Origin: Alphaproteobacteria bacterium
Lineage (GTDB): Bacteria; Pseudomonadota; Alphaproteobacteria; UBA9219; RGZA01
Direction of reading: 5' to 3'
Assembly: GCA_028278105.1 (NCBI GenBank)
Contig: JANQEX010000075.1
Location: 1 to 48,674, forward strand
Length of the DNA stretch: 48,674 nucleotides
Positions 1 to 48,674 of the stretch are shown piece by piece. The position numbers were made by a program, and so were the translations under genes. Below the pieces are notes generated by a model. It had not been told where the DNA came from. It did no database searches and worked only from the letters and a program-made list of their open reading frames with translations. Position 1 is the stretch's first letter, and every line of letters starts with the position of its first letter.

Positions 1-284
1 TTTTCAGGATGACGTATTTTCCCCTGATGGCACAAGATTCCGGATAAGGGCTCGCATCCGCTCGCCCTTTCCGGAATGACGGCTCTTGGGAAGTGAAAAA
101 ACCTGACTGCCTCCCCCAAAGCCGTCATTCCAGACATTGCGCGCGCAAGAGAGCCATGATCCGGAATCTCGTGCTCTTATGGGATAGAGGTCCTGAATAA
201 AGCTCGCGCCGCTCGCTTTTCCAGGATGACGCGGTTTTCCTTTTCACTCTTCACCCTTCACTTTTCACTCTTCACGGATCCCCC
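1..284. repeat. palindromic intergenic repeats upstream of epmA
   Basis: No gene is seen here. The stretch is a chain of inverted repeats. A unit around 25-110 (ATTCCGGATAAGGGCTCGC and its partner CCTTTCCGGAATGACGG) recurs at about 13810, 13972 and 14128. A unit at 120-230 pairs a 'GTCATTCC' half with 'GGATGACGCGG'. The last 35 bases before the start codon are heptameric TTCACYC-type repeats, the reverse complement of the arrays near 13680. These are non-coding palindromes of REP type. Confidence 0.7.
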
Positions 285-1322
285 ATGACCCTTCCCTTCT
301 GGCGCCCGTCCGTTTTCGCAAAACGCCGCGCGGCGTTGATGCTGCGGGCGCGACTTTTCGCCGCCGCGCGCCGCTATTTCGCGGCGCAAGGCTTCACCGA
401 GGTGGACGTGCCCGCCCTGCAAGTCTCGCCGGGGCTGGAGCCGCATCTGCACGCCTTCGCCACCGAATACGAATTGCCGCATGGCGGAACGCAAAGGCTT
501 TACCTGCATACCAGCCCCGAATTCACCTGCAAGAAATTGCTGGCGGCGGGGATGGAGCGCATCTACGCGCTTCAGCATGTCTACCGCAACCGCGAGGGCT
601 CCAGCCGCCATCATCCCGAATTCATGATGCTGGAATGGTATCGCGCCCATGAGGAACAGGACGCCCTGATGCGCGATTGCATGGCGCTGCTGCGCGCGGC
701 GCAAAAGGAAGGCGGCCGGCGGTTGCGTTACCGGGGAGTGGAATGCGATGCCGGCGCGGAGCCGGAAGTCTTGACGATGCAGGAAGCCTTTGCCCGCCAT
801 GCCGGAATGGATCTGCTGGCCACGATGGACGATGCCGGAAATCCCTCGCCGGACAAGCTGGCGGCGGCGGCGCGGCAAGCCGGCGTCCGCGTGGCGGAAA
901 AGGACCGCTGGGACGATATCGCCCTTGCCATCCTGGCGGAGAAAATCGAGCCGCGTCTCGGCCTCGGCCATCCCGCGTTTTTGACGGGCTATCCCCTTTG
1001 CATGGCGGCCCTGGCGCGGCCGGACGCCGGTGACGCGCGCCTTGCGCGGCGGTTTGAGCTGTATGTCTGCGGCATGGAACTGGCCAACGCCTTCGAGGAA
1101 CTGACCGACGCGGACGCGCAGCGCAAGCGCTTTCAGTCCGGTCTGGACTTGAAGAAAAGCCTTTACGGGACGCATTATCCGATGGACGAGGATTTTCTGG
1201 AAGCGCTCCGCCAGATGCCGCCCGCTTCCGGCATCGCCCTTGGCATGGACCGGCTGGTCATGCTGGCCGCGGGCGAAGACAACATAACCGGCGTTCTCTG
1301 GGCGCCGGTCAGAGGTCAGTAA
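285..1322 (+). CDS. epmA: EF-P--(R)-beta-lysine ligase-type protein EpmA (GenX/PoxA)
   Basis: A class II lysyl-tRNA-synthetase-like enzyme without the N-terminal OB anticodon domain. EpmA adenylates lysine or beta-lysine and attaches it to a conserved Lys of elongation factor P. Motif 1 lies near residues 36-50. Motif 2 is RNREGSSRHHPEF at about 101-113, followed by MMLEWYR. Motif 3 is GIALGMDRL near 316. The length of 345 residues fits the family, usually about 325. The start is the ATG after GGATCCCCC. No epmB or efp is in the window. The last codons (Arg-Gly-Gln-stop) lie inside a 7-bp tandem array, so the extreme C-terminus is repeat-derived. Identification is firm; the substrate is inferred from the family. 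Confidence 0.93.
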   Translation: MTLPFWRPSVFAKRRAALMLRARLFAAARRYFAAQGFTEVDVPALQVSPGLEPHLHAFATEYELPHGGTQRLYLHTSPEFTCKKLLAAGMERIYALQHVYRNREGSSRHHPEFMMLEWYRAHEEQDALMRDCMALLRAAQKEGGRRLRYRGVECDAGAEPEVLTMQEAFARHAGMDLLATMDDAGNPSPDKLAAAARQAGVRVAEKDRWDDIALAILAEKIEPRLGLGHPAFLTGYPLCMAALARPDAGDARLARRFELYVCGMELANAFEELTDADAQRKRFQSGLDLKKSLYGTHYPMDEDFLEALRQMPPASGIALGMDRLVMLAAGEDNITGVLWAPVRGQ

Positions 1323-1342
1323 TCAGAGGTCAGAGGTCAGAA
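1308..1342. repeat. 7-bp tandem array (GTCAGAR), copy 1
   Basis: Five heptamers of the form RTCAGAR or GTCAGTA are in perfect 7-bp register. They run through the epmA stop codon, whose TAA lies in GTCAGTAATCAG. Similar arrays sit at 7913, 12796 and 24352, always at the 3' end of a gene. Confidence 0.85.
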
Positions 1343-1427
1343 AAACTATTTATAATAACATTGCGACTCCACAGGCGGAAAAAGCTTTTCTAATTTCCGG
1401 GCTTCCCTCCACGCCAAAGGAAAGCCC

Positions 1428-1931
1428 ATGGCCCGCAAATACCGCCGTCCGCCCGTCGCCCGCGACAGGAGATTCAAGAAAGCCGGACACGCCGATCATG
1501 GCCCGCCGGAGCGTTGGACCCATGGTCCACGCGCGCTGGAATTCACCGAAGACGCGGGCGTTTTTGCCGCCCGCGCGCTGCATCCGCATGTGCTCGACAA
1601 GCTGTGCGCGTTGAAACTGGTCACCCCGGCCGGGCGCGAGGCGGGGCTGAAGCTGCATCAGGATTACGTGATCGCGCATGTCGAGGCGCCGGTCAGCGCC
1701 GCCTGGGGCCCGCCGAAAGGGGCCGCGCGCGATCCCGAACGGCGCTTCGAGCGCCGTCCGGCGCAGGAAGCCGCCTATCGCCGCTGGCGCAAGGCCCTGG
1801 CCGCCCTGCCGGTGGAGACGCGCAACGTGGTGGTGCATGTGGCCTGCGCCGCCGGCTGGCCGGATCTGCATCATCTGGCGCGGATGCACAAGGGCCTGAC
1901 GGCGCTGGCGAAGCATTACGGGATTCCGTGA
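1428..1931 (+). CDS. DUF6456-like hypothetical protein
   Basis: A 167-residue basic protein with no signal peptide or membrane segment. The C-terminal half has the pattern I associate with alphaproteobacterial DUF6456 proteins: an AG..L..D region near residues 65-85, a W near 93, a charged AxRR.RKAL segment near 120, a VVVHVACAAG core near 138-147, and a final GLTALAKHYGI. The family's function is not established to my knowledge. The start is supported by AAAGGAAAG just upstream. It lies directly before the terminase genes in the same direction, so it may be the first gene of the phage-like cluster or a host gene. The family call comes from pattern memory only. Confidence 0.6.
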   Translation: MARKYRRPPVARDRRFKKAGHADHGPPERWTHGPRALEFTEDAGVFAARALHPHVLDKLCALKLVTPAGREAGLKLHQDYVIAHVEAPVSAAWGPPKGAARDPERRFERRPAQEAAYRRWRKALAALPVETRNVVVHVACAAGWPDLHHLARMHKGLTALAKHYGIP

Positions 1932-1962
1932 CGGGTTTCCGGTACTCAGCGTGGGACAATCA

Positions 1963-2098
1963 GCGTCATCCCGGAAAACGGACGAGGCGCGTTTATCCGG
2001 GATCTTTTTCCCATAATCCCATAATGGAACGGGATCCCGGATAATCGCCCGTGGCAGGTTCCGGGATGACGGCGTAATCAAATTGGGATGACGGCGAA
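1963..2098. repeat. palindromic repeats before the terminase genes
   Basis: Several inverted copies of CGTCATCCCGGA / TCCGGGATGACG are separated by a 'cccataat' spacer. They are related to the units in the 13.7-14.3 kb array and at the left end of the window. No coding potential is evident between 1932 and 2247. Confidence 0.65.
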
Positions 2099-2247
2099 AG
2101 AAAAATTCTAAAAAGAGGAAATTGATTTGCATCGCGCGGGCCCTTTCATGTATTGACACTGCCCATGCGGAGCCCTGCGCGAAAACGGCCGGAAGCAAAA
2201 AAACGGCAGGCAGGGTTTCCGGGACTTCTCGAACGCATTCTCGAAAC

Positions 2248-2619
2248 ATGGATGACGATCTTCCGGCGCGGCCGCGCAAGCGGTCCGCGCGCGCGGCGCC
2301 GCGCAGGAAAGCGCCGGCGAAAAAACCCCGGCGCACCCACGGCCAGGAGGCGGTGATGACCCTTGTTTCCATCATGAAGGACGACAGCGAGCCCCGCCTG
2401 CAAATCGCCGCGGCGCGGGCGCTGCTGTCGCGCTCCGCCGCCGCCGCGCCGGAGGAATCCGCCCCGCTGCCTGAGCTTTCCGCCGATGACATTGACGACG
2501 CAATCGCTGCTGCAAAGGCGCTTCTGGACGAACTGGCCGCCCGAAAGGCGGGCGGCGTTCAAGGCGCGGGCGGCGTGGCTTCTGCAAGCGCGTCCCAGTC
2601 AGATCACGCCGCCCGGTGA
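2248..2619 (+). CDS. putative small terminase subunit (GTA gp1-like position)
   Basis: The first gene of the packaging module. The protein of 123 residues has a Lys/Arg-rich N-terminus (residues 1-34). It then has a helical segment, EAVMTLVSIMKDD..PRLQIAAARALLSR, of the kind found in small terminase-like phage proteins ('aaxALLxRG'), and an acidic helix DDIDDAIAAAKALLDELAAR. A small terminase recognises DNA and recruits the large subunit. The ATG at 2248 keeps the whole conserved segment. An internal ATG at 2356 has the better AGGAGG site and is an alternative start. The 3' end overlaps the large terminase start by 134 bp, more than usual, so one of these starts may be misjudged. Confidence 0.6.
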   Translation: MDDDLPARPRKRSARAAPRRKAPAKKPRRTHGQEAVMTLVSIMKDDSEPRLQIAAARALLSRSAAAAPEESAPLPELSADDIDDAIAAAKALLDELAARKAGGVQGAGGVASASASQSDHAAR

Positions 2620-3772
2620 CTGGCGCATCTGGCTGGCGCTGGCCGGACGGGGCTGGGGCAAAACACGGTGCGGGGCGGAAGACCTGGCGTATTTCGCGCT
2701 GTGGAACGCGGGCGCGCGGCTTGCGGTGATCGCGCCCACGCATGGAGCCGCGCGCGATATTTGCGTGGAAGGGGTGAGCGGGCTTCGGGGCGTGATTCCG
2801 CCCGCATGCGTGGATCACTGGAACCGGAGCCTCGGCGAACTGGTCTTGAAGAACGGCAGCCGGTTCAACCTGTTTTCGGCGGATGAGCCGGAGCGGTTGC
2901 GCGGTCCGCAGTTTCACCGCGCCTGGGCCGACGAGCTGGCGGCATGGAGGTCGGCCGCCGCGTTCGACCAGATCATGCTGGGCCTGCGGCTTGGGGAATC
3001 GCCAAGGCTGGTGGTGACCACCACGCCGAAGCCCATCGCGGTCATCAAGGAGCTGGCCGCAAGGGACGATGTGTTTCTCACGCGCGGCAAAAGCGAGGAG
3101 AACGCGGCCAATCTGGCTCCCGGCGTCCTGGACAAACTGCGCGCCCGCTTCGGCGGCACGCGCTGGGGGCGGCAGGAGCTGGACGGCGAGATTGCCGAGG
3201 ATGTCGAGGGCGCGCTATGGCGCGCCGATGGGATCGCGGCGCTGCGCATTGCGCGCGCGCCGGAGAGTTTTGAGCGCGTGGTGGTGGCGATTGACCCGGC
3301 CGTGACCGCGCATGCGCGGAGCGACGAAACGGGCATCATCGCCGCCGCGCGCGGCGTGGACGGAAAGTTTTACGTGCTGGCCGACGCTTCGGGCAAATTC
3401 GCGCCCGAAGGCTGGGCCCGCCGCGCCGCGGCGCTTTTCGCCGAATGGCGGGGGGATCTGATTCTGGGCGAGGTGAACGAGGGCGGCGACCTGATCGAGC
3501 GCATGCTGCGCCTGGTTGATCCCGCCTTGCCGTTCAAGCCGGTGCGCGCCAGCCGCGGCAAGGCGGCGCGCGCCTGGCCGGTGGCCGCGCTTTACGAACG
3601 GGGTCTTGTGCATCATGTCGGCCGCTTTGCGCATCTTGAAGACCAGATGTGCCGCTTTACCGGCGCAAGCGGGCTGAAAAACGGCTCGCCCGACCGGGTG
3701 GACGCGCTGGTCTGGGCCATCGCCGAATTGCAGGCGGGCCTGGGCCGGGGGCCGCGGGTGCGGGGGATTTAG
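2486..3772 (+). CDS. phage/GTA terminase large subunit (DNA-packaging ATPase-nuclease)
   Basis: A motor ATPase that drives DNA into proheads and cuts it when the head is full. The Walker A-like loop GRGWGKT is at residues 54-60, and a Walker B-like region AWADELAAW is near 145-153. The C-terminal RNase H-like nuclease core shows AIDPAV, GEVNEGGD and PDRVDALVWAI, which would supply the metal-binding aspartates. At 428 residues it matches GTA gp2 / HK97-type terminases. The N-terminal 'PPGDWRIWLALAGRG' context is typical of alphaproteobacterial DNA-packaging proteins. It is followed by an AT-rich insertion instead of the portal gene. Confidence 0.95.
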   Translation: MTLTTQSLLQRRFWTNWPPERRAAFKARAAWLLQARPSQITPPGDWRIWLALAGRGWGKTRCGAEDLAYFALWNAGARLAVIAPTHGAARDICVEGVSGLRGVIPPACVDHWNRSLGELVLKNGSRFNLFSADEPERLRGPQFHRAWADELAAWRSAAAFDQIMLGLRLGESPRLVVTTTPKPIAVIKELAARDDVFLTRGKSEENAANLAPGVLDKLRARFGGTRWGRQELDGEIAEDVEGALWRADGIAALRIARAPESFERVVVAIDPAVTAHARSDETGIIAAARGVDGKFYVLADASGKFAPEGWARRAAALFAEWRGDLILGEVNEGGDLIERMLRLVDPALPFKPVRASRGKAARAWPVAALYERGLVHHVGRFAHLEDQMCRFTGASGLKNGSPDRVDALVWAIAELQAGLGRGPRVRGI

Positions 3773-3834
3773 GGGCTCAGGGTAAAAAGGTCAAGAATGG
3801 GCGCATTTGCTTGGATGAACTGCGTATTAATTGT

Positions 3835-3863
3835 TTATCAATGTGGATTTTGTTGTCTAATAT
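3835..3863 (+). promoter_or_regulatory. candidate sigma70 promoter of the inserted two-gene cassette
   Basis: TTATCA, a 17-bp spacer, then TAATAT, in a locally AT-rich stretch just after the terminase stop. The predicted transcription start lies about 30 bp before the 3903 start codon. This suggests that the inserted genes are expressed independently of the particle operon. Confidence 0.5.
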
Positions 3864-3902
3864 AACATGTCTTGCCCTTGAGTCATGGCTTGGAGACCCG
3901 GC

Positions 3903-4109
3903 ATGATAAGTGATGCGTATTTCGAAACGGAGCACAGCGCTTTGCGAGAAGTCAGGCGCCGCCGTTCTGACCCTGCGCTCCAGGATTTTGCAACTCGCAT
4001 GGAAGAATCTCCTTATGGAGGGTACCGTGTGAGGTCCATGCCCGCGGATGTGGAGGTCGAGTTTATGTTGGACGGCACCGGCGTGGCGCCCTTGCGTAAG
4101 GCGCATTAG
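3903..4109 (+). CDS. small hypothetical protein in inserted cassette
   Basis: A soluble, charged protein of 68 residues (starts MISDAYFETEH), with an Arg-rich helix REVRRRRSDPAL and a C-terminal beta-like segment. I do not recognise a family. The start at 3903 is chosen because GGAG lies 8 bases upstream; an in-frame ATG at 3885 lacks this. Together with the next gene it interrupts the terminase-portal order normal for GTA/HK97 clusters, and it is visibly more AT-rich than its neighbours. Confidence 0.6.
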   Translation: MISDAYFETEHSALREVRRRRSDPALQDFATRMEESPYGGYRVRSMPADVEVEFMLDGTGVAPLRKAH

Positions 4110-4110
4110 A

Positions 4111-4566
4111 ATGACGGGTGAAAACGCAAAACCGCTTGTTCCGGCGGAAAACGGTGAAGGGCAGGGAGAACTTTTTTCGGAGGAAGTTCTCAAAAAGCTT
4201 ATTTCCGTGGAGCAGGAAAGAATTGAAAGCGCCAATCGGCGCACGGACGTTGCGCGTCAGATGATCGAAGCCAACAGCGCCGCTGATAAAAGGCAGTACG
4301 AGTATCATATGGCCCGGCTGAAGTCTTTGGATGAAGACAGGTTAAGGCGGCATGGGATAGCAAAGATTATTTATGTGGGTGGTGGTTCTTTTCTTTGTTT
4401 TATTGTTATTTTTCTTTTTGGAGTGACCTTTTTTGGTTCATCGGCGCAATCCTCCCTGGCGCTCGATATACTGAAGATTCTTGGAGTGGGTGCGGGCGGC
4501 TATGGAATAGGCGCCGGATTAATCGGCGGAGTCAAAAAGCTGTTGCCAAAAATCAATAACGATTAA
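4111..4566 (+). CDS. membrane protein of inserted cassette (moron-like)
   Basis: A 151-residue protein. Residues 1-85 are hydrophilic and helical, with coiled-coil character (KKLISVEQERIESANRRTDVARQMIEANS). Two hydrophobic segments follow: IIYVGGGSFLCFIVIFLFGV at about 86-105, and a Gly-rich LGVGAGGYGIGAGLIGG near 125-141 that resembles a glycine zipper. The end is Lys-rich. It begins one base after the preceding stop, so the two are co-transcribed. The family is unknown. A self-promoted membrane protein between packaging genes is typical of phage morons such as exclusion or immunity functions. That role is inferred from position only. Confidence 0.65.
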   Translation: MTGENAKPLVPAENGEGQGELFSEEVLKKLISVEQERIESANRRTDVARQMIEANSAADKRQYEYHMARLKSLDEDRLRRHGIAKIIYVGGGSFLCFIVIFLFGVTFFGSSAQSSLALDILKILGVGAGGYGIGAGLIGGVKKLLPKINND

Positions 4567-4657
4567 CTCCATCAATAAACAATCCAATTTGTCGTCTTTC
4601 TAAAGAACACACTCCGCTGTTGGAGTTGTGAACGCACGGTCATGCGCCGAGGGCTTC

Positions 4658-5869
4658 ATGAAACTTGCCGAACTCTTCAAGGCGAAAAAGCCGGCCGAGG
4701 TTAAGGCGTCGAAGGCCGGGCCGGTGATCGCCTATACGCAGGTGGGCCAGCCGCGCTGGACGCCGCGCCGCTACGACGCGCTGGCCGAAGCCGGATTCCG
4801 CCGCAACGTCATCGCCTGGCGCTGCGTGAGCGAGGTGGCGCGCGCGGCCTCGCAAATCCCCTGGCTGCTTTATGACGCGGAAGGAAACGAGCTGGAAGGG
4901 CATCCGCTGCTGGCGCTCCTGAGAAAACCGAACCCCCTGCAAGGCGGCAGCCGCTTTCTGGAAAGCGTGTTCGCCTATTTCCAGATCGCGGGCAACGCCT
5001 ATATCGAGGCGGTGGCGCCGGAAACGGACGCGCCGCCGCGCGAGCTTTACGCGCTGCGTCCCGACCGGGTGAAGATCGTCCCCGGCGCGGGCGGGGTGCC
5101 CTCGGCCTATCAGTATGCCGCGGGTTCGCAAAAGGTGAGCTGGCCCTGTGATCCCATCACCGGCGAAAGCACCATCCTGCACTGGAAGGCTTTTCATCCC
5201 CTGGACGACTGGTACGGCATGGCGCCCCTGGAAGCGGCCCTCACCGCCATCGACCAGCACAACGCCGCCGCCAACTGGAACCAGGCGCTGCTGGAGCATG
5301 CGGCCCGGCCGTCGGGCGCGCTGGTCTACGCGCCCAAGGACGGCCCGGCCCAGCTTTCGGAAGAGCAGTTCCGCCGGCTGAAGGACGAGCTTGAGGAAAA
5401 TTACGCCGCGCCACGCCATGCCGGGCGGCCGCTGATCCTGGAAGGCGGGCTGGAATGGAAGGAGATGGGCCTGACGCCCCGCGACATGGACTGGCTCGGC
5501 GGGCGCAACCGCGCGGCCTGCGATATCGCCCTCGCCTTCGGCGTGCCGGAGCAGCTCATCGGCATCACCGAATCCAAAACCTACGCCAACATGGCCGAGG
5601 CGCGGCTGGCCCTTTACGAAGACACGGTTCTGCCGCTGGCCCAGCAGTTGTGCGACGAGATGAACCGCTGGCTGGCCCCGCAATTCGGCGAGGGCTTGCG
5701 GCTTGACCTGGACCGCGACGAGGTCCAGGCGCTGACGCTCCGCCGCGACGCGGTATGGGACAAGGTGGGCAAGGCCGGGTTCCTGACCCTGAATGAAAGG
5801 CGCGCCGCGCTCGGCTACCCGCCGGTGGATGGCGGGGACGAGATGCCGGAGTCAGAAACCGGAGATTAA
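4658..5869 (+). CDS. phage/GTA portal protein (HK97 family)
   Basis: The dodecameric portal forms the DNA channel at one capsid vertex and docks the terminase. The 404-residue sequence carries family landmarks: RRNVIAWRCVSEVARAAS early on, 'HPLLALLRKPNP', an 'AGNAYIE' strand, 'LRPDRVKIVPG', 'HWKAFHPLDDWYGMAPLEAA', and 'PRDMDWLGGRN..ACDIALAFGVPEQLIG' toward the C-terminus. The ATG at 4658 is preferred over an in-frame GTG at 4628 because GAGGG precedes it and the protein starts with a typical amphipathic MKLAELF. It sits between the inserted cassette and the protease, as in GTA gp3. Confidence 0.95.
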   Translation: MKLAELFKAKKPAEVKASKAGPVIAYTQVGQPRWTPRRYDALAEAGFRRNVIAWRCVSEVARAASQIPWLLYDAEGNELEGHPLLALLRKPNPLQGGSRFLESVFAYFQIAGNAYIEAVAPETDAPPRELYALRPDRVKIVPGAGGVPSAYQYAAGSQKVSWPCDPITGESTILHWKAFHPLDDWYGMAPLEAALTAIDQHNAAANWNQALLEHAARPSGALVYAPKDGPAQLSEEQFRRLKDELEENYAAPRHAGRPLILEGGLEWKEMGLTPRDMDWLGGRNRAACDIALAFGVPEQLIGITESKTYANMAEARLALYEDTVLPLAQQLCDEMNRWLAPQFGEGLRLDLDRDEVQALTLRRDAVWDKVGKAGFLTLNERRAALGYPPVDGGDEMPESETGD

Positions 5870-5929
5870 GGACTGAAGACCAAGGAAATTGAAGCGGCTG
5901 AAAAAAGATTTAACGGGATTGAAAAACAC

Positions 5930-6073
5930 AACACCCCTCCCCTTGAGGGAGGGGTTGGGGGTGGGGTGGAGCGTTGGATTGAGAGAACCCCTCACCAGCA
6001 AGAACCAAGGGTTTAGCCGCTCCGCGTCTAAACCCAGGTTCTTGCAACCTCTCCCTCAAGGGGAGAGGAAAAT
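5930..6073. repeat. G/C-rich palindromic element, copy 1
   Basis: The terminal inverted halves are CCCCTCCCCTTGAGGGAGG on the left and a CCTCTCCCTCAAGGGGAGAGG counterpart on the right. The core is a long hairpin whose arms read CAAGAACC..GGGTTTAG and CTAAACCC.GGTTCTTG around CCGCTCCGCGT. A near-identical core occurs at 8027-8080. The element has no stop in the protease frame, which produces an artificial 83-codon upstream extension. Confidence 0.85.
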
Positions 6074-6137
6074 TTTTCTTTTCCTTGTCTTGTTTTCCTG
6101 TTTTCCGGTCCCTGTGAACCGAAGAAAAGGATTTTTC

Positions 6138-6680
6138 ATGCAGATGCAGCATCAGGCCGCCCCCTTCGAGCTGAAGGAACTGGGCGCGAACGGCTATGTG
6201 GCGGGCTATGCCTCGGTGTTCGGCGCCCTGGACGCGCAGCGCGAGGTGGTGGCCCCGCGCGCCTTCGACCGGACCTTGCGCGAATGGAAAAGCTCGAAAC
6301 GCGCGCCCGCCATGCTGTGGATGCATGACGCCACGCGCCCCGTCGGCGTGTGGGAGAATTTGCGCGAGGACGGATCGGGCCTTGCGGTGGAAGGCGCGCT
6401 GGCCGTGCGCACGCAGGACGGGGCCGATGCCTATGAATTGCTGAAAATGGGAGCGGTGACGGGGCTTTCGATCGGCTACCGCACGGTGGCAAGCCGCATC
6501 GACAGCCAAAAGCGCATCCGCACCCTCACGGACGTGGATCTGTTCGAGGTGTCGCTGGTGACGTTTCCCGCCAACGACCTCGCCCGCATCCGCACCGTCA
6601 AAACGCCCGTTGTCTCCGGCGGCGATATCCGGGCCATCGCCGCGCGGCTTCGTGAAGCGGCCCGCTTCCTTCGTTCGTAA
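6138..6680 (+). CDS. HK97-family prohead protease
   Basis: A serine protease that trims the capsid and scaffold during prohead maturation. The 180-residue protein has the U35-type layout: 'GYVAGYASVFGALDAQREVVAPRAF' at 19-43, the histidine in 'MLWMHD' (His63), the serine in 'VTGLSIGYR' (Ser111), and 'LFEVSLVTFPAN' at about 140-150. ATG 6138 follows AAAAGG at a 7-base gap. The frame stays open back to 5889 only because of the palindromic element. It corresponds to GTA gp4 and is followed 15 bp later by the capsid gene. Confidence 0.93.
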   Translation: MQMQHQAAPFELKELGANGYVAGYASVFGALDAQREVVAPRAFDRTLREWKSSKRAPAMLWMHDATRPVGVWENLREDGSGLAVEGALAVRTQDGADAYELLKMGAVTGLSIGYRTVASRIDSQKRIRTLTDVDLFEVSLVTFPANDLARIRTVKTPVVSGGDIRAIAARLREAARFLRS

Positions 6681-6695
6681 AAACAGGAGAAAAAC

Positions 6696-7913
6696 ATGAC
6701 CGATGTTCTGGAAGTCAAGGAAGCGGCCGGCGCTCTGGCCTCCGCTTTCGAATCCTACAAGGAAAGCAACGACGCCCGGCTGGACGCGCTGGAGCGCAAG
6801 CGGGGCGACGTGCTGCTGGATGAAAAGGTGGATCGCATCGGCGGCGTGGTGACGCGGTTGCAGGACCAGGTGACCGGCATGCGCACCGCGCTGCACCGCC
6901 CGGCCCTGGGCAAGGACGCGGCCGCGCCGGTGTCGGAGCACAAGGCCGCCTTCCTGCGCTACATCACCAAGGGAATCGAGATGGATCTCGGCGCGATCGA
7001 GCGCAAGGCGATGAGCGTGATCTCCGATCCCGACGGCGGCTACATGGCGCCGGTGGAGATTTCGGACCGCATCGTCACCCGCCAGTACGACACCACTCCC
7101 CTGCGCCAGATCGCCACGGTGATGAACGTCACCTCGGACGCGGTGGAGATGCTGCGCGACACCGACGACGCCGGGGCCCTGTGGCTGGGCGAGCTTGACA
7201 GCCGCGCCGACACCGAGGCCGGACAGTTGGGACGCATCCGCATTCCCGTGTTCGAGTTGCATGCCCAGCCGCGCGCCACGCAAAAGCTCCTGGACGACGC
7301 CAACCTGAATGTCGAGGACTGGCTGACAAGCAAGATCGCCGGGCGTTTTTCCCGCGCCGAAAGCACGGCCTTCGTGGCGGGCGACGGCGTGACGCAGCCG
7401 CGGGGCTTCACCACCTACCCGGTGGCGGCCACGGGCGACGCCGGCCGCGCCTGGGGAACCTTTGAATACGTGGCCACCGGCAACAGCGGCGCGTTCGCCG
7501 CCTCCAGTCCCGGCGACGCGCTGATCGGCCTTCTGCACAAGCTGAAGGCGGGCTATCTGCCGGGCGCGGCCTGGGTGATGCCGCGGGCGGTGGCCGATGC
7601 CGTGCGCAGGTTCAAGGAAAGCTCGACCAGCGCCTATATCTGGCAGCCGGGATTGCAGGCGGGCCAGCCGGCCACGCTCCTGGGCTACCCGGTTTACCTG
7701 GGCGAGGACATGCCGGCCATGGCCGCGGACAGCCTGTCGGTGGCGTTCGGCAATTTTGCCGAGGGCTACACGATTGTCGACCGCGCCGGACTGCGCATCC
7801 TGCGCGATCCGTACACGGCGGCGCCTTTCGTGAAGTTCCGCGCCTCCAAGCGCGTCGGCGGCGACGTGACCAATTTCGAGGCGGTCAAGTTCCTGAAGTT
7901 TGCCGCATCGTAA
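6696..7913 (+). CDS. major capsid protein (HK97 fold)
   Basis: The main shell subunit, 405 residues. The first ~100 residues are a charged helical delta domain (LASAFESYKESNDARLDALERKRGD), which the protease probably removes. The mature domain begins near 'AFLRYITKGIE' and contains 'DPDGGYMAPVEISDRIVTRQYDTTPLRQIATV', 'QPRATQKLLDDANLNVEDWL', 'VAGDGVTQPRGFTTYP' and 'PAMAADSLSVAFGNFAEGYTIVDRAGLRILRDPYT'. These are standard HK97/GTA gp5 motifs. AGGAG precedes the ATG. The stop codon TAA touches a 7-bp tandem array. Confidence 0.96.
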   Translation: MTDVLEVKEAAGALASAFESYKESNDARLDALERKRGDVLLDEKVDRIGGVVTRLQDQVTGMRTALHRPALGKDAAAPVSEHKAAFLRYITKGIEMDLGAIERKAMSVISDPDGGYMAPVEISDRIVTRQYDTTPLRQIATVMNVTSDAVEMLRDTDDAGALWLGELDSRADTEAGQLGRIRIPVFELHAQPRATQKLLDDANLNVEDWLTSKIAGRFSRAESTAFVAGDGVTQPRGFTTYPVAATGDAGRAWGTFEYVATGNSGAFAASSPGDALIGLLHKLKAGYLPGAAWVMPRAVADAVRRFKESSTSAYIWQPGLQAGQPATLLGYPVYLGEDMPAMAADSLSVAFGNFAEGYTIVDRAGLRILRDPYTAAPFVKFRASKRVGGDVTNFEAVKFLKFAAS

Positions 7914-7947
7914 TCAGAAGTCAGAGGTCAGAAATCAGAAGTCAGAA
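7913..7947. repeat. 7-bp tandem array (RTCAGAR), copy 2
   Basis: Five exact heptamers RTCAGAR begin on the last base of the capsid stop codon. They are the same family as the arrays at 1308, 12796 and 24352. Confidence 0.85.
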
Positions 7948-7961
7948 CAGGCAAGGCCGGA

Positions 7962-8177
7962 TACCCCTCCCCTTGAGGGAGGGGTTAGGGGTGGGGTTGG
8001 TGGTTCCCATTTAGGGAACCCCTCACCAGCAAGAACCAAGGGTTTAGCCGCTTCGCGTCTAAACCCAGGTTCTTGCATCCTCTCCCTTCCGCCTTCGCTC
8101 TACGAGCTACGGCGGACGAGCTTCCTTCAAGGACCTCGGCGTAGCCGAAGGCGAAGCCGGGCAAGGGGAGAGGAAAA
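7962..8177. repeat. G/C-rich palindromic element, copy 2 (composite)
   Basis: The left half is CCCCTCCCCTTGAGGGAGG and the core hairpin matches copy 1. A second module (CCGCCTTCGCTCTACGAGC ... GTAGCCGAAGGCGAAG) is inserted in its right arm before the closing GGGGAGAGG. That inner module also occurs in the in-gene copy near 9016-9085 and in the MITE cores near 24930. Together with the heptamers it fills the 312-bp gap between capsid and decoration-like genes; no gene is seen. Confidence 0.8.
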
Positions 8178-8225
8178 AACCTTGCGTGTTTTATCAACCC
8201 TTCCTCAATCCCTACGGAGAAAACC

Positions 8226-8621
8226 ATGTCCCTTCGTGATCTGAAATCCAATCTTGCCGTGGCGCAGAGCCTGGCCCCCGCCGCGCGCGCCATCGCCGGC
8301 ACCGGCACCGCCGTCGACCTTCAGGGCCGCGGCAGCGCCATGGTGGTGGTCCATTTCGGAACCTGGACCGACGGCACCCATACGCCTTCGCTGGAGCATT
8401 CGGCCGACGGCACGGCCTATGTGGCCTGCGACACCAACAGCCTCGCCGGCAGCTTCACCGCCGTTTCCGGCACGGCCGGCAGCGACAGCGTGCAGAAAGT
8501 CGGCTACACCGGCAATTACCGCTATATCCGCGCGATGATGACCGTGGCGGGCGCGACCACCGGCGCCCTGTCCTCGGCCAGCGTCGTGTGCGGCGACGTG
8601 ACGCAGCAGCCTGTTGCGTGA
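8226..8621 (+). CDS. putative capsid decoration/head protein
   Basis: 131 residues, rich in Gly, Thr, Ala and Ser, and predicted all-beta. The pattern 'AMVVVHFGTWTDGTHTPSLEHSADGTAY..', then 'VGYTGNYRYIRAMMTVAGATTGALSSASVVCG', matches a small protein I recall next to capsid genes in many alphaproteobacterial phages. Its position right after the major capsid gene fits a decoration or head-fibre role. That role is inference, not shown by the sequence. GGAG precedes the ATG. The stop overlaps the next start (GTGA), so translation is coupled. Confidence 0.65.
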   Translation: MSLRDLKSNLAVAQSLAPAARAIAGTGTAVDLQGRGSAMVVVHFGTWTDGTHTPSLEHSADGTAYVACDTNSLAGSFTAVSGTAGSDSVQKVGYTGNYRYIRAMMTVAGATTGALSSASVVCGDVTQQPVA

Positions 8622-10198
8622 GCGAAGACGTAACCCCGGCGGGCTGGTGGCTGGGCCTGCCTTATATGCAAGGCGAAGGATTGCGCGCGGCCGCGCCGGG
8701 AGAGATTCCAGCCGGCGCGCCGCGCGACTTTCTTTTCGTGGGCGATGTGCTGGGACTCTGCCCGGACTGGCGGCAAAGCCTGCGCGCATGGTGGGCGCAT
8801 CTGAGGCCGGGCGGGCATCTGGTGTTGTGGCTAAAGGACTGCGCGCGGCAGAATGTCGACGGTTACCGCTTCACCCTGGAAAGCGTGGATCATGCGCTTG
8901 ATGGGGTGGCGGGCTGGGAACAGCTTGAGTGCGAGGCGCGGGACGGGCATCTGTTCGCCGTTTACCGGAAGGTTGCGGAGAACGGAAACGGTTTTCCCTC
9001 CCCCATCCCTTCTCCGCCTGCGCTCTTCGAGCTTCGGCGGACGAGCGATCCTGAAGGACCCGCCGGAGCCTTGGCGAAGGCGGCCCAAAGGGAGGGGGGC
9101 CATGAGACCCGCCGTCCCTGGCGGAAGGCGGCGAAGCACGCGCTGGTGATACGCTCCGGCGCTTATGGCGACGCGCTGATGGCCGCTTCCCTGTTTCCGC
9201 ACCTGCGGGAAGAGGGCTGGACGCTGGACCTTCTGACCTCGGCCGCGGGGGAGGAGGCGTTGCGTCATGACCCGCATCTGGCGCGCATTCTGGTTCTGGG
9301 CCGAAGGCAGGTGGAGGACGCCGATCTTCCCCATTACTGGCAGGCGCATGCCGGCCGCTATGACCGGGTCATCAACCTGACCTTCTCGGTGGAGGGGGAG
9401 CTGCTCAAGCAGCCCTTTCGCGGGGATTATTACTGGAGCGACGCCCAGCGCCGCGCGCTTTGCAATCGCAGTTACCTGCGGCGCATCGCCGCGCTGGGCG
9501 GAGTAAACAAGCCGTTGCGCGTGAGATTTTATCCCACGCCGGAGGAAAAGGAATTCGCGCGCCGCGCGCGCGCCGAATTCGGCCCTTTCATTTTGTGGAG
9601 CCTGAAGGGCTCGGCGGTGCATAAATGGTGGCCGCATGCGCCGAAGGCCCTGTGCCGCATCCTGGCGCTTCGCCATGCCCGGATTGTCCTGACCGGCGGC
9701 GAGGACGCCAGGGAGCTTGCCGGGCAAGCGGTGCAGGCGGTGCGCGATTATTTCGGCCCGACGGAGCGCCTGGTCAACCTGACGGCCACGCATTCCATGC
9801 GCGAAGTTTTCGCGCTGGCCCAGGAAGCCGCGCTGGTGGTGGGACCGGAGACGGGCGTGCTGGCCGCGGCAAGTTTTGAGGCCATGCCGAAGCTTGTGTT
9901 TTTGTCGCATTCCTCGCCGGTGAACCTGACGGACGACTGGATAAACGCGACCGCCATCCGGCCAAAGGCGGCGTGCCATCCCTGCCACCGGCTGCATTAC
10001 GGGCATCAGTGGTGCCCGCGGGATGAAGCGACGGGCGCGGCCGCCTGCGCCGCCGGCATTCCGGTTGATGAAGTGGTGGAGCAGGTAATCAGAAAAGGGT
10101 CAAAAGGGTCGCAAGGGTCAGGGGGGTCGAAAAAAGACTCTCATGACCCATTCGACCCTCCTGACCCTTATGACCCTTTCAAGAGGCACATCGCATGA
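8618..10198 (+). CDS. methyltransferase-like / glycosyltransferase family 9 fusion protein
   Basis: A 526-residue two-domain protein. Residues ~1-120 resemble the second half of a class I SAM methyltransferase (DFLFVGDVLGLCPDWRQSLRAWWAHLRPGGHLVLWLKD), but no clear SAM-binding Gly motif is visible. Residues ~170-490 form a heptosyltransferase-like GT9 domain: 'ALVIRSGAYGDALMAASLFPHL' at its start, 'LWSLKGSAVHKWWP' midway, and 'VVGPETGVLAAASFEAMPKLVFLSHSSP' at the donor site. GTG 8618 overlaps the previous stop and begins the natural sequence. The linker (~127-162) is encoded by a palindromic repeat. The last ~35 residues (Gly/Ser then Asp/Pro-rich) come from a 9-bp repeat hairpin. It could glycosylate a capsid or host surface; substrate unknown. 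Confidence 0.75.
   Translation: MSEDVTPAGWWLGLPYMQGEGLRAAAPGEIPAGAPRDFLFVGDVLGLCPDWRQSLRAWWAHLRPGGHLVLWLKDCARQNVDGYRFTLESVDHALDGVAGWEQLECEARDGHLFAVYRKVAENGNGFPSPIPSPPALFELRRTSDPEGPAGALAKAAQREGGHETRRPWRKAAKHALVIRSGAYGDALMAASLFPHLREEGWTLDLLTSAAGEEALRHDPHLARILVLGRRQVEDADLPHYWQAHAGRYDRVINLTFSVEGELLKQPFRGDYYWSDAQRRALCNRSYLRRIAALGGVNKPLRVRFYPTPEEKEFARRARAEFGPFILWSLKGSAVHKWWPHAPKALCRILALRHARIVLTGGEDARELAGQAVQAVRDYFGPTERLVNLTATHSMREVFALAQEAALVVGPETGVLAAASFEAMPKLVFLSHSSPVNLTDDWINATAIRPKAACHPCHRLHYGHQWCPRDEATGAAACAAGIPVDEVVEQVIRKGSKGSQGSGGSKKDSHDPFDPPDPYDPFKRHIA
8995..9101. repeat. G/C-rich palindromic element inserted in a coding frame
   Basis: The outer arms are CCCTCCCCCATCCC and GGGAGGGGGGCC, around an inner module (CTTCTCCGCCTGCGCTCTTC) matching the inner module of the 7962-8177 element. 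It lies inside the methyltransferase-like/GT9 gene with no stop codon or frameshift, and translates to a Pro/Arg/Ala-rich linker between the two domains. Confidence 0.8.
10094..10180. repeat. 9-bp tandem array with inverted partner, copy 1
   Basis: Nonamers of form AAGGGTCNN repeat four times, then after a short A-rich loop the complementary TGACCCNNN units repeat four times. The whole forms a long imperfect hairpin. It encodes the C-terminal ~30 residues of the preceding protein and ends 14 bp before the next start codon. Confidence 0.8.
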
Positions 10199-10836
10199 CC
10201 GCCCTTATCCGCATCACCGCTCCCGCCGAAGAGCCGCTGACGCTGGCCGAGGCCAAGGCGCATCTGCGCGTGACGATCAGCGACGACGACGCGCTGATCA
10301 CCGCGCTGATTACCGCCGCCCGGCTCTATTGCGAGGATTTCACGCGCCGCGCCCTGGTAACGCAAGGCTGGCGGCTATGGCTGGATTCCTTTCCGGCGCA
10401 GGATGCCTTCGGGGACGGGGGCGGATCGCGGCCGGCCGCGCCTTCGGTGATAAGGCGCTTTATCCATCTGCCGCGCCCGCCGCTTCTGTCGGTGGAGGGC
10501 GTGACCCTTTACGACGATGCGGACAGCGGCACGGTTTTTGATCCGTCCTGGTATTTTGTCGATACCGGCAGCGCGCCGGGGCGGCTGGCCCTTCGCAGCA
10601 ACGCGATCTGGCCCGTGCCGGGGCGCGCGGCCAACGGCATTCGCATCGATTTCACCGCAGGGTTCGGGGCCGCGGCGGACGTGCCGCGGAATATCAGGCA
10701 AGGGCTTCTGGCGCATATCGCCCAGCTTTATGAAAACCGCGGCGACGGGCAGTTGCTGGGCCGGGCGGGCGCGGGTTACGTGCCGGACCTCGCGCATGTG
10801 CTTTACAAGCCCTTCCGCGTCCTGACGCTGGTGTAG
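10195..10836 (+). CDS. head-tail connector protein (GTA gp6 / phiE125 gp8-like)
   Basis: A ring protein under the portal that extends the head-to-tail channel. 213 residues; the N-terminus 'PLTLAEAKAHLRVTISDDDALITALITAARLYCEDFTRRALVTQGW' is the family signature. A beta-rich middle follows, then 'IRQGLLAHIAQLYENRGD' near the C-terminus. The ATG overlaps the preceding stop in ATGA, coupling it to the glycosyltransferase gene. The joining protein begins 2 bp downstream. Confidence 0.92.
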   Translation: MTALIRITAPAEEPLTLAEAKAHLRVTISDDDALITALITAARLYCEDFTRRALVTQGWRLWLDSFPAQDAFGDGGGSRPAAPSVIRRFIHLPRPPLLSVEGVTLYDDADSGTVFDPSWYFVDTGSAPGRLALRSNAIWPVPGRAANGIRIDFTAGFGAAADVPRNIRQGLLAHIAQLYENRGDGQLLGRAGAGYVPDLAHVLYKPFRVLTLV

Positions 10837-10838
10837 CC

Positions 10839-11165
10839 ATGAGCGCGATTGGAGGCATGCGGGCGCGCGTCGCCCTGCAGGAAGAGCAGCGCGCGCCCGA
10901 CGGCGGCGGCGGATATGCGCTGGCCTGGGCCACGGTGGCGACGGTCTGGGCGGAAGTCGCGCCTTTGCGCGGGCGCGAGACGGTGCAGGCCACGGCGCTT
11001 TCCGGGTCGGGGCTTTACCGCCTGCGCCTGCGCGCCGGGATCGACGTGACGCCCGCCCTGCGCGTGCTGTGGGGCAGCCGGATTTTCAACATCCGCCATG
11101 TGCGGAACGTTGACGCGCGCGACAGGCTGGTTGAAATCATCGCCGAGGAGGGCGTGGCGGCATGA
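10839..11165 (+). CDS. head-tail joining/stopper protein (GTA gp7-like)
   Basis: A 108-residue all-beta protein matching the phage head-tail joining family (PF05521 type): 'MRARVALQEEQRAPDGGGGYALAWATVATVWAEVAPLRGRE' at the N-terminus, then 'YRLRLRAGIDVTPALRVLWGSRIFNIRHVRNVDARDRLVEIIAEE'. It closes the connector after packaging. It lies 2 bp after the connector gene and overlaps the next start codon by 4 bp. Order and size agree with the GTA cluster. Confidence 0.9.
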   Translation: MSAIGGMRARVALQEEQRAPDGGGGYALAWATVATVWAEVAPLRGRETVQATALSGSGLYRLRLRAGIDVTPALRVLWGSRIFNIRHVRNVDARDRLVEIIAEEGVAA

Positions 11166-11569
11166 GCGCGAGTCTGTTCGCGGCGCAGGAGGCGCTTTAC
11201 GGCAAGCTGGTGGCCGATGCCGGCGTGCAGGCAAAACTGGGAAACCCGGCGCGCGTCTATGACATGGTTCCGGCCGACGCCGCGTTTCCCTATCTGACCC
11301 TGGGCGACGCCACGCTGAATGTTTTCGACACGAAAGACTCGACCGGCTTCGAGCAGACCGTGGTTCTGCATGCATGGTCACGCGCGCGCGGGCGCAAGGA
11401 AACCAAGGACATCCTGCAAGCCGTTTACGACTGCCTGCACCGCGCGGAACTGACCGTGAGCGGCGCGCGGTTCGTCGATTGCGCCTTGCAGTCGGGCGCG
11501 ATCGGCATCGAAAAGGACGGCCTGACGCTGCATGGCGTTATGAGATTCCGGGTGGTTGTTCAGCATTAA
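11162..11569 (+). CDS. tail terminator protein (DUF3168, GTA gp8-like)
   Basis: 135 residues; 'AAQEALYGKLVADAGVQAKLG..ARVYDMVPADAAFPYLTLGDATLNVFD', then 'VVLHAWSRARGRKETKDILQAVYDCLHRAEL', and a final beta strand 'MRFRVVVQH'. This is the DUF3168 pattern. In GTA and related siphophages this protein caps the tail tube at its head-proximal end. The start overlaps the preceding stop (ATGA). A repeat region of about 300 bp then separates it from the tube gene. Confidence 0.92.
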   Translation: MSASLFAAQEALYGKLVADAGVQAKLGNPARVYDMVPADAAFPYLTLGDATLNVFDTKDSTGFEQTVVLHAWSRARGRKETKDILQAVYDCLHRAELTVSGARFVDCALQSGAIGIEKDGLTLHGVMRFRVVVQH

Positions 11570-11596
11570 GGAGACTGGAGACTAGAGGCGAGAGGC

Positions 11597-11799
11597 TAGG
11601 GTCTGAACTCAATTTAGCCAAACGTCATGCCAGCGAAAGCTGGCATCCAGAAAATTCAAACGGTTAAACTGGATTCCAGTTCGCGCTCACCCCGGCTGGA
11701 GTTTACCCCGGCGAAAGCCGGGGCCGGGGCGCGCTTGGCTGGAATGACGTGGAATTGAATCTTTTCAAGAGGCAATTCTTAAATTGAGTCCAGACCCTA
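11597..11799. mobile_element. MITE-like element, TAGGGTCTG family, copy 1
   Basis: 203 bp. The left end is TAGGGTCTGAACTCAATT and the right end is AATTGAGTCCAGACCCTA, an 18-bp inverted repeat with one mismatch, bounded by TA on both sides as expected for a TA target. The core contains 'GTCATGCCAGCGAAAGCTGGCATCC' and 'CCCCGGCGAAAGCCGGGG'-type hairpins. No transposase is encoded. Heptameric arrays abut it on both sides (11570-11604 and 11817-11850). Nothing else is seen in 11570-11866. A second copy is at 28350. Confidence 0.85.
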
Positions 11800-11866
11800 G
11801 TTAAAAACATTACAGCCTTCCCAGCCTCCAGCCTCTCGCCTCCAGCCTCTTATCAAGGAGAAAAAC

Positions 11867-12280
11867 ATGACTTCTTCCGCGCGCCAGGGGCGTGATCTTC
11901 TGGTTTATGACGGCACCGGCACGGGCACGGCGGTGCTGGCCGCGATGCGCACGACCAGCTTTACCATTCAGGGCGCGGCGGTGGACGTGACCGACAAGTC
12001 CAGTCCCGGCCAGTTCCGCGAGCTTCTGGCCTCGGCCGGCGTGGTCGAGGTGTCGATTGCCGCGCAGGGGCTTTTGAGCGGGGCGGTGCAGACGCAAACC
12101 CTCGTCACGCGCGCCCTTGAGCGTTCGGTCGACGCCTACACCATCAGCTTCGACAACGGCGACACGCTGGCGGGGCCGTTCCAGATCGTCCAGTTCGAGG
12201 CGGCGGGCAATTACAATAACGAGCAGACCTGGCGTCTTGGCCTTGAATCCGGCGGCAGCCTCGCCTTCAGCGCCGCCTGA
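11867..12280 (+). CDS. major tail tube protein (TP901-1 family, GTA gp9-like)
   Basis: 137 residues. 'GRDLLVYDGTGTGTAVLAAMRTTSFTIQGAAVDVTDKSSPGQFRELLASAGVVEVSIAAQGLL' and 'FQIVQFEAAGNYNNEQTWRLGLESGGSLAFSAA' are standard for TP901-1-like tube subunits. Hexameric rings of this protein stack to form the tail tube. AAGGAG precedes the ATG. The tail chaperone gene follows after 8 bp. Confidence 0.94.
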   Translation: MTSSARQGRDLLVYDGTGTGTAVLAAMRTTSFTIQGAAVDVTDKSSPGQFRELLASAGVVEVSIAAQGLLSGAVQTQTLVTRALERSVDAYTISFDNGDTLAGPFQIVQFEAAGNYNNEQTWRLGLESGGSLAFSAA

Positions 12281-12288
12281 GGCCCCGC

Positions 12289-12615
12289 ATGACGCGCGAA
12301 GCCTATAATCCAAGACGCGGCGACGTGAAGATCGAGCTTGCGGGCGCAACCCTTCATCTGCGGCCGAGCTTCAACGCCATCGTCGAGATCGAGGAGCATT
12401 ACGGCAAGCCGGTCTTCGACGTGGCGCGCGAGTTCTGCGAGGGCAAGCGGGCCGGGGCGCGGGATATTCTTTTTCTGGTCGAGGCGGGCCTGCGCGGCGC
12501 CGCCGCCGCGCCGCCCGAAGACCTGCCCGAACGCATTGCCGAGGCGGGGCTTGCCAAATTTGTTCCGCCCCTTGGACAGTTTCTCGCCCATGCCTGCGGA
12601 ATCGAACAGGCCTGA
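12289..12615 (+). CDS. tail assembly chaperone (GTA gp10-like, Phage_TAC_11 type)
   Basis: 108 residues. 'RGDVKIELAGATLHLRPSFNAIVEIEEHYGKPVFDVAREF' followed by 'ARDILFLVEAGLRGAA' is the gp10 pattern. Such chaperones coat the tape measure before tube polymerisation. It lies 8 bp after the tube gene and just ahead of the second chaperone-like gene, the normal GTA order. Confidence 0.9.
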   Translation: MTREAYNPRRGDVKIELAGATLHLRPSFNAIVEIEEHYGKPVFDVAREFCEGKRAGARDILFLVEAGLRGAAAAPPEDLPERIAEAGLAKFVPPLGQFLAHACGIEQA

Positions 12616-12625
12616 GGAGGACTGG

Positions 12626-12841
12626 GTGTCCGCCTGCATGGCTCTCGCCTGCGGGGAATGGGGCTGGCCGCCGGAAAGCTTCTGGCGGGCCACGCCCTTT
12701 GACGTCGGCCGGGCGCTCAAGGGCCTGCTGGACCTGCGCGGCGCGCAAGCCGGCTTCTCCGCGCGCGCCGCGGCGGACTTGCGGGCGAGGCTGGATTCAG
12801 AAATCAGAGGTCAGAAGTCAGAAATCAGAAACCGGAAATAA
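12626..12841 (+). CDS. small tail assembly protein (Phage_TAC_6-like, GTA gp10.1 position)
   Basis: A 71-residue protein starting at GTG 12626, five bases after a strong GAGGAGG. The in-frame ATG 12590 has no such site. The motif 'CGEWGWPPESFWRATPFDVGRALKGLL' is diagnostic of the short second chaperone in alphaproteobacterial tail modules. The C-terminal 14 residues (SEIRGQKSEIRNRK) are encoded entirely by a 7-bp tandem array, so that tail is probably not functional. Normally the tape-measure gene follows; here it is absent at this point and lies at 18529. Confidence 0.85.
   Translation: MSACMALACGEWGWPPESFWRATPFDVGRALKGLLDLRGAQAGFSARAAADLRARLDSEIRGQKSEIRNRK
12796..12830. repeat. 7-bp tandem array (RTCAGAR), copy 3, translated
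   Basis: Five heptamers form the 3' end of the tail chaperone-like gene. Because 3 x 7 bp is seven codons, they encode a seven-residue periodic peptide. Confidence 0.85.
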
Positions 12842-12842
12842 T

Positions 12843-13016
12843 TTCCCCTCCCCTTGAGGGAGGGGTTAGGGGTGGGGTTTGCGGAAGGGGCGAAAGGGTC
12901 AGAAGGGTCCATAGGGTCAATAAAAAAGACCCTCCTGACCCTTGCGCCCCTTGAGACCCTGTTCATGGCCCCTCCACTCCACCCCCGGCCCCTTCTTCGA
13001 GGGGAGGGGAGCTATA
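12843..13016. repeat. nested palindromic element with 9-bp array, copy 2
   Basis: The outer arms are CCCCTCCCCTTGAGGGAGG and GAGGGGAGGGGAG. Between them is a hairpin of AAGGGTCNN nonamers (12894-12917) facing CCTGACCCT units (12930-12960). This is where the tape-measure gene would normally be; no gene or gene remnant is seen. Confidence 0.8.
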
Positions 13017-13038
13017 GCGCTTACTGACGGGTGCATCC

Positions 13039-13665
13039 ATGTCCTTCGACGAAGTGCAATTTCCCCTGAGGGTCGGTTTCGGCAGCGCGGGCGGGCCCGG
13101 CTTTTCAACCGAGATCGTCACCGTGGACGGCGGTCATGAGCGCCGCAACCAGAACTGGAGCCAGGCGCGGCGGCGCTTTGATGCGTCCACGGGTCTGCGC
13201 GGCGCCGCCGACGTGGCGGCGCTGCTGGCCTTCTTTCATGCGCGGGCCGGACGGGCGCGGGGGTTCCGCCTGCGCGACTGGAGCGATTACTCAAGCGCCG
13301 CCGACGGCACCGGAACCCCCGCCTTCGACGACCAGGGCGTGGGCAGCGGCGACGGTACGGCCACCGATTTTCAGCTCAAGAAAACCTACAGCAGCGGCGG
13401 CGCGCAGCACGCCCGCGCCATTCGCAAACCGGAGACCGGCAGCGTGCTGATCGGCCTGGACGGCACGGCGCAGGCCAGCGGCTGGAGCGTGGACACCACC
13501 ACCGGCATCGTCAGCTTCGCCACGCCGCCCGCGGCGGGCGTGGCGGTGACGGCGGGATACATCTTCGACGTGCCGGCGCGCTTCGATGCCGACCAGCTCA
13601 GCCTGACGGCGGAGAATTTCCAGGGCTTCCAGGCGGGCGTGCCGCTGGTGGAAATAAGGGTGTGA
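13039..13665 (+). CDS. distal tail protein (DUF2460, GTA gp12-like)
   Basis: 208 residues. 'FDEVQFPLRVGFGSAGGPGFSTEIVTVDGGHERRNQNWSQARRRFDASTGLRG' and 'DVAALLAFFHARAGRARGFRLRDWSDY' are textbook DUF2460. The C-terminal 'PARFDADQLSLTAENFQGFQAGVPLVEIRV' completes the family. The protein forms the ring joining tail tube to hub. The following gene, DUF2163, lies 730 bp away across a tandem repeat array instead of being adjacent. Confidence 0.94.
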   Translation: MSFDEVQFPLRVGFGSAGGPGFSTEIVTVDGGHERRNQNWSQARRRFDASTGLRGAADVAALLAFFHARAGRARGFRLRDWSDYSSAADGTGTPAFDDQGVGSGDGTATDFQLKKTYSSGGAQHARAIRKPETGSVLIGLDGTAQASGWSVDTTTGIVSFATPPAAGVAVTAGYIFDVPARFDADQLSLTAENFQGFQAGVPLVEIRV

Positions 13666-13670
13666 GCGGA

Positions 13671-14380
13671 GCGTGAAAAAGTGAAACGTGAAGAGTTGAA
13701 ACGTGAAAAGTGAAAAGTGAAGGGTGAAGAGTGAAAAGACAACAAATGGCGTCATCCTGAAAAAGCGAGCAACGCGAGCTTTATTCAGGACCTCTCTCTT
13801 ATAATGGCGCAAGATTCCGGATAAGGGCTCGCTGCCGCTCGCCCTTTCCGGAATGACGGCTTCGGGGGAGTGAAAAGTGAAGGGTGAAGAGTGAAAAGAC
13901 AACAAATGGCGTCATCCTGGAAAACGCGCGAAGCGCGTTTATCCGGGATATCTTTCCCATCATGGCACAAGATTCCGGATAAGGGCTCGCTGCCGCTCGC
14001 CCTTTCCGGAATGACGGCTTTGGGGGAGTGAAAAGTGAAGGGTGAAGAGTGAAAAGACAACAAATGGCGTCATCCTGGAAAACGCGCGAAGCGCGTTTAT
14101 CCGGGATCTCTTTCCCATCATGGCACAAGATTCCGGATAAGGGCTCGCTGCCGCTCGCCCTTTCCGGAATGACGCTTTGGGGGAGTGAAACGTGAAGAGT
14201 GAAGAGTGAAAAGACAACAAATGGCGTCATCCTGGAAAACGCGCGAAGCGCGTTTATCCGGGATCTCATGCCATTATGGGGAAGATATCCCGGATAACCG
14301 CCTGCGGCGGTTTCCGGGATGACGCTGTTTTCTTACTCTTCACTCTTCACCCTTCACTTCTCACTCTTCACCTTTCACTC
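13671..14380. repeat. about 159-bp tandem array plus heptamer repeats
   Basis: At least three full units, defined by the landmark ACAACAAATGGCGTCATCC at about 13740, 13900, 14058 and 14215 (spacing 157-160 bp). Each unit holds a heptamer run (GTGAARR), a palindrome GTCATCCTGGAAAACGCGCG...CGCGTTTATCCGGGAT, and a second palindrome ATTCCGGATAAGGGCTCGC...CCTTTCCGGAATGACG. The first unit has a variant first palindrome. The array ends with another heptamer run (TTCACYC) just before the DUF2163 start. Open frames on the minus strand are by-products. No gene is seen. Confidence 0.9.
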
Positions 14381-14396
14381 ATCCAGACGGCTATCC

Positions 14397-15236
14397 ATGA
14401 AAACCCTCTCCACCGCCCTTGCCGCCCATGTGCGGCAGGAACTCACCACCCTTGCCACGCTGATAAAGATCACGCGGCGCGATAACGTGGTGCTGGGCTT
14501 TACCAGCCATGACGCCGATCTGACGGTTGATGGCGTGACCTACGCCGCCGACAACAGCTTTCAGGCCAGCGCCCTGGAATCGCGCGCCCGGCTTTCCACC
14601 GACAACCTGACAATCGCCGGAATCCTTTCCAGCGCGGCGGTGAGCGGCGCGGCGCTCGCCGCCGGCGCGTACGACCATGCGCGGGTGGATGTCTACCTGT
14701 GCAACTGGGCGGACCTGTCGCAAGAGGTGGCGCAGCTTCGCCGCGGCTGGCTGGGCGAGGTGACGCGCGACGGCGGCGCCTTTCGCGCCGAGCTGCGCGG
14801 GCTGCATGACCTGCTGCAACGCCCCGTCGGCGCGCGGGTGACGCCCGAATGCCGTCATGATCTTGGCTCCGCCGCATGCGGGGTGAACCTGGCGGCCCTG
14901 ACGGTGACGGGGACGGTGACCTCCGTTTCCGCGAACTGGCAGGTGGGCGATACGTCGCGCGGCGAGGCCGACGGGCATTTCGACGGCGGGGTTCTGACCT
15001 TCACCAGCGGCGCGAATGCCGGCTTCGCCGCCGAGATTCGCGGCTATGCCGGGAAGGTTTTCACGCTCTGGCTTTCGCCGCCGCAAGCGCCCGCGATGGA
15101 GGACGCCTATAGCGCCACGCCCGGTTGCGGCAAGCGCCTGGCCACCTGCCGCGACCGCTATGGCAACAGCATCAATTTCGGCGGCTTCCCCCATCTGCCG
15201 GGGCTGGACGCGATCTTGAACTACCCGGATTCGTGA
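14397..15236 (+). CDS. tail hub protein (DUF2163 / phage BR0599 type, GTA gp13-like)
   Basis: 279 residues starting at ATG 14397; the frame upstream is repeat sequence. 'LTTLATLIKITRRDNVVLGFTSHDADLTVDGVTYAA' and 'STDNLTIAGIL' form the N-terminal DUF2163 domain. The C-terminal domain carries 'VTPECRHDLGSAACGVNL' and 'ATPGCGKRLATCRDRYGNSINFGGFPHLPG', where the conserved cysteines probably bind iron or a cluster as in related hub proteins. It follows gp12 as in GTA. The toxin gene begins 7 bp later. Confidence 0.94.
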   Translation: MKTLSTALAAHVRQELTTLATLIKITRRDNVVLGFTSHDADLTVDGVTYAADNSFQASALESRARLSTDNLTIAGILSSAAVSGAALAAGAYDHARVDVYLCNWADLSQEVAQLRRGWLGEVTRDGGAFRAELRGLHDLLQRPVGARVTPECRHDLGSAACGVNLAALTVTGTVTSVSANWQVGDTSRGEADGHFDGGVLTFTSGANAGFAAEIRGYAGKVFTLWLSPPQAPAMEDAYSATPGCGKRLATCRDRYGNSINFGGFPHLPGLDAILNYPDS

Positions 15237-15243
15237 GGCGCGC

Positions 15244-15888
15244 ATGCTTTTGGAAAAGATCATCAAACTGCGCCAGGACGCCGAATATTGCGCCTTTGTT
15301 CATTATATCCGCAAGGGGCGGGCGCCGCGGGAACTGGCGGACGTGGTGGGCCTTGCCCGCGCGATAGAGGAATATTTCAAGTATAATCCCAACTGGCAGG
15401 ACCAGCCGCGCGTCCCGGCCGGCAATCCCGACGGCGGGCAATGGACCGACGGCGGCGGCGGTGGGGAAGACGGGACGGGAGATGAGGGGGGTGGCTCCGG
15501 CTCCGGCATCGCGGTTGATGAACTGATCGACTCCTCGGCCCTGATTCTTTCTTTTCTGCCCGCCGGGCGCGTGGCGCTGAGCGTACGCCGTTTTATCCAG
15601 GCCCTGCGGGCCGGGCGGCGCGGGGCGGCATGGACTTTGGGGAGGCACAAATCTCCAAAAAAATGGAGCAACAGGCTGGTAGGCCGCGATTGGACTTATG
15701 ATGAAATTACCCATATCCTTAAAACAGGGAAGAAATTCCCGGCGCCGAACAAGGTCAATCCCGGCAACAAGGCGGTAAGGTATCAGGATAAAAAAACCGG
15801 ACGCTTTGTCGTACGCGATGAGGTGACGAAGGAAATATTGCAGGTTAGTGGAAGGCGTTACAAACCCGAAAAGCCAGTCGGGGAATGA
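15244..15888 (+). CDS. colicin-E5-like tRNase toxin with phage-associated N-terminus
   Basis: 214 residues in three parts. Residues 1-52 are helical. The motif QPRVPAGNPDGGQWTDGG (54-71) and a Gly-rich linker (to ~88) resemble tags found in phage-encoded cargo and minor head proteins. Residues 97-125 are hydrophobic/helical. Residues 137-210 match colicin-E5-type ribonucleases: RDWTYDEITHIL, then 'PGNKAVRYQDKKTGRFVVRDEVTKEILQVSGR'. Colicin E5 cuts the anticodon of Q-base tRNAs (Tyr, His, Asn, Asp); the same activity here is inferred. Base composition becomes AT-rich near codon 133, suggesting a swapped toxin tip. The gene starts 7 bp after the hub gene and is followed by the small-gene array. 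Confidence 0.75.
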   Translation: MLLEKIIKLRQDAEYCAFVHYIRKGRAPRELADVVGLARAIEEYFKYNPNWQDQPRVPAGNPDGGQWTDGGGGGEDGTGDEGGGSGSGIAVDELIDSSALILSFLPAGRVALSVRRFIQALRAGRRGAAWTLGRHKSPKKWSNRLVGRDWTYDEITHILKTGKKFPAPNKVNPGNKAVRYQDKKTGRFVVRDEVTKEILQVSGRRYKPEKPVGE

Positions 15889-15896
15889 GGTGGACT

Positions 15897-16163
15897 ATGG
15901 ATTCAAAAACCGTGGAAATCTTTGTGCCTTTGCTGGACGAAGGGGTGCCAACCGTTCGTGGGACGATGGCCATACCGCTTGGCAAGGATCTGTACAGGGT
16001 TTTGCCGACCCCGAATTATGACCCGGAAGACGAAATATGGGAATTTTTGCCGGACTCGATTGTTCGTTGCGTCTGGATGAAAGGCGAAGGGGAACGCTAT
16101 CTTCAGGCGACAGAGGTGCAAGGCCCGGACGGGAATTTCATTCCTTCCGGCGGGGCCACATGA
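15897..16163 (+). CDS. family A small protein, copy A1 (candidate immunity)
   Basis: 88 residues from ATG 15897 (GAGGTGG just upstream); an earlier in-frame ATG at 15885 overlaps the toxin stop. The sequence reads 'VEIFVPLLDEGVPTVRGTMAIPLGKDLYRVL', 'NYDPEDEIWEFLPDSIVRC', 'ATEVQGPDGNFIPSGGAT'. This predicted small beta protein belongs to a widespread uncharacterised type ('PLLDEG..', 'WEF.PGS.VRC'). It is the first gene after the toxin, 8 bp downstream, the usual place for a cognate immunity gene. Immunity proteins of colicin E5 type are of similar size (about 83 residues). Function is inferred from context. Confidence 0.7.
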   Translation: MDSKTVEIFVPLLDEGVPTVRGTMAIPLGKDLYRVLPTPNYDPEDEIWEFLPDSIVRCVWMKGEGERYLQATEVQGPDGNFIPSGGAT

Positions 16164-16193
16164 AGCTCCGGGTCAGGCTGTTGAGTGGGGGAA

Positions 16194-16254
16194 ACTATTC
16201 TTCTTGAAAAAGAAGCGCCAAATCTGCTGGTGAGGGAAAGGCCGGAGCGGCTTC
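16194..16254 (+). pseudogene. relic of family A upstream of B1
   Basis: The stretch CTTCTTGAAAAAGAAGCGCC followed by AAATCTGCTGGTGAGGG reads LLEKEAPNLL in one frame. It matches the relic at 17804 and, more distantly, the PLLDEG.P segment of family A. It precedes B1 as the 17804 relic precedes B3, so the relic and the B gene were probably copied as one block. Confidence 0.5.
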
Positions 16255-16485
16255 ATGAAATGGATTGCTGATACAACAACCCCAAGACGACTGCATTGCG
16301 AAATCGAGCGGCAGGTATTGAATAGTCTGACGCCCGGACAGGAAACCCGTTTTGGTTATTTTCTTTACATATGGGAAAATGGAAAAGGGCTGGCCGACGA
16401 AATGCAGGATGATCTTGAAACGGCTATTGACGGGGCACTCAAAAGATATGGCGTGCCCAAGGATTCTTGGAAAAAGGTTGAGTAG
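16255..16485 (+). CDS. family B small protein, copy B1 (candidate immunity/accessory)
   Basis: 76 residues: 'MKWIA', a short variable part, then 'GYFLYIWENGKGLADEMQDDLETAIDGALKRYGVPKDSWKKVE'. Two homologues follow at 16601 and 17896, and the C-terminal '(Y/F)GV.(K/R)(D/E)(S/A)W' signature is kept in all. The leader and first 15 bp match those of B3 closely. I recognise a common uncharacterised fold with a helix ending in 'FGVP..W', but no assigned function. Confidence 0.65.
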   Translation: MKWIADTTTPRRLHCEIERQVLNSLTPGQETRFGYFLYIWENGKGLADEMQDDLETAIDGALKRYGVPKDSWKKVE

Positions 16486-16600
16486 GTCCTGGCGGGTCAT
16501 TCCCTAAGGAGGCGGCCTTAAGTACATCCCAAAATGGAGGCAAAGAACCAGACGGTGGCGGAAATCACGGATATTATTTTAGGAACGGAGGGGAAATCTC

Positions 16601-16828
16601 ATGAAATGGACTGCCTTGATGGCCGGGGAAACAGAAAGGAAGTTTCTCATCGAGCCTGAGATATATACCGACCTGTCAACGTCGGAAAAGGAAACGCAGT
16701 ATAAGATATACGTCTATGAAAACGGTATTGACAAATACGATTACCTGTTGCCGACACGCGACGACGCGATTGAATTTGCGCATGAAAAATTCGGCGTTTC
16801 CCGCGAAGCATGGCAAAGGGTAGAATAG
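16601..16828 (+). CDS. family B small protein, copy B2
   Basis: 75 residues: 'MKWTALMAGETERKFLIEPEIYTDLSTSEKETQYKIYVYENGIDKYDYLLPTRDDAIEFAHEKFGVSREAWQRVE' in overview, sharing 'YENGIDKYDYL' with B3 and 'FGVSREAWQRVE' with both. GGAGGGG lies about 7 bp before the ATG. The 115-bp gap before it has no intact gene, though one frame reads Gly/Asn-rich 'GGKEPDGGGNHGYYF' and might be a toxin-linker remnant. Confidence 0.65.
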   Translation: MKWTALMAGETERKFLIEPEIYTDLSTSEKETQYKIYVYENGIDKYDYLLPTRDDAIEFAHEKFGVSREAWQRVE

Positions 16829-16878
16829 AAAAACCATGACGAACGATGCGAACGAAAAAGAAAGGTAAGGGGCCTGAA

Positions 16879-17157
16879 ATGAAGAGTGAAGATACAGTCG
16901 AAGTTTTCGTCCCTTTGCTTGACGAAGGAACGCCCACGCTTAGGGGTACACAGGCCCTTCCTTTGGGTGAAGGGTTATACAAGGTCCTTTTACCTGTTTC
17001 GAATTACGATCCTGAAGATGAAGTTTGGGAATTTCCGCCCGGTTCAATCGTGCGTTGTGTCGAAACAACCAGCGCCATCACGGGAAAGAAAATTCTTAAG
17101 GCCAATGAAATGCAAAGGCCGGACGGAACATTCGTGCGCACTTGTGGCGGCACCTGA
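16879..17157 (+). CDS. family A small protein, copy A2 (candidate immunity)
   Basis: 92 residues from ATG 16879 (AAGGGG upstream, and the same start context as A1); an in-frame ATG at 16846 is possible. 'VEVFVPLLDEGTPTLRGTQALPLGEGLYKVL', 'NYDPEDEVWEFPPGSIVRC', 'ANEMQRPDGTFVRTCGGT'. It differs clearly from A1/A3 in nucleotides, so it is an older duplicate. A2 and A4 form one subgroup (KSEDTVEVF start, PDGTFVR end); A1 and A3 form the other. Confidence 0.65.
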   Translation: MKSEDTVEVFVPLLDEGTPTLRGTQALPLGEGLYKVLLPVSNYDPEDEVWEFPPGSIVRCVETTSAITGKKILKANEMQRPDGTFVRTCGGT

Positions 17158-17166
17158 CGGTGATGC

Positions 17167-17445
17167 ATGGACCGTGACATGGATTCAAAAACCGTGAAAA
17201 TCTTTGTGCCTTTGCTGGACGAAGGGGTGCCAACCGTTCGTGGGACGATGGCCGTACCGCTTGGCGAGGATCTGTACAGGGTTTTGCCGACCCCGAATTA
17301 TGACCCGGAAGACGAAACATGGGAATTTTTGCCAGGATCAATCGTCCGTTGCGTCTGGGAAGAGAATGAGGGGAAGCACTATCTGGAGGCGACAGAGGTG
17401 CAAGGCCCGGACGGGAATTTCATTCCTTCCGGCGGGGCCACATGA
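17167..17445 (+). CDS. family A small protein, copy A3 (near-identical to A1)
   Basis: 92 residues if started at ATG 17167, or 88 at ATG 17179, the position equivalent to A1. The first ~155 bp and last ~55 bp of the 267-bp common part are almost identical to A1. The middle (residues ~53-75 of the A1 numbering) differs strongly: WMKGEGERYLQ in A1 against WEENEGKHYLE here. The flanking 3' DNA is also shared with A1. This looks like a recent duplicate with change focused on one surface patch. Confidence 0.7.
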   Translation: MDRDMDSKTVKIFVPLLDEGVPTVRGTMAVPLGEDLYRVLPTPNYDPEDETWEFLPGSIVRCVWEENEGKHYLEATEVQGPDGNFIPSGGAT

Positions 17446-17481
17446 GGCTCCGGGCCAGGCTGTTGAGTGGGGAAAACTATA

Positions 17482-17790
17482 ATGCTGACGAAAGACCAAG
17501 ACAGGGGGCCTGAAATAAAGAGTGAAGATACAGTCGAAGTTTTCGTCCCCTTGCTCGACGAAGGAACTCCAACAGTAAGGGCAACCCAGGCCATTCCGTT
17601 GGGAGACGGTTTATACAAGATTCTGCCGGCGCCGGATTACGATTCGGAGGGTGAAACATGGGAATTTCCTCCGGGTTCGGTTGTCAGATGTGATGTGGCA
17701 ACGGATTTTCGCAATGGCGAGAAATTTCTACGTGCTTATGAAATGCAAGGCCCAGACGGAACATTCGTGCGTTCCAGTGGAGGAACGTGA
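17482..17790 (+). CDS. family A small protein, copy A4
   Basis: 102 residues from ATG 17482; a GTG at 17467 is an alternative. The ATG used by A2 has become ATA here (Ile before KSEDTVEVF), so the start has moved upstream into sequence derived from the A3 downstream flank. 'VEVFVPLLDEGTPTVRATQAIPLGDGLYKIL', 'WEFPPGSVVRC', 'YEMQGPDGTFVRSSGGT'. Candidate immunity paralogue. Confidence 0.65.
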   Translation: MLTKDQDRGPEIKSEDTVEVFVPLLDEGTPTVRATQAIPLGDGLYKILPAPDYDSEGETWEFPPGSVVRCDVATDFRNGEKFLRAYEMQGPDGTFVRSSGGT

Positions 17791-17803
17791 ATTTTTGAAC
17801 CGT

Positions 17804-17899
17804 ATGCCAAATTTGGCAAGCGTCAAAATCCATGCGCCTCTTCTTGAAGAAGGAGCGCCAAATCTGCTGGCGGGGGAAAAGACAGGAGCGGCTCCATGA
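17804..17899 (+). pseudogene. truncated family A relic
   Basis: A 31-codon frame (MPNLASVKIHAPLLEEGAPNLL...) ending in TGA at the start of B3. 'VKIHAPLLEEGAPN' matches the first strand of family A ('VKIFVPLLDEGVPT'). The rest of the domain is missing. It overlaps the B3 start by 4 bp (ATGA), so it could survive as a translational leader for B3. Confidence 0.6.
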
Positions 17900-18108
17900 A
17901 ATGGATTGCCCGGCATAGTGGTCCATTAGGCAGGCTTGATTGCACGATTAAACATGACAAATACGTGGGCTATTACCTTTATATCTACATCAATGGAATT
18001 GACACTTACGACTATCTTCAAGACAGTTTCGAAATAGCTGTTGATCAGGCGCTTGAACAGTTCGGCGTTCCAAAGGATGCGTGGCGGAAGGCGGACGGCG
18101 CGGAATAA
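17896..18108 (+). CDS. family B small protein, copy B3
   Basis: 70 residues: 'MKWIARHSGPLGRLDCTIKHD', then 'YYLYIYINGIDTYDYLQDSFEIAVDQALEQFGVPKDAWRKADG'. It is the last gene of the array. The upstream 60 bp (GCGCCAAATCTGCTGGCGGG and following) are shared with B1. Downstream it converges on the lipoprotein gene 23 bp away. Confidence 0.65.
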   Translation: MKWIARHSGPLGRLDCTIKHDKYVGYYLYIYINGIDTYDYLQDSFEIAVDQALEQFGVPKDAWRKADGAE

Positions 18109-18131
18109 CCCGCGCGGCCTGGTCCATTAGC

Positions 18132-18530
18132 CTAGGGATATTCCTGCAAGGGACGGTAGATATCGTCGCGCCGCCGCCGGGTTTTCAGGAAATGCAGGCA
18201 GGCGTTCAGGTTGCCGATCGTGTCGACCATCACGACCCTGCCGTTGTCGAACAGGAAACGGGTGGTGCAGCGGTCCCATCTTCGGATGCCCTCGGTGGAC
18301 ATGACGCGCGCGCGGCTGGCGTATTCGAGCGAGGTCAGGCCCCTGTCAATCGTTATCTTGCGCGAGGGCGCGCCGTAATAAAACAGGATGTCGCCGCGCG
18401 TGCGGCCGAGATAAATCTGGCTGAGCCTCGGCCTTGCGCGCGCCTGAACGTCCTCCTCCGTCAACCGCGGCCCGTGGCCGATGCAGGCGGAAAGAAGCAA
18501 AACAGCCGGAGCAAGGAAAAGGTGACGCAT
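18132..18530 (-). CDS. small lipoprotein (BamE/SmpA-like)
   Basis: 132 residues, the only gene on the minus strand within the cluster. The N-terminus MRHLFLAPAVLLLSAC is a lipoprotein signal with lipobox LLSAC, so Cys16 would be lipidated. The mature part, 'YLGRTRGDILFYYGAPSRK..DRGLTSLEYASRARV' then 'TTRFLFDNGRVVMVDTIGN', has the layout of BamE/SmpA-type domains ('G.t..dvl..yG.P', ending in '.F.dg.v'). Its ATG overlaps the ATG of the divergent tape-measure gene by two bases, so both cannot have leaders free of the other's coding sequence. It may be a surface-exclusion or adsorption factor, or a host gene caught by rearrangement. Confidence 0.65.
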   Translation of the reverse strand: MRHLFLAPAVLLLSACIGHGPRLTEEDVQARARPRLSQIYLGRTRGDILFYYGAPSRKITIDRGLTSLEYASRARVMSTEGIRRWDRCTTRFLFDNGRVVMVDTIGNLNACLHFLKTRRRRDDIYRPLQEYP

Positions 18531-19203
18531 GGCGGCAGAGGATATATCCCGGAATGCTCTTGACCGGATCGGGGACACGAAAGGAAAGCTCGGCGAAGTG
18601 CTGGTCCAGCTGGAACAACTGGAGTCTAGCCTCAACCGGCCTTTTGCCGCAATGGGCGGGGGGCTGGAGCGGCTGGGGGACAGAATCTCCCTGGTCTTCG
18701 ACAGGATCAGCCGGCTCAACAAGGCGATTGAAAAGGATTTTACCTCCGGGATCACGCAGGCCATCCGCAGCGGCGGGGATTTTTCCAATCTGTTCGACCG
18801 GCTGCGCGGCACGATTGAGGATTTCGTCATCCGCCTCGGCGTGGTGAACCCGCTTTTCAACGCGTTGTACGGCACGTCGAAGGTGGAGCTTTCCGATACC
18901 CGCCCTTCCTATTTCGCGTCGGGAGGGATTCTGGGCGGGATCCTTTCCCTGTTCGAGGCGCGGGCGGCCGGCGGGCCGGTGCGCGCCGGCGTGCCCTATC
19001 TGGTGGGCGAGCGCGGGCCGGAGCTTTTCGTGCCGCGGGCGGCGGGACGCATTACGGCGAACGCGGCGCTAGCGGCTTCGGCCGCGCCGGTCCATGTGAC
19101 CATGAACATCGCGACGCCCGACGCCACGTCGTTCCGCGCCTCGCAGGCGCAGATCGCGGCCCGGATGCTGGACGGCATCCGCCTGGCGCAGAGGATAAGG
19201 TAG
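18529..19203 (+). CDS. short tail tape-measure protein (GTA gp11-like), displaced
   Basis: 224 residues, close to the size of the Rhodobacter GTA tape measure. Residues 1-60 are coiled-coil-like, followed by 'LFDRLRGTIEDFVIRLGVVNPLFNALYG' and the hallmark 'FASGGI..', 'GGPVRAGVPYLVGERGPELFVPRAAGRI'. The C-terminal 'APVHVTMNIATPDATSFRASQAQIAARM' is also typical. In GTAs gp11 precedes gp12; here it lies 5 kb downstream, after gp13 and the toxin island, just before gp14's repeat-filled upstream region. The ATG at 18529 overlaps the divergent lipoprotein start. Confidence 0.85.
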   Translation: MAAEDISRNALDRIGDTKGKLGEVLVQLEQLESSLNRPFAAMGGGLERLGDRISLVFDRISRLNKAIEKDFTSGITQAIRSGGDFSNLFDRLRGTIEDFVIRLGVVNPLFNALYGTSKVELSDTRPSYFASGGILGGILSLFEARAAGGPVRAGVPYLVGERGPELFVPRAAGRITANAALAASAAPVHVTMNIATPDATSFRASQAQIAARMLDGIRLAQRIR

Positions 19204-19233
19204 AAAAAGTCTTTTCGTGCCGTGGGGTTTTGC

Positions 19234-19313
19234 GAAAGGGTCGGGAAGGCCGGAAGGGTCCAAAAGGTCAATAAAAAAGACCCTCCTGACCCTTAATGCC
19301 CCTTGAGACCCTG
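19234..19313. repeat. 9-bp tandem array with inverted partner, copy 3
   Basis: AAGGGTCNN nonamers, an A-rich loop, and the complementary CCTCCTGACCCT and CCTTGAGACCCT arms. The inner loop and right arm match the 12894-12960 copy nearly base for base. A GGGAGGGG palindrome follows at 19320-19338. Confidence 0.8.
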
Positions 19314-19368
19314 TTGCACACCCCTCCCAGGGAGGGGAGTCTGGGCGGGCCAAAGGAAGGGGAACCTT

Positions 19369-19502
19369 GGTGGTGTCTCAGTTTGAAAAATATCATGCCC
19401 GCCCCCGCCTCCGCGAGGGCAGGCTCCGGCGGGCATCCCATTGTTTTTAATCAAATGGGACCCCCGCCTTCGCGGGGGTGATTTCCAAAGTGAGACACTA
19501 CC
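19369..19502. mobile_element. MITE-like element, GGTAGTG family, copy a
   Basis: 134 bp. The left terminus is GGTGGTGTCTCAGTTTG; the right terminus is the complement of GGTAGTGTCTCACTTTGG. It is flanked by the perfect 8-bp direct repeat GGAACCTT at 19361-19368 and 19503-19510. The interior holds 'CCCGCCTTCGCGGGGG'-type hairpins and no coding frame. It lies in the 357-bp gap before the NlpC/P60 gene. Confidence 0.9.
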
Positions 19503-19560
19503 GGAACCTTTTGCCGCTTTTCACTTTCGATTCTGCTCATAACTGAACACGGAACATGCC

Positions 19561-19971
19561 ATGGACATCCCGCGCATGATCGATGCCGCGCGCGCCTGCG
19601 TCGGCACGCCTTTTTGCCATCAAGGGCGCGCGCCAGGGGCGGGGCTGGACTGCATCGGCCTTGTGATCTGCGCCCTGCGCGCGGGCGGGATGGAGGGCCT
19701 GCGCGACCGGCGGAACTATTCCCGCCTGCCGGAGCCGGGCGCGCTGCGGCGGGCTCTGGAAACGCATGGATTTGCGCAGGCGGGCGGGCCGGAAGAAGCG
19801 GGCGATATTCTGCTGTTCCGCTTCAACCGCGCGCCGCAGCACGTGGCGCTGGCGGCGGGCGCGGGGCGGATGATCCACGCCTATGCGCCGCTGGGGCGCG
19901 TGGTGGAATGCGCCATCGGCCCCGGCTGGCGGCGGCGGCTGGTGGGAATCTGGCGGTTAAGCGCCCGGTAA
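19561..19971 (+). CDS. tail-associated NlpC/P60 peptidase (GTA gp14-like)
   Basis: 136 residues. 'DAARACVGTPFCHQGRAPGAGLDCIGLVICALRAGG' carries the catalytic Cys in LDCIGL (Cys36). The His lies in 'RAPQHVALAAGAGRMIHAY', with both QHV and MIHA present. Such proteases cleave cell-wall peptides so the tail can pass the peptidoglycan. It is in the normal position between the tape-measure and hub genes. 'RRRLVGIWRL' closes the domain as in GTA gp14. Confidence 0.92.
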   Translation: MDIPRMIDAARACVGTPFCHQGRAPGAGLDCIGLVICALRAGGMEGLRDRRNYSRLPEPGALRRALETHGFAQAGGPEEAGDILLFRFNRAPQHVALAAGAGRMIHAYAPLGRVVECAIGPGWRRRLVGIWRLSAR

Positions 19972-20089
19972 TTGGTGCTCGGCAAAAACTTCAGCCAAGC
20001 CAAATAAGAAATTTGTTTAGGGAAGGAATTAAAGAATGGGGTCTTCCTGTTTCCGTTCATGCGAAAGGCAAAGCTTTTCAAGTCCGACG

Positions 20090-20131
20090 CTTCACCCCAC
20101 CCCCAACCCCTCCCTCAAGGGGAGGGGAGTC
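20090..20131. repeat. G/C-rich palindromic half element
   Basis: CACCCCACCCCCAACCCCTC followed by CCTCAAGGGGAGGGGAG, the reverse complement of the left arm of the 7962 element. It occupies the space between the peptidase and hub genes. Confidence 0.75.
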
Positions 20132-20212
20132 CGGTTTTTTCGCTTTGCATAAGTTTTTCCGCAATTGGCAATTGAACCGAGCACTAAGCACCGGCAACCA
20201 AGGATTTTCAAA

Positions 20213-23200
20213 ATGGCTTCCATTCTTCTGACCGTCGCGGGCAACGTGGCGGGCAACGCCATCCTGCCCGGAATCGGCGGCGCGATTCTCGGCGGGCTCG
20301 GCGGCATGGCGGGGTCGCGGATCGACAACGCCCTGTTTGGCGGCGATACGGCGTTCAAGGGCCCGCGGCTTGAAAACCTGAAGGTGCAGGATTCCAGCTA
20401 TGGCAACGGCATCCCCACGCTTTACGGCACGGTGCGCGTGGCGGGCAACGTGATCTGGGCGAGCGATCTGATCGAGACGATCAGTTCGGAGTCCGCCGGC
20501 GGCAAGGGCGGCGGCGGCGCGACGGTGGAAAAGGCGTCCTACGCGGTGGATTGCGCGATTGCGCTTGGCGCGGGCCCCATCGGCGGCATCCGCACCATCT
20601 GGGCCGACAGCAAGCAGATCTACAGCGATGGCCTCTGGGCCGACGGCGTGTTGTGGGATTCGGAGATTTACCTGGGCGCGGACGGCCAGGCGCGCTCGCC
20701 CCTGATGGAAAGCGCCTTGGGCGCGGACAATGTCCCGGCCTACCGGGGTCTTGCCTATGTGGTTCTGCACCGCTTGCAGCTTGGCAATTTCGGCAACCGC
20801 ATTCCCAACCTGACCTTCGAGGTAACCGCGCCGGAGGCCGGCGCGAATCCGCTCTGGCTCGGCGGCGTGAATCCCGGCATCGGCGCGCGGGTGTCCAACA
20901 CGCTGTGCTCGCAAAGCGTGCCGCCGGTTGCCAGCGCGACGCGGGGCGGCCGGATTCTGCGCGCGGTCGTGGGCGGCTTTCTGAACGAGGAGCCCGACAG
21001 CCGCTTCACCGCCGTGGAGTATGACGTGAGCGGCGACGCGCCGGAGGAAATCGCCCGCGCCACCAGCGCCGCGATCAGCGGGCATTATGATATCGAGAGC
21101 CTAAGCCTTGCCGCCGACCCGCCGGGCGCGAAAATCGTTTTCTTCATGCAGTATTTCGCGGGCGCCGCCGTGGCGCTCGCGCTTTACGACATCGCCGGCG
21201 CCGGCTTCGGCGCGGTGTGCGAGGATGCCCATGGGTCCTATGAAGGCGGGGCGCAGGTCGCCTGGCTGGACGACCAGCGCGTCGCCGTGTGGGAAAAGCA
21301 GGCTGCCGGCAAGGGCGTGCGCGTTTACGCCGTGGCCGGGCTGTCGCTCACGCCCGTCGGCTCCTTCGATGTGTGGGGCGCAAGCGCCGCCACGCGCCAT
21401 CCCCTGCCTTTTGCCCATATGGCGCCGCTTCCCGACGGGCTGTTTATCCTGGCGGGCGACAGTTCCGGCACGCCGTCCACCATCTACGGCCGCGCCCTGC
21501 AATGGCAGAACAACAGCCTGACGGTCGGCGCCGAGCAGGTGGTGAGCGCCAGCGTTTATACCGGCGCGTCGGCGCAGAACACGCTGCTGTCCATCGGCGG
21601 CGGCGAGATGGTTCTGGCGCGCGCCACCGGCGCCACGCTGCGGCTGATCTCGTTCATCCCCTCGACGGGCGGCGTGACCATCACGCGCGACTGGACGGTG
21701 ATCACCCTGACTCCCAACGGGCAGGTCAGCGTGAACGTGTCGAACGGGCGGCTGTTCTTCCTGCATGTGGCGTTTTCAACCGGCACGTTCCGCTATGGCG
21801 AGATCGGGCTGGAGGCGGGGAGCTTTTCGCTTTTGCTGGACACCACCGCGGTGGGCGGGGATTATTTCAACCCCGCCGGCGGCTATGCGGGCGCGCATGC
21901 GCTGGGGCGCTCGCGCTACATGGTGCTGAACGCCAATGTCGCCGACCTGATGACGCTCGTGGGGCTGTTTGAAAAGGCTTCGGCCGCGCAGGACCTGGCG
22001 GATGTCGTGGCCGATATTTTGCGGCGCGCGGGCTATGCGGAAAGCGATTACGACGTGAGCGCGCTGTCCGGCCTCCGCGTGAGCGGCTATGCCGTGCAGG
22101 GCCCTTCGCCCGCGCGCAACGCGCTGGCCCCGCTTGGGGAAGCTTTCAATTTTGACCTAGTTGAAAGCGATGGAATCCTGAAAGCCAGGGTTTATTCGGC
22201 GACGGCGGATGCCACGGTGGACGCGACGGAGTTGCGGGCGGTGGCCGAAGATGGCGAGCCGCCGCCTCGCGTCGCCAGCAGGCGCGCGCAGGAGCTGGAC
22301 CTGCCGCGCGAGGTGGTGGTGAGCCATCTGGACCCCGAACGGGATTACCAGAAAGGCAGCCAGCGCGCCCGCCGCGCGCAAGGTCCGGCGCATGCCAGCG
22401 AGGAGCTTTCGATCCCCCTGGCGCTTTCGGCGGAAGAGGCCAAGGCGCTGGCGGAAAACAAGCTGTTCCGCGCCTGGGGCGAACGGGAGGCGCTGGACAT
22501 CAGCCTGTCGCGCGCCTTCGTGGCGCTGGACCCCGGCGACGTGGTGAGCGTGGAAAGCCGCCTGATGCGTCTGACCGGCCTCGCCGCTTCCGGCGGGCGC
22601 ATCGCGGCGGAAGGCGTGGCGCTGGACGCCGCGGCCCTGGGCGGAAACCCGGACGCCCTGGCGGATTCCGGCCAGGGCGGCCAGCGCATTGCCATGGAAG
22701 CGGTGGCGACCACGCTCCACCTGATGGACCTGCCCCTGTTGCGCGAGGCCGACGACCAGCCCGGCTATTATGTAACGGCCAGCGGGCGCGCGGGCTGGAA
22801 AGGTGCCGCGCTTTACCGCTCCTACGACGATACAAGCTGGACGCAGACCGCCCGCTTTACCCTTCCCGCCACCTGCGGCGTCGCCATCACGGCCTTGCCG
22901 GCGACCCGCGCGGAATATCCCGACCGGGCGAACAGCGTGACCATCGGCCTGCTGCGCGGCAGCGTTTCGGGCTGCACCGAGGCCCAATGGCTGGCGGGCG
23001 CCAATGCCGCCCTGCTGGGCGATGAAATTATCCAGTTCGGCGCGGTCGGCCTGAATGCCGACGGGTCGGTGACGCTGTCGGACCTCCTGCGCGGGCGCAG
23101 GGGAACGGAAAGCGCCATGAACGGCCATGGCGTGGGCGAGCGCTTTGTCCTTTTGCAAAACGAGACGGCACGCTTCCTGCCGCTGACCCTGGGCGACCGG

Positions 23201-23617
23201 GACCGGACCATCCATTTCCGCGCGCCGTCCACGGGGCAGGAGCTGGACAGCCTGGCCAGCGCCCCGTTCGCGCCGCAGCTCCGAACAATAGCGCCGCTTG
23301 CGCCCGCGCATCTTGCCGGCGCGCGCGACGATTCCGGCAACCTGACCGTGAGCTGGGTGCGCCGCGCCCGCAAAAACGCCGAATGGGTCGACGGCATCGA
23401 CGTGCCGCTGGACGAGGACGCGGCGCTCTACGATCTCGACATTCTGGATGGCGCCAACGTGGTGCGGCAGTTCCAGGACCTGACATCCGCCAGCGCCGGT
23501 TACACGGCGGCGATGCAGGCGGAAGATTTCGGCGCGGCGCAAGCGGCGGTGAGCGTCGCCGCATACCAGAAAAGCGCGCGTTACGGCCGGGGCGCGGCCG
23601 CGGCCGGGACGGTATGA
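20213..23617 (+). CDS. tail hub / host-specificity protein (GTA gp15-like megaprotein)
   Basis: 1134 residues from ATG 20213 (AAGGA 8 bp upstream). The N-terminal Gly-rich segment 'GNAILPGIGGAILGGLGGMAGSRIDNALFG' is followed by 'DSSYGNGIPTLYGTVRVAGNVIWASDLIE' and 'SYAVDCAIALGAGPIGGIRTIWADSKQIY', the conserved hub start. Residues ~310-600 are predicted beta-propeller-like (repeating 'LPDGLFILAGDSSG', 'GGGEMVLARATG'). The C-terminal part has 'DVVADILRRAGYAESDYDVSAL', 'PREVVVSHLDPERDYQKGSQ', 'DLLRGRRGTESAMNGHGVGERFVLL'. It forms the cell-contacting tip. It is shorter than Rhodobacter gp15, and I do not see the TIM-barrel glycosidase-like domain of that protein. Confidence 0.88.
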   Translation: MASILLTVAGNVAGNAILPGIGGAILGGLGGMAGSRIDNALFGGDTAFKGPRLENLKVQDSSYGNGIPTLYGTVRVAGNVIWASDLIETISSESAGGKGGGGATVEKASYAVDCAIALGAGPIGGIRTIWADSKQIYSDGLWADGVLWDSEIYLGADGQARSPLMESALGADNVPAYRGLAYVVLHRLQLGNFGNRIPNLTFEVTAPEAGANPLWLGGVNPGIGARVSNTLCSQSVPPVASATRGGRILRAVVGGFLNEEPDSRFTAVEYDVSGDAPEEIARATSAAISGHYDIESLSLAADPPGAKIVFFMQYFAGAAVALALYDIAGAGFGAVCEDAHGSYEGGAQVAWLDDQRVAVWEKQAAGKGVRVYAVAGLSLTPVGSFDVWGASAATRHPLPFAHMAPLPDGLFILAGDSSGTPSTIYGRALQWQNNSLTVGAEQVVSASVYTGASAQNTLLSIGGGEMVLARATGATLRLISFIPSTGGVTITRDWTVITLTPNGQVSVNVSNGRLFFLHVAFSTGTFRYGEIGLEAGSFSLLLDTTAVGGDYFNPAGGYAGAHALGRSRYMVLNANVADLMTLVGLFEKASAAQDLADVVADILRRAGYAESDYDVSALSGLRVSGYAVQGPSPARNALAPLGEAFNFDLVESDGILKARVYSATADATVDATELRAVAEDGEPPPRVASRRAQELDLPREVVVSHLDPERDYQKGSQRARRAQGPAHASEELSIPLALSAEEAKALAENKLFRAWGEREALDISLSRAFVALDPGDVVSVESRLMRLTGLAASGGRIAAEGVALDAAALGGNPDALADSGQGGQRIAMEAVATTLHLMDLPLLREADDQPGYYVTASGRAGWKGAALYRSYDDTSWTQTARFTLPATCGVAITALPATRAEYPDRANSVTIGLLRGSVSGCTEAQWLAGANAALLGDEIIQFGAVGLNADGSVTLSDLLRGRRGTESAMNGHGVGERFVLLQNETARFLPLTLGDRDRTIHFRAPSTGQELDSLASAPFAPQLRTIAPLAPAHLAGARDDSGNLTVSWVRRARKNAEWVDGIDVPLDEDAALYDLDILDGANVVRQFQDLTSASAGYTAAMQAEDFGAAQAAVSVAAYQKSARYGRGAAAAGTV

Positions 23618-23618
23618 C

Positions 23619-23897
23619 ATGAGCGGGCGCAGCTTCACCCTGGGCCGGCATGTTTCCCTCAGCCTTGTCCTGGCGCTGTTTTTGCAGGCGGCGGCGGTGA
23701 TCTGGTGGAGTTCGGCCCACGAGACGCGCGGCCATTTCCGCGACCAGAAAATCCGGGTCGTCGAGCAGAGGCTGGACATGGAGAGTGCGCGGCAGCTCGA
23801 TATCCTACAGCGTCTGGCGCGCCTGGAAGCGCTGGCCGAAAGCAATGCCGGCGTGCTGCGGCGCATTGAAACCCGCCTGAAGAAGGACGCGCCATGA
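23619..23897 (+). CDS. small membrane protein of the lysis/tail end module
   Basis: 92 residues: one N-terminal membrane segment (HVSLSLVLALFLQAAAVIWW) followed by a charged coiled coil (VVEQRLDMESARQLDILQRLARLEALAESNAGVLRRIETRLKK). It begins 2 bp after the hub stop and overlaps the endolysin start by 4 bp. Size and topology suggest a spanin-like or holin-accessory protein. No family is recognised. Confidence 0.75.
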   Translation: MSGRSFTLGRHVSLSLVLALFLQAAAVIWWSSAHETRGHFRDQKIRVVEQRLDMESARQLDILQRLARLEALAESNAGVLRRIETRLKKDAP

Positions 23898-24409
23898 CCG
23901 GTCCCGTGAACATGAACGGTCCCGTGAAAAGGCCGGTCAGCCGGAAGGGGCTGGACCTGATCAAAAAATACGAGGGGCTTTCGCTGAAAGCCTATCGCTG
24001 CCCGGCGGGCGTTCTGACCATCGGCTATGGCCACACGTCCAGCGTCGCCGAAGGCGACGCGATTACCGAAGAACAGGCCGAAAAGCTGTTGCGCGCCGAC
24101 CTGCGCGCGGCGGAGGACGGCGTGCAGCGTCTTGTCTGCGTGGCGCTTTCCGACAACCAGTTCGCGGCGCTGGTGAGCTTTGCCTTCAACGTGGGATTGG
24201 GGGCGCTGTCGCGCTCGACGCTTTTGAGCCTCCTCAACCGCGGATGGTATGACCAGGTTCCCGCCCAGTTGCTGCGGTGGACCCGCGCCGGCGGGCGCGT
24301 GCTGGCCGGCTTGCAGCGGCGCCGACGCGACGAGGCGGCGCTGTGGAGCATGCCAGAAATCAGAGGTCAGAAGTCAGAAATCAGAAATAGGGATGAAGAC
24401 AATGCTTGA
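23894..24409 (+). CDS. phage endolysin, GH24 lysozyme
   Basis: 171 residues. The muramidase motif shows Glu27 in 'KKYEGLSLKAYRCPAG', Cys36 in the place of the T4 Asp20, and Thr42 in 'LTIGYGHT', keeping the T4 E-D-T spacing of 9 and 15. 'LVSFAFNVGLGALSRSTLLSLLNRGWYDQVPAQLLRW' completes the fold. No signal peptide, so release depends on the holin. The final ~16 residues (EIRGQKSEIRNR...) come from a 7-bp tandem array. It cleaves peptidoglycan at lysis. Confidence 0.93.
   Translation: MTGPVNMNGPVKRPVSRKGLDLIKKYEGLSLKAYRCPAGVLTIGYGHTSSVAEGDAITEEQAEKLLRADLRAAEDGVQRLVCVALSDNQFAALVSFAFNVGLGALSRSTLLSLLNRGWYDQVPAQLLRWTRAGGRVLAGLQRRRRDEAALWSMPEIRGQKSEIRNRDEDNA
24352..24386. repeat. 7-bp tandem array, copy 4, translated
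   Basis: Five heptamers within the endolysin 3' end, nearly the same series as at 12796. They encode the same peptide (EIRGQKSEIRNR) at the C-terminus of an unrelated protein. Confidence 0.85.
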
Positions 24410-24803
24410 AACCATCCTTGGCAGCGTCGCAAAGCTGCTGGATAAAATCATTCCCGATCCCGCGGCCAGGGACGCCGCCAAGCTGGCCCTGTTGCAGGCC
24501 GAAAACCGGCAGGCGCTTTCCGAGATGCAGGCGCAGCTTTCCGCCATTCTGGCGGAAGCGCGCAGCGCCGATCCCTGGACCAGCCGCGCGCGGCCCAGTT
24601 TTTTGTATGTCATGTATTTTATTGTGCTGGCCTGCGTGCTGGGCGGGATTGCGGGCATCTGGTTCCCGGCCGAGACGCAAGCCGCGGCGCGGAACATAAA
24701 CGCGCTGTTGAAGGCGATTCCTTCCGATCTCTACACCCTGTTCGGGCTCGGCTATCTGGGCTATGCCGGCGCGCGAAGCTTTGACAAGTGGCGGGGGAAG
24801 TAG
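24402..24803 (+). CDS. holin, GTA-holin-3TM-like
   Basis: 133 residues. A helical N-terminal part (AKLLDKIIPDPAARDAAKLALLQAENRQALSEMQAQLSAILAEARS) is followed by 'DPWTSRARPSFLYVMYFIVLACVLGGIAGIWF' and 'LYTLFGLGYLGYAGARSFDKW'. This matches the 3TM-holin family of alphaproteobacterial phages and GTAs, whose members permeabilise the inner membrane so endolysin can escape. ATG 24402 has GGG 9 bp upstream; ATG 24393 in frame is possible. The start overlaps the endolysin gene. It ends the particle cluster. Confidence 0.88.
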   Translation: MLETILGSVAKLLDKIIPDPAARDAAKLALLQAENRQALSEMQAQLSAILAEARSADPWTSRARPSFLYVMYFIVLACVLGGIAGIWFPAETQAAARNINALLKAIPSDLYTLFGLGYLGYAGARSFDKWRGK

Positions 24804-24810
24804 AATTCAG

Positions 24811-24838
24811 GATCTAGGAGCTAGGATCCAGGGGCTAG
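24811..24838. repeat. 7-bp tandem array (GATCTAG/GAGCTAG type)
   Basis: Four exact heptamers, GATCTAG GAGCTAG and two variants, run into the left end of the adjacent MITE-like element. Same period as the RTCAGAR arrays but a different unit. Confidence 0.75.
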
Positions 24839-25067
24839 GTTCAATGAACAATGACCAACACGAACATTCCCACAACCCGGCTTCGCTAAAGCTCCGCCGG
24901 GTCGTTTTGCAAGCTCGTCTTGCGTAGCCGAAGGCGAAGCAGGGAAGCGGGAATCCCATTTATCTTCAAAAACAAATGGGATTCCGGGTCGCGGTTGCCG
25001 CGCAACCTTGCCCGGAATGTTCATCTCGTCTTTTCAATGACTTGAGTTTAATTGTCCATTGAACCTA
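24836..25067. mobile_element. MITE-like element, TAGGTTCAATG family, copy 1
   Basis: 232 bp with ends TAGGTTCAATGAACAAT and ATTGTCCATTGAACCTA (one mismatch), bordered by TA. The interior carries 'CCCGGCTTCGCTAAAGC' and 'GCCGAAGGCGAAGCAGGG' modules and a 'GGTCGCGGTTGCCGCGCAACC' hairpin. No transposase. A second copy of exactly the same length and direction is at 25660. Confidence 0.88.
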
Positions 25068-25092
25068 GTTACTTTCATAAAAGTATTGTAAC
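25068..25092. promoter_or_regulatory. inverted repeat upstream of orphan gene
   Basis: GTTAC and GTAAC separated by 15 A/T-rich bases, between the MITE and the 25126 start. It could be an operator; it is too weak for a terminator. A clear CGGAGGAAAC ribosome site lies further on at 25111-25120. Confidence 0.35.
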
Positions 25093-25125
25093 TTCTCCTT
25101 CTGTCAAACTCGGAGGAAACGTCAC

Positions 25126-25662
25126 ATGGGACTTGATATTTTCAAAAGCCGGTACGCTACAGCAAGAGGAAAAACCCAGCCTGGACAGGCGATGGGAGTA
25201 AGTGAAGAAACAACCGTCATTGGCATTGAACCTATAAAAACAAGATTTTTAAGGGCGAAGAGATTAATTGTGAAGTTTGCAAATGGGGAATCCGTGATAG
25301 TCCATCCAAACCATTTTCCTGCCGATAAAGTCCCCGTGGGCATGAAGGTGACCCTTGAATGGGTGGCAAATCTTGCCAAAACGCCTCTTCTGGCATATAG
25401 GGAAGCTCAGTTTGGTTATAGAGATGCAGGTATAGACCTATGTCATACTGTTGCGCAAATGGGTGGCCGTGATGTTGGTATGAATGTTGGTCTGCATCCA
25501 TGGACAGGTTCATATGGGCGATTTTCGGGGAAATTTGCCGGGTTTTCCGCTGCAAAGCGACCGAGAAGGCTAGTTTGGCCCTATTTGTCTGGCAAGGGAA
25601 GGGCCCCCGCCGCCTGGAGGATGGGGAAAGGAACCTTAACTATATCACGACTTGATTCCTAG
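25126..25662 (+). CDS. orphan hypothetical protein flanked by twin MITEs
   Basis: 178 residues, unrecognised. The middle has a beta-rich domain (TRFLRAKRLIVKFANGESVIVHPNHFPADKVPVGMKVTLEW). The last third is Gly/Arg-rich and low in predicted structure (GRDVGMNVGLHPWTGSYGRFSGKFAGFSAAKRPRRLVWPYLSGKGRAPAAWRMGKG). GGAGGAAAC gives a strong start signal. The stop codon TAG is formed by the first bases of the downstream element. It is more AT-rich than its neighbours and lies alone between 232-bp direct repeats, so it is probably acquired. No function can be assigned. Confidence 0.7.
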   Translation: MGLDIFKSRYATARGKTQPGQAMGVSEETTVIGIEPIKTRFLRAKRLIVKFANGESVIVHPNHFPADKVPVGMKVTLEWVANLAKTPLLAYREAQFGYRDAGIDLCHTVAQMGGRDVGMNVGLHPWTGSYGRFSGKFAGFSAAKRPRRLVWPYLSGKGRAPAAWRMGKGTLTISRLDS

Positions 25663-25891
25663 GTTCAATGAACAATGACCAACACAAACATTCCCGCGAC
25701 CCGGCTACGCTAAAGCTACGCCGGGCCTTTTTGCAAGTGCGCCCCGCGAAGCCGAAGGCGAAGCAGGGAAGCGGGAATCCCATTTGTTTTCAAAAACAAA
25801 CTGGATTCCGGGTCGCGGTTGCCGCGCAACCTTGCCCGGAATGTCCGTTTGGCTTTTTCAATGACTTAAGTCTAATTGTCCATTGAACCTA
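25660..25891. mobile_element. MITE-like element, TAGGTTCAATG family, copy 2
   Basis: Same length, orientation and ends as copy 1, with scattered substitutions. Its first TA supplies the stop codon of the 25126 gene. An eight-base repeat tract (AACACCCG twice) follows at about 25897-25920. Confidence 0.88.
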
Positions 25892-25926
25892 ATGCCCTAA
25901 CACCCGAACACCCGAATACCCTAAAA

Positions 25927-26301
25927 CTAGTCTTTCTTCCCGCCCGCTTCGGGCTCCGTCTTCGCATTCACCTGGGTGATGGTGCTTTTGACCACCGTGA
26001 CCTTCACGCCGTCCGCGATTTCGACCACCGCTTCGTCGCCCTCCACCTTCGCCACCGTGCCGATGAGGCCGCCGCCGGTGACCACCCGGTCGCCCCGGCG
26101 CAGGCCTTCGACCATGGCCTTGTGTCGCTCATATTTCTTTTGCTGCGGGCGGATGAGCATGAAATAGAAAACGCCGAAAATAAGCAGCAGCGGCAGGAAC
26201 TGCATCAGCGCCCCTTCCATCGTGTTCTGCCCGTCGGGCGGCGTGGCGGCGGCGGGAGTTTCCGCGGTTTGGGCATAGGCCTTGGAAATCAGGGAAAACA
26301 T
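25927..26301 (-). CDS. yajC: Sec translocon accessory protein YajC
   Basis: 124 residues from MFSLISKAYAQ. A single membrane segment, 'FLPLLLIFGVFYFMLIRPQQKKYERHK', is followed by the conserved cytoplasmic domain 'GLRRGDRVVTGGGLIGTVAKVEGDEAVVEIADGVKVTVVKSTI'. YajC associates with SecDF-SecYEG. In most bacteria secD follows directly; here the downstream side is occupied by the MITE and orphan gene, so secDF is either elsewhere or was separated by the insertion. The C-terminus is a short charged tail. Confidence 0.95.
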   Translation of the reverse strand: MFSLISKAYAQTAETPAAATPPDGQNTMEGALMQFLPLLLIFGVFYFMLIRPQQKKYERHKAMVEGLRRGDRVVTGGGLIGTVAKVEGDEAVVEIADGVKVTVVKSTITQVNAKTEPEAGGKKD

Positions 26302-26384
26302 GGGCAAGCCTGTGGGAAGGACGATCATTGAGGAAGCGGTTGTTATGGCCGATGCGCCGCTTTTTGGCAAGGCGGAAGCGGTTC

Positions 26385-27344
26385 TCAGCCTTGTTCGAGG
26401 GGGAATCCGGCCTGAAAAATCACCCCAAGGCCTTGCCGGATGGTCTGTTTCGGCCGCCATTGCAAGAGACTTTCGGCAACGGACAGGTCAACCCGCGCGG
26501 GTTCGGTCAGCGCAAGGGCCGTCATGCCATAGCCGATGCAGCCCGCGGCGAAGCGCAACAGGCCGGGTGAATAATTCAGCAGCCACGGGCGCGGAAGGTT
26601 CGCGGCGCGTGATGTTTCAAGAATAAAGTCGCGCACCGAAATCTGGTCGGCATCGCGGATGGGAACGACGCCGCTTCGCATGGGCGCGCGGGCCAGCGCA
26701 TGCCCCATGAAATCGCAAATCGTGTCGATGCCGACGAAGGCGCGCGGTTCCGTAAGCCCGCCAAAGGGCATGGGCAGGCGTTTTCGTATCATGCGCAGCA
26801 AAAGGGAAAAGCTGCCCGGCGCGCCGGGGCCATAGACGCCGGGGAGCCGCACGCAGATAACGGCCATATCCTTTTTTTGCGCCAGCAATAATTTTTCCGC
26901 CTCGCGCTTGCTGGCGCGGTAGGGAAACTCTTTCCACGCCCTTGCAAAGGTGATCCGCCCCTGATGGCAAAGATCATCCAGCACTTGCGCGCCTATGGTG
27001 CTGATGAAGACAAACCGCCTCACCCCGGCTTTTTCCGCCAGCCCGGCCATGCGCAGCGCGAAATCGACGTTGTCGCGGCGATAGATGGCGTCGTTCCCCT
27101 TCGTGCCGCGCCGGATATGCACGCGCGCGGCGGCATGGATCACGGCGTCATGACCCGCAAAAACCGACGCGCCGTTCCAGCGTTCTTCGTGATAGTCCGG
27201 CGCTTCGACCAGGGAAACGTTCTTTACAGGCGTAAAATTCCCCGCATGGCGGGCCAGAACCGTCACCCGGCACCCCTGCGACGCCAGGGCTCGCGCCAGA
27301 TGGCCGCCGATGTAGCCCGTGCCGCCGGTGATGAGGATATTCAT
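26385..27344 (-). CDS. NAD-dependent epimerase/dehydratase (extended SDR)
   Basis: 319 residues from the ATG at 27344. The NAD(P) motif 'MNILITGGTGYIGGHLARAL' starts the Rossmann fold. 'HDAVIHAAARVHIRRG' matches the usual 'D.ViH.AA'. The catalytic Tyr-Lys pair is in 'FPYRASKREAEKLL', with Ser/Thr in 'FISTIGAQ'. 'VRLPGVYGPGAPGSF' is the substrate-loop motif. Members act on nucleotide sugars or similar; the exact substrate is not readable. It is divergent from miaA with only 58 bp between starts. Confidence 0.9.
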   Translation of the reverse strand: MNILITGGTGYIGGHLARALASQGCRVTVLARHAGNFTPVKNVSLVEAPDYHEERWNGASVFAGHDAVIHAAARVHIRRGTKGNDAIYRRDNVDFALRMAGLAEKAGVRRFVFISTIGAQVLDDLCHQGRITFARAWKEFPYRASKREAEKLLLAQKKDMAVICVRLPGVYGPGAPGSFSLLLRMIRKRLPMPFGGLTEPRAFVGIDTICDFMGHALARAPMRSGVVPIRDADQISVRDFILETSRAANLPRPWLLNYSPGLLRFAAGCIGYGMTALALTEPARVDLSVAESLLQWRPKQTIRQGLGVIFQAGFPLEQG

Positions 27345-27402
27345 CGCAAAACAGCTTTCAGGGAACCGTGACAAAAGGCAAAAATGCCGCCATAGATCAT
27401 CC

Positions 27403-28359
27403 ATGGAAAACAGTGTTCTTGTTATAACCGGCCCGACCGGCTGCGGCAAATCCGCGCTCGCGCTGGCGCTGGCCGAAGCGCGGGGCGGAACGATCATCAA
27501 CGCGGACTCCATGCAGGTTTATGACCTCTATCCCCGCCTCACCGCCCAGCCGGACGAAAAAGACCGCGCCCGCGCGCCGCACCGGCTGTATTCCTGTGTC
27601 TCGCCGCCGGAAAAATGCTCGGCCGGGCTTTGGGCGCAAAGCGCCGAGACCGTAATCGCCAATATTCTGGCCAAAGGCGGCCTGCCCATTTTGACCGGCG
27701 GCACGGGGCTTTATCTTGAATTTCTGTTGATGGGACGTTCCGGCATTCCCGGCGTGCCTGAAGAAACCCTGATAAAAGCCCGTCAGGATTATGAAAAACT
27801 CGGCGGCGAAGCCGTGCTTGAGAGGCTGAAGGCTGCCGGCCCGGAAACGGCGGCGCGGTTGAATCCCGGCGATTCCGCGCGGGTGATACGGGCCTGGTCC
27901 GTCTATCTTGAAACCGGCAAGGGCATCGGCCACTGGCAGAAGGAAGGTTTTCGCCCGCCCGCGCATGAATGGAGCCACAAAACCATTTTCATGCTGCCGG
28001 GACGCGCGCGGCTTTATATCGGCATCGACCGGCGCTTTTCAAAAATGGTGGAGAACGGCGCGCTGGAGGAAGTAGAAGCCGCCATGGCGCGCAATATTCC
28101 GGCGGACCACCCCGCCCACAAGGCCCACGGCGCGCGCGAACTGCAACATGTGATTGAAGGGCGCTGGACGCTGGAGCAGGCCATTGCCCGCGCGCGCCAG
28201 GTGACGCGCAACTACGCCAAGCGCCAGTTCACCTGGCACAAAAACCGCTTCATGAAGAACGAGGAAAAAGCGGGACGGCCGTTTCTGGCCCTTGAAGGCG
28301 CGGATTTGGCGGAAAATCTGGCGGTCTCTATGAAATTTTCTGTTCTGACTAGAGTCTGA
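27403..28359 (+). CDS. miaA: tRNA dimethylallyltransferase MiaA
   Basis: 318 residues. It transfers a dimethylallyl group to A37 of tRNAs reading UNN codons. The P-loop GPTGCGKS is at 9-16. 'NADSMQVYDLYPRLTAQP' is the substrate-specific DSMQVY motif, 'GGTGLYLE' is near 103-110, and 'HGARELQHVIEGRWTLEQAIARARQVTRNYAKRQFTWHKNRF' is the C-terminal tRNA-binding signature. ATG 27403 starts the conserved sequence. The last codons and the TGA stop come from the left end of a MITE, so the native C-terminus has been replaced by a few residues. Confidence 0.95.
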   Translation: MENSVLVITGPTGCGKSALALALAEARGGTIINADSMQVYDLYPRLTAQPDEKDRARAPHRLYSCVSPPEKCSAGLWAQSAETVIANILAKGGLPILTGGTGLYLEFLLMGRSGIPGVPEETLIKARQDYEKLGGEAVLERLKAAGPETAARLNPGDSARVIRAWSVYLETGKGIGHWQKEGFRPPAHEWSHKTIFMLPGRARLYIGIDRRFSKMVENGALEEVEAAMARNIPADHPAHKAHGARELQHVIEGRWTLEQAIARARQVTRNYAKRQFTWHKNRFMKNEEKAGRPFLALEGADLAENLAVSMKFSVLTRV

Positions 28360-28627
28360 ACTCAATTAGAAATGGATCAAATCAAACAGATAACTGCTCA
28401 TTCCGGCGCCCGGCTTCGCCTGGCGGCTACGCCGAGGTCTTGGCGCATCCGTCGCGCCGAAGCTTGCGGAGGCGGAGAAGCCGGAATCCAGCAACCGCCG
28501 AAGGCGGTTGCATGTTGCCGAAGGCAACATGCTGGACCCCGGCTGGAGCCTGCCCCTGCGAAAGCAGGGGCCGGGGTGAGAAGCTGTTTTTTGAATGAAA
28601 AGCTTGTTTAATTGAGTCCAGACCCTA
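28350..28627. mobile_element. MITE-like element, TAGGGTCTG family, copy 2
   Basis: 278 bp. The ends are TAGAGTCTGAACTCAATT and AATTGAGTCCAGACCCTA, matching the 11597 element, again within TA. The interior differs: it contains a CCGGCTTCGCC..GCCGAAGCTTGCGG arm, a perfect 'GCAACCGCCGAAGGCGGTTGC' hairpin and an adjacent 'ATGTTGCCGAAGGCAACAT' hairpin. It covers the miaA stop codon. Confidence 0.88.
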
Positions 28628-28716
28628 ATAATCCAGAATGGCCTCATAGGACCGCTGGTATTATTTGCCTGGACTTACCCCGTTGACGCTTTGGCCGCGG
28701 CTTTCTAAGGTATGCT

Positions 28717-28912
28717 CCCTTCTGTGGATAACTTTGGGGCAGGCCCAAATACAAAGGCACTGGACCCCGGCTGGAGTTTACCCCCGCGACCCGTCTTCGC
28801 TAAAGCTACGCCGGGCCGTTTTGCAAACTCGCCCTGCGGAGCCGAAGGCGAAGCAGGGAAGCGGGGGCCGGGGTGAGAAACCTGTTTTATTTGGGCCAAA
28901 CTCTGGGAAGCG
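28717..28912. repeat. palindromic element upstream of ilvB
   Basis: Outer inverted segments GGCCCAAATA (28744 region) and TATTTGGGCC (28889 region) enclose 'CCCCGGCTGGAG', 'TTCGCTAAAGCTACGCCGGGC' and 'GCCGAAGGCGAAGCAGGGAA' modules also found in the 24836/25660 elements. It fills the promoter side of ilvB. Between 28628 and 28716 nothing distinct is seen. Confidence 0.65.
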
Positions 28913-28920
28913 GGAAAACC

Positions 28921-30672
28921 ATGCGTATGACCGGCGCGGACATCATCATCAAGGCCCTTCGTGATCACGGGGTGGAGATCGTTTTCGGCTATCCCGGCGG
29001 CGCGGTCCTGCCGATTTACGACGCCATTTTCAAGCAGAACGACATCCGCCACATCCTGGTGCGGCAGGAAGGCGGCGCGGTTCATGCCGCCGAAGGCTAT
29101 GCGCGCTCCACCGGCAAGGTGGGCGTGGCGCTCGTCACCTCAGGTCCCGGCGCCACCAACGCCGTGACGGGCCTGACCGACGCCCTGCTGGATTCCATTC
29201 CCCTCGTATGTCTTTCGGGGCAGGTGCCCACGCATCTGATCGGCAACGACGCCTTTCAGGAATGCGACACCACCGGCATCACCCGTCCCTGCACCAAGCA
29301 TAATTATCTGGTGAAGAACACCGAAGACCTCGCCCGCGTCATTCACGAGGCGTTTCACATTGCCGCCAATGGCCGCCCCGGCCCGGTGGTGATCGACGTG
29401 CCCAAGGACGTGCAGCTTAACGAGGGCAGCTATATCGCCCCCTCCATGGTGGAATTTCCGCATTACCAGCCCAAAACCGTGGGCGAGGACGGGCTGATCG
29501 CCCGCGCCGTGGAAATCATGGCCGACGCCGAACGGCCCATCTTTTACACCGGCGGCGGCGTAATCAATTCGGGCGCGCGGGCCAGCGCCGCCTTGCGCAA
29601 GCTTCTGAAGCTGACCGGCTATCCCGTGACCAGCACGCTGATGGGCCTTGGCGCCGTGCCGTCGAATGATCCGCAATACCTCGGCATGGTGGGCATGCAT
29701 GGCAGCTATGAGTCCAACCTCGCCATGTATCATTGCGACGTGATGATCAATATCGGCGCGCGTTTCGACGACCGCGTGACCGGCAAGCTGTCGGAATTCT
29801 CGCCGAAATCAAAAAAAATCCACGTGGATATCGACGCCAGCTCCATCAACAAGACCGTGGCGGTGGATATCCCCGTCATCGGCGACGCCGGCACGGTGCT
29901 GGAGCAGATGCTCAAGGCCTGGCAGGCCAAAAACCACAAGCCGGACAAACAGGCTCTCGACAAATGGTGGGCGCAGATCAACCAGTGGCGGGCGAAGAAA
30001 TGCTTCGGCTACCGCAAGTCGGACACCGTCATCAAGCCGCAATACGCGCTGGAGCGCCTGCGCGAGTTGACCAGGGACCGCGACGTGTATTTTACGACGG
30101 AAGTCGGCCAGCACCAGATGTGGGCCGCGCAATTCCTGGATTTGCAGGAGCCGCATCACTGGATGACCTCCGGCGGGCTCGGCACGATGGGCTACGGGCT
30201 CCCCGCCGCCATCGGCACCCAGCTTGCGCATCCGGGCAGCCTGGTGGTGGATATCGCCGGCGAGGCGTCCATCATGATGAACATCCAGGAAATCTCCACC
30301 GCCGTGCAGCACCGCCTGCCCATCAAGGTGTTCATCCTCAACAACCAGTGGATGGGCATGGTGCGCCAGTGGCAGGAGTTGATCCATGGCGGACGCTATT
30401 CGCACAGCTACACGGCCGCCCTGCCCGATTTCGTGAAGCTGGCCGAGGCCTTCGGCGGCGTCGGCCTGCGCGCCGAAAAGCCCGCCGACCTTGACGGCGT
30501 GATCGCGGACATGCTGAAAACCGACCGGCCCACCCTTGTCGACGTCTGCGTGGACGAGAAGGAAAACTGCTTCCCCATGATCCCCGGCGGCCGGGCGCAT
30601 TACGAAATCCTGCTTGGCCCCGACCAGGACATCTCCTCCGCCACCCCCGACGAGGGGCTGGTTCTTGTTTGA
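28921..30672 (+). CDS. ilvB: acetolactate synthase large (catalytic) subunit
   Basis: 583 residues. A ThDP enzyme joining two pyruvates (or pyruvate and 2-oxobutyrate) in valine/leucine/isoleucine synthesis. The N-terminal 'GVEIVFGYPGGAVLPIYDAI' and catalytic Glu50 in 'VRQEGGAVHAAEGYAR' are present. 'SGPGATNAVTGLTDALLDSIPLVCLSGQVPT' and the FAD/regulatory middle domain follow. The ThDP-Mg motif reads 'DIAGEASIMMNIQE', with Glu where GDG would be canonical, then 'LNNQWMGMVRQWQEL'. ATG 28921 is preferred over upstream repeat-derived codons. The stop is 3 bp before the MntA-like gene. Confidence 0.96.
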   Translation: MRMTGADIIIKALRDHGVEIVFGYPGGAVLPIYDAIFKQNDIRHILVRQEGGAVHAAEGYARSTGKVGVALVTSGPGATNAVTGLTDALLDSIPLVCLSGQVPTHLIGNDAFQECDTTGITRPCTKHNYLVKNTEDLARVIHEAFHIAANGRPGPVVIDVPKDVQLNEGSYIAPSMVEFPHYQPKTVGEDGLIARAVEIMADAERPIFYTGGGVINSGARASAALRKLLKLTGYPVTSTLMGLGAVPSNDPQYLGMVGMHGSYESNLAMYHCDVMINIGARFDDRVTGKLSEFSPKSKKIHVDIDASSINKTVAVDIPVIGDAGTVLEQMLKAWQAKNHKPDKQALDKWWAQINQWRAKKCFGYRKSDTVIKPQYALERLRELTRDRDVYFTTEVGQHQMWAAQFLDLQEPHHWMTSGGLGTMGYGLPAAIGTQLAHPGSLVVDIAGEASIMMNIQEISTAVQHRLPIKVFILNNQWMGMVRQWQELIHGGRYSHSYTAALPDFVKLAEAFGGVGLRAEKPADLDGVIADMLKTDRPTLVDVCVDEKENCFPMIPGGRAHYEILLGPDQDISSATPDEGLVLV

Positions 30673-30675
30673 CCC

Positions 30676-31329
30676 ATGAAATTCGACCGCCCTTACCTGC
30701 TCCACATCAAGGATTATCTGGGAAAAATCGGCGCGGCCCGTGCGAAGGGCCGGGAAGCGTTGTGCGCCGACCCCATGCTTGACGGCATGGTCACGCTCAA
30801 CCTCGTCAGGATCGGCGAATGCACGGCGAAGCTTTCGCCTGAGCTTCGCGCCGCCGCTCCCGTGGACTGGGAGATGATCTTCTCCCTGCGCGATCTTGCC
30901 GACCCCGATGATCCCCGCCGGGATCCCGCAATCCTCTGGAACCTGATAAACGGGAATTTGCGGGAACTGGAAGCTTTTGTTCTCGAAAAAACCACCGAAA
31001 CGGACACATCCACGCTCTTCCCCGCGGCGCGAACAGCCCTCCCCGGCTTTATCCGGCAAAAGCGCGACGACCTTTACCGCGCCGCCGGGAAGCACGGCAT
31101 CAGCAACATAAGGGTGTTCGGCTCTTTCGCGCGCGGGGAGGAAAAACCGGACAGCGACCTTGACATCCTTGTGCATTTTGACGCCACCCGGACGGGCAGC
31201 GGTCTTTCCTTTCTCGAATTCCGGGACGAGGCGGAAAAAATCCTGAATAAAAAAATCGATATTGTGCTGGATGGAGGCCTTTCCCCCCATATCGGGCCTT
31301 ACATTTTGCGCGAGGCCGTGGCGTTATGA
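30676..31329 (+). CDS. degenerate HepT domain fused to MntA-type nucleotidyltransferase
   Basis: 217 residues. Residues 1-105 look like a HEPN/HepT (DUF86) fold: 'LLHIKDYLGKIGAARAKG', 'LNLVRIGECTAKLSPEL'. The active Rx4HxY is lost; the equivalent site reads LRDLADPDD with no His or Tyr. Residues 125-217 are a minimal nucleotidyltransferase with 'VFGSFARGEEKPDSDLDILVHF': Gly-Ser at 149-150, Asp161 and Asp163 (GSx10DxD). In HepT/MntA systems MntA AMPylates HepT and silences its RNase. The gene lies 3 bp after ilvB and overlaps the intact hepT (ATGA). The fusion may be an antitoxin that also docks through its dead HEPN half. Confidence 0.8.
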   Translation: MKFDRPYLLHIKDYLGKIGAARAKGREALCADPMLDGMVTLNLVRIGECTAKLSPELRAAAPVDWEMIFSLRDLADPDDPRRDPAILWNLINGNLRELEAFVLEKTTETDTSTLFPAARTALPGFIRQKRDDLYRAAGKHGISNIRVFGSFARGEEKPDSDLDILVHFDATRTGSGLSFLEFRDEAEKILNKKIDIVLDGGLSPHIGPYILREAVAL

Positions 31330-31661
31330 ATGATGTGCCGGACTGCATGCGCAGGCTCGCGGAGCATATCCGCAGGATCGACGAAGGCCGGGGAACGGAC
31401 AAGGACCTCTTTCTTGCCAACCACACCATTCATGATTACGTTGTATTTCAGTTGGTTCAAATCGGTGAACTCGCAAGAAAGCTTCCCGAAGGCTTCCGGC
31501 GGGAACAGGCCGCCATTCCCTGGCAGGAGATGATCGCCTTTCGCAATGTTCTGGTGCATAATTACGAAGCGCTTGATCTGGACGTCGTCTGGAACATTGT
31601 CGAATCCGACCTCCCGGCGCTGCGCCGGTTTGTCTTGGACTACATGGATAAACAAAAATGA
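31326..31661 (+). CDS. HepT-like HEPN RNase toxin (DUF86)
   Basis: 111 residues, all-helical. The catalytic motif is intact: Arg73-Asn-Val-Leu-Val-His78-Asn-Tyr80 (RNVLVHNY), the Rx4HxY of HEPN RNases. 'FQLVQIGELARKLPEGFR' and 'LDVVWNIVESDLPALRRFV' are typical DUF86 helices. The start overlaps the MntA-like stop, and its stop overlaps the ilvH start (ATGA). The toxin and antitoxin are therefore translated within the ilv operon. Toxicity is inferred from the family. Confidence 0.85.
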   Translation: MNDVPDCMRRLAEHIRRIDEGRGTDKDLFLANHTIHDYVVFQLVQIGELARKLPEGFRREQAAIPWQEMIAFRNVLVHNYEALDLDVVWNIVESDLPALRRFVLDYMDKQK

Positions 31662-32176
31662 CGAACTTTTCTGATCCCACCCATCAGCGCCACGTGTTTT
31701 CGGTTCTTGTCAGCGACGAGCCGGGGGTGCTGGCCCGCGTCATCGGCCTGTTTTCGGGCCGCGGCTACAATATCGAAAGCCTGGCCGTCGCCAATGTGGA
31801 TGCCGAGGCGGGGCTGTCGCGCATCACCATCGTCTCCACCGGCACGCCCATGATCCTTGAGCAGATCGAGGCGCAGTTGAACCGCATCGTGCCGGTGCGC
31901 AAGGTGGTGGACATCACCCGCGAAGGTCCCACCATTGAGCGCGAAACGGCGCTGGTGAAGGTGAAGGGCGATGGACCGCAGCGCATGGAAGCTTTGAAGG
32001 TGGCCGAGGCCGCGGGCGCGGTTTCGCGCGACGCCTCGCCGGAGGCTTTTGTCTTTGAAATCACCGGCACGCCGGGCGGGATTGACGGTTTCGTGGGCCT
32101 GATGCGCCCGCTGGGGCTGATCGAGGTTGTGCGCTCCGGCGTGCTGGGCCTGTCGCGCGGCGCGAAATCCGCATAA
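31658..32176 (+). CDS. ilvH: acetolactate synthase small (regulatory) subunit
   Basis: 172 residues. An N-terminal ACT domain, 'HVFSVLVSDEPGVLARVIGLFSGRGYNIESLAVANVD', is followed by 'RITIVSTGTPMILEQIEAQLNRIVPVRKVVDI' and the C-terminal IlvN domain '(E)TALVKVKG' to 'IDGFVGLMRPLGLIEVVRSGVLGLSRG'. It binds valine and activates and regulates IlvB. The ATG overlaps the hepT stop, so efficient translation may depend on coupling with the toxin gene. Confidence 0.96.
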   Translation: MTNFSDPTHQRHVFSVLVSDEPGVLARVIGLFSGRGYNIESLAVANVDAEAGLSRITIVSTGTPMILEQIEAQLNRIVPVRKVVDITREGPTIERETALVKVKGDGPQRMEALKVAEAAGAVSRDASPEAFVFEITGTPGGIDGFVGLMRPLGLIEVVRSGVLGLSRGAKSA

Positions 32177-32196
32177 ATGAAGGAAAGGAGAAAACC

Positions 32197-32664
32197 GTGG
32201 CCCCACTTCCCGAAGGCGTGACCGTTCAGAAACTGGAAGGCAAGCGCGATCTTGCCGAGTGCAAGGCCATCCGCGCCACGGTGTTCGTGGACGAGATGAA
32301 GGTTTCCGCTTCCGTTGATTCCGACGGGCTGGACGTGTTCCACACCCATTACCTTTTGAAGCAGGGCGGCAAGAACATCGGCACCGCGCGGCGCAAGGTG
32401 AACCCCATGGGCGAGGGCAAGATCAGCCGCGTTTGCTTCTTGCAAGAGGCGCGCGGCAAGGGTCTGGGCAAGGCCTTCATGAACTACATCCTTTCCGACA
32501 TGAAGAAGGAAGAAAAGCACCTGAAGACGGTCAAGGTCAGTTCGCAGGTGCAGGCCGCGCCCTTTTATGAAAAGCTGGGCTTCGAGAAAACCGGCGACGA
32601 ATACATGGAAGCCGACATTCCCCATATCGCCATGGTGTGGGATGCGAAAGCCAACATGGTTTAG
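32197..32664 (+). CDS. GNAT family N-acetyltransferase
   Basis: 155 residues from GTG 32197, with AGGAAAGGAG upstream. 'LAECKAIRATVFVDEMKVSASVDSDGLDVFHTHYLLKQGGKNIGTARRK' is the substrate side. The CoA loop is 'QEARGKGLGKAFMNYI' (R-G-K-G-L-G). 'QAAPFYEKLGFEKTGDEYMEADIPHIAMVW' completes the ElaA/YjcF-like subgroup. The acceptor is unknown. It lies 20 bp after ilvH and ahead of ilvC. Confidence 0.88.
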   Translation: MAPLPEGVTVQKLEGKRDLAECKAIRATVFVDEMKVSASVDSDGLDVFHTHYLLKQGGKNIGTARRKVNPMGEGKISRVCFLQEARGKGLGKAFMNYILSDMKKEEKHLKTVKVSSQVQAAPFYEKLGFEKTGDEYMEADIPHIAMVWDAKANMV

Positions 32665-32691
32665 GGAGAACGGTCCTCCATTATAACTCAT

Positions 32692-33839
<1,148 letters not shown>

Positions 33840-33895
33840 TAGCTTTTTGTAACTACGAAAAGCTTGACTCCCATGCCTGTCACGGGTAAACTGTG

Positions 33896-34186
33896 ATGAA
33901 AATCGAGTTTGATCCCCGCAAATCGGAACGAAACCGGTCCACGCGGGGACTGCTCTTTGAAAGGGTGGACGATTTCGAATGGGAGTCTGCGGTTTGTGCG
34001 GAAGATGTCCGCCACGCTTACCCGGAGCGGCGTTTTGTCGCTCTGGGTTATGTTGGAGCCCGGCTCCATGTCTTGTGCTTCACGCCTGTCGCAAGCGGCA
34101 TAAGAGTTATCAGCTTTCGCAAGGCAAATGTCCGGGAGGTCCGGTATTATCATGAAGAAAAAGCCGCTGACGACGAAATCGGGTGA
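33896..34186 (+). CDS. brnT: BrnT-family ribonuclease toxin
   Basis: 96 residues: 'MKIEFDPRKSERNRSTRGLLFERVDDFEW', then 'ERRFVALGYVGARLHVLCFTPVASGIRVISFRKANVREVRYY'. This is the BrnT layout, with the start 'xFDPxK...N', the strand 'R.vaLG...rll.vvft..g...RiISaRkA...E...Y'. Family members are RelE-fold RNases. A GTG directly before the ATG is also in frame. A TTGACT-N17-TAAACT promoter-like pair ends only 3 bp before the ATG, hinting at a very short or absent leader. Confidence 0.88.
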   Translation: MKIEFDPRKSERNRSTRGLLFERVDDFEWESAVCAEDVRHAYPERRFVALGYVGARLHVLCFTPVASGIRVISFRKANVREVRYYHEEKAADDEIG

Positions 34187-34430
34187 GGTGCGCCCTCTCA
34201 GCCGCGCCACGGTCAGGTCCATGCGTCCCGCGGCCAAGGCGCTGCCGCCGAAACTTGTTGCCGTCTTGCCAAAGCGCCGCGCCGGACAAAGAGGACCCCA
34301 GCGCGCGCCAACGAAGGAACAGGTCACCTTACGCCTTGACGCCGATATACTTGATTTTTTCAAGTCCTTCGGGCCCGGCTGGCAAACGCGCCTGAACGAC
34401 ACGCTCAAGGGCCTGATTGAAAAGCGATAG
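34152..34430 (+). CDS. brnA: BrnA-family antitoxin
   Basis: 92 residues. A basic N-terminus is followed by the signature 'APTKEQVTLRLDADILDFFKSFGPGWQTRLNDTLKGLIEKR', the ribbon-helix-helix part that neutralises BrnT and represses the operon. It overlaps the brnT gene by 35 bp, starting at ATG 34152. It converges on the XRE gene 17 bp away. Confidence 0.9.
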   Translation: MKKKPLTTKSGEVRPLSRATVRSMRPAAKALPPKLVAVLPKRRAGQRGPQRAPTKEQVTLRLDADILDFFKSFGPGWQTRLNDTLKGLIEKR

Positions 34431-34447
34431 GCTACGCCGCTCTTGTC

Positions 34448-35089
34448 CTAGGCCGGACGGCCCAGCCGCCAGAGATAGCGGAACTGTTCGCGCATCGCGC
34501 CGGCAATGGTGGCGTTGCGGATCGTAAAAATCTGCATTTTGCGCCACAAAACATAGGCCACGCGGTCGGCGTAGATGCAGTAAGACAGCTTGCCGATCAG
34601 TTCCGGCGGCAAGACACGGTAATTCTGGCGCGGAAAATTGAAGCGCGTCGCGCCTTCCGGCGCCAGCGTGCGCGTACGAATGCCCATGCGCCGGACCCAG
34701 CGCTTGAATTCCTGGTGGGATTCGCGGCCATGAAGGGCCCAAAGGCGGTCGTCGGTTGACACGTCATAAATTTCCGCGCCCGGCTTGCGCACCGCCGCAA
34801 AGAAATCCTCGTTTAGCCGGAAGACAAAATCCTTTCCGGCATGCCGCGTGATGGACGTGACCTCGCCCGTCCGGCGAAGGCCGCCGGAGATAAACTCAAT
34901 CCCCGCTTCCTCCAGCGCCGCCCTGATCGTCGCCAGGGTTTTTTTGCGCGTCCCCACTCCTCCCTGCTCAAACCCCGCGATGGCATTGACGGAAAGCCCG
35001 GCGGCGCGGGCAAGGTCGGCCTGCTGCCAGTCGAGAAGCGCGCGCGCCGCTTTCACGGTTTCCGGCAAAAGAAGGGGGCTCGAAGACAT
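34448..35089 (-). CDS. XRE-type regulator with C-terminal sensor-like domain (paralogue 1)
   Basis: 213 residues. Helix-turn-helix at about 10-65 (VKAARALLDWQQADLARAAGLSVNAIAGFEQG..TRKKTLATIRAALEEAGIEF). Residues ~85-213 form a second domain with 'GAEIYDVSTDDRLWALHGRESHQEFKRWVRRMGIRTRTL', 'YRVLPPELIGKLSYCIYADRVAYVLWR', and 'FTIRNATIAGAMREQFRYLWRLG'. The same domain is in the 40139 gene. The pattern resembles the PLD-like sensor part of TrmB-like regulators, but a ligand cannot be named. It faces the ABC transporter genes divergently. Confidence 0.8.
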   Translation of the reverse strand: MSSSPLLLPETVKAARALLDWQQADLARAAGLSVNAIAGFEQGGVGTRKKTLATIRAALEEAGIEFISGGLRRTGEVTSITRHAGKDFVFRLNEDFFAAVRKPGAEIYDVSTDDRLWALHGRESHQEFKRWVRRMGIRTRTLAPEGATRFNFPRQNYRVLPPELIGKLSYCIYADRVAYVLWRKMQIFTIRNATIAGAMREQFRYLWRLGRPA

Positions 35090-35098
35090 TTGAACTAT

Positions 35099-35142
35099 TA
35101 TTACCTTTTATTTATGTATTAAAAGTTACGATAACCTTTTAT
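35099..35142. promoter_or_regulatory. candidate operator repeats upstream of XRE gene
   Basis: ATTACCTTTTAT at 35099 and ATAACCTTTTAT at 35131 are direct repeats 32 bp apart (about three helical turns), with an inverted TTAAAAGTTAC between them. They lie in an AT-rich gap between the XRE start and the divergent transporter genes. Autoregulation by the XRE protein is plausible. Confidence 0.4.
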
Positions 35143-35211
35143 ATAAAAATCCGGAAATTCTTTCCGCGCGCCGGATTAATGATGGCTTTTTGGAACCCGT
35201 GGAAAGCCGCC

Positions 35212-36093
35212 ATGCATAAAATGCTCAATCGTTTGCCGCCGCTTGTCTGTCTTTGCGCCTTGCTGGCGGCCGCCCTGTTTCTTCTGTCCCCCAGAGAGTC
35301 CCGAACCGGCCGGGCCGAGCCGGTCTTTGAAAGGGTCATGCGCGCGCAAATCCTGCGCTGCGGCTATGTTCCGTGGGAGCCCTATATCATCAAGGACGCC
35401 AATACCGGGCACATCACCGGGCTTTATCATGACTACATGGAGGCGCTCGGCAAGGCGCTGGGCCTGAAGATCGACTGGGCGGCGGAGGTCGGCTATGGCG
35501 ATATCGCGGTCGCCCTTGAGGCGGGCCGCATCGACGCCATGTGCAACGGCATCTGGCCAAACGCCGCCCGCGCGCGGCGCATGGATTTCGGCAGGCCCAT
35601 CGCCTTCAATCCCATTCACGTTTATGCCCGCGCGGACGACAACCGTTTCGACGGGTCCCTCGCGGCGATTGACGACCCCGGCGTAACCATCGTTTCACTC
35701 GATGGCGCGGCGGGAACCGTTATCGCGGCCAGTGATTATCCGCGCGCAAAAACCATCCAGCTTTCCCAGCTCGCCAGCGGGGCCGAGTTGTTTCTGAATG
35801 TGGCCACGGGAAAAGCCGATGTGGTTTTTTCCGATTCCGCCATCGCCGGGCTGTTCATGGAAGCCAATCCCGGAATGATCCGCAAAATTCCGCGGGCGGC
35901 GCCTGTTCGCGTTTTCGGTAACGCCATCGTTCTGGCGCAAGGCGAAACCAGGCTTCGCCGCATGCTGGATATCGCCACGGATGAATTGCTGCAAAATGGA
36001 ACCGTCGAGAAGATTATCACGCGCCATGAAAAATTTCCGGGCTCCATTCTGCGCGTGGCGGAACCTTATAAGGAAAACATTACAACTCATTGA
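35212..36093 (+). CDS. ABC transporter substrate-binding protein, family 3 (amino-acid type)
   Basis: 293 residues from ATG 35212 (GGAAAG five bases upstream); ATGs at 35179/35182 would add 11 residues. The signal peptide region is LPPLVCLCALLAAALFLLS. The periplasmic fold shows 'LRCGYVPWEPYIIKDANTGHITGLYHDYMEALGKALGLKIDW', 'GDIAVALEAGRIDAMCNGIWPNAARARRMDFGRPI', 'VTIVSLDGAAGTV' and 'GKADVVFSDSAIAGLF', the SBP_bac_3 layout. It probably binds a polar amino acid or similar. It is followed 77 bp later by the permease. Confidence 0.9.
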   Translation: MHKMLNRLPPLVCLCALLAAALFLLSPRESRTGRAEPVFERVMRAQILRCGYVPWEPYIIKDANTGHITGLYHDYMEALGKALGLKIDWAAEVGYGDIAVALEAGRIDAMCNGIWPNAARARRMDFGRPIAFNPIHVYARADDNRFDGSLAAIDDPGVTIVSLDGAAGTVIAASDYPRAKTIQLSQLASGAELFLNVATGKADVVFSDSAIAGLFMEANPGMIRKIPRAAPVRVFGNAIVLAQGETRLRRMLDIATDELLQNGTVEKIITRHEKFPGSILRVAEPYKENITTH

Positions 36094-36170
36094 AAAACCT
36101 GCGCTTTGCATCATGGCCGTCGCAAGCCGATGGCGTTTTCCCGGTCGCACAGCCTTATTCTCCCTGAACC

Positions 36171-36836
36171 ATGTCCGTCCTTGATATTCTTGTAAATTAC
36201 CACGCCGCCTTTTGGCAGGGTCTTGGCGTTACGCTGAAGCTGTGCGGCATCATCTGGCTTTGCGGGCTCGCGGGCGGCGTGGCGCTGGGAATAAGCGCCG
36301 CGCGTTACCGCAAGAACTGGGGGCGGCTGACGCAGGGGGCCGCCTTCGCCCTGTCGGCGATACCCACGCTGGTCGTGCTGTTCTGGCTGCATTACCCGGC
36401 GCAGGCCATGTTCAACGTCGTGATTGATCCTTTTTACACGACGGCTTTCGCCCTTTCGCTGGTCAACCTGTTCGCCGTGGGCGAGACGGTGCGTCAGGCC
36501 GTGCGGGATTTTCCCCGGCAATACATCGACGCCGGGCTGGTTTATGGCCTCGGCGCGCACGCGTTGATCCTGAAAATCCAGATGCCGATCCTTTTCCGCC
36601 AGCTTCTGCCGGGATTACTGGTGCTTCAGGTCAACATGCTGCATGCCACGCTGTTCGCCAGCCTGATTTCGGTGGAAGAAATTTTCCGCGTCGCGCAGCG
36701 CGTCAACAGCATGGTTTACCGGCCGGTCGAGATCTACACGGCGCTGGCCTTCTTTTTCCTTCTGGTCTGCCTGCCGGTCAACCTGCTCGCGGCGTGGCTG
36801 AAAAAACGCTATACGCGCGACGTGTCGGAGCGCTGA
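36171..36836 (+). CDS. ABC transporter permease, HisM/GlnP type
   Basis: 221 residues with about five membrane segments. It begins 'MSVLDILVNYHAAFWQGLGVTLKLCGIIWLCGLAGGVALGI', the usual His/Glu/Gln permease start. The EAA loop is 'VRQAVRDFPRQYIDAGLVYGLGAHALILKIQMPILFRQLLPGLL'. It pairs with the ATPase through that loop. The stop overlaps the ATPase start. Confidence 0.92.
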   Translation: MSVLDILVNYHAAFWQGLGVTLKLCGIIWLCGLAGGVALGISAARYRKNWGRLTQGAAFALSAIPTLVVLFWLHYPAQAMFNVVIDPFYTTAFALSLVNLFAVGETVRQAVRDFPRQYIDAGLVYGLGAHALILKIQMPILFRQLLPGLLVLQVNMLHATLFASLISVEEIFRVAQRVNSMVYRPVEIYTALAFFFLLVCLPVNLLAAWLKKRYTRDVSER

Positions 36837-37567
36837 TGATGCTGACCGCGCGCCAGTTATCTTTCGGCTATGAAGAAAAGCCTGTTTTCCATCATATCGA
36901 CCTATGCGTGGAGCCGGGAAAAATCACCGTGCTGACGGGGCCAAGCGGCGCCGGCAAGACAACCCTGCTGCGCTGCCTTGCCCTTCTGGAACATCCGCGG
37001 GCCGGAGCCATTCACGTCGATGATGACGTGTTTTCCTTCCCGCGAAAGCCGGGCGCGCGCCCCGCCCCGCCATGGCCGAAACTGACCGCCGTGTTCCAGC
37101 AGCTTTTTCTTTGGCCGCATCTGACCTTGCGTGAAAACATTCTTCTGCCCGCCCGGTGCCGCCGCGTCCGCGACGCGCAGGCCATGCTGGAAAAGCTGGC
37201 CGGGTCTTTCGACATGGGCGCGTTTATGGACCGCTACCCCAATGAGGCTTCGCTGGGGCAAAGGCAAAGGGCGGCGCTGGCCCGCGCGCTGATCCTGAAA
37301 CCGCGTTATCTTCTGCTGGATGAGATCACCTCAGCCCTCGACGTCGAGCAAATCTCCAGGATTCTCGGCCATCTCAAGAGCCTGCGCGACAGCGGGACCG
37401 GTCTTTTCATTGTCACGCACCTGCTGGGCTTCGCCCGCGACGCGGCGGACCGGGTTCTTTTCCTTGATCAGGGCGCGATAATCGAAAGCGGCGGCGCGGA
37501 CATTCTGCGCGCGCCAAAAAGCGCGCGGCTCAAAAAATTTCTTTCGATGGTGTCGGCCGCGGCTTAA
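36836..37567 (+). CDS. ABC transporter ATP-binding protein with altered signature motif
   Basis: 243 residues. Walker A GPSGAGKT is at 35-42, the Q-loop is VFQQLFLWP, Walker B LLLDE is at 159-163, the D-loop is SALD and the switch His is in 'IVTHLLGFA'. The signature, normally LSGGQ, reads ASLGQRQRAALARAL, so the first Leu and a Gly are changed. It energises import with the two preceding genes; the start overlaps the permease stop (TGATG). Activity with this signature is likely but may be lower. Confidence 0.9.
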   Translation: MMLTARQLSFGYEEKPVFHHIDLCVEPGKITVLTGPSGAGKTTLLRCLALLEHPRAGAIHVDDDVFSFPRKPGARPAPPWPKLTAVFQQLFLWPHLTLRENILLPARCRRVRDAQAMLEKLAGSFDMGAFMDRYPNEASLGQRQRAALARALILKPRYLLLDEITSALDVEQISRILGHLKSLRDSGTGLFIVTHLLGFARDAADRVLFLDQGAIIESGGADILRAPKSARLKKFLSMVSAAA

Positions 37568-37596
37568 GCGGCCGGAAGCGCCGGGAGCCCTTCGCT

Positions 37597-38052
37597 TTAC
37601 CGCGGCGGAGCGGCTTCCGCCTCATGCGGCTCCAGCGGCGCCCAATGGAGCGTGGGGGCATGGGTATCGCCATCGCTTTGCAGCTCTTCGTTCTCAATCT
37701 TGGCCGCGATGATCCTGCGCAGGTAATCCAGCGCATCCGCGGTGGCAAGCCCGCGGGTGGAGAGCTTCGCGGCGATGGCGTCGATTTCCTCCGGCTGGAA
37801 ATGGCCGGAATTTTCCTCTTCGGGACGCATCACGCAGCGCACGATGTCGTCATAGACTTCGCGGCCCATTTCGCTGTTCATGATGCCGTCGAAATACCGG
37901 AGCCCGTTCTTCTTCTCCCAGATGAGCTGAAGGCCAAGCTTCATCATGTTGGTCAGGAGCACGAAATAATTCCTGATCTGCCGGACCGCCTCGCCTTCCT
38001 TTTTCGCCGGGCGGGTGGCGCTGTTCATCTGGTCAAGAATAATATGGTTCAT
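37597..38052 (-). CDS. hypothetical helical protein
   Basis: 151 residues from ATG 38052 (an upstream in-frame start at 38091 is possible). Mostly helical: 'VRQIRNYFVLLTNMMKLGLQLIWEKKNGLRYFDGIMNSEMGREVYDDIVRCVM', then 'EEIDAIAAKLSTRGLATADALDYLRRIIAAKIENEEL'. The Pro/Ala-rich end is disordered. No family recognised; no signal or membrane segment. It converges with the ABC operon. Confidence 0.65.
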   Translation of the reverse strand: MNHIILDQMNSATRPAKKEGEAVRQIRNYFVLLTNMMKLGLQLIWEKKNGLRYFDGIMNSEMGREVYDDIVRCVMRPEEENSGHFQPEEIDAIAAKLSTRGLATADALDYLRRIIAAKIENEELQSDGDTHAPTLHWAPLEPHEAEAAPPR

Positions 38053-38163
38053 GAGAAACAAGGCTCCCCGTTGAAATGGCTTGTTTCCCACTCTACAGGC
38101 ATGGCGTTAAAAGCTTTTAAATGGAGCGGTTTTACCGGTATTCCGCCGGGAAAAGCCGGTAAA

Positions 38164-38922
38164 TCAGACGGTTTTATGGTTACCAAACAGTTCATCGTCG
38201 GTCAGGGGGCGGCTGCGGCGCTTGGCTTCCTCTCCCTTGCGGTGCTCGGAAAAGGCCCCAAGCGCCGTTTTGGCCCATACATTATTGCCCGGAACGCCTT
38301 CGCTCAGGTTCAGGCAGGGATAGTCCTTGCGGGCAATATCGAACAACAGGCAGTCGTGCCATTGCGGCAGGCCGAAAATATACTCCTCCACATAATAAAC
38401 CCGCATGAAGTCCAGAATGGCCTTCGTGCCCGGATGACGCAGGTTGAACGCCATGAAGCCGCATTCGCTGTGGTCCCAGTCCTTTCGGCCCAGATAACTG
38501 CAGGCCTGGCTTTCGCCGGGCAACACGCCCGCCAGTTCCTCCAGCGTCACCGGCCTTTTGAACACCGCGTCCCCGTCCCACCACACCAGACAATCCGTCA
38601 CGCCCGTAGCCATCAGCCGGTCATGGTGCTCCTTGAGAAAAAAGAACTTATGGCAAAAACGCACCGCCTGAAGCCGGTAATTCGTGGGGTGATCCTTGCC
38701 CGCGTTGCGCGCGGCAAAGGCCTGATGGTCGGGCCCCCAGCCGCAAAAAACGTCATCACCGGGACCAAGCCGCGGGAGGACCTCCGGCCTTAGCGTATCA
38801 TCATCAAGGCCGACCCCGATCCGCACCTCCGGCGGCAGGCAGCGGCGCATGGAAGCCACCGCCTCGGCCGCATAAATCCGCCAGGCCGTATTCGGAAAAG
38901 TCGTGAAAAAACAAAGGCGCAT
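38164..38922 (-). CDS. glycosyltransferase-like protein (GT-A, DxD)
   Basis: 252 residues. 'MRLCFFTTFPNTAWRIYAAEAVASMRRCLPPEVRIGVGLDD' begins a nucleotide-sugar type fold. 'CLVWWDGDAVFKRPVTLEELAGVLP' holds the metal-binding Asp116-Gly-Asp118. 'HSECGFMAFNLRHPGTKAILDFMRVYYVEEYIF' and 'QWHDCLLFDI' are like those of GT families acting on glycans or surface polymers. The start is ATG 38922; a TTG at 38937 is weaker. The substrate is unknown. Confidence 0.75.
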   Translation of the reverse strand: MRLCFFTTFPNTAWRIYAAEAVASMRRCLPPEVRIGVGLDDDTLRPEVLPRLGPGDDVFCGWGPDHQAFAARNAGKDHPTNYRLQAVRFCHKFFFLKEHHDRLMATGVTDCLVWWDGDAVFKRPVTLEELAGVLPGESQACSYLGRKDWDHSECGFMAFNLRHPGTKAILDFMRVYYVEEYIFGLPQWHDCLLFDIARKDYPCLNLSEGVPGNNVWAKTALGAFSEHRKGEEAKRRSRPLTDDELFGNHKTV

Positions 38923-39077
38923 GAATTCTTTTACCAAAAATCGCGCGCGCGGTCATCCAGTCGCGCATGCGTTTCGTAGAAAAGGTATCCCACGGAGCGG
39001 ATTGAATAAACAGCCGGAAAGGCCTATATCGCTCTATACCGCTTCCACCCATGAAACCCCTGATGATGGAGTATGCC

Positions 39078-39617
39078 ATGTTGACCGTTGGCGATGCCTT
39101 TCCCCAATTCCAGCTCAAGGGCGTCGTCGGCCTCGACCTGAACGACGCCTTCAAGGATTTCAACAACGCCTCCGACAAGGGCAAGTGGAAGGTTTTCTTC
39201 TTCTGGCCGAAGGATTTTACCTTTGTCTGTCCCACCGAAATCACCGCTTTCGGCGACATGAACAAGCCGTTCAACGAGCGCGGCGCGGTTGTGTATGGCG
39301 TGAGCACCGACAGCGAATTCGTGCATCTGGCCTGGCGCACCCATCACCCCGGCCTGAAAAACCTGCCCTTCCCCATGCTGTCCGACATCAAGCGCGAGCT
39401 TTCGGAAGCCCTTGGCATCCTCGACAAGAACGAAGGCGTATGCCTGCGCGCCACCTTTATCGTGGACCCGCAGGGCGTCATCCAGTTCGCCGCCGTCAAC
39501 AGCCTGGGCGTCGGCCGCAATGTGGACGAGGTTCTGCGCGTGATCGACGCCCTGCAAACCGGCGAGCTTTGCCCCTGCAACTGGAAGAAGGGCGAGGATG
39601 TGCTAAAGGTGGCCTGA
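39078..39617 (+). CDS. AhpC-type peroxiredoxin
   Basis: 179 residues from ATG 39078 (GGAG six bases before it). It reduces peroxides through Cys51 in 'FTFVCPTEITAF'. The resolving cysteine is in 'GELCPCNWKKGED' (Cys165/Cys167). 'VYGVSTDSEFVHLAWR' and 'FPMLSDIKRELSEALGILDKNEGVCLRATFIVDPQGVIQ' are standard. It acts in the cytosol with a reductase not seen here. Two MITEs lie between it and the first terminator downstream. Confidence 0.94.
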   Translation: MLTVGDAFPQFQLKGVVGLDLNDAFKDFNNASDKGKWKVFFFWPKDFTFVCPTEITAFGDMNKPFNERGAVVYGVSTDSEFVHLAWRTHHPGLKNLPFPMLSDIKRELSEALGILDKNEGVCLRATFIVDPQGVIQFAAVNSLGVGRNVDEVLRVIDALQTGELCPCNWKKGEDVLKVA

Positions 39618-39680
39618 TACGGGTCCGTGCCTTTCGGAAAGCACAAGTCTTCGGCACGAATTGCAAGCGAACCGCAGAGC

Positions 39681-39751
39681 GGACAGTGGGTCCGTTTGCC
39701 CCCTCGGCAATCATGCCCGCCCCCGCCTGCGCGGGGGTGATTTTCCACTAC
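39681..39751. mobile_element. MITE-like element, GGTAGTG family, copy b (decayed)
   Basis: 71 bp. Left end GGACAGTGGGTCCGTTTG; right end CCACTAC. It is flanked by the 8-bp direct repeat CGCAGAGC at 39673-39680 and 39752-39759. The interior 'GCAATCATGCCCGCCCCCGC' is shared with copy d. Confidence 0.75.
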
Positions 39752-39826
39752 CGCAGAGCAAGTGATAGTGATAAGGCGCAACAATTCCGCTTTCCCATGA
39801 TAGGAAAACAAGTGCATTTATGGCTA

Positions 39827-39949
39827 GGTAGTGGGTCAGTTTGAAAAAATCACCCCCGCGACGGCGGGGGTCCCATTTGTTTTTTCAAGAAAAATGGGAT
39901 GCCCGCCTCCGCAGGCATGATTGCCGAGGGGGCAAACTGACCCACTACC
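39827..39949. mobile_element. MITE-like element, GGTAGTG family, copy c
   Basis: 123 bp, with perfect 17-bp ends GGTAGTGGGTCAGTTTG and its complement. It is flanked by the 8-bp direct repeat TATGGCTA at 39819-39826 and 39950-39957. The interior hairpins are GC-rich. With copy b it occupies the 521-bp gap after the peroxiredoxin; the gap holds no gene. Confidence 0.92.
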
Positions 39950-39976
39950 TATGGCTAAATCGTTAATATTATTGGG

Positions 39977-40007
39977 AAACGGTGGGTTGCAGGCCCGCCG
40001 TTTTTTT
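39977..40007 (+). terminator. rho-independent terminator
   Basis: A 10-bp stem AAACGGTGGG / CCCGCCGTTT with one G-T pair and a 7-base loop, followed by a T run. It probably ended the peroxiredoxin transcript before the MITEs entered the gap. Confidence 0.7.
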
Positions 40008-40138
40008 ATGATTAACAACGCTTTACTTGCTTTCCTTTAGGCAAGTTGGGCTGTATTTAATCTTGACCAAAAGGATCAATTTACAATAAACCTGCGGCTT
40101 GTTGTTGCTTATTTATCCACAGAAACAATACCGGAACC

Positions 40139-40813
40139 ATGCTAGAACCCCGACAGATCCGCGCAGCCCGCGCCCTGCTGAACTGGAGCCAGAGCGATCT
40201 GGCGAAGGCTTCCAGCATTGCTGTCAGTTCCATCAAAAATGTGGAGAACGGAATTACCACGGCAAGGAAGGATACGCTTTTCCAGATAATGGATGCTTTT
40301 GAAAATGGTGGCGTAGAATTTTTGCCAAACTCTGGCGTTAGACTAAAAACCAGTGGAATCGAAATTTATGAGGGACCGGAACGGTTTGATGAATTTTACG
40401 ATTTTCTCTATGAACATCTTGAAAAAAATGGTGGTGATGTTTGTGTAAGCGTTGTCGACGAGAGGTTGTTTTCTAAATATCGCAAAGATCCTGAACTACA
40501 TCGCAATCGAATGAAAAAGCTTGTTGAAAGCCAAAAAATTACTTTCCGTGTTTTGGCAACGGAAAGTGATTTTGTTTCCTCTTATGCTCAGTTTAAATGG
40601 CAGCCACGCCAAAGTATTATACCAACCTCTTTCTATGCGTTTGGAACCTGTCTTGCATTGGTGTCATTTGCATATGAACCTGCTCCATATGTCATATTGA
40701 TTAAATCTGGTCCTTTTGCGGAAGCATATCGACGGGCTTTTGATATCTTATGGTCTACAACTCAAACTGAATCCAATCATGAGCAAAAAAATGTTTCGGG
40801 GAGACGATCTTGA
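40139..40813 (+). CDS. XRE-type regulator with C-terminal sensor-like domain (paralogue 2)
   Basis: 224 residues. Helix-turn-helix at about 5-60 (QIRAARALLNWSQSDLAKASSIAVSSIKNVENG), then 'FENGGVEFLPNSGVRL'. The second domain has 'FDEFYDFLYEHLEKNGGDVCVSVVDERLFSKY', 'RMKKLVESQKITFRVLATESDF', 'FKWQPRQSIIPTSFYAFGTCLALVSFAYEPAPYVILI' and 'FAEAYRRAFDILWS'. It shares architecture with the 34448 gene but is much more AT-rich than the flanking DNA, indicating recent acquisition. The stop overlaps the GNAT start. Confidence 0.8.
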   Translation: MLEPRQIRAARALLNWSQSDLAKASSIAVSSIKNVENGITTARKDTLFQIMDAFENGGVEFLPNSGVRLKTSGIEIYEGPERFDEFYDFLYEHLEKNGGDVCVSVVDERLFSKYRKDPELHRNRMKKLVESQKITFRVLATESDFVSSYAQFKWQPRQSIIPTSFYAFGTCLALVSFAYEPAPYVILIKSGPFAEAYRRAFDILWSTTQTESNHEQKNVSGRRS

Positions 40814-41574
40814 ATATGACGGCAATTCTTCGAAAAACACCTAAAGCTTCCCTTTTTCCGCAAGGAGAGGCGACTGCTTTGGAAGGTCCCACAAAGGGTT
40901 TCAAACAAAAAAGAACACCGAGGACTTCGCGTGTAAAAAGAAACAAGAGAACGCACCAGAAGCGTTACCGCATTCGGACTCGTGTGCTTGAGTGGGGAGA
41001 TGGGGATAAGCTTGCCGCTCTGCGCTTGGAAGCGCTGGCAGGATCAGGTGAAAATTACTTTTCTAAAATCTTCGGATTTACCCTTGATGAAGCCAAGAAA
41101 TTCAGCGATGCAAAATGGCGGCGGCTCAGTCAAAATCGTGCTGATCGATTTGTAATTGGTATGTTCGAATGTACGGGCACAAAGGACAAGTGTATCGGGA
41201 TTGCTGCGGCCGTGCAGTGGAAAAACTCGCGGCCCCGACAAAACCCGCGATATCGTATTGCCTATTTCACGTCGGCCTATATTACGCCCGAATATCGCGG
41301 TGCTGGCCTTGGCTGGAAGCTTAATAAAGCCCGGTTAGCAGAAGCCAAAAAACGTGGCTTTAGCCATGCCCTGCTTTGTATCAGGGCAGGAAACTTGGCT
41401 TCCGAACGCATTCATAAAGGGGGGGGCGCCCGTTTCATTCACTCCAGGCAAACCCGCTGGAGTAATAATGAAACGGCTCCAGGCCTATGGTACGTTACTT
41501 CCCTACGCAATAAGCTAAAAAAGCCCCCTCTTCCCAAATTCCCGCATAGAAGTAAAATAGCCGTTCTCGCTTAA
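40810..41574 (+). CDS. GNAT acetyltransferase with basic N-terminal extension, XRE partner
   Basis: 254 residues from TTG 40810, 6 bp after GGGGAG and overlapping the XRE stop; ATG 40816 is the alternative. Residues 1-60 are strongly basic and probably unstructured (KQKRTPRTSRVKRNKRTHQKRYRIRTRV). The acetyltransferase core shows 'DRFVIGMFECTGTKDKCIGIAAAVQW', 'YFTSAYITPEYRGAGLGWKLNKARLAEAKKRG' (RGAGLG loop) and 'ALLCIRAGNLASERIHKGGGARF'. The coupling to an XRE gene resembles toxin-antitoxin or regulator-effector pairs. The acceptor is unknown. The stop is 21 bp before infC. Confidence 0.8.
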   Translation: MNMTAILRKTPKASLFPQGEATALEGPTKGFKQKRTPRTSRVKRNKRTHQKRYRIRTRVLEWGDGDKLAALRLEALAGSGENYFSKIFGFTLDEAKKFSDAKWRRLSQNRADRFVIGMFECTGTKDKCIGIAAAVQWKNSRPRQNPRYRIAYFTSAYITPEYRGAGLGWKLNKARLAEAKKRGFSHALLCIRAGNLASERIHKGGGARFIHSRQTRWSNNETAPGLWYVTSLRNKLKKPPLPKFPHRSKIAVLA

Positions 41575-41595
41575 CAGCCAAAGGAGACTGATCCC

Positions 41596-42150
41596 ATACC
41601 CAGACCCGATCCCCGCGCGCGCGCGCAAGAGGCCCAGGCCAAAAGCGGGCCCCGCACCAACCGTGACATCATCGCGCGCCAGGTGCGCCTGATCGACCAG
41701 AACGGCGACATGCACGGCGTGGTTGCCACCCCGCAGGCCATCGCGTTGGCGGAAGCCGCCGGCCTTGACCTTGTGGAAATCGCGCCCAATTCCGAGCCGC
41801 CGGTCTGCAAGATCCTCGACTACGGAAAATACAAATACGAAATGCACAAAAAGGCGGCCCAGGCCCGCCGCAAGCAGAAAGTCGTCGAGGTCAAGGAAAT
41901 CAAGCTGCGCCCCACCATCGACGACAATGATTTCAACATCAAGATGCGCAACGCCAAAAACTTTCTTCGGGAAGGCGACAAGGTGAAGGTCACGCTGCGC
42001 TTCCGCGGCCGCGAAATGTCGCATCAGGAGCTTGGCACCAGCCTGCTGAACCGGGTGAAGGACGTTCTGGCGCCCGTCTGCCGCGTGGAGTTCGACGCCA
42101 AGTTCGAAGGCCGGCAGATCGTGATGATCCTGGCCCCGGCGGAGAAATAG
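41596..42150 (+). CDS. infC: translation initiation factor IF-3, AUA start
   Basis: 184 residues. 'RTNRDIIARQVRLIDQNGDMHGVVATPQAIALAEAAGLDLVEIAPNSEPPVCKILDYGKYKYE' is the IF3 N-domain. 'KVVEVKEIKLRPTIDDNDFNIKMRNAKNFLREGDKVKVTLRFRGREMSHQELG' is the linker and C-domain. In this frame a TAA lies at 41572, and no ATG, GTG, TTG or CTG occurs before the conserved residues. The only fitting start is ATA at 41596, 8 bases after AAGGAGA. Rare AUU/AUA/AUC starts are known for infC, where IF3 discriminates against them and so limits its own synthesis. Confidence 0.93.
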   Translation: MPRPDPRARAQEAQAKSGPRTNRDIIARQVRLIDQNGDMHGVVATPQAIALAEAAGLDLVEIAPNSEPPVCKILDYGKYKYEMHKKAAQARRKQKVVEVKEIKLRPTIDDNDFNIKMRNAKNFLREGDKVKVTLRFRGREMSHQELGTSLLNRVKDVLAPVCRVEFDAKFEGRQIVMILAPAEK

Positions 42151-42195
42151 GCCGTTTCACCGGATTCCGGCTTTTCCATGCGGCGTCAAAAATAG

Positions 42196-42283
42196 GGTAG
42201 TGGGTCAATTTGTCCCCTCGGCAATCATGCCCGCCCCCGCCTCCGCGGGGACGGGGGTGATTTTCTCAAACTGACCCACTACC
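42196..42283. mobile_element. MITE-like element, GGTAGTG family, copy d
   Basis: 88 bp with ends GGTAGTGGGTCAATTTG and the complement of GGTAGTGGGTCAGTTTG. It is flanked by the perfect 8-bp direct repeat AAAAATAG at 42188-42195 and 42284-42291. It lies between infC and lexA, 24 bp before the SOS box. Confidence 0.92.
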
Positions 42284-42307
42284 AAAAATAGGCTTGACCC
42301 CGCGGCG

Positions 42308-42322
42308 GAACCAAACTAGAAC
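42308..42322 (+). promoter_or_regulatory. alphaproteobacterial SOS (LexA) box
   Basis: GAACCAAACTAGAAC: GAAC, seven bases, GAAC, which is the complement of the GTTC-N7-GTTC box described for alphaproteobacterial LexA. It lies 78 bp before the lexA start, so lexA is probably autoregulated. Confidence 0.75.
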
Positions 42323-42400
42323 AAATATCGATATTCTTCTTTTGTTCCGGTTTGTGCCGGGAACGAATCCGAGTCGAATCAGAGCCGCAGGAGGGAACGA

Positions 42401-43102
42401 ATGCTAACCCGCAAACAGCAGGAATTGCTTCTGTTCATCCATGACCGTCTGGGCAAGGACGGAATCTCTCCCTCCTTCGACGAAATGAAGGACGCCCTGA
42501 AGCTGAAATCCAAATCGGGCATCCACCGCCTGATCAGCGGGCTGGAGGAGCGCGGCTTTATTCGCCGCCTGCCGCACCGCGCAAGGGCGCTGGAAGTCAC
42601 CCGCCTGCCCACCCCGCCGAAAGTGAAGGAAGCCGTTCAAAAAGGCGTCGCCGAAGTGAAAAGCGCCGCGCAAAAGCTTGGCGTTGCCTCATCCCGCGCC
42701 GCGCGGGCCGTGGCGGAGGGCCTGTCGCCCCTGCCTCTTCTGGGCCGCATTGCCGCCGGCACGGCCATCGAAGCCCTGCGCGATCATTCACGCAGCATCG
42801 ACGTTCCCGCGCATCTTCTGGGCCGGGGCGAGCATTATGTTCTGGAAGTGGCCGGGGATTCCATGGCGGAAGCCGGCATTCTCGATGGCGACAACGCGGT
42901 CATCCAGCAATGCGACCGGGTGGATAACGGCGCCATTGCCGTGGCGCTGATCGACGGCCAGGAAGTGACGCTGAAAAGCTTCTACCGCAAGGGCAGCATG
43001 GTGGATCTGGTTCCAGCCAATCACAACTACCAAACCATGAGCTACCCGACCGAGCGTGTGCGGGTTCAAGGCAGGCTGGTGGGTTTGCTGCGGCAGTATT
43101 AG
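42401..43102 (+). CDS. lexA: SOS repressor LexA
   Basis: 233 residues. The N-terminal winged helix 'MLTRKQQELLLFIHDRLGKDGISPSFDEMKDALKLKSKSGIHRLISGLEERGFIRRLPHRARALEV' is followed by a longish linker (~68-108), as in alphaproteobacteria. The cleavage site Ala-Gly is in 'LLGRIAAGTAIEA'. The catalytic Ser is in 'VAGDSMAEAGILDGD', and the Lys in 'EVTLKSFYRKG'. GCAGGAGGGAACGA gives a good ribosome site. It represses DNA-repair genes until RecA promotes self-cleavage. Confidence 0.96.
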   Translation: MLTRKQQELLLFIHDRLGKDGISPSFDEMKDALKLKSKSGIHRLISGLEERGFIRRLPHRARALEVTRLPTPPKVKEAVQKGVAEVKSAAQKLGVASSRAARAVAEGLSPLPLLGRIAAGTAIEALRDHSRSIDVPAHLLGRGEHYVLEVAGDSMAEAGILDGDNAVIQQCDRVDNGAIAVALIDGQEVTLKSFYRKGSMVDLVPANHNYQTMSYPTERVRVQGRLVGLLRQY

Positions 43103-43461
43103 GCGGGTTTACACGAACTCAACCGGGCTGAAATAACAGCCGGGATATAAGGCTTCCCAGGAAACACTATTCCGCCCTGTGCAGTTACATCGTTCTTGCT
43201 GGTTTCCCACAGGCTTTTGATAAAAGCATTTGCCTTGCCGTCTGCTATCATCAGTCCTGCTGTTATCTTCGGGGAAATTGACGAAAGTATATGAATATTG
43301 CGTGGGCCTAGTCTTCTTTTTTTTGAGTCAAATGCCTTGCCAATTTTTGCCGCCAGATAATCAGGATCTATAACCCGAAGCCGGTTACGAGCAATTGTAA
43401 ACCTTATGCGTTCTGTCTGTGCTGTTCTATTTTTATATGTAATCTCAAACGTGATTAGCAT
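43099..43461 (-). CDS. hypothetical AT-rich protein
   Basis: 120 residues, unrecognised. 'MLITFEITYKNRTAQTERIRFTIARNRLRVIDPDYLAAKIGKAF' begins a beta-alpha pattern. 'IHILSSISPKITAGLMIADGKANAFIKSLWETSKNDVTAQGG' follows. No signal or membrane segment. It shares 4 bp with the 3' end of lexA (tail to tail) and is visibly AT-richer than lexA and comEC on either side, so it may be acquired. Confidence 0.6.
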   Translation of the reverse strand: MLITFEITYKNRTAQTERIRFTIARNRLRVIDPDYLAAKIGKAFDSKKRRLGPRNIHILSSISPKITAGLMIADGKANAFIKSLWETSKNDVTAQGGIVFPGKPYIPAVISARLSSCKPA

Positions 43462-43553
43462 TTTTTATTCCTCAAAATAATTGTTGTGCGCCTTAGTTCA
43501 CTTATAATACTGAAAACAGGCATAAGAAACCCTGGATATTATGGTTAATGCCA

Positions 43554-45638
43554 TTATTCCCACGGCCTTCGCAGGCCGTTCGGACGGGCGGCGGTGATAT
43601 CCACACTGCTCCCATCCGCGGAAATGGCGAAGCTGCCCTTTTCCTCCGCCGTCTTTTTGTTGATGATGGTCTTGCCCGGACAGGCCTCGTCCGGCGCCGC
43701 GCCCACGATTATATCGGCCTCGCGGCAGGCGGCTTGCAGCCCCGCCCAGGTCATGGGAAAGGCGATGCGCTTTCCGGCAAGCGCGTAGATGCAGTCGTTC
43801 CCCTCACAGGAAAGCGCCCCCTGCCCGCCTTTTTCGGCAATATCGAACCAGTTGAGCGCGGCGGGCGCGTCAACCCCTTGCATGCCGTCGCGGGCGCGCC
43901 AGATGTCCACGTCGAATTCATCCATCGACTTGGCGCGGACGATACGGTTCCCATCCTGCGCGCGCACGGCGACGGTTACGGCGTCGTCGGCAATCAGCAC
44001 ATCCGGGCGCGGGGTAAACAGAAAGCCAAGCGTGCCGACCGCCAAAGGCACAAGGCCAAGAAAGCGCCAGCGCTTTTGCCAGATACACAGCCACAGCAGG
44101 CCAAAGCCGGACGCCAGCAAAAAGCAGAAGCCCGCCGCCGGGTGATAGGTCACGGACCCCGGCAGGAGCGCCACCCATTCCGCGCTTTCCAGCATCAGCG
44201 TGATGCCGCCACGCATGACATAAAGCGGCCCCTCCTCCAACCCAAAGGGCGTGGCCAACACGGCCAGTACGCCCGCCGGCATGATGATGAAGGTGGAAAG
44301 CGGCACGGCAATCAGGTTGGTGATCACGCCGTACCAGTTCACCTGCTGGAAATAGTAGAGAATAAAGGGAGCCGTGGCGGCGCTGGCCACAAGGGACGTC
44401 AGCGCCGAGCCCGCCACGTACAGGCCCGTTTTGGCCGCCAGTCCCGCCGAGCGGAAACGGGCCAGCACGTCATGCTCGCGCCGCTCGTAGGCGGCGATCA
44501 GCGCCGCCACGGCCGCGAAGGATAGCTGAAAACTCACGTCCAGCAGCGAGGCCGGCGCGAAAAGCAGGCAGAAAAACGCCGCCAGCGCCACAAGGCGCAT
44601 GGAGGCGGCGCGGCGGTCCACCATGACCGCCAGAAGCACGATCCCCGCCATCAGCATCGAACGCACCGCCGGCACCGGCGCGCCGCAAATCAGCGTGTAG
44701 AACACCGCGACGGCAATGGCGGCCCCTGCCGCGATCTTCTTGATGGGCGCATGAAGCGCAAGCCAGGGCCACAGTGCCATCAGCGCGCGCAAGGTGAAGA
44801 ACACGATTCCCGCCACCATGGCAATATGCAGTCCCGACACCGAAAGAATATGCGAGATGCCCGATATGCGCATGGCCGCCAGCGTGCCCTTGCCGATGCC
44901 CGCCTGATCGCCCGTGACCAGGGCCACCGCCACGGCCGTTTCGCGGCTTTCGTCGTACTCACGAAAAGTCCTGGCGATATGAAGGCGTATCTTTTCGAAA
45001 AAAATCCCGACGCGCTCCCAGAATGACGGCGGCGGGCCTTTGGCGTAATGCCAATAGCCAAGGGCAAAGCCTGTCGCCCCATAGCCCTGAAAATAGGCAT
45101 AGCGGCGGAAGTTGAACGCGCCCGGCTCAATCGGCCCGGAAAGCGGGTAAAGGATGGCCTTCGCGTCAATCCATGCGCCGGGGCGCGGCAATTTGGTGGA
45201 ATGGGTGAATTTCACGCGCATGCGAAGCGGCGTCTTTTCCGCCGGATAATCCGCAATCCGCACACCCGACAGCATCAGGCGGTAACCCTTCGGCAAATGG
45301 GTGATGCCGGTCACCCGGCCTTTTATCATGCGGGCGGACAATATCTCGCGCAGCATGGGCTGGCGGAAGGCGTCGGCCTCCAGTTTCACCACCGTGAAGC
45401 CAAGCGCGGCCACCAGCAGTGCGACCAGTAACGGCAACAGAAAAGAGTTACGCAAGGCCAGCGCCGCCAGAAGTGCCGCGGCGGTGGCCGCCAGGGCAGG
45501 CCATAACACCGGCTCAAAAGGCAGGGCGAAGTAAAACGCGATGCCAAAGCCCATGAACACCGGCAGCCAGAGCAGCCAGCGCGCGCGTTCCTCCAGAAAC
45601 GGGCCAATGATTATTCTGGATAACGCGGGAAAAAGCAT
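43554..45638 (-). CDS. comEC: ComEC/Rec2-family DNA channel protein lacking a metallo-beta-lactamase active site
   Basis: 694 residues from ATG 45638; upstream in-frame codons are repeat-derived. The N-terminal membrane pair and DUF4131-like domain (WLLWLPVFMGFGIAFYFAL ... 'LRMRVKFTHSTKLPRPGAWIDAKAIL') are present. The Competence domain is also clear: 'AVALVTGDQAGIGKGTLAAMRISGISHILSVSGLHIAMVAGIVFF', 'CGAPVPAVRSMLMAGIVLLAV', 'DVSFQLSFAAVAALIA'. The C-terminal ~150 residues end in a beta domain without the HxHxDH metal motif of longer ComEC proteins. It would move single-stranded DNA across the inner membrane. Neighbouring lexA and gltX are normal partners in alphaproteobacteria. Confidence 0.9.
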   Translation of the reverse strand: MLFPALSRIIIGPFLEERARWLLWLPVFMGFGIAFYFALPFEPVLWPALAATAAALLAALALRNSFLLPLLVALLVAALGFTVVKLEADAFRQPMLREILSARMIKGRVTGITHLPKGYRLMLSGVRIADYPAEKTPLRMRVKFTHSTKLPRPGAWIDAKAILYPLSGPIEPGAFNFRRYAYFQGYGATGFALGYWHYAKGPPPSFWERVGIFFEKIRLHIARTFREYDESRETAVAVALVTGDQAGIGKGTLAAMRISGISHILSVSGLHIAMVAGIVFFTLRALMALWPWLALHAPIKKIAAGAAIAVAVFYTLICGAPVPAVRSMLMAGIVLLAVMVDRRAASMRLVALAAFFCLLFAPASLLDVSFQLSFAAVAALIAAYERREHDVLARFRSAGLAAKTGLYVAGSALTSLVASAATAPFILYYFQQVNWYGVITNLIAVPLSTFIIMPAGVLAVLATPFGLEEGPLYVMRGGITLMLESAEWVALLPGSVTYHPAAGFCFLLASGFGLLWLCIWQKRWRFLGLVPLAVGTLGFLFTPRPDVLIADDAVTVAVRAQDGNRIVRAKSMDEFDVDIWRARDGMQGVDAPAALNWFDIAEKGGQGALSCEGNDCIYALAGKRIAFPMTWAGLQAACREADIIVGAAPDEACPGKTIINKKTAEEKGSFAISADGSSVDITAARPNGLRRPWE

Positions 45639-45642
45639 ACGA

Positions 45643-45721
45643 ATGTCCCCACGGAAGCGGGGATCCCATTTCATTCTACTGGTTTTAACAAACGAGGTTC
45701 CCGTTTTCGCGGGAATGCTCG
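45643..45721. repeat. palindromic repeat between comEC and gltX
   Basis: An imperfect inverted repeat, 'GAATGTCCCCACGGAAGCGG' against 'TTCCCGTTTTCGCGGGAATG', around an AT-rich centre. The rest of the 183-bp divergent gap probably holds both promoters; I could not assign them firmly. Confidence 0.6.
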
Positions 45722-45821
45722 CTCGTGAGCTTTGATCTGGATCAGTGGCCAAGGCTTTGCACGCAAGGAATACTAGGGTAGGATGCGCCGTCGAATTTGA
45801 CTTAATTTTCATCCGAAATCC

Positions 45822-47228
45822 ATGACCGTCGTTACCCGCTTCCCCCCCTCGCCCACCGGATTCCTGCATATCGGCAGCGCGCGCACCGCCTTGTTCAACT
45901 GGCTTTATGCCCGGCACAGGGGCGGCAAATTCCTGCTGCGCATCGAGGATACCGACCGCGAGCGCTCAACCGGTGAATCCGTGCGGACCATTTTCGAGGG
46001 CCTGCGCTGGCTGGAACTGGACTGGGATAACGAGGACGTGCCCATGCAGTTCGAGCGGCGCGGCCGCCATGCCGCAGCGGCAAGGGAACTGCTGGAAAAG
46101 GGACTGGCCTATTACTGCTACTGCTCGCCGGAAGAGCTGGAGGCCCGGCGCGCCGAACAAAAGGCCAAGGGCCTGCCCATGCGCTATGACGGAATCTGGC
46201 GCGCCCGCGATCCGAAAGACGCACCGCCGGGCATCAAGCCCGTGGTGCGGCTGAAGGCCCCGCAGGATGGCGTCACCACCCTCAAGGATCATGTGCGCGG
46301 CGAGGTGACGGTGCGGAACAGCCAGCTTGACGACCTGATCCTGCTGCGCGCCGACGGTACGCCCACTTACATGCTCTCCGTCGTGGTGGACGATCACGAC
46401 ATGGGCATCACCCATGTGATCCGCGGCGACGACCACTTCACCAACACCTTCCGGCAGGCGCAGATTATAAAGGCGTTGGGCTGGAAACAGCCGGAATATG
46501 CCCATATTCCGCTTATTCTTGGGCCGGACGGCACAAAGCTTTCCAAGCGCCACGGCGCGCTTGGCGTGAGCGCCTACCGCGACATGGGATACCTGCCCGA
46601 AGCCATGCGCAACTATCTGCTGCGGCTTGGCTGGTCGCACGGCGATGACGAAATCATCTCAACCGGGCAGGCCATTCAATGGTTCGATCTGGAGCATGTG
46701 CAGTCCTCCCCTGCCCGCTTTGATTTCGCCAAGCTGGATTCCATCAATGGCCATTATCTGCGCGAGGCGAAGGACAGCCGCCTTGCGAAGGACGTTGCCG
46801 GGCGGCTTGCGGCGTCAAGCGGCGTTGACTTGAACGACGCGCAAAAGGCGCTTCTGGAAAAAGCCATGCCGGGGCTGAAGACCCGCGCCAAAACCCTGCG
46901 CGAGCTTGCGGAAAGCGCCGCCTTCTATGTGGCGGCGCGGCCCCTGCCGCTTTCGGACAAGGCCAGAAAGCTGCTCGCGTCCGGCGCTTTGGACCTGTTG
47001 AAGGAATTCGCGCGGATTCTTGAAAAACAGGGTGATTTTTCCGCGCCCGCCATCGAGGCCGCCTGCCGCGGCCTTGCCGAAGCCAAGGGTAAAAAGCTTG
47101 GCGACATCGCCCAGCCGCTCCGCGCCGCGCTCACCGGCGGCACGACCTCCCCGCCCATTTTCGAGGTGGCGAGCCTGCTGGGCAAGGATGAGGTTCTGGC
47201 TAGAATGAGGGACGTTTCGGGGCATTAA
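45822..47228 (+). CDS. gltX: glutamyl-tRNA synthetase
   Basis: 468 residues. The class I signature '[27 protein letters not shown]' carries HIGS at 16-19. '[12 protein letters not shown]' and the second signature KLSKR (239-243) in '[14 protein letters not shown]' are intact. The C-terminal anticodon-binding helices end in '[23 protein letters not shown]'. Alphaproteobacteria often have two GluRS copies, one charging tRNA-Gln with Glu; which type this is cannot be decided here. The ATG follows a 183-bp gap from divergent comEC. Confidence 0.96.
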
Positions 47229-47430
47229 CCATAATTGATTCTATATTTTTATCTCCCTACTCCATATTAACATTGGCGCGACGAAAGAAATTTTCATGAG
47301 CAAAAAATTACCCATCGACAGTTTTACCATTTGCGGCGATCTGACAATGATGCCGCGACGTGTCTATAATTACCAAATATTGTCGTGGCAACAGTGGTGA
47401 GAGGAAGCGAATGAATCACTTCCATCCGCC
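47229..47430. other. intergenic region after gltX
   Basis: AT-rich, without repeats of the kinds seen elsewhere. A 34-codon frame at 47296-47400 (MSKKLPIDSFTICGDLTMMPRR...) faintly recalls the N-terminus of aldo/keto reductases ('FTIGGDL') and may be a gene relic, but the match is too short to call. The gltA gene that often follows gltX in related genomes is not here. Confidence 0.4.
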
Positions 47431-47874
47431 ATGCCTTGTGTAAGTACAAGGGGAGACGAAAAAACCATTTGCATGACTACCGCGATGAAGTTTGAAGGCA
47501 TATATTTTTCAGCTTATGATCCAAATCTTGATTTCGACACACCCAATAATGCTTTTTGCAAGGTTACACTTGCATCTTTGGGCAAAGATTTGTTTGGAAC
47601 TTATCTTGTGCTGCGCACTTCTGAAGATCATAGCATAACCAACCAGAACGAGCGCCTCGCCGCTCACAATAAAATCGTCAACGTTATTCTTTCTCAATTG
47701 AAAAAAAGCGGATTTGAGTTTGGGAACGAGGAAGCCGCTTCCCGTTTCCTCCACAACCTAACGGCTTACTGGTTTGATTTACTTAACGCCAACAACAAGC
47801 TTGTGCCTCATGCGATGCGCCCTTTAACAACAATAGGCTGCGCTATTCCGGCAGATCGTCCTCACAAACCATAA
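47431..47874 (+). CDS. hypothetical protein
   Basis: 147 residues at the longest start; ATG 47473 or 47485 may be the true one (none has a well-placed ribosome site). 'MKFEGIYFSAYDPNLDFDTPNNAFCKVTLASLGKDLFGTYLVLRTSEDH' is followed by a helical 'ERLAAHNKIVNVILSQLKKSGFEFGNEEAASRFLHNLTAYWFDLLNANNKLVPHAMRPL'. It is AT-rich relative to gltX. No family recognised. A bidirectional terminator lies 10 bp downstream. Confidence 0.6.
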   Translation: MPCVSTRGDEKTICMTTAMKFEGIYFSAYDPNLDFDTPNNAFCKVTLASLGKDLFGTYLVLRTSEDHSITNQNERLAAHNKIVNVILSQLKKSGFEFGNEEAASRFLHNLTAYWFDLLNANNKLVPHAMRPLTTIGCAIPADRPHKP

Positions 47875-47884
47875 ATGGAAAAAC

Positions 47885-47914
47885 AAAAAGGGCATCCCGA
47901 AGGAGGCCCTTTTT
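47885..47914. terminator. bidirectional rho-independent terminator
   Basis: A 9-bp stem AAAAAGGGC / GCCCTTTTT with a 12-base loop, A-rich on one side and T-rich on the other, between two convergent genes. Confidence 0.75.
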
Positions 47915-47935
47915 AAACTTTTGACGAAACAAGGT

Positions 47936-48505
47936 TTATTTCGGCGCAGGCGCGGCGGCCATGGAGGGGGCGCCCTTCCTGACTGCCGCCGGACGGCGGA
48001 CGCCAACCTGATCCGCGCGCCTTGCACGGTCATAGCCGCGCCTATGGGTTGCGGAACGCCTGCCGGTCAATGGAGCGGGGGCGGGGCCTTTTCCCCGTCC
48101 AGCCAGCAAGGCCCGAATGACGCGAACAGAGGAATCTCCCCTTGTGGTGGGAAGGCCAACGGCATCGCGCCTGCCATGCGCCGCCGTGGGCGCAACCACG
48201 GTAACTTTGGATGTCGCGCGAAAACTTCCCGTAAGAGTTCCCGGCAATTTTTTGGTGGGTTTCGTATCTTTTTTAGTTGCTTCTGCTTCTTTGGCTTCCG
48301 TAGCTTCCGCTGCAGCGATTTCCGCATCCAGGGCAGCAATCTCTGCCTCATCCTTCTCATCCAGCACGACAGGAATATTAGGCAGATCATCTTCGACGAG
48401 ATCGCCCACGACTTTTGGCGTAATCCTTGCGCGCATCTTGGCACGCGCAAGCGCACCCTTCAGGAAATTTTCCCGTATTGCCCGTAACTCCGCCGACTTG
48501 GTCAT
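47936..48505 (-). CDS. hypothetical Ala/Lys/Arg-rich protein
   Basis: 189 residues from ATG 48505; an in-frame start at 48562 is weaker. The N-terminal part is helical (KSAELRAIRENFLKGALARAKMRARITPKVVGDLVEDDLPNIPVVLDEKDEAEIAALDAEIAAAEATEAKEAEATKK). The C-terminal half is basic, Pro/Ala/Arg-rich and probably disordered, ending 'RRPAAVRKGAPSMAAAPAPK'. No family is recognised; the composition resembles nucleic-acid-binding tails. Confidence 0.6.
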   Translation of the reverse strand: MTKSAELRAIRENFLKGALARAKMRARITPKVVGDLVEDDLPNIPVVLDEKDEAEIAALDAEIAAAEATEAKEAEATKKDTKPTKKLPGTLTGSFRATSKVTVVAPTAAHGRRDAVGLPTTRGDSSVRVIRALLAGRGKGPAPAPLTGRRSATHRRGYDRARRADQVGVRRPAAVRKGAPSMAAAPAPK

Positions 48506-48577
48506 CTGTGATTCTCTGCCACAAGCCCATAATTCTAAGCAGGCGCAGGTCCTTTTTGTCAAGATGGCTGTACTATT

Positions 48578-48674
48578 GGTAGTGTCTCAGTTTGAAAAAC
48601 ATCATGCCCGCCCCCGCCTCCGCGAGGGCAGGCTCCGGCGGGCATCCCATTGTTTTTAATCAAATGGGACCCCC
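48578..48674. mobile_element. MITE-like element, GGTAGTG family, copy e (cut by window end)
   Basis: Starts GGTAGTGTCTCAGTTTG, and the visible 97 bp match copy a almost base for base, including 'CTCCGGCGGGCATCCCATTG'. The right end lies beyond the window. If the target duplication rule holds, the flank TACTATT plus the preceding base (positions 48570-48577) should recur just after it. Confidence 0.85.

Follow-up and report, generated by a model that had tools for sequence, protein, structure and literature searches.

The window, i.e. the whole analysed stretch of 48,674 nucleotides (contig JANQEX010000075.1 of the alphaproteobacterial assembly GCA_028278105.1), contains between a holin gene and yajC an orphan open reading frame (ORF) that is flanked by two copies of a MITE. 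The features of this locus are as follows.

24399..24803, + strand: holin gene (GTA_holin_3TM, gene-transfer-agent type), left neighbour
24804..24835, + strand: filler between the holin gene and MITE copy 1, with the dispersed repeat GGATCTAGGAGCTAGGATC as its core
24836..25067, + strand: MITE copy 1 (TA at 24836-24837, element at 24838-25065, TA at 25066-25067)
25068..25125, + strand: ORF leader of 58 bp, low in GC, with a ribosome-binding site
25126..25662, + strand: orphan ORF of 178 codons (178 aa), low in GC, with a TAG stop formed from a TA and the first G of MITE copy 2
25660..25891, + strand: MITE copy 2 (TA at 25660-25661, element at 25662-25889, TA at 25890-25891)
25927..26301, - strand: yajC, convergent right neighbour (5' end approximate)

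Both MITEs are 228 bp long, lie on the same strand and are bordered by a TA on each side, which brings them to 232 bp with both TAs. The original prediction had described two direct 232-bp copies of the same length, direction and ends, and its coordinates, lengths, directions and ends are all correct. The terminal inverted repeats, GGTTCAATGAACAAT...ATTGTCCATTGAACC, span 15 bp with one mismatch. The two copies align without gaps at 89% identity; copy 1 is 90-91% identical to copies on contigs C26, C104 and C4, and copy 2 matches the C26 copy at 94% identity. In a tree of the copies, whose branch supports are moderate, the two window MITEs are not paired. The left ends of both carry an A at position 9 and a G at position 15, a combination absent from every other copy examined; this common variant may have arisen by gene conversion between neighbours or by common descent of that end.

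The ORF has a GGAGG 8 nt upstream of its ATG, which agrees with the earlier description of a cargo gene with its own ribosome site. An operator-like palindrome claimed at the same place is not significant, as 17 of 200 shuffled sequences fold equally well or better. The ORF has a GC content of 47.9% and a GC3 of 39.9%, whereas 422 genes of this genome average 62.4 +/- 4.4% and 71.5 +/- 9.5%, respectively. Among first-order Markov sequences matched in composition, 0.7% contain an equally long frame without a stop. Of the six frames, the annotated one has the best codon-use score, yet one below that of native genes. Judged by its sequence, the ORF is probably a real, acquired gene that would be translated. 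The protein had been said to belong to no recognised family, and no homologue appeared in any collection searched: there was none in Pfam, PHROGs, NCBIfam or PADLOC, nothing significant among PDB sequences (best E 0.17), none in 59 relatives or 385 genomes of the class, and nothing in tblastn searches of phages and plasmids or in pattern scans of viral and GTDB contigs. Weak matches in three genomes, from the relatives and the class, were judged to be chance: one lies in the frame of gatA, the second is on the opposite strand of an electron-transfer-flavoprotein gene, and no alignment could be recovered for the third. The structure prediction reached a mean pLDDT of 40.9, too low for a structure search.

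The junction between the holin gene and yajC

The region to the left of the ORF (window 13039-24803) is a gene-transfer-agent-like tail and lysis cluster that is conserved in several relatives. Its genes match Rcc01698_C, Phage-tail_3, NlpC/P60, DUF2460, Gp84, an endolysin and GTA_holin_3TM. The ORF thus does part this cluster from yajC, as had been proposed; what had been called a phage cluster consists of gene-transfer-agent-like tail, endolysin and holin genes. The usual partner of yajC, secD, had been thought missing, and is in fact present in the genome at the start of contig C110. This contig starts inside secD, at about codon 56 (positions 1-300 of the examined stretch L133), and not at a MITE; its start has no 99-bp overlap with any other examined contig end.

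In relatives of the same family, the holin gene is followed by convergent pheA and kdsB, and yajC by secD. In the window's own genome, pheA lies at the end of contig C91, beside the same dispersed repeat that is found 3' of the holin gene; the C91 end at pheA has a 99-bp overlap with contig C56. Because both adjacencies of the relatives, holin-pheA and yajC-secD, are broken here, we regard the holin-yajC junction as a lineage-specific rearrangement. Low-GC DNA starts and stops exactly at the two MITEs, and the filler outside them measures 32 and 35 bp.

The dispersed repeat GGATCTAGGAGCTAGGATC is located at window positions 24808-24832 and from position 11253 onwards in stretch L132; a copy lies 3' of pheA on C91. 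It is rich in CTAG, has 15 matches with at most two errors in the examined stretches, and often directly adjoins MITE insertions.

The MITE family, its ends and its target

The census of the family is based on 74 examined stretches (0.72 Mb, mostly chosen around MITEs) and on genome-wide pattern counts. Allowing at most one mismatch, a terminal pattern of 16 bases has 148 matches in the 2.05-Mb genome, far more than chance would give, while the reversed control pattern has 0; these 148 terminal ends imply about 75 or more copies. By length, the copies form classes of about 159, 181, 228 and 250 bp, which differ by internal blocks. Among the outer ends in the examined stretches, 115 of 124 are preceded by TA, with C or T before the TA at 110 of them (CTA at 83, TTA at 27), and the position following the TA is mostly G or A. 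From these bordering bases the target is YTAR, of which the TA alone is duplicated.

The IS630 family habitually duplicates TA and prefers CTAG targets. The elements described here are short, lack a transposase, carry terminal inverted repeats, occur in many copies, duplicate TA and use a CTAG-like target, as expected of IS630-type MITEs. From the TA, the target and the terminal repeats only, we infer that the family is IS630-like, and with it the family of the transposase. A DDE_3 transposase (PF13358) gave no match in the window's own genome, the assembly of which has gaps, so that a partner elsewhere is possible; as far as this assembly goes, the MITE is hence considered non-autonomous, and its origin from IS630 is putative. 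A search for an autonomous partner by exact matching of the terminal repeat to GTDB contigs returned two matches, both from unrelated phyla and not above chance level.

Of 19 relatives, 18 lack the terminal pattern, and the remaining one has one match with a single mismatch. A genome of the same genus has only internal palindromic blocks of the MITE in common. Furthermore, Rfam gave no match, and scans for promoters and terminators produced signals at the level of shuffled sequences. The family is new, apparently species-specific, and of a known kind.

Two described families are close to it in different respects. RUP of pneumococcus is a 107-bp MITE that is similar to the ends of IS630-Spn1 and has TA in its target (PMC2229807). 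Like RUP, the present element is short and non-autonomous, and has many copies, terminal inverted repeats and a TA in the target; it differs in its size classes (159, 181, about 228 and about 250 bp), in its terminal repeats and in that no partner transposase was found in the genome. MITEPsy1 of Pseudomonas syringae, which is tied to an IS5-type element, uses CTAG or YTAA targets and makes a 4-bp duplication (PMC3189936). Its target is very near the YTAR preference of the window family, whereas here TA alone is duplicated and the flanking bases differ between the two sides.

A second MITE-like family was observed as well. Its ends are TCTGGACTCAATTA, preceded by CTAGGG or TTAGGG, and 33 of them occur in the examined stretches. 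One member is located at window positions 28354-28622, near the end of miaA, and MITEs of the first family often adjoin members of the second.

MITE ends as stop codons

The downstream MITE had been described as forming the stop codon of the ORF. This is correct: the TAG consists of the TA of the target duplication at 25660-25661 and the first G of copy 2. When the flanks of copy 2 are joined, they read GATTCC TAA, i.e. the stop of the ORF is restored, and therefore copy 2 neither cut the ORF short nor created its end. Without this copy, the ORF and yajC would be convergent genes with 35 bp between their stops. Since the target is YTAR and the element starts with GG, an in-frame insertion must hit a TAA or TAG and always re-creates TAG.

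The same is found across the family. In the examined stretches, 15 of 116 usable outer ends, not counting that of the window ORF, provide a called gene with its stop codon. Given how large a part of the accessible YTAR sites lies in stop codons, about 5.7 would be expected. This is an enrichment of about 2.6 times (Fisher p about 0.0008), whose size is rough because the gene caller is home-made, the stretches were selected around MITEs, and each element contributes two ends that depend on each other. In all nine cases with both ends present, one of them the window ORF, joining the flanks yields TAA or TAG. Pfam recognises nine of ten checked proteins with MITE-made stops, among them a pyridoxamine-phosphate oxidase, an adenylosuccinate lyase, ZnuA and a polyprenyl synthetase, and several of the profiles are complete to the last residues. 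The MITE-made stop is a family-wide consequence of the YTAR target and not a trait of a cassette.

In stretch L114 (6707-6865), a single MITE makes the stops of two convergent genes, one with each end; one gene encodes 206 aa and has no Pfam match, the other is of the ZnuA family.

Origin of the arrangement

What remains to be explained is why an ORF of foreign composition lies between two MITEs. We think it likely that two IS630-type MITEs inserted independently around an orphan gene that had been acquired and lay at a rearranged junction. According to this model, the gene would have been acquired horizontally and would have come to sit at the rearranged junction between the gene-transfer-agent-like cluster and yajC. 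Two of the high-copy, apparently species-specific, non-autonomous MITEs would then have inserted separately on either side of the ORF, each duplicating the TA inside a YTAR target; the second would have landed in the TAA stop and turned it into TAG, leaving the protein unchanged. Two independent insertions are the simplest account, and a composite reading is not needed. When 75 copies are placed at random in the genome, 1.6 pairs with a gap of at most 600 bp are expected, 0.8 of them in the same orientation, and the probability of at least one same-orientation pair within 600 bp is 0.56 by chance. Other close MITE pairs enclose ordinary native genes of 64-66% GC. Two observations hint against separate insertions: the limits of the low-GC DNA coincide exactly with the MITEs, and the left-end variant is common to both copies. 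No genome with the ORF besides the window's was found, nor a strain with one or no MITE at the locus that would show the order of events.

The original prediction had seen the pair as a composite mobile unit. In such a unit, both MITEs and the ORF would have moved together, either because a transposase supplied in trans worked on the outer ends or because a MITE-ORF circle underwent homologous recombination with a MITE already resident, a route that has been proposed for some TIME-COMP elements. Units of this kind are known: TIME-COMP and integron mobilization unit composites are of Tn3 type with 5-6 bp duplications, and in some of them one block recurs at several sites with matching outer duplications (PMC13367494, PMC4133298). 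The window resembles them in that two MITE copies surround unrelated cargo, for which a direct orientation is possible, and the outer ends here are intact and bear their TA. In contrast to these composites, it has IS630-type borders and a single occurrence, with neither a discriminating outer duplication specific to the unit nor a block present at several sites. The TA borders are as compatible with a single as with a composite insertion, because TA is found at MITE ends in general. No second MITE-ORF-MITE block was found: looking for the same cassette elsewhere, as had been suggested, returned one occurrence only across the own genome, relatives, the class, and phage, plasmid, viral and GTDB collections. 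The two MITEs are not sisters, a pair like theirs is expected by chance, and a simple insertion of the unit leaves unexplained why the holin gene and yajC, separate in relatives, are adjacent here. That the elements are MITEs and that the gene is an orphan of foreign composition stands, but no positive test supports a composite unit. We consider joint movement unlikely; it retains a low probability in view of the left-end variant common to both copies and of the low-GC segment, whose limits coincide exactly with the MITEs. An extended version, in which a 1,056-bp IS630-type MITE composite brought the orphan gene and recombination of its MITEs with resident copies joined the gene-transfer-agent-like cluster to yajC, is doubtful.

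It is also rather improbable that the locus is the scar of a junction, where breakpoints at dispersed MITEs joined the holin and yajC ends and left behind a small part of a longer foreign stretch. Repeats abound in the genome, the 3' ends of pheA and of the holin gene carry the same dispersed repeat, and the holin-pheA and yajC-secD adjacencies of relatives are both broken. Yet the ORF is complete, with a ribosome-binding site and a stop at the restored TAA, unlike a random fragment, and the reciprocal junction is not visible, the sequence upstream of secD being absent from the assembly. A chimaeric window contig (C67) joined at MITE repeats is very improbable: although the genome is fragmented into 119 contigs, many of which end inside MITEs, and both family-level adjacencies are broken at the locus, contig ends overlap by exactly 99 bp at 17 end pairs, which points to k=99 in the assembly graph, and the window MITEs share identical stretches of at most 66 and 78 bp with other examined full-length copies, too short to merge paths at this k.

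When a MITE is present in many copies, two that lie close together can readily pass for a mobile cassette; at this locus the copy number undoes that inference. More general and more testable than the pair is the stop-codon habit, which bears on the annotation of gene ends. An element that targets YTAR and starts with GG re-creates stops when it inserts into TAA or TAG; gene ends are hence harmless landing sites for it.
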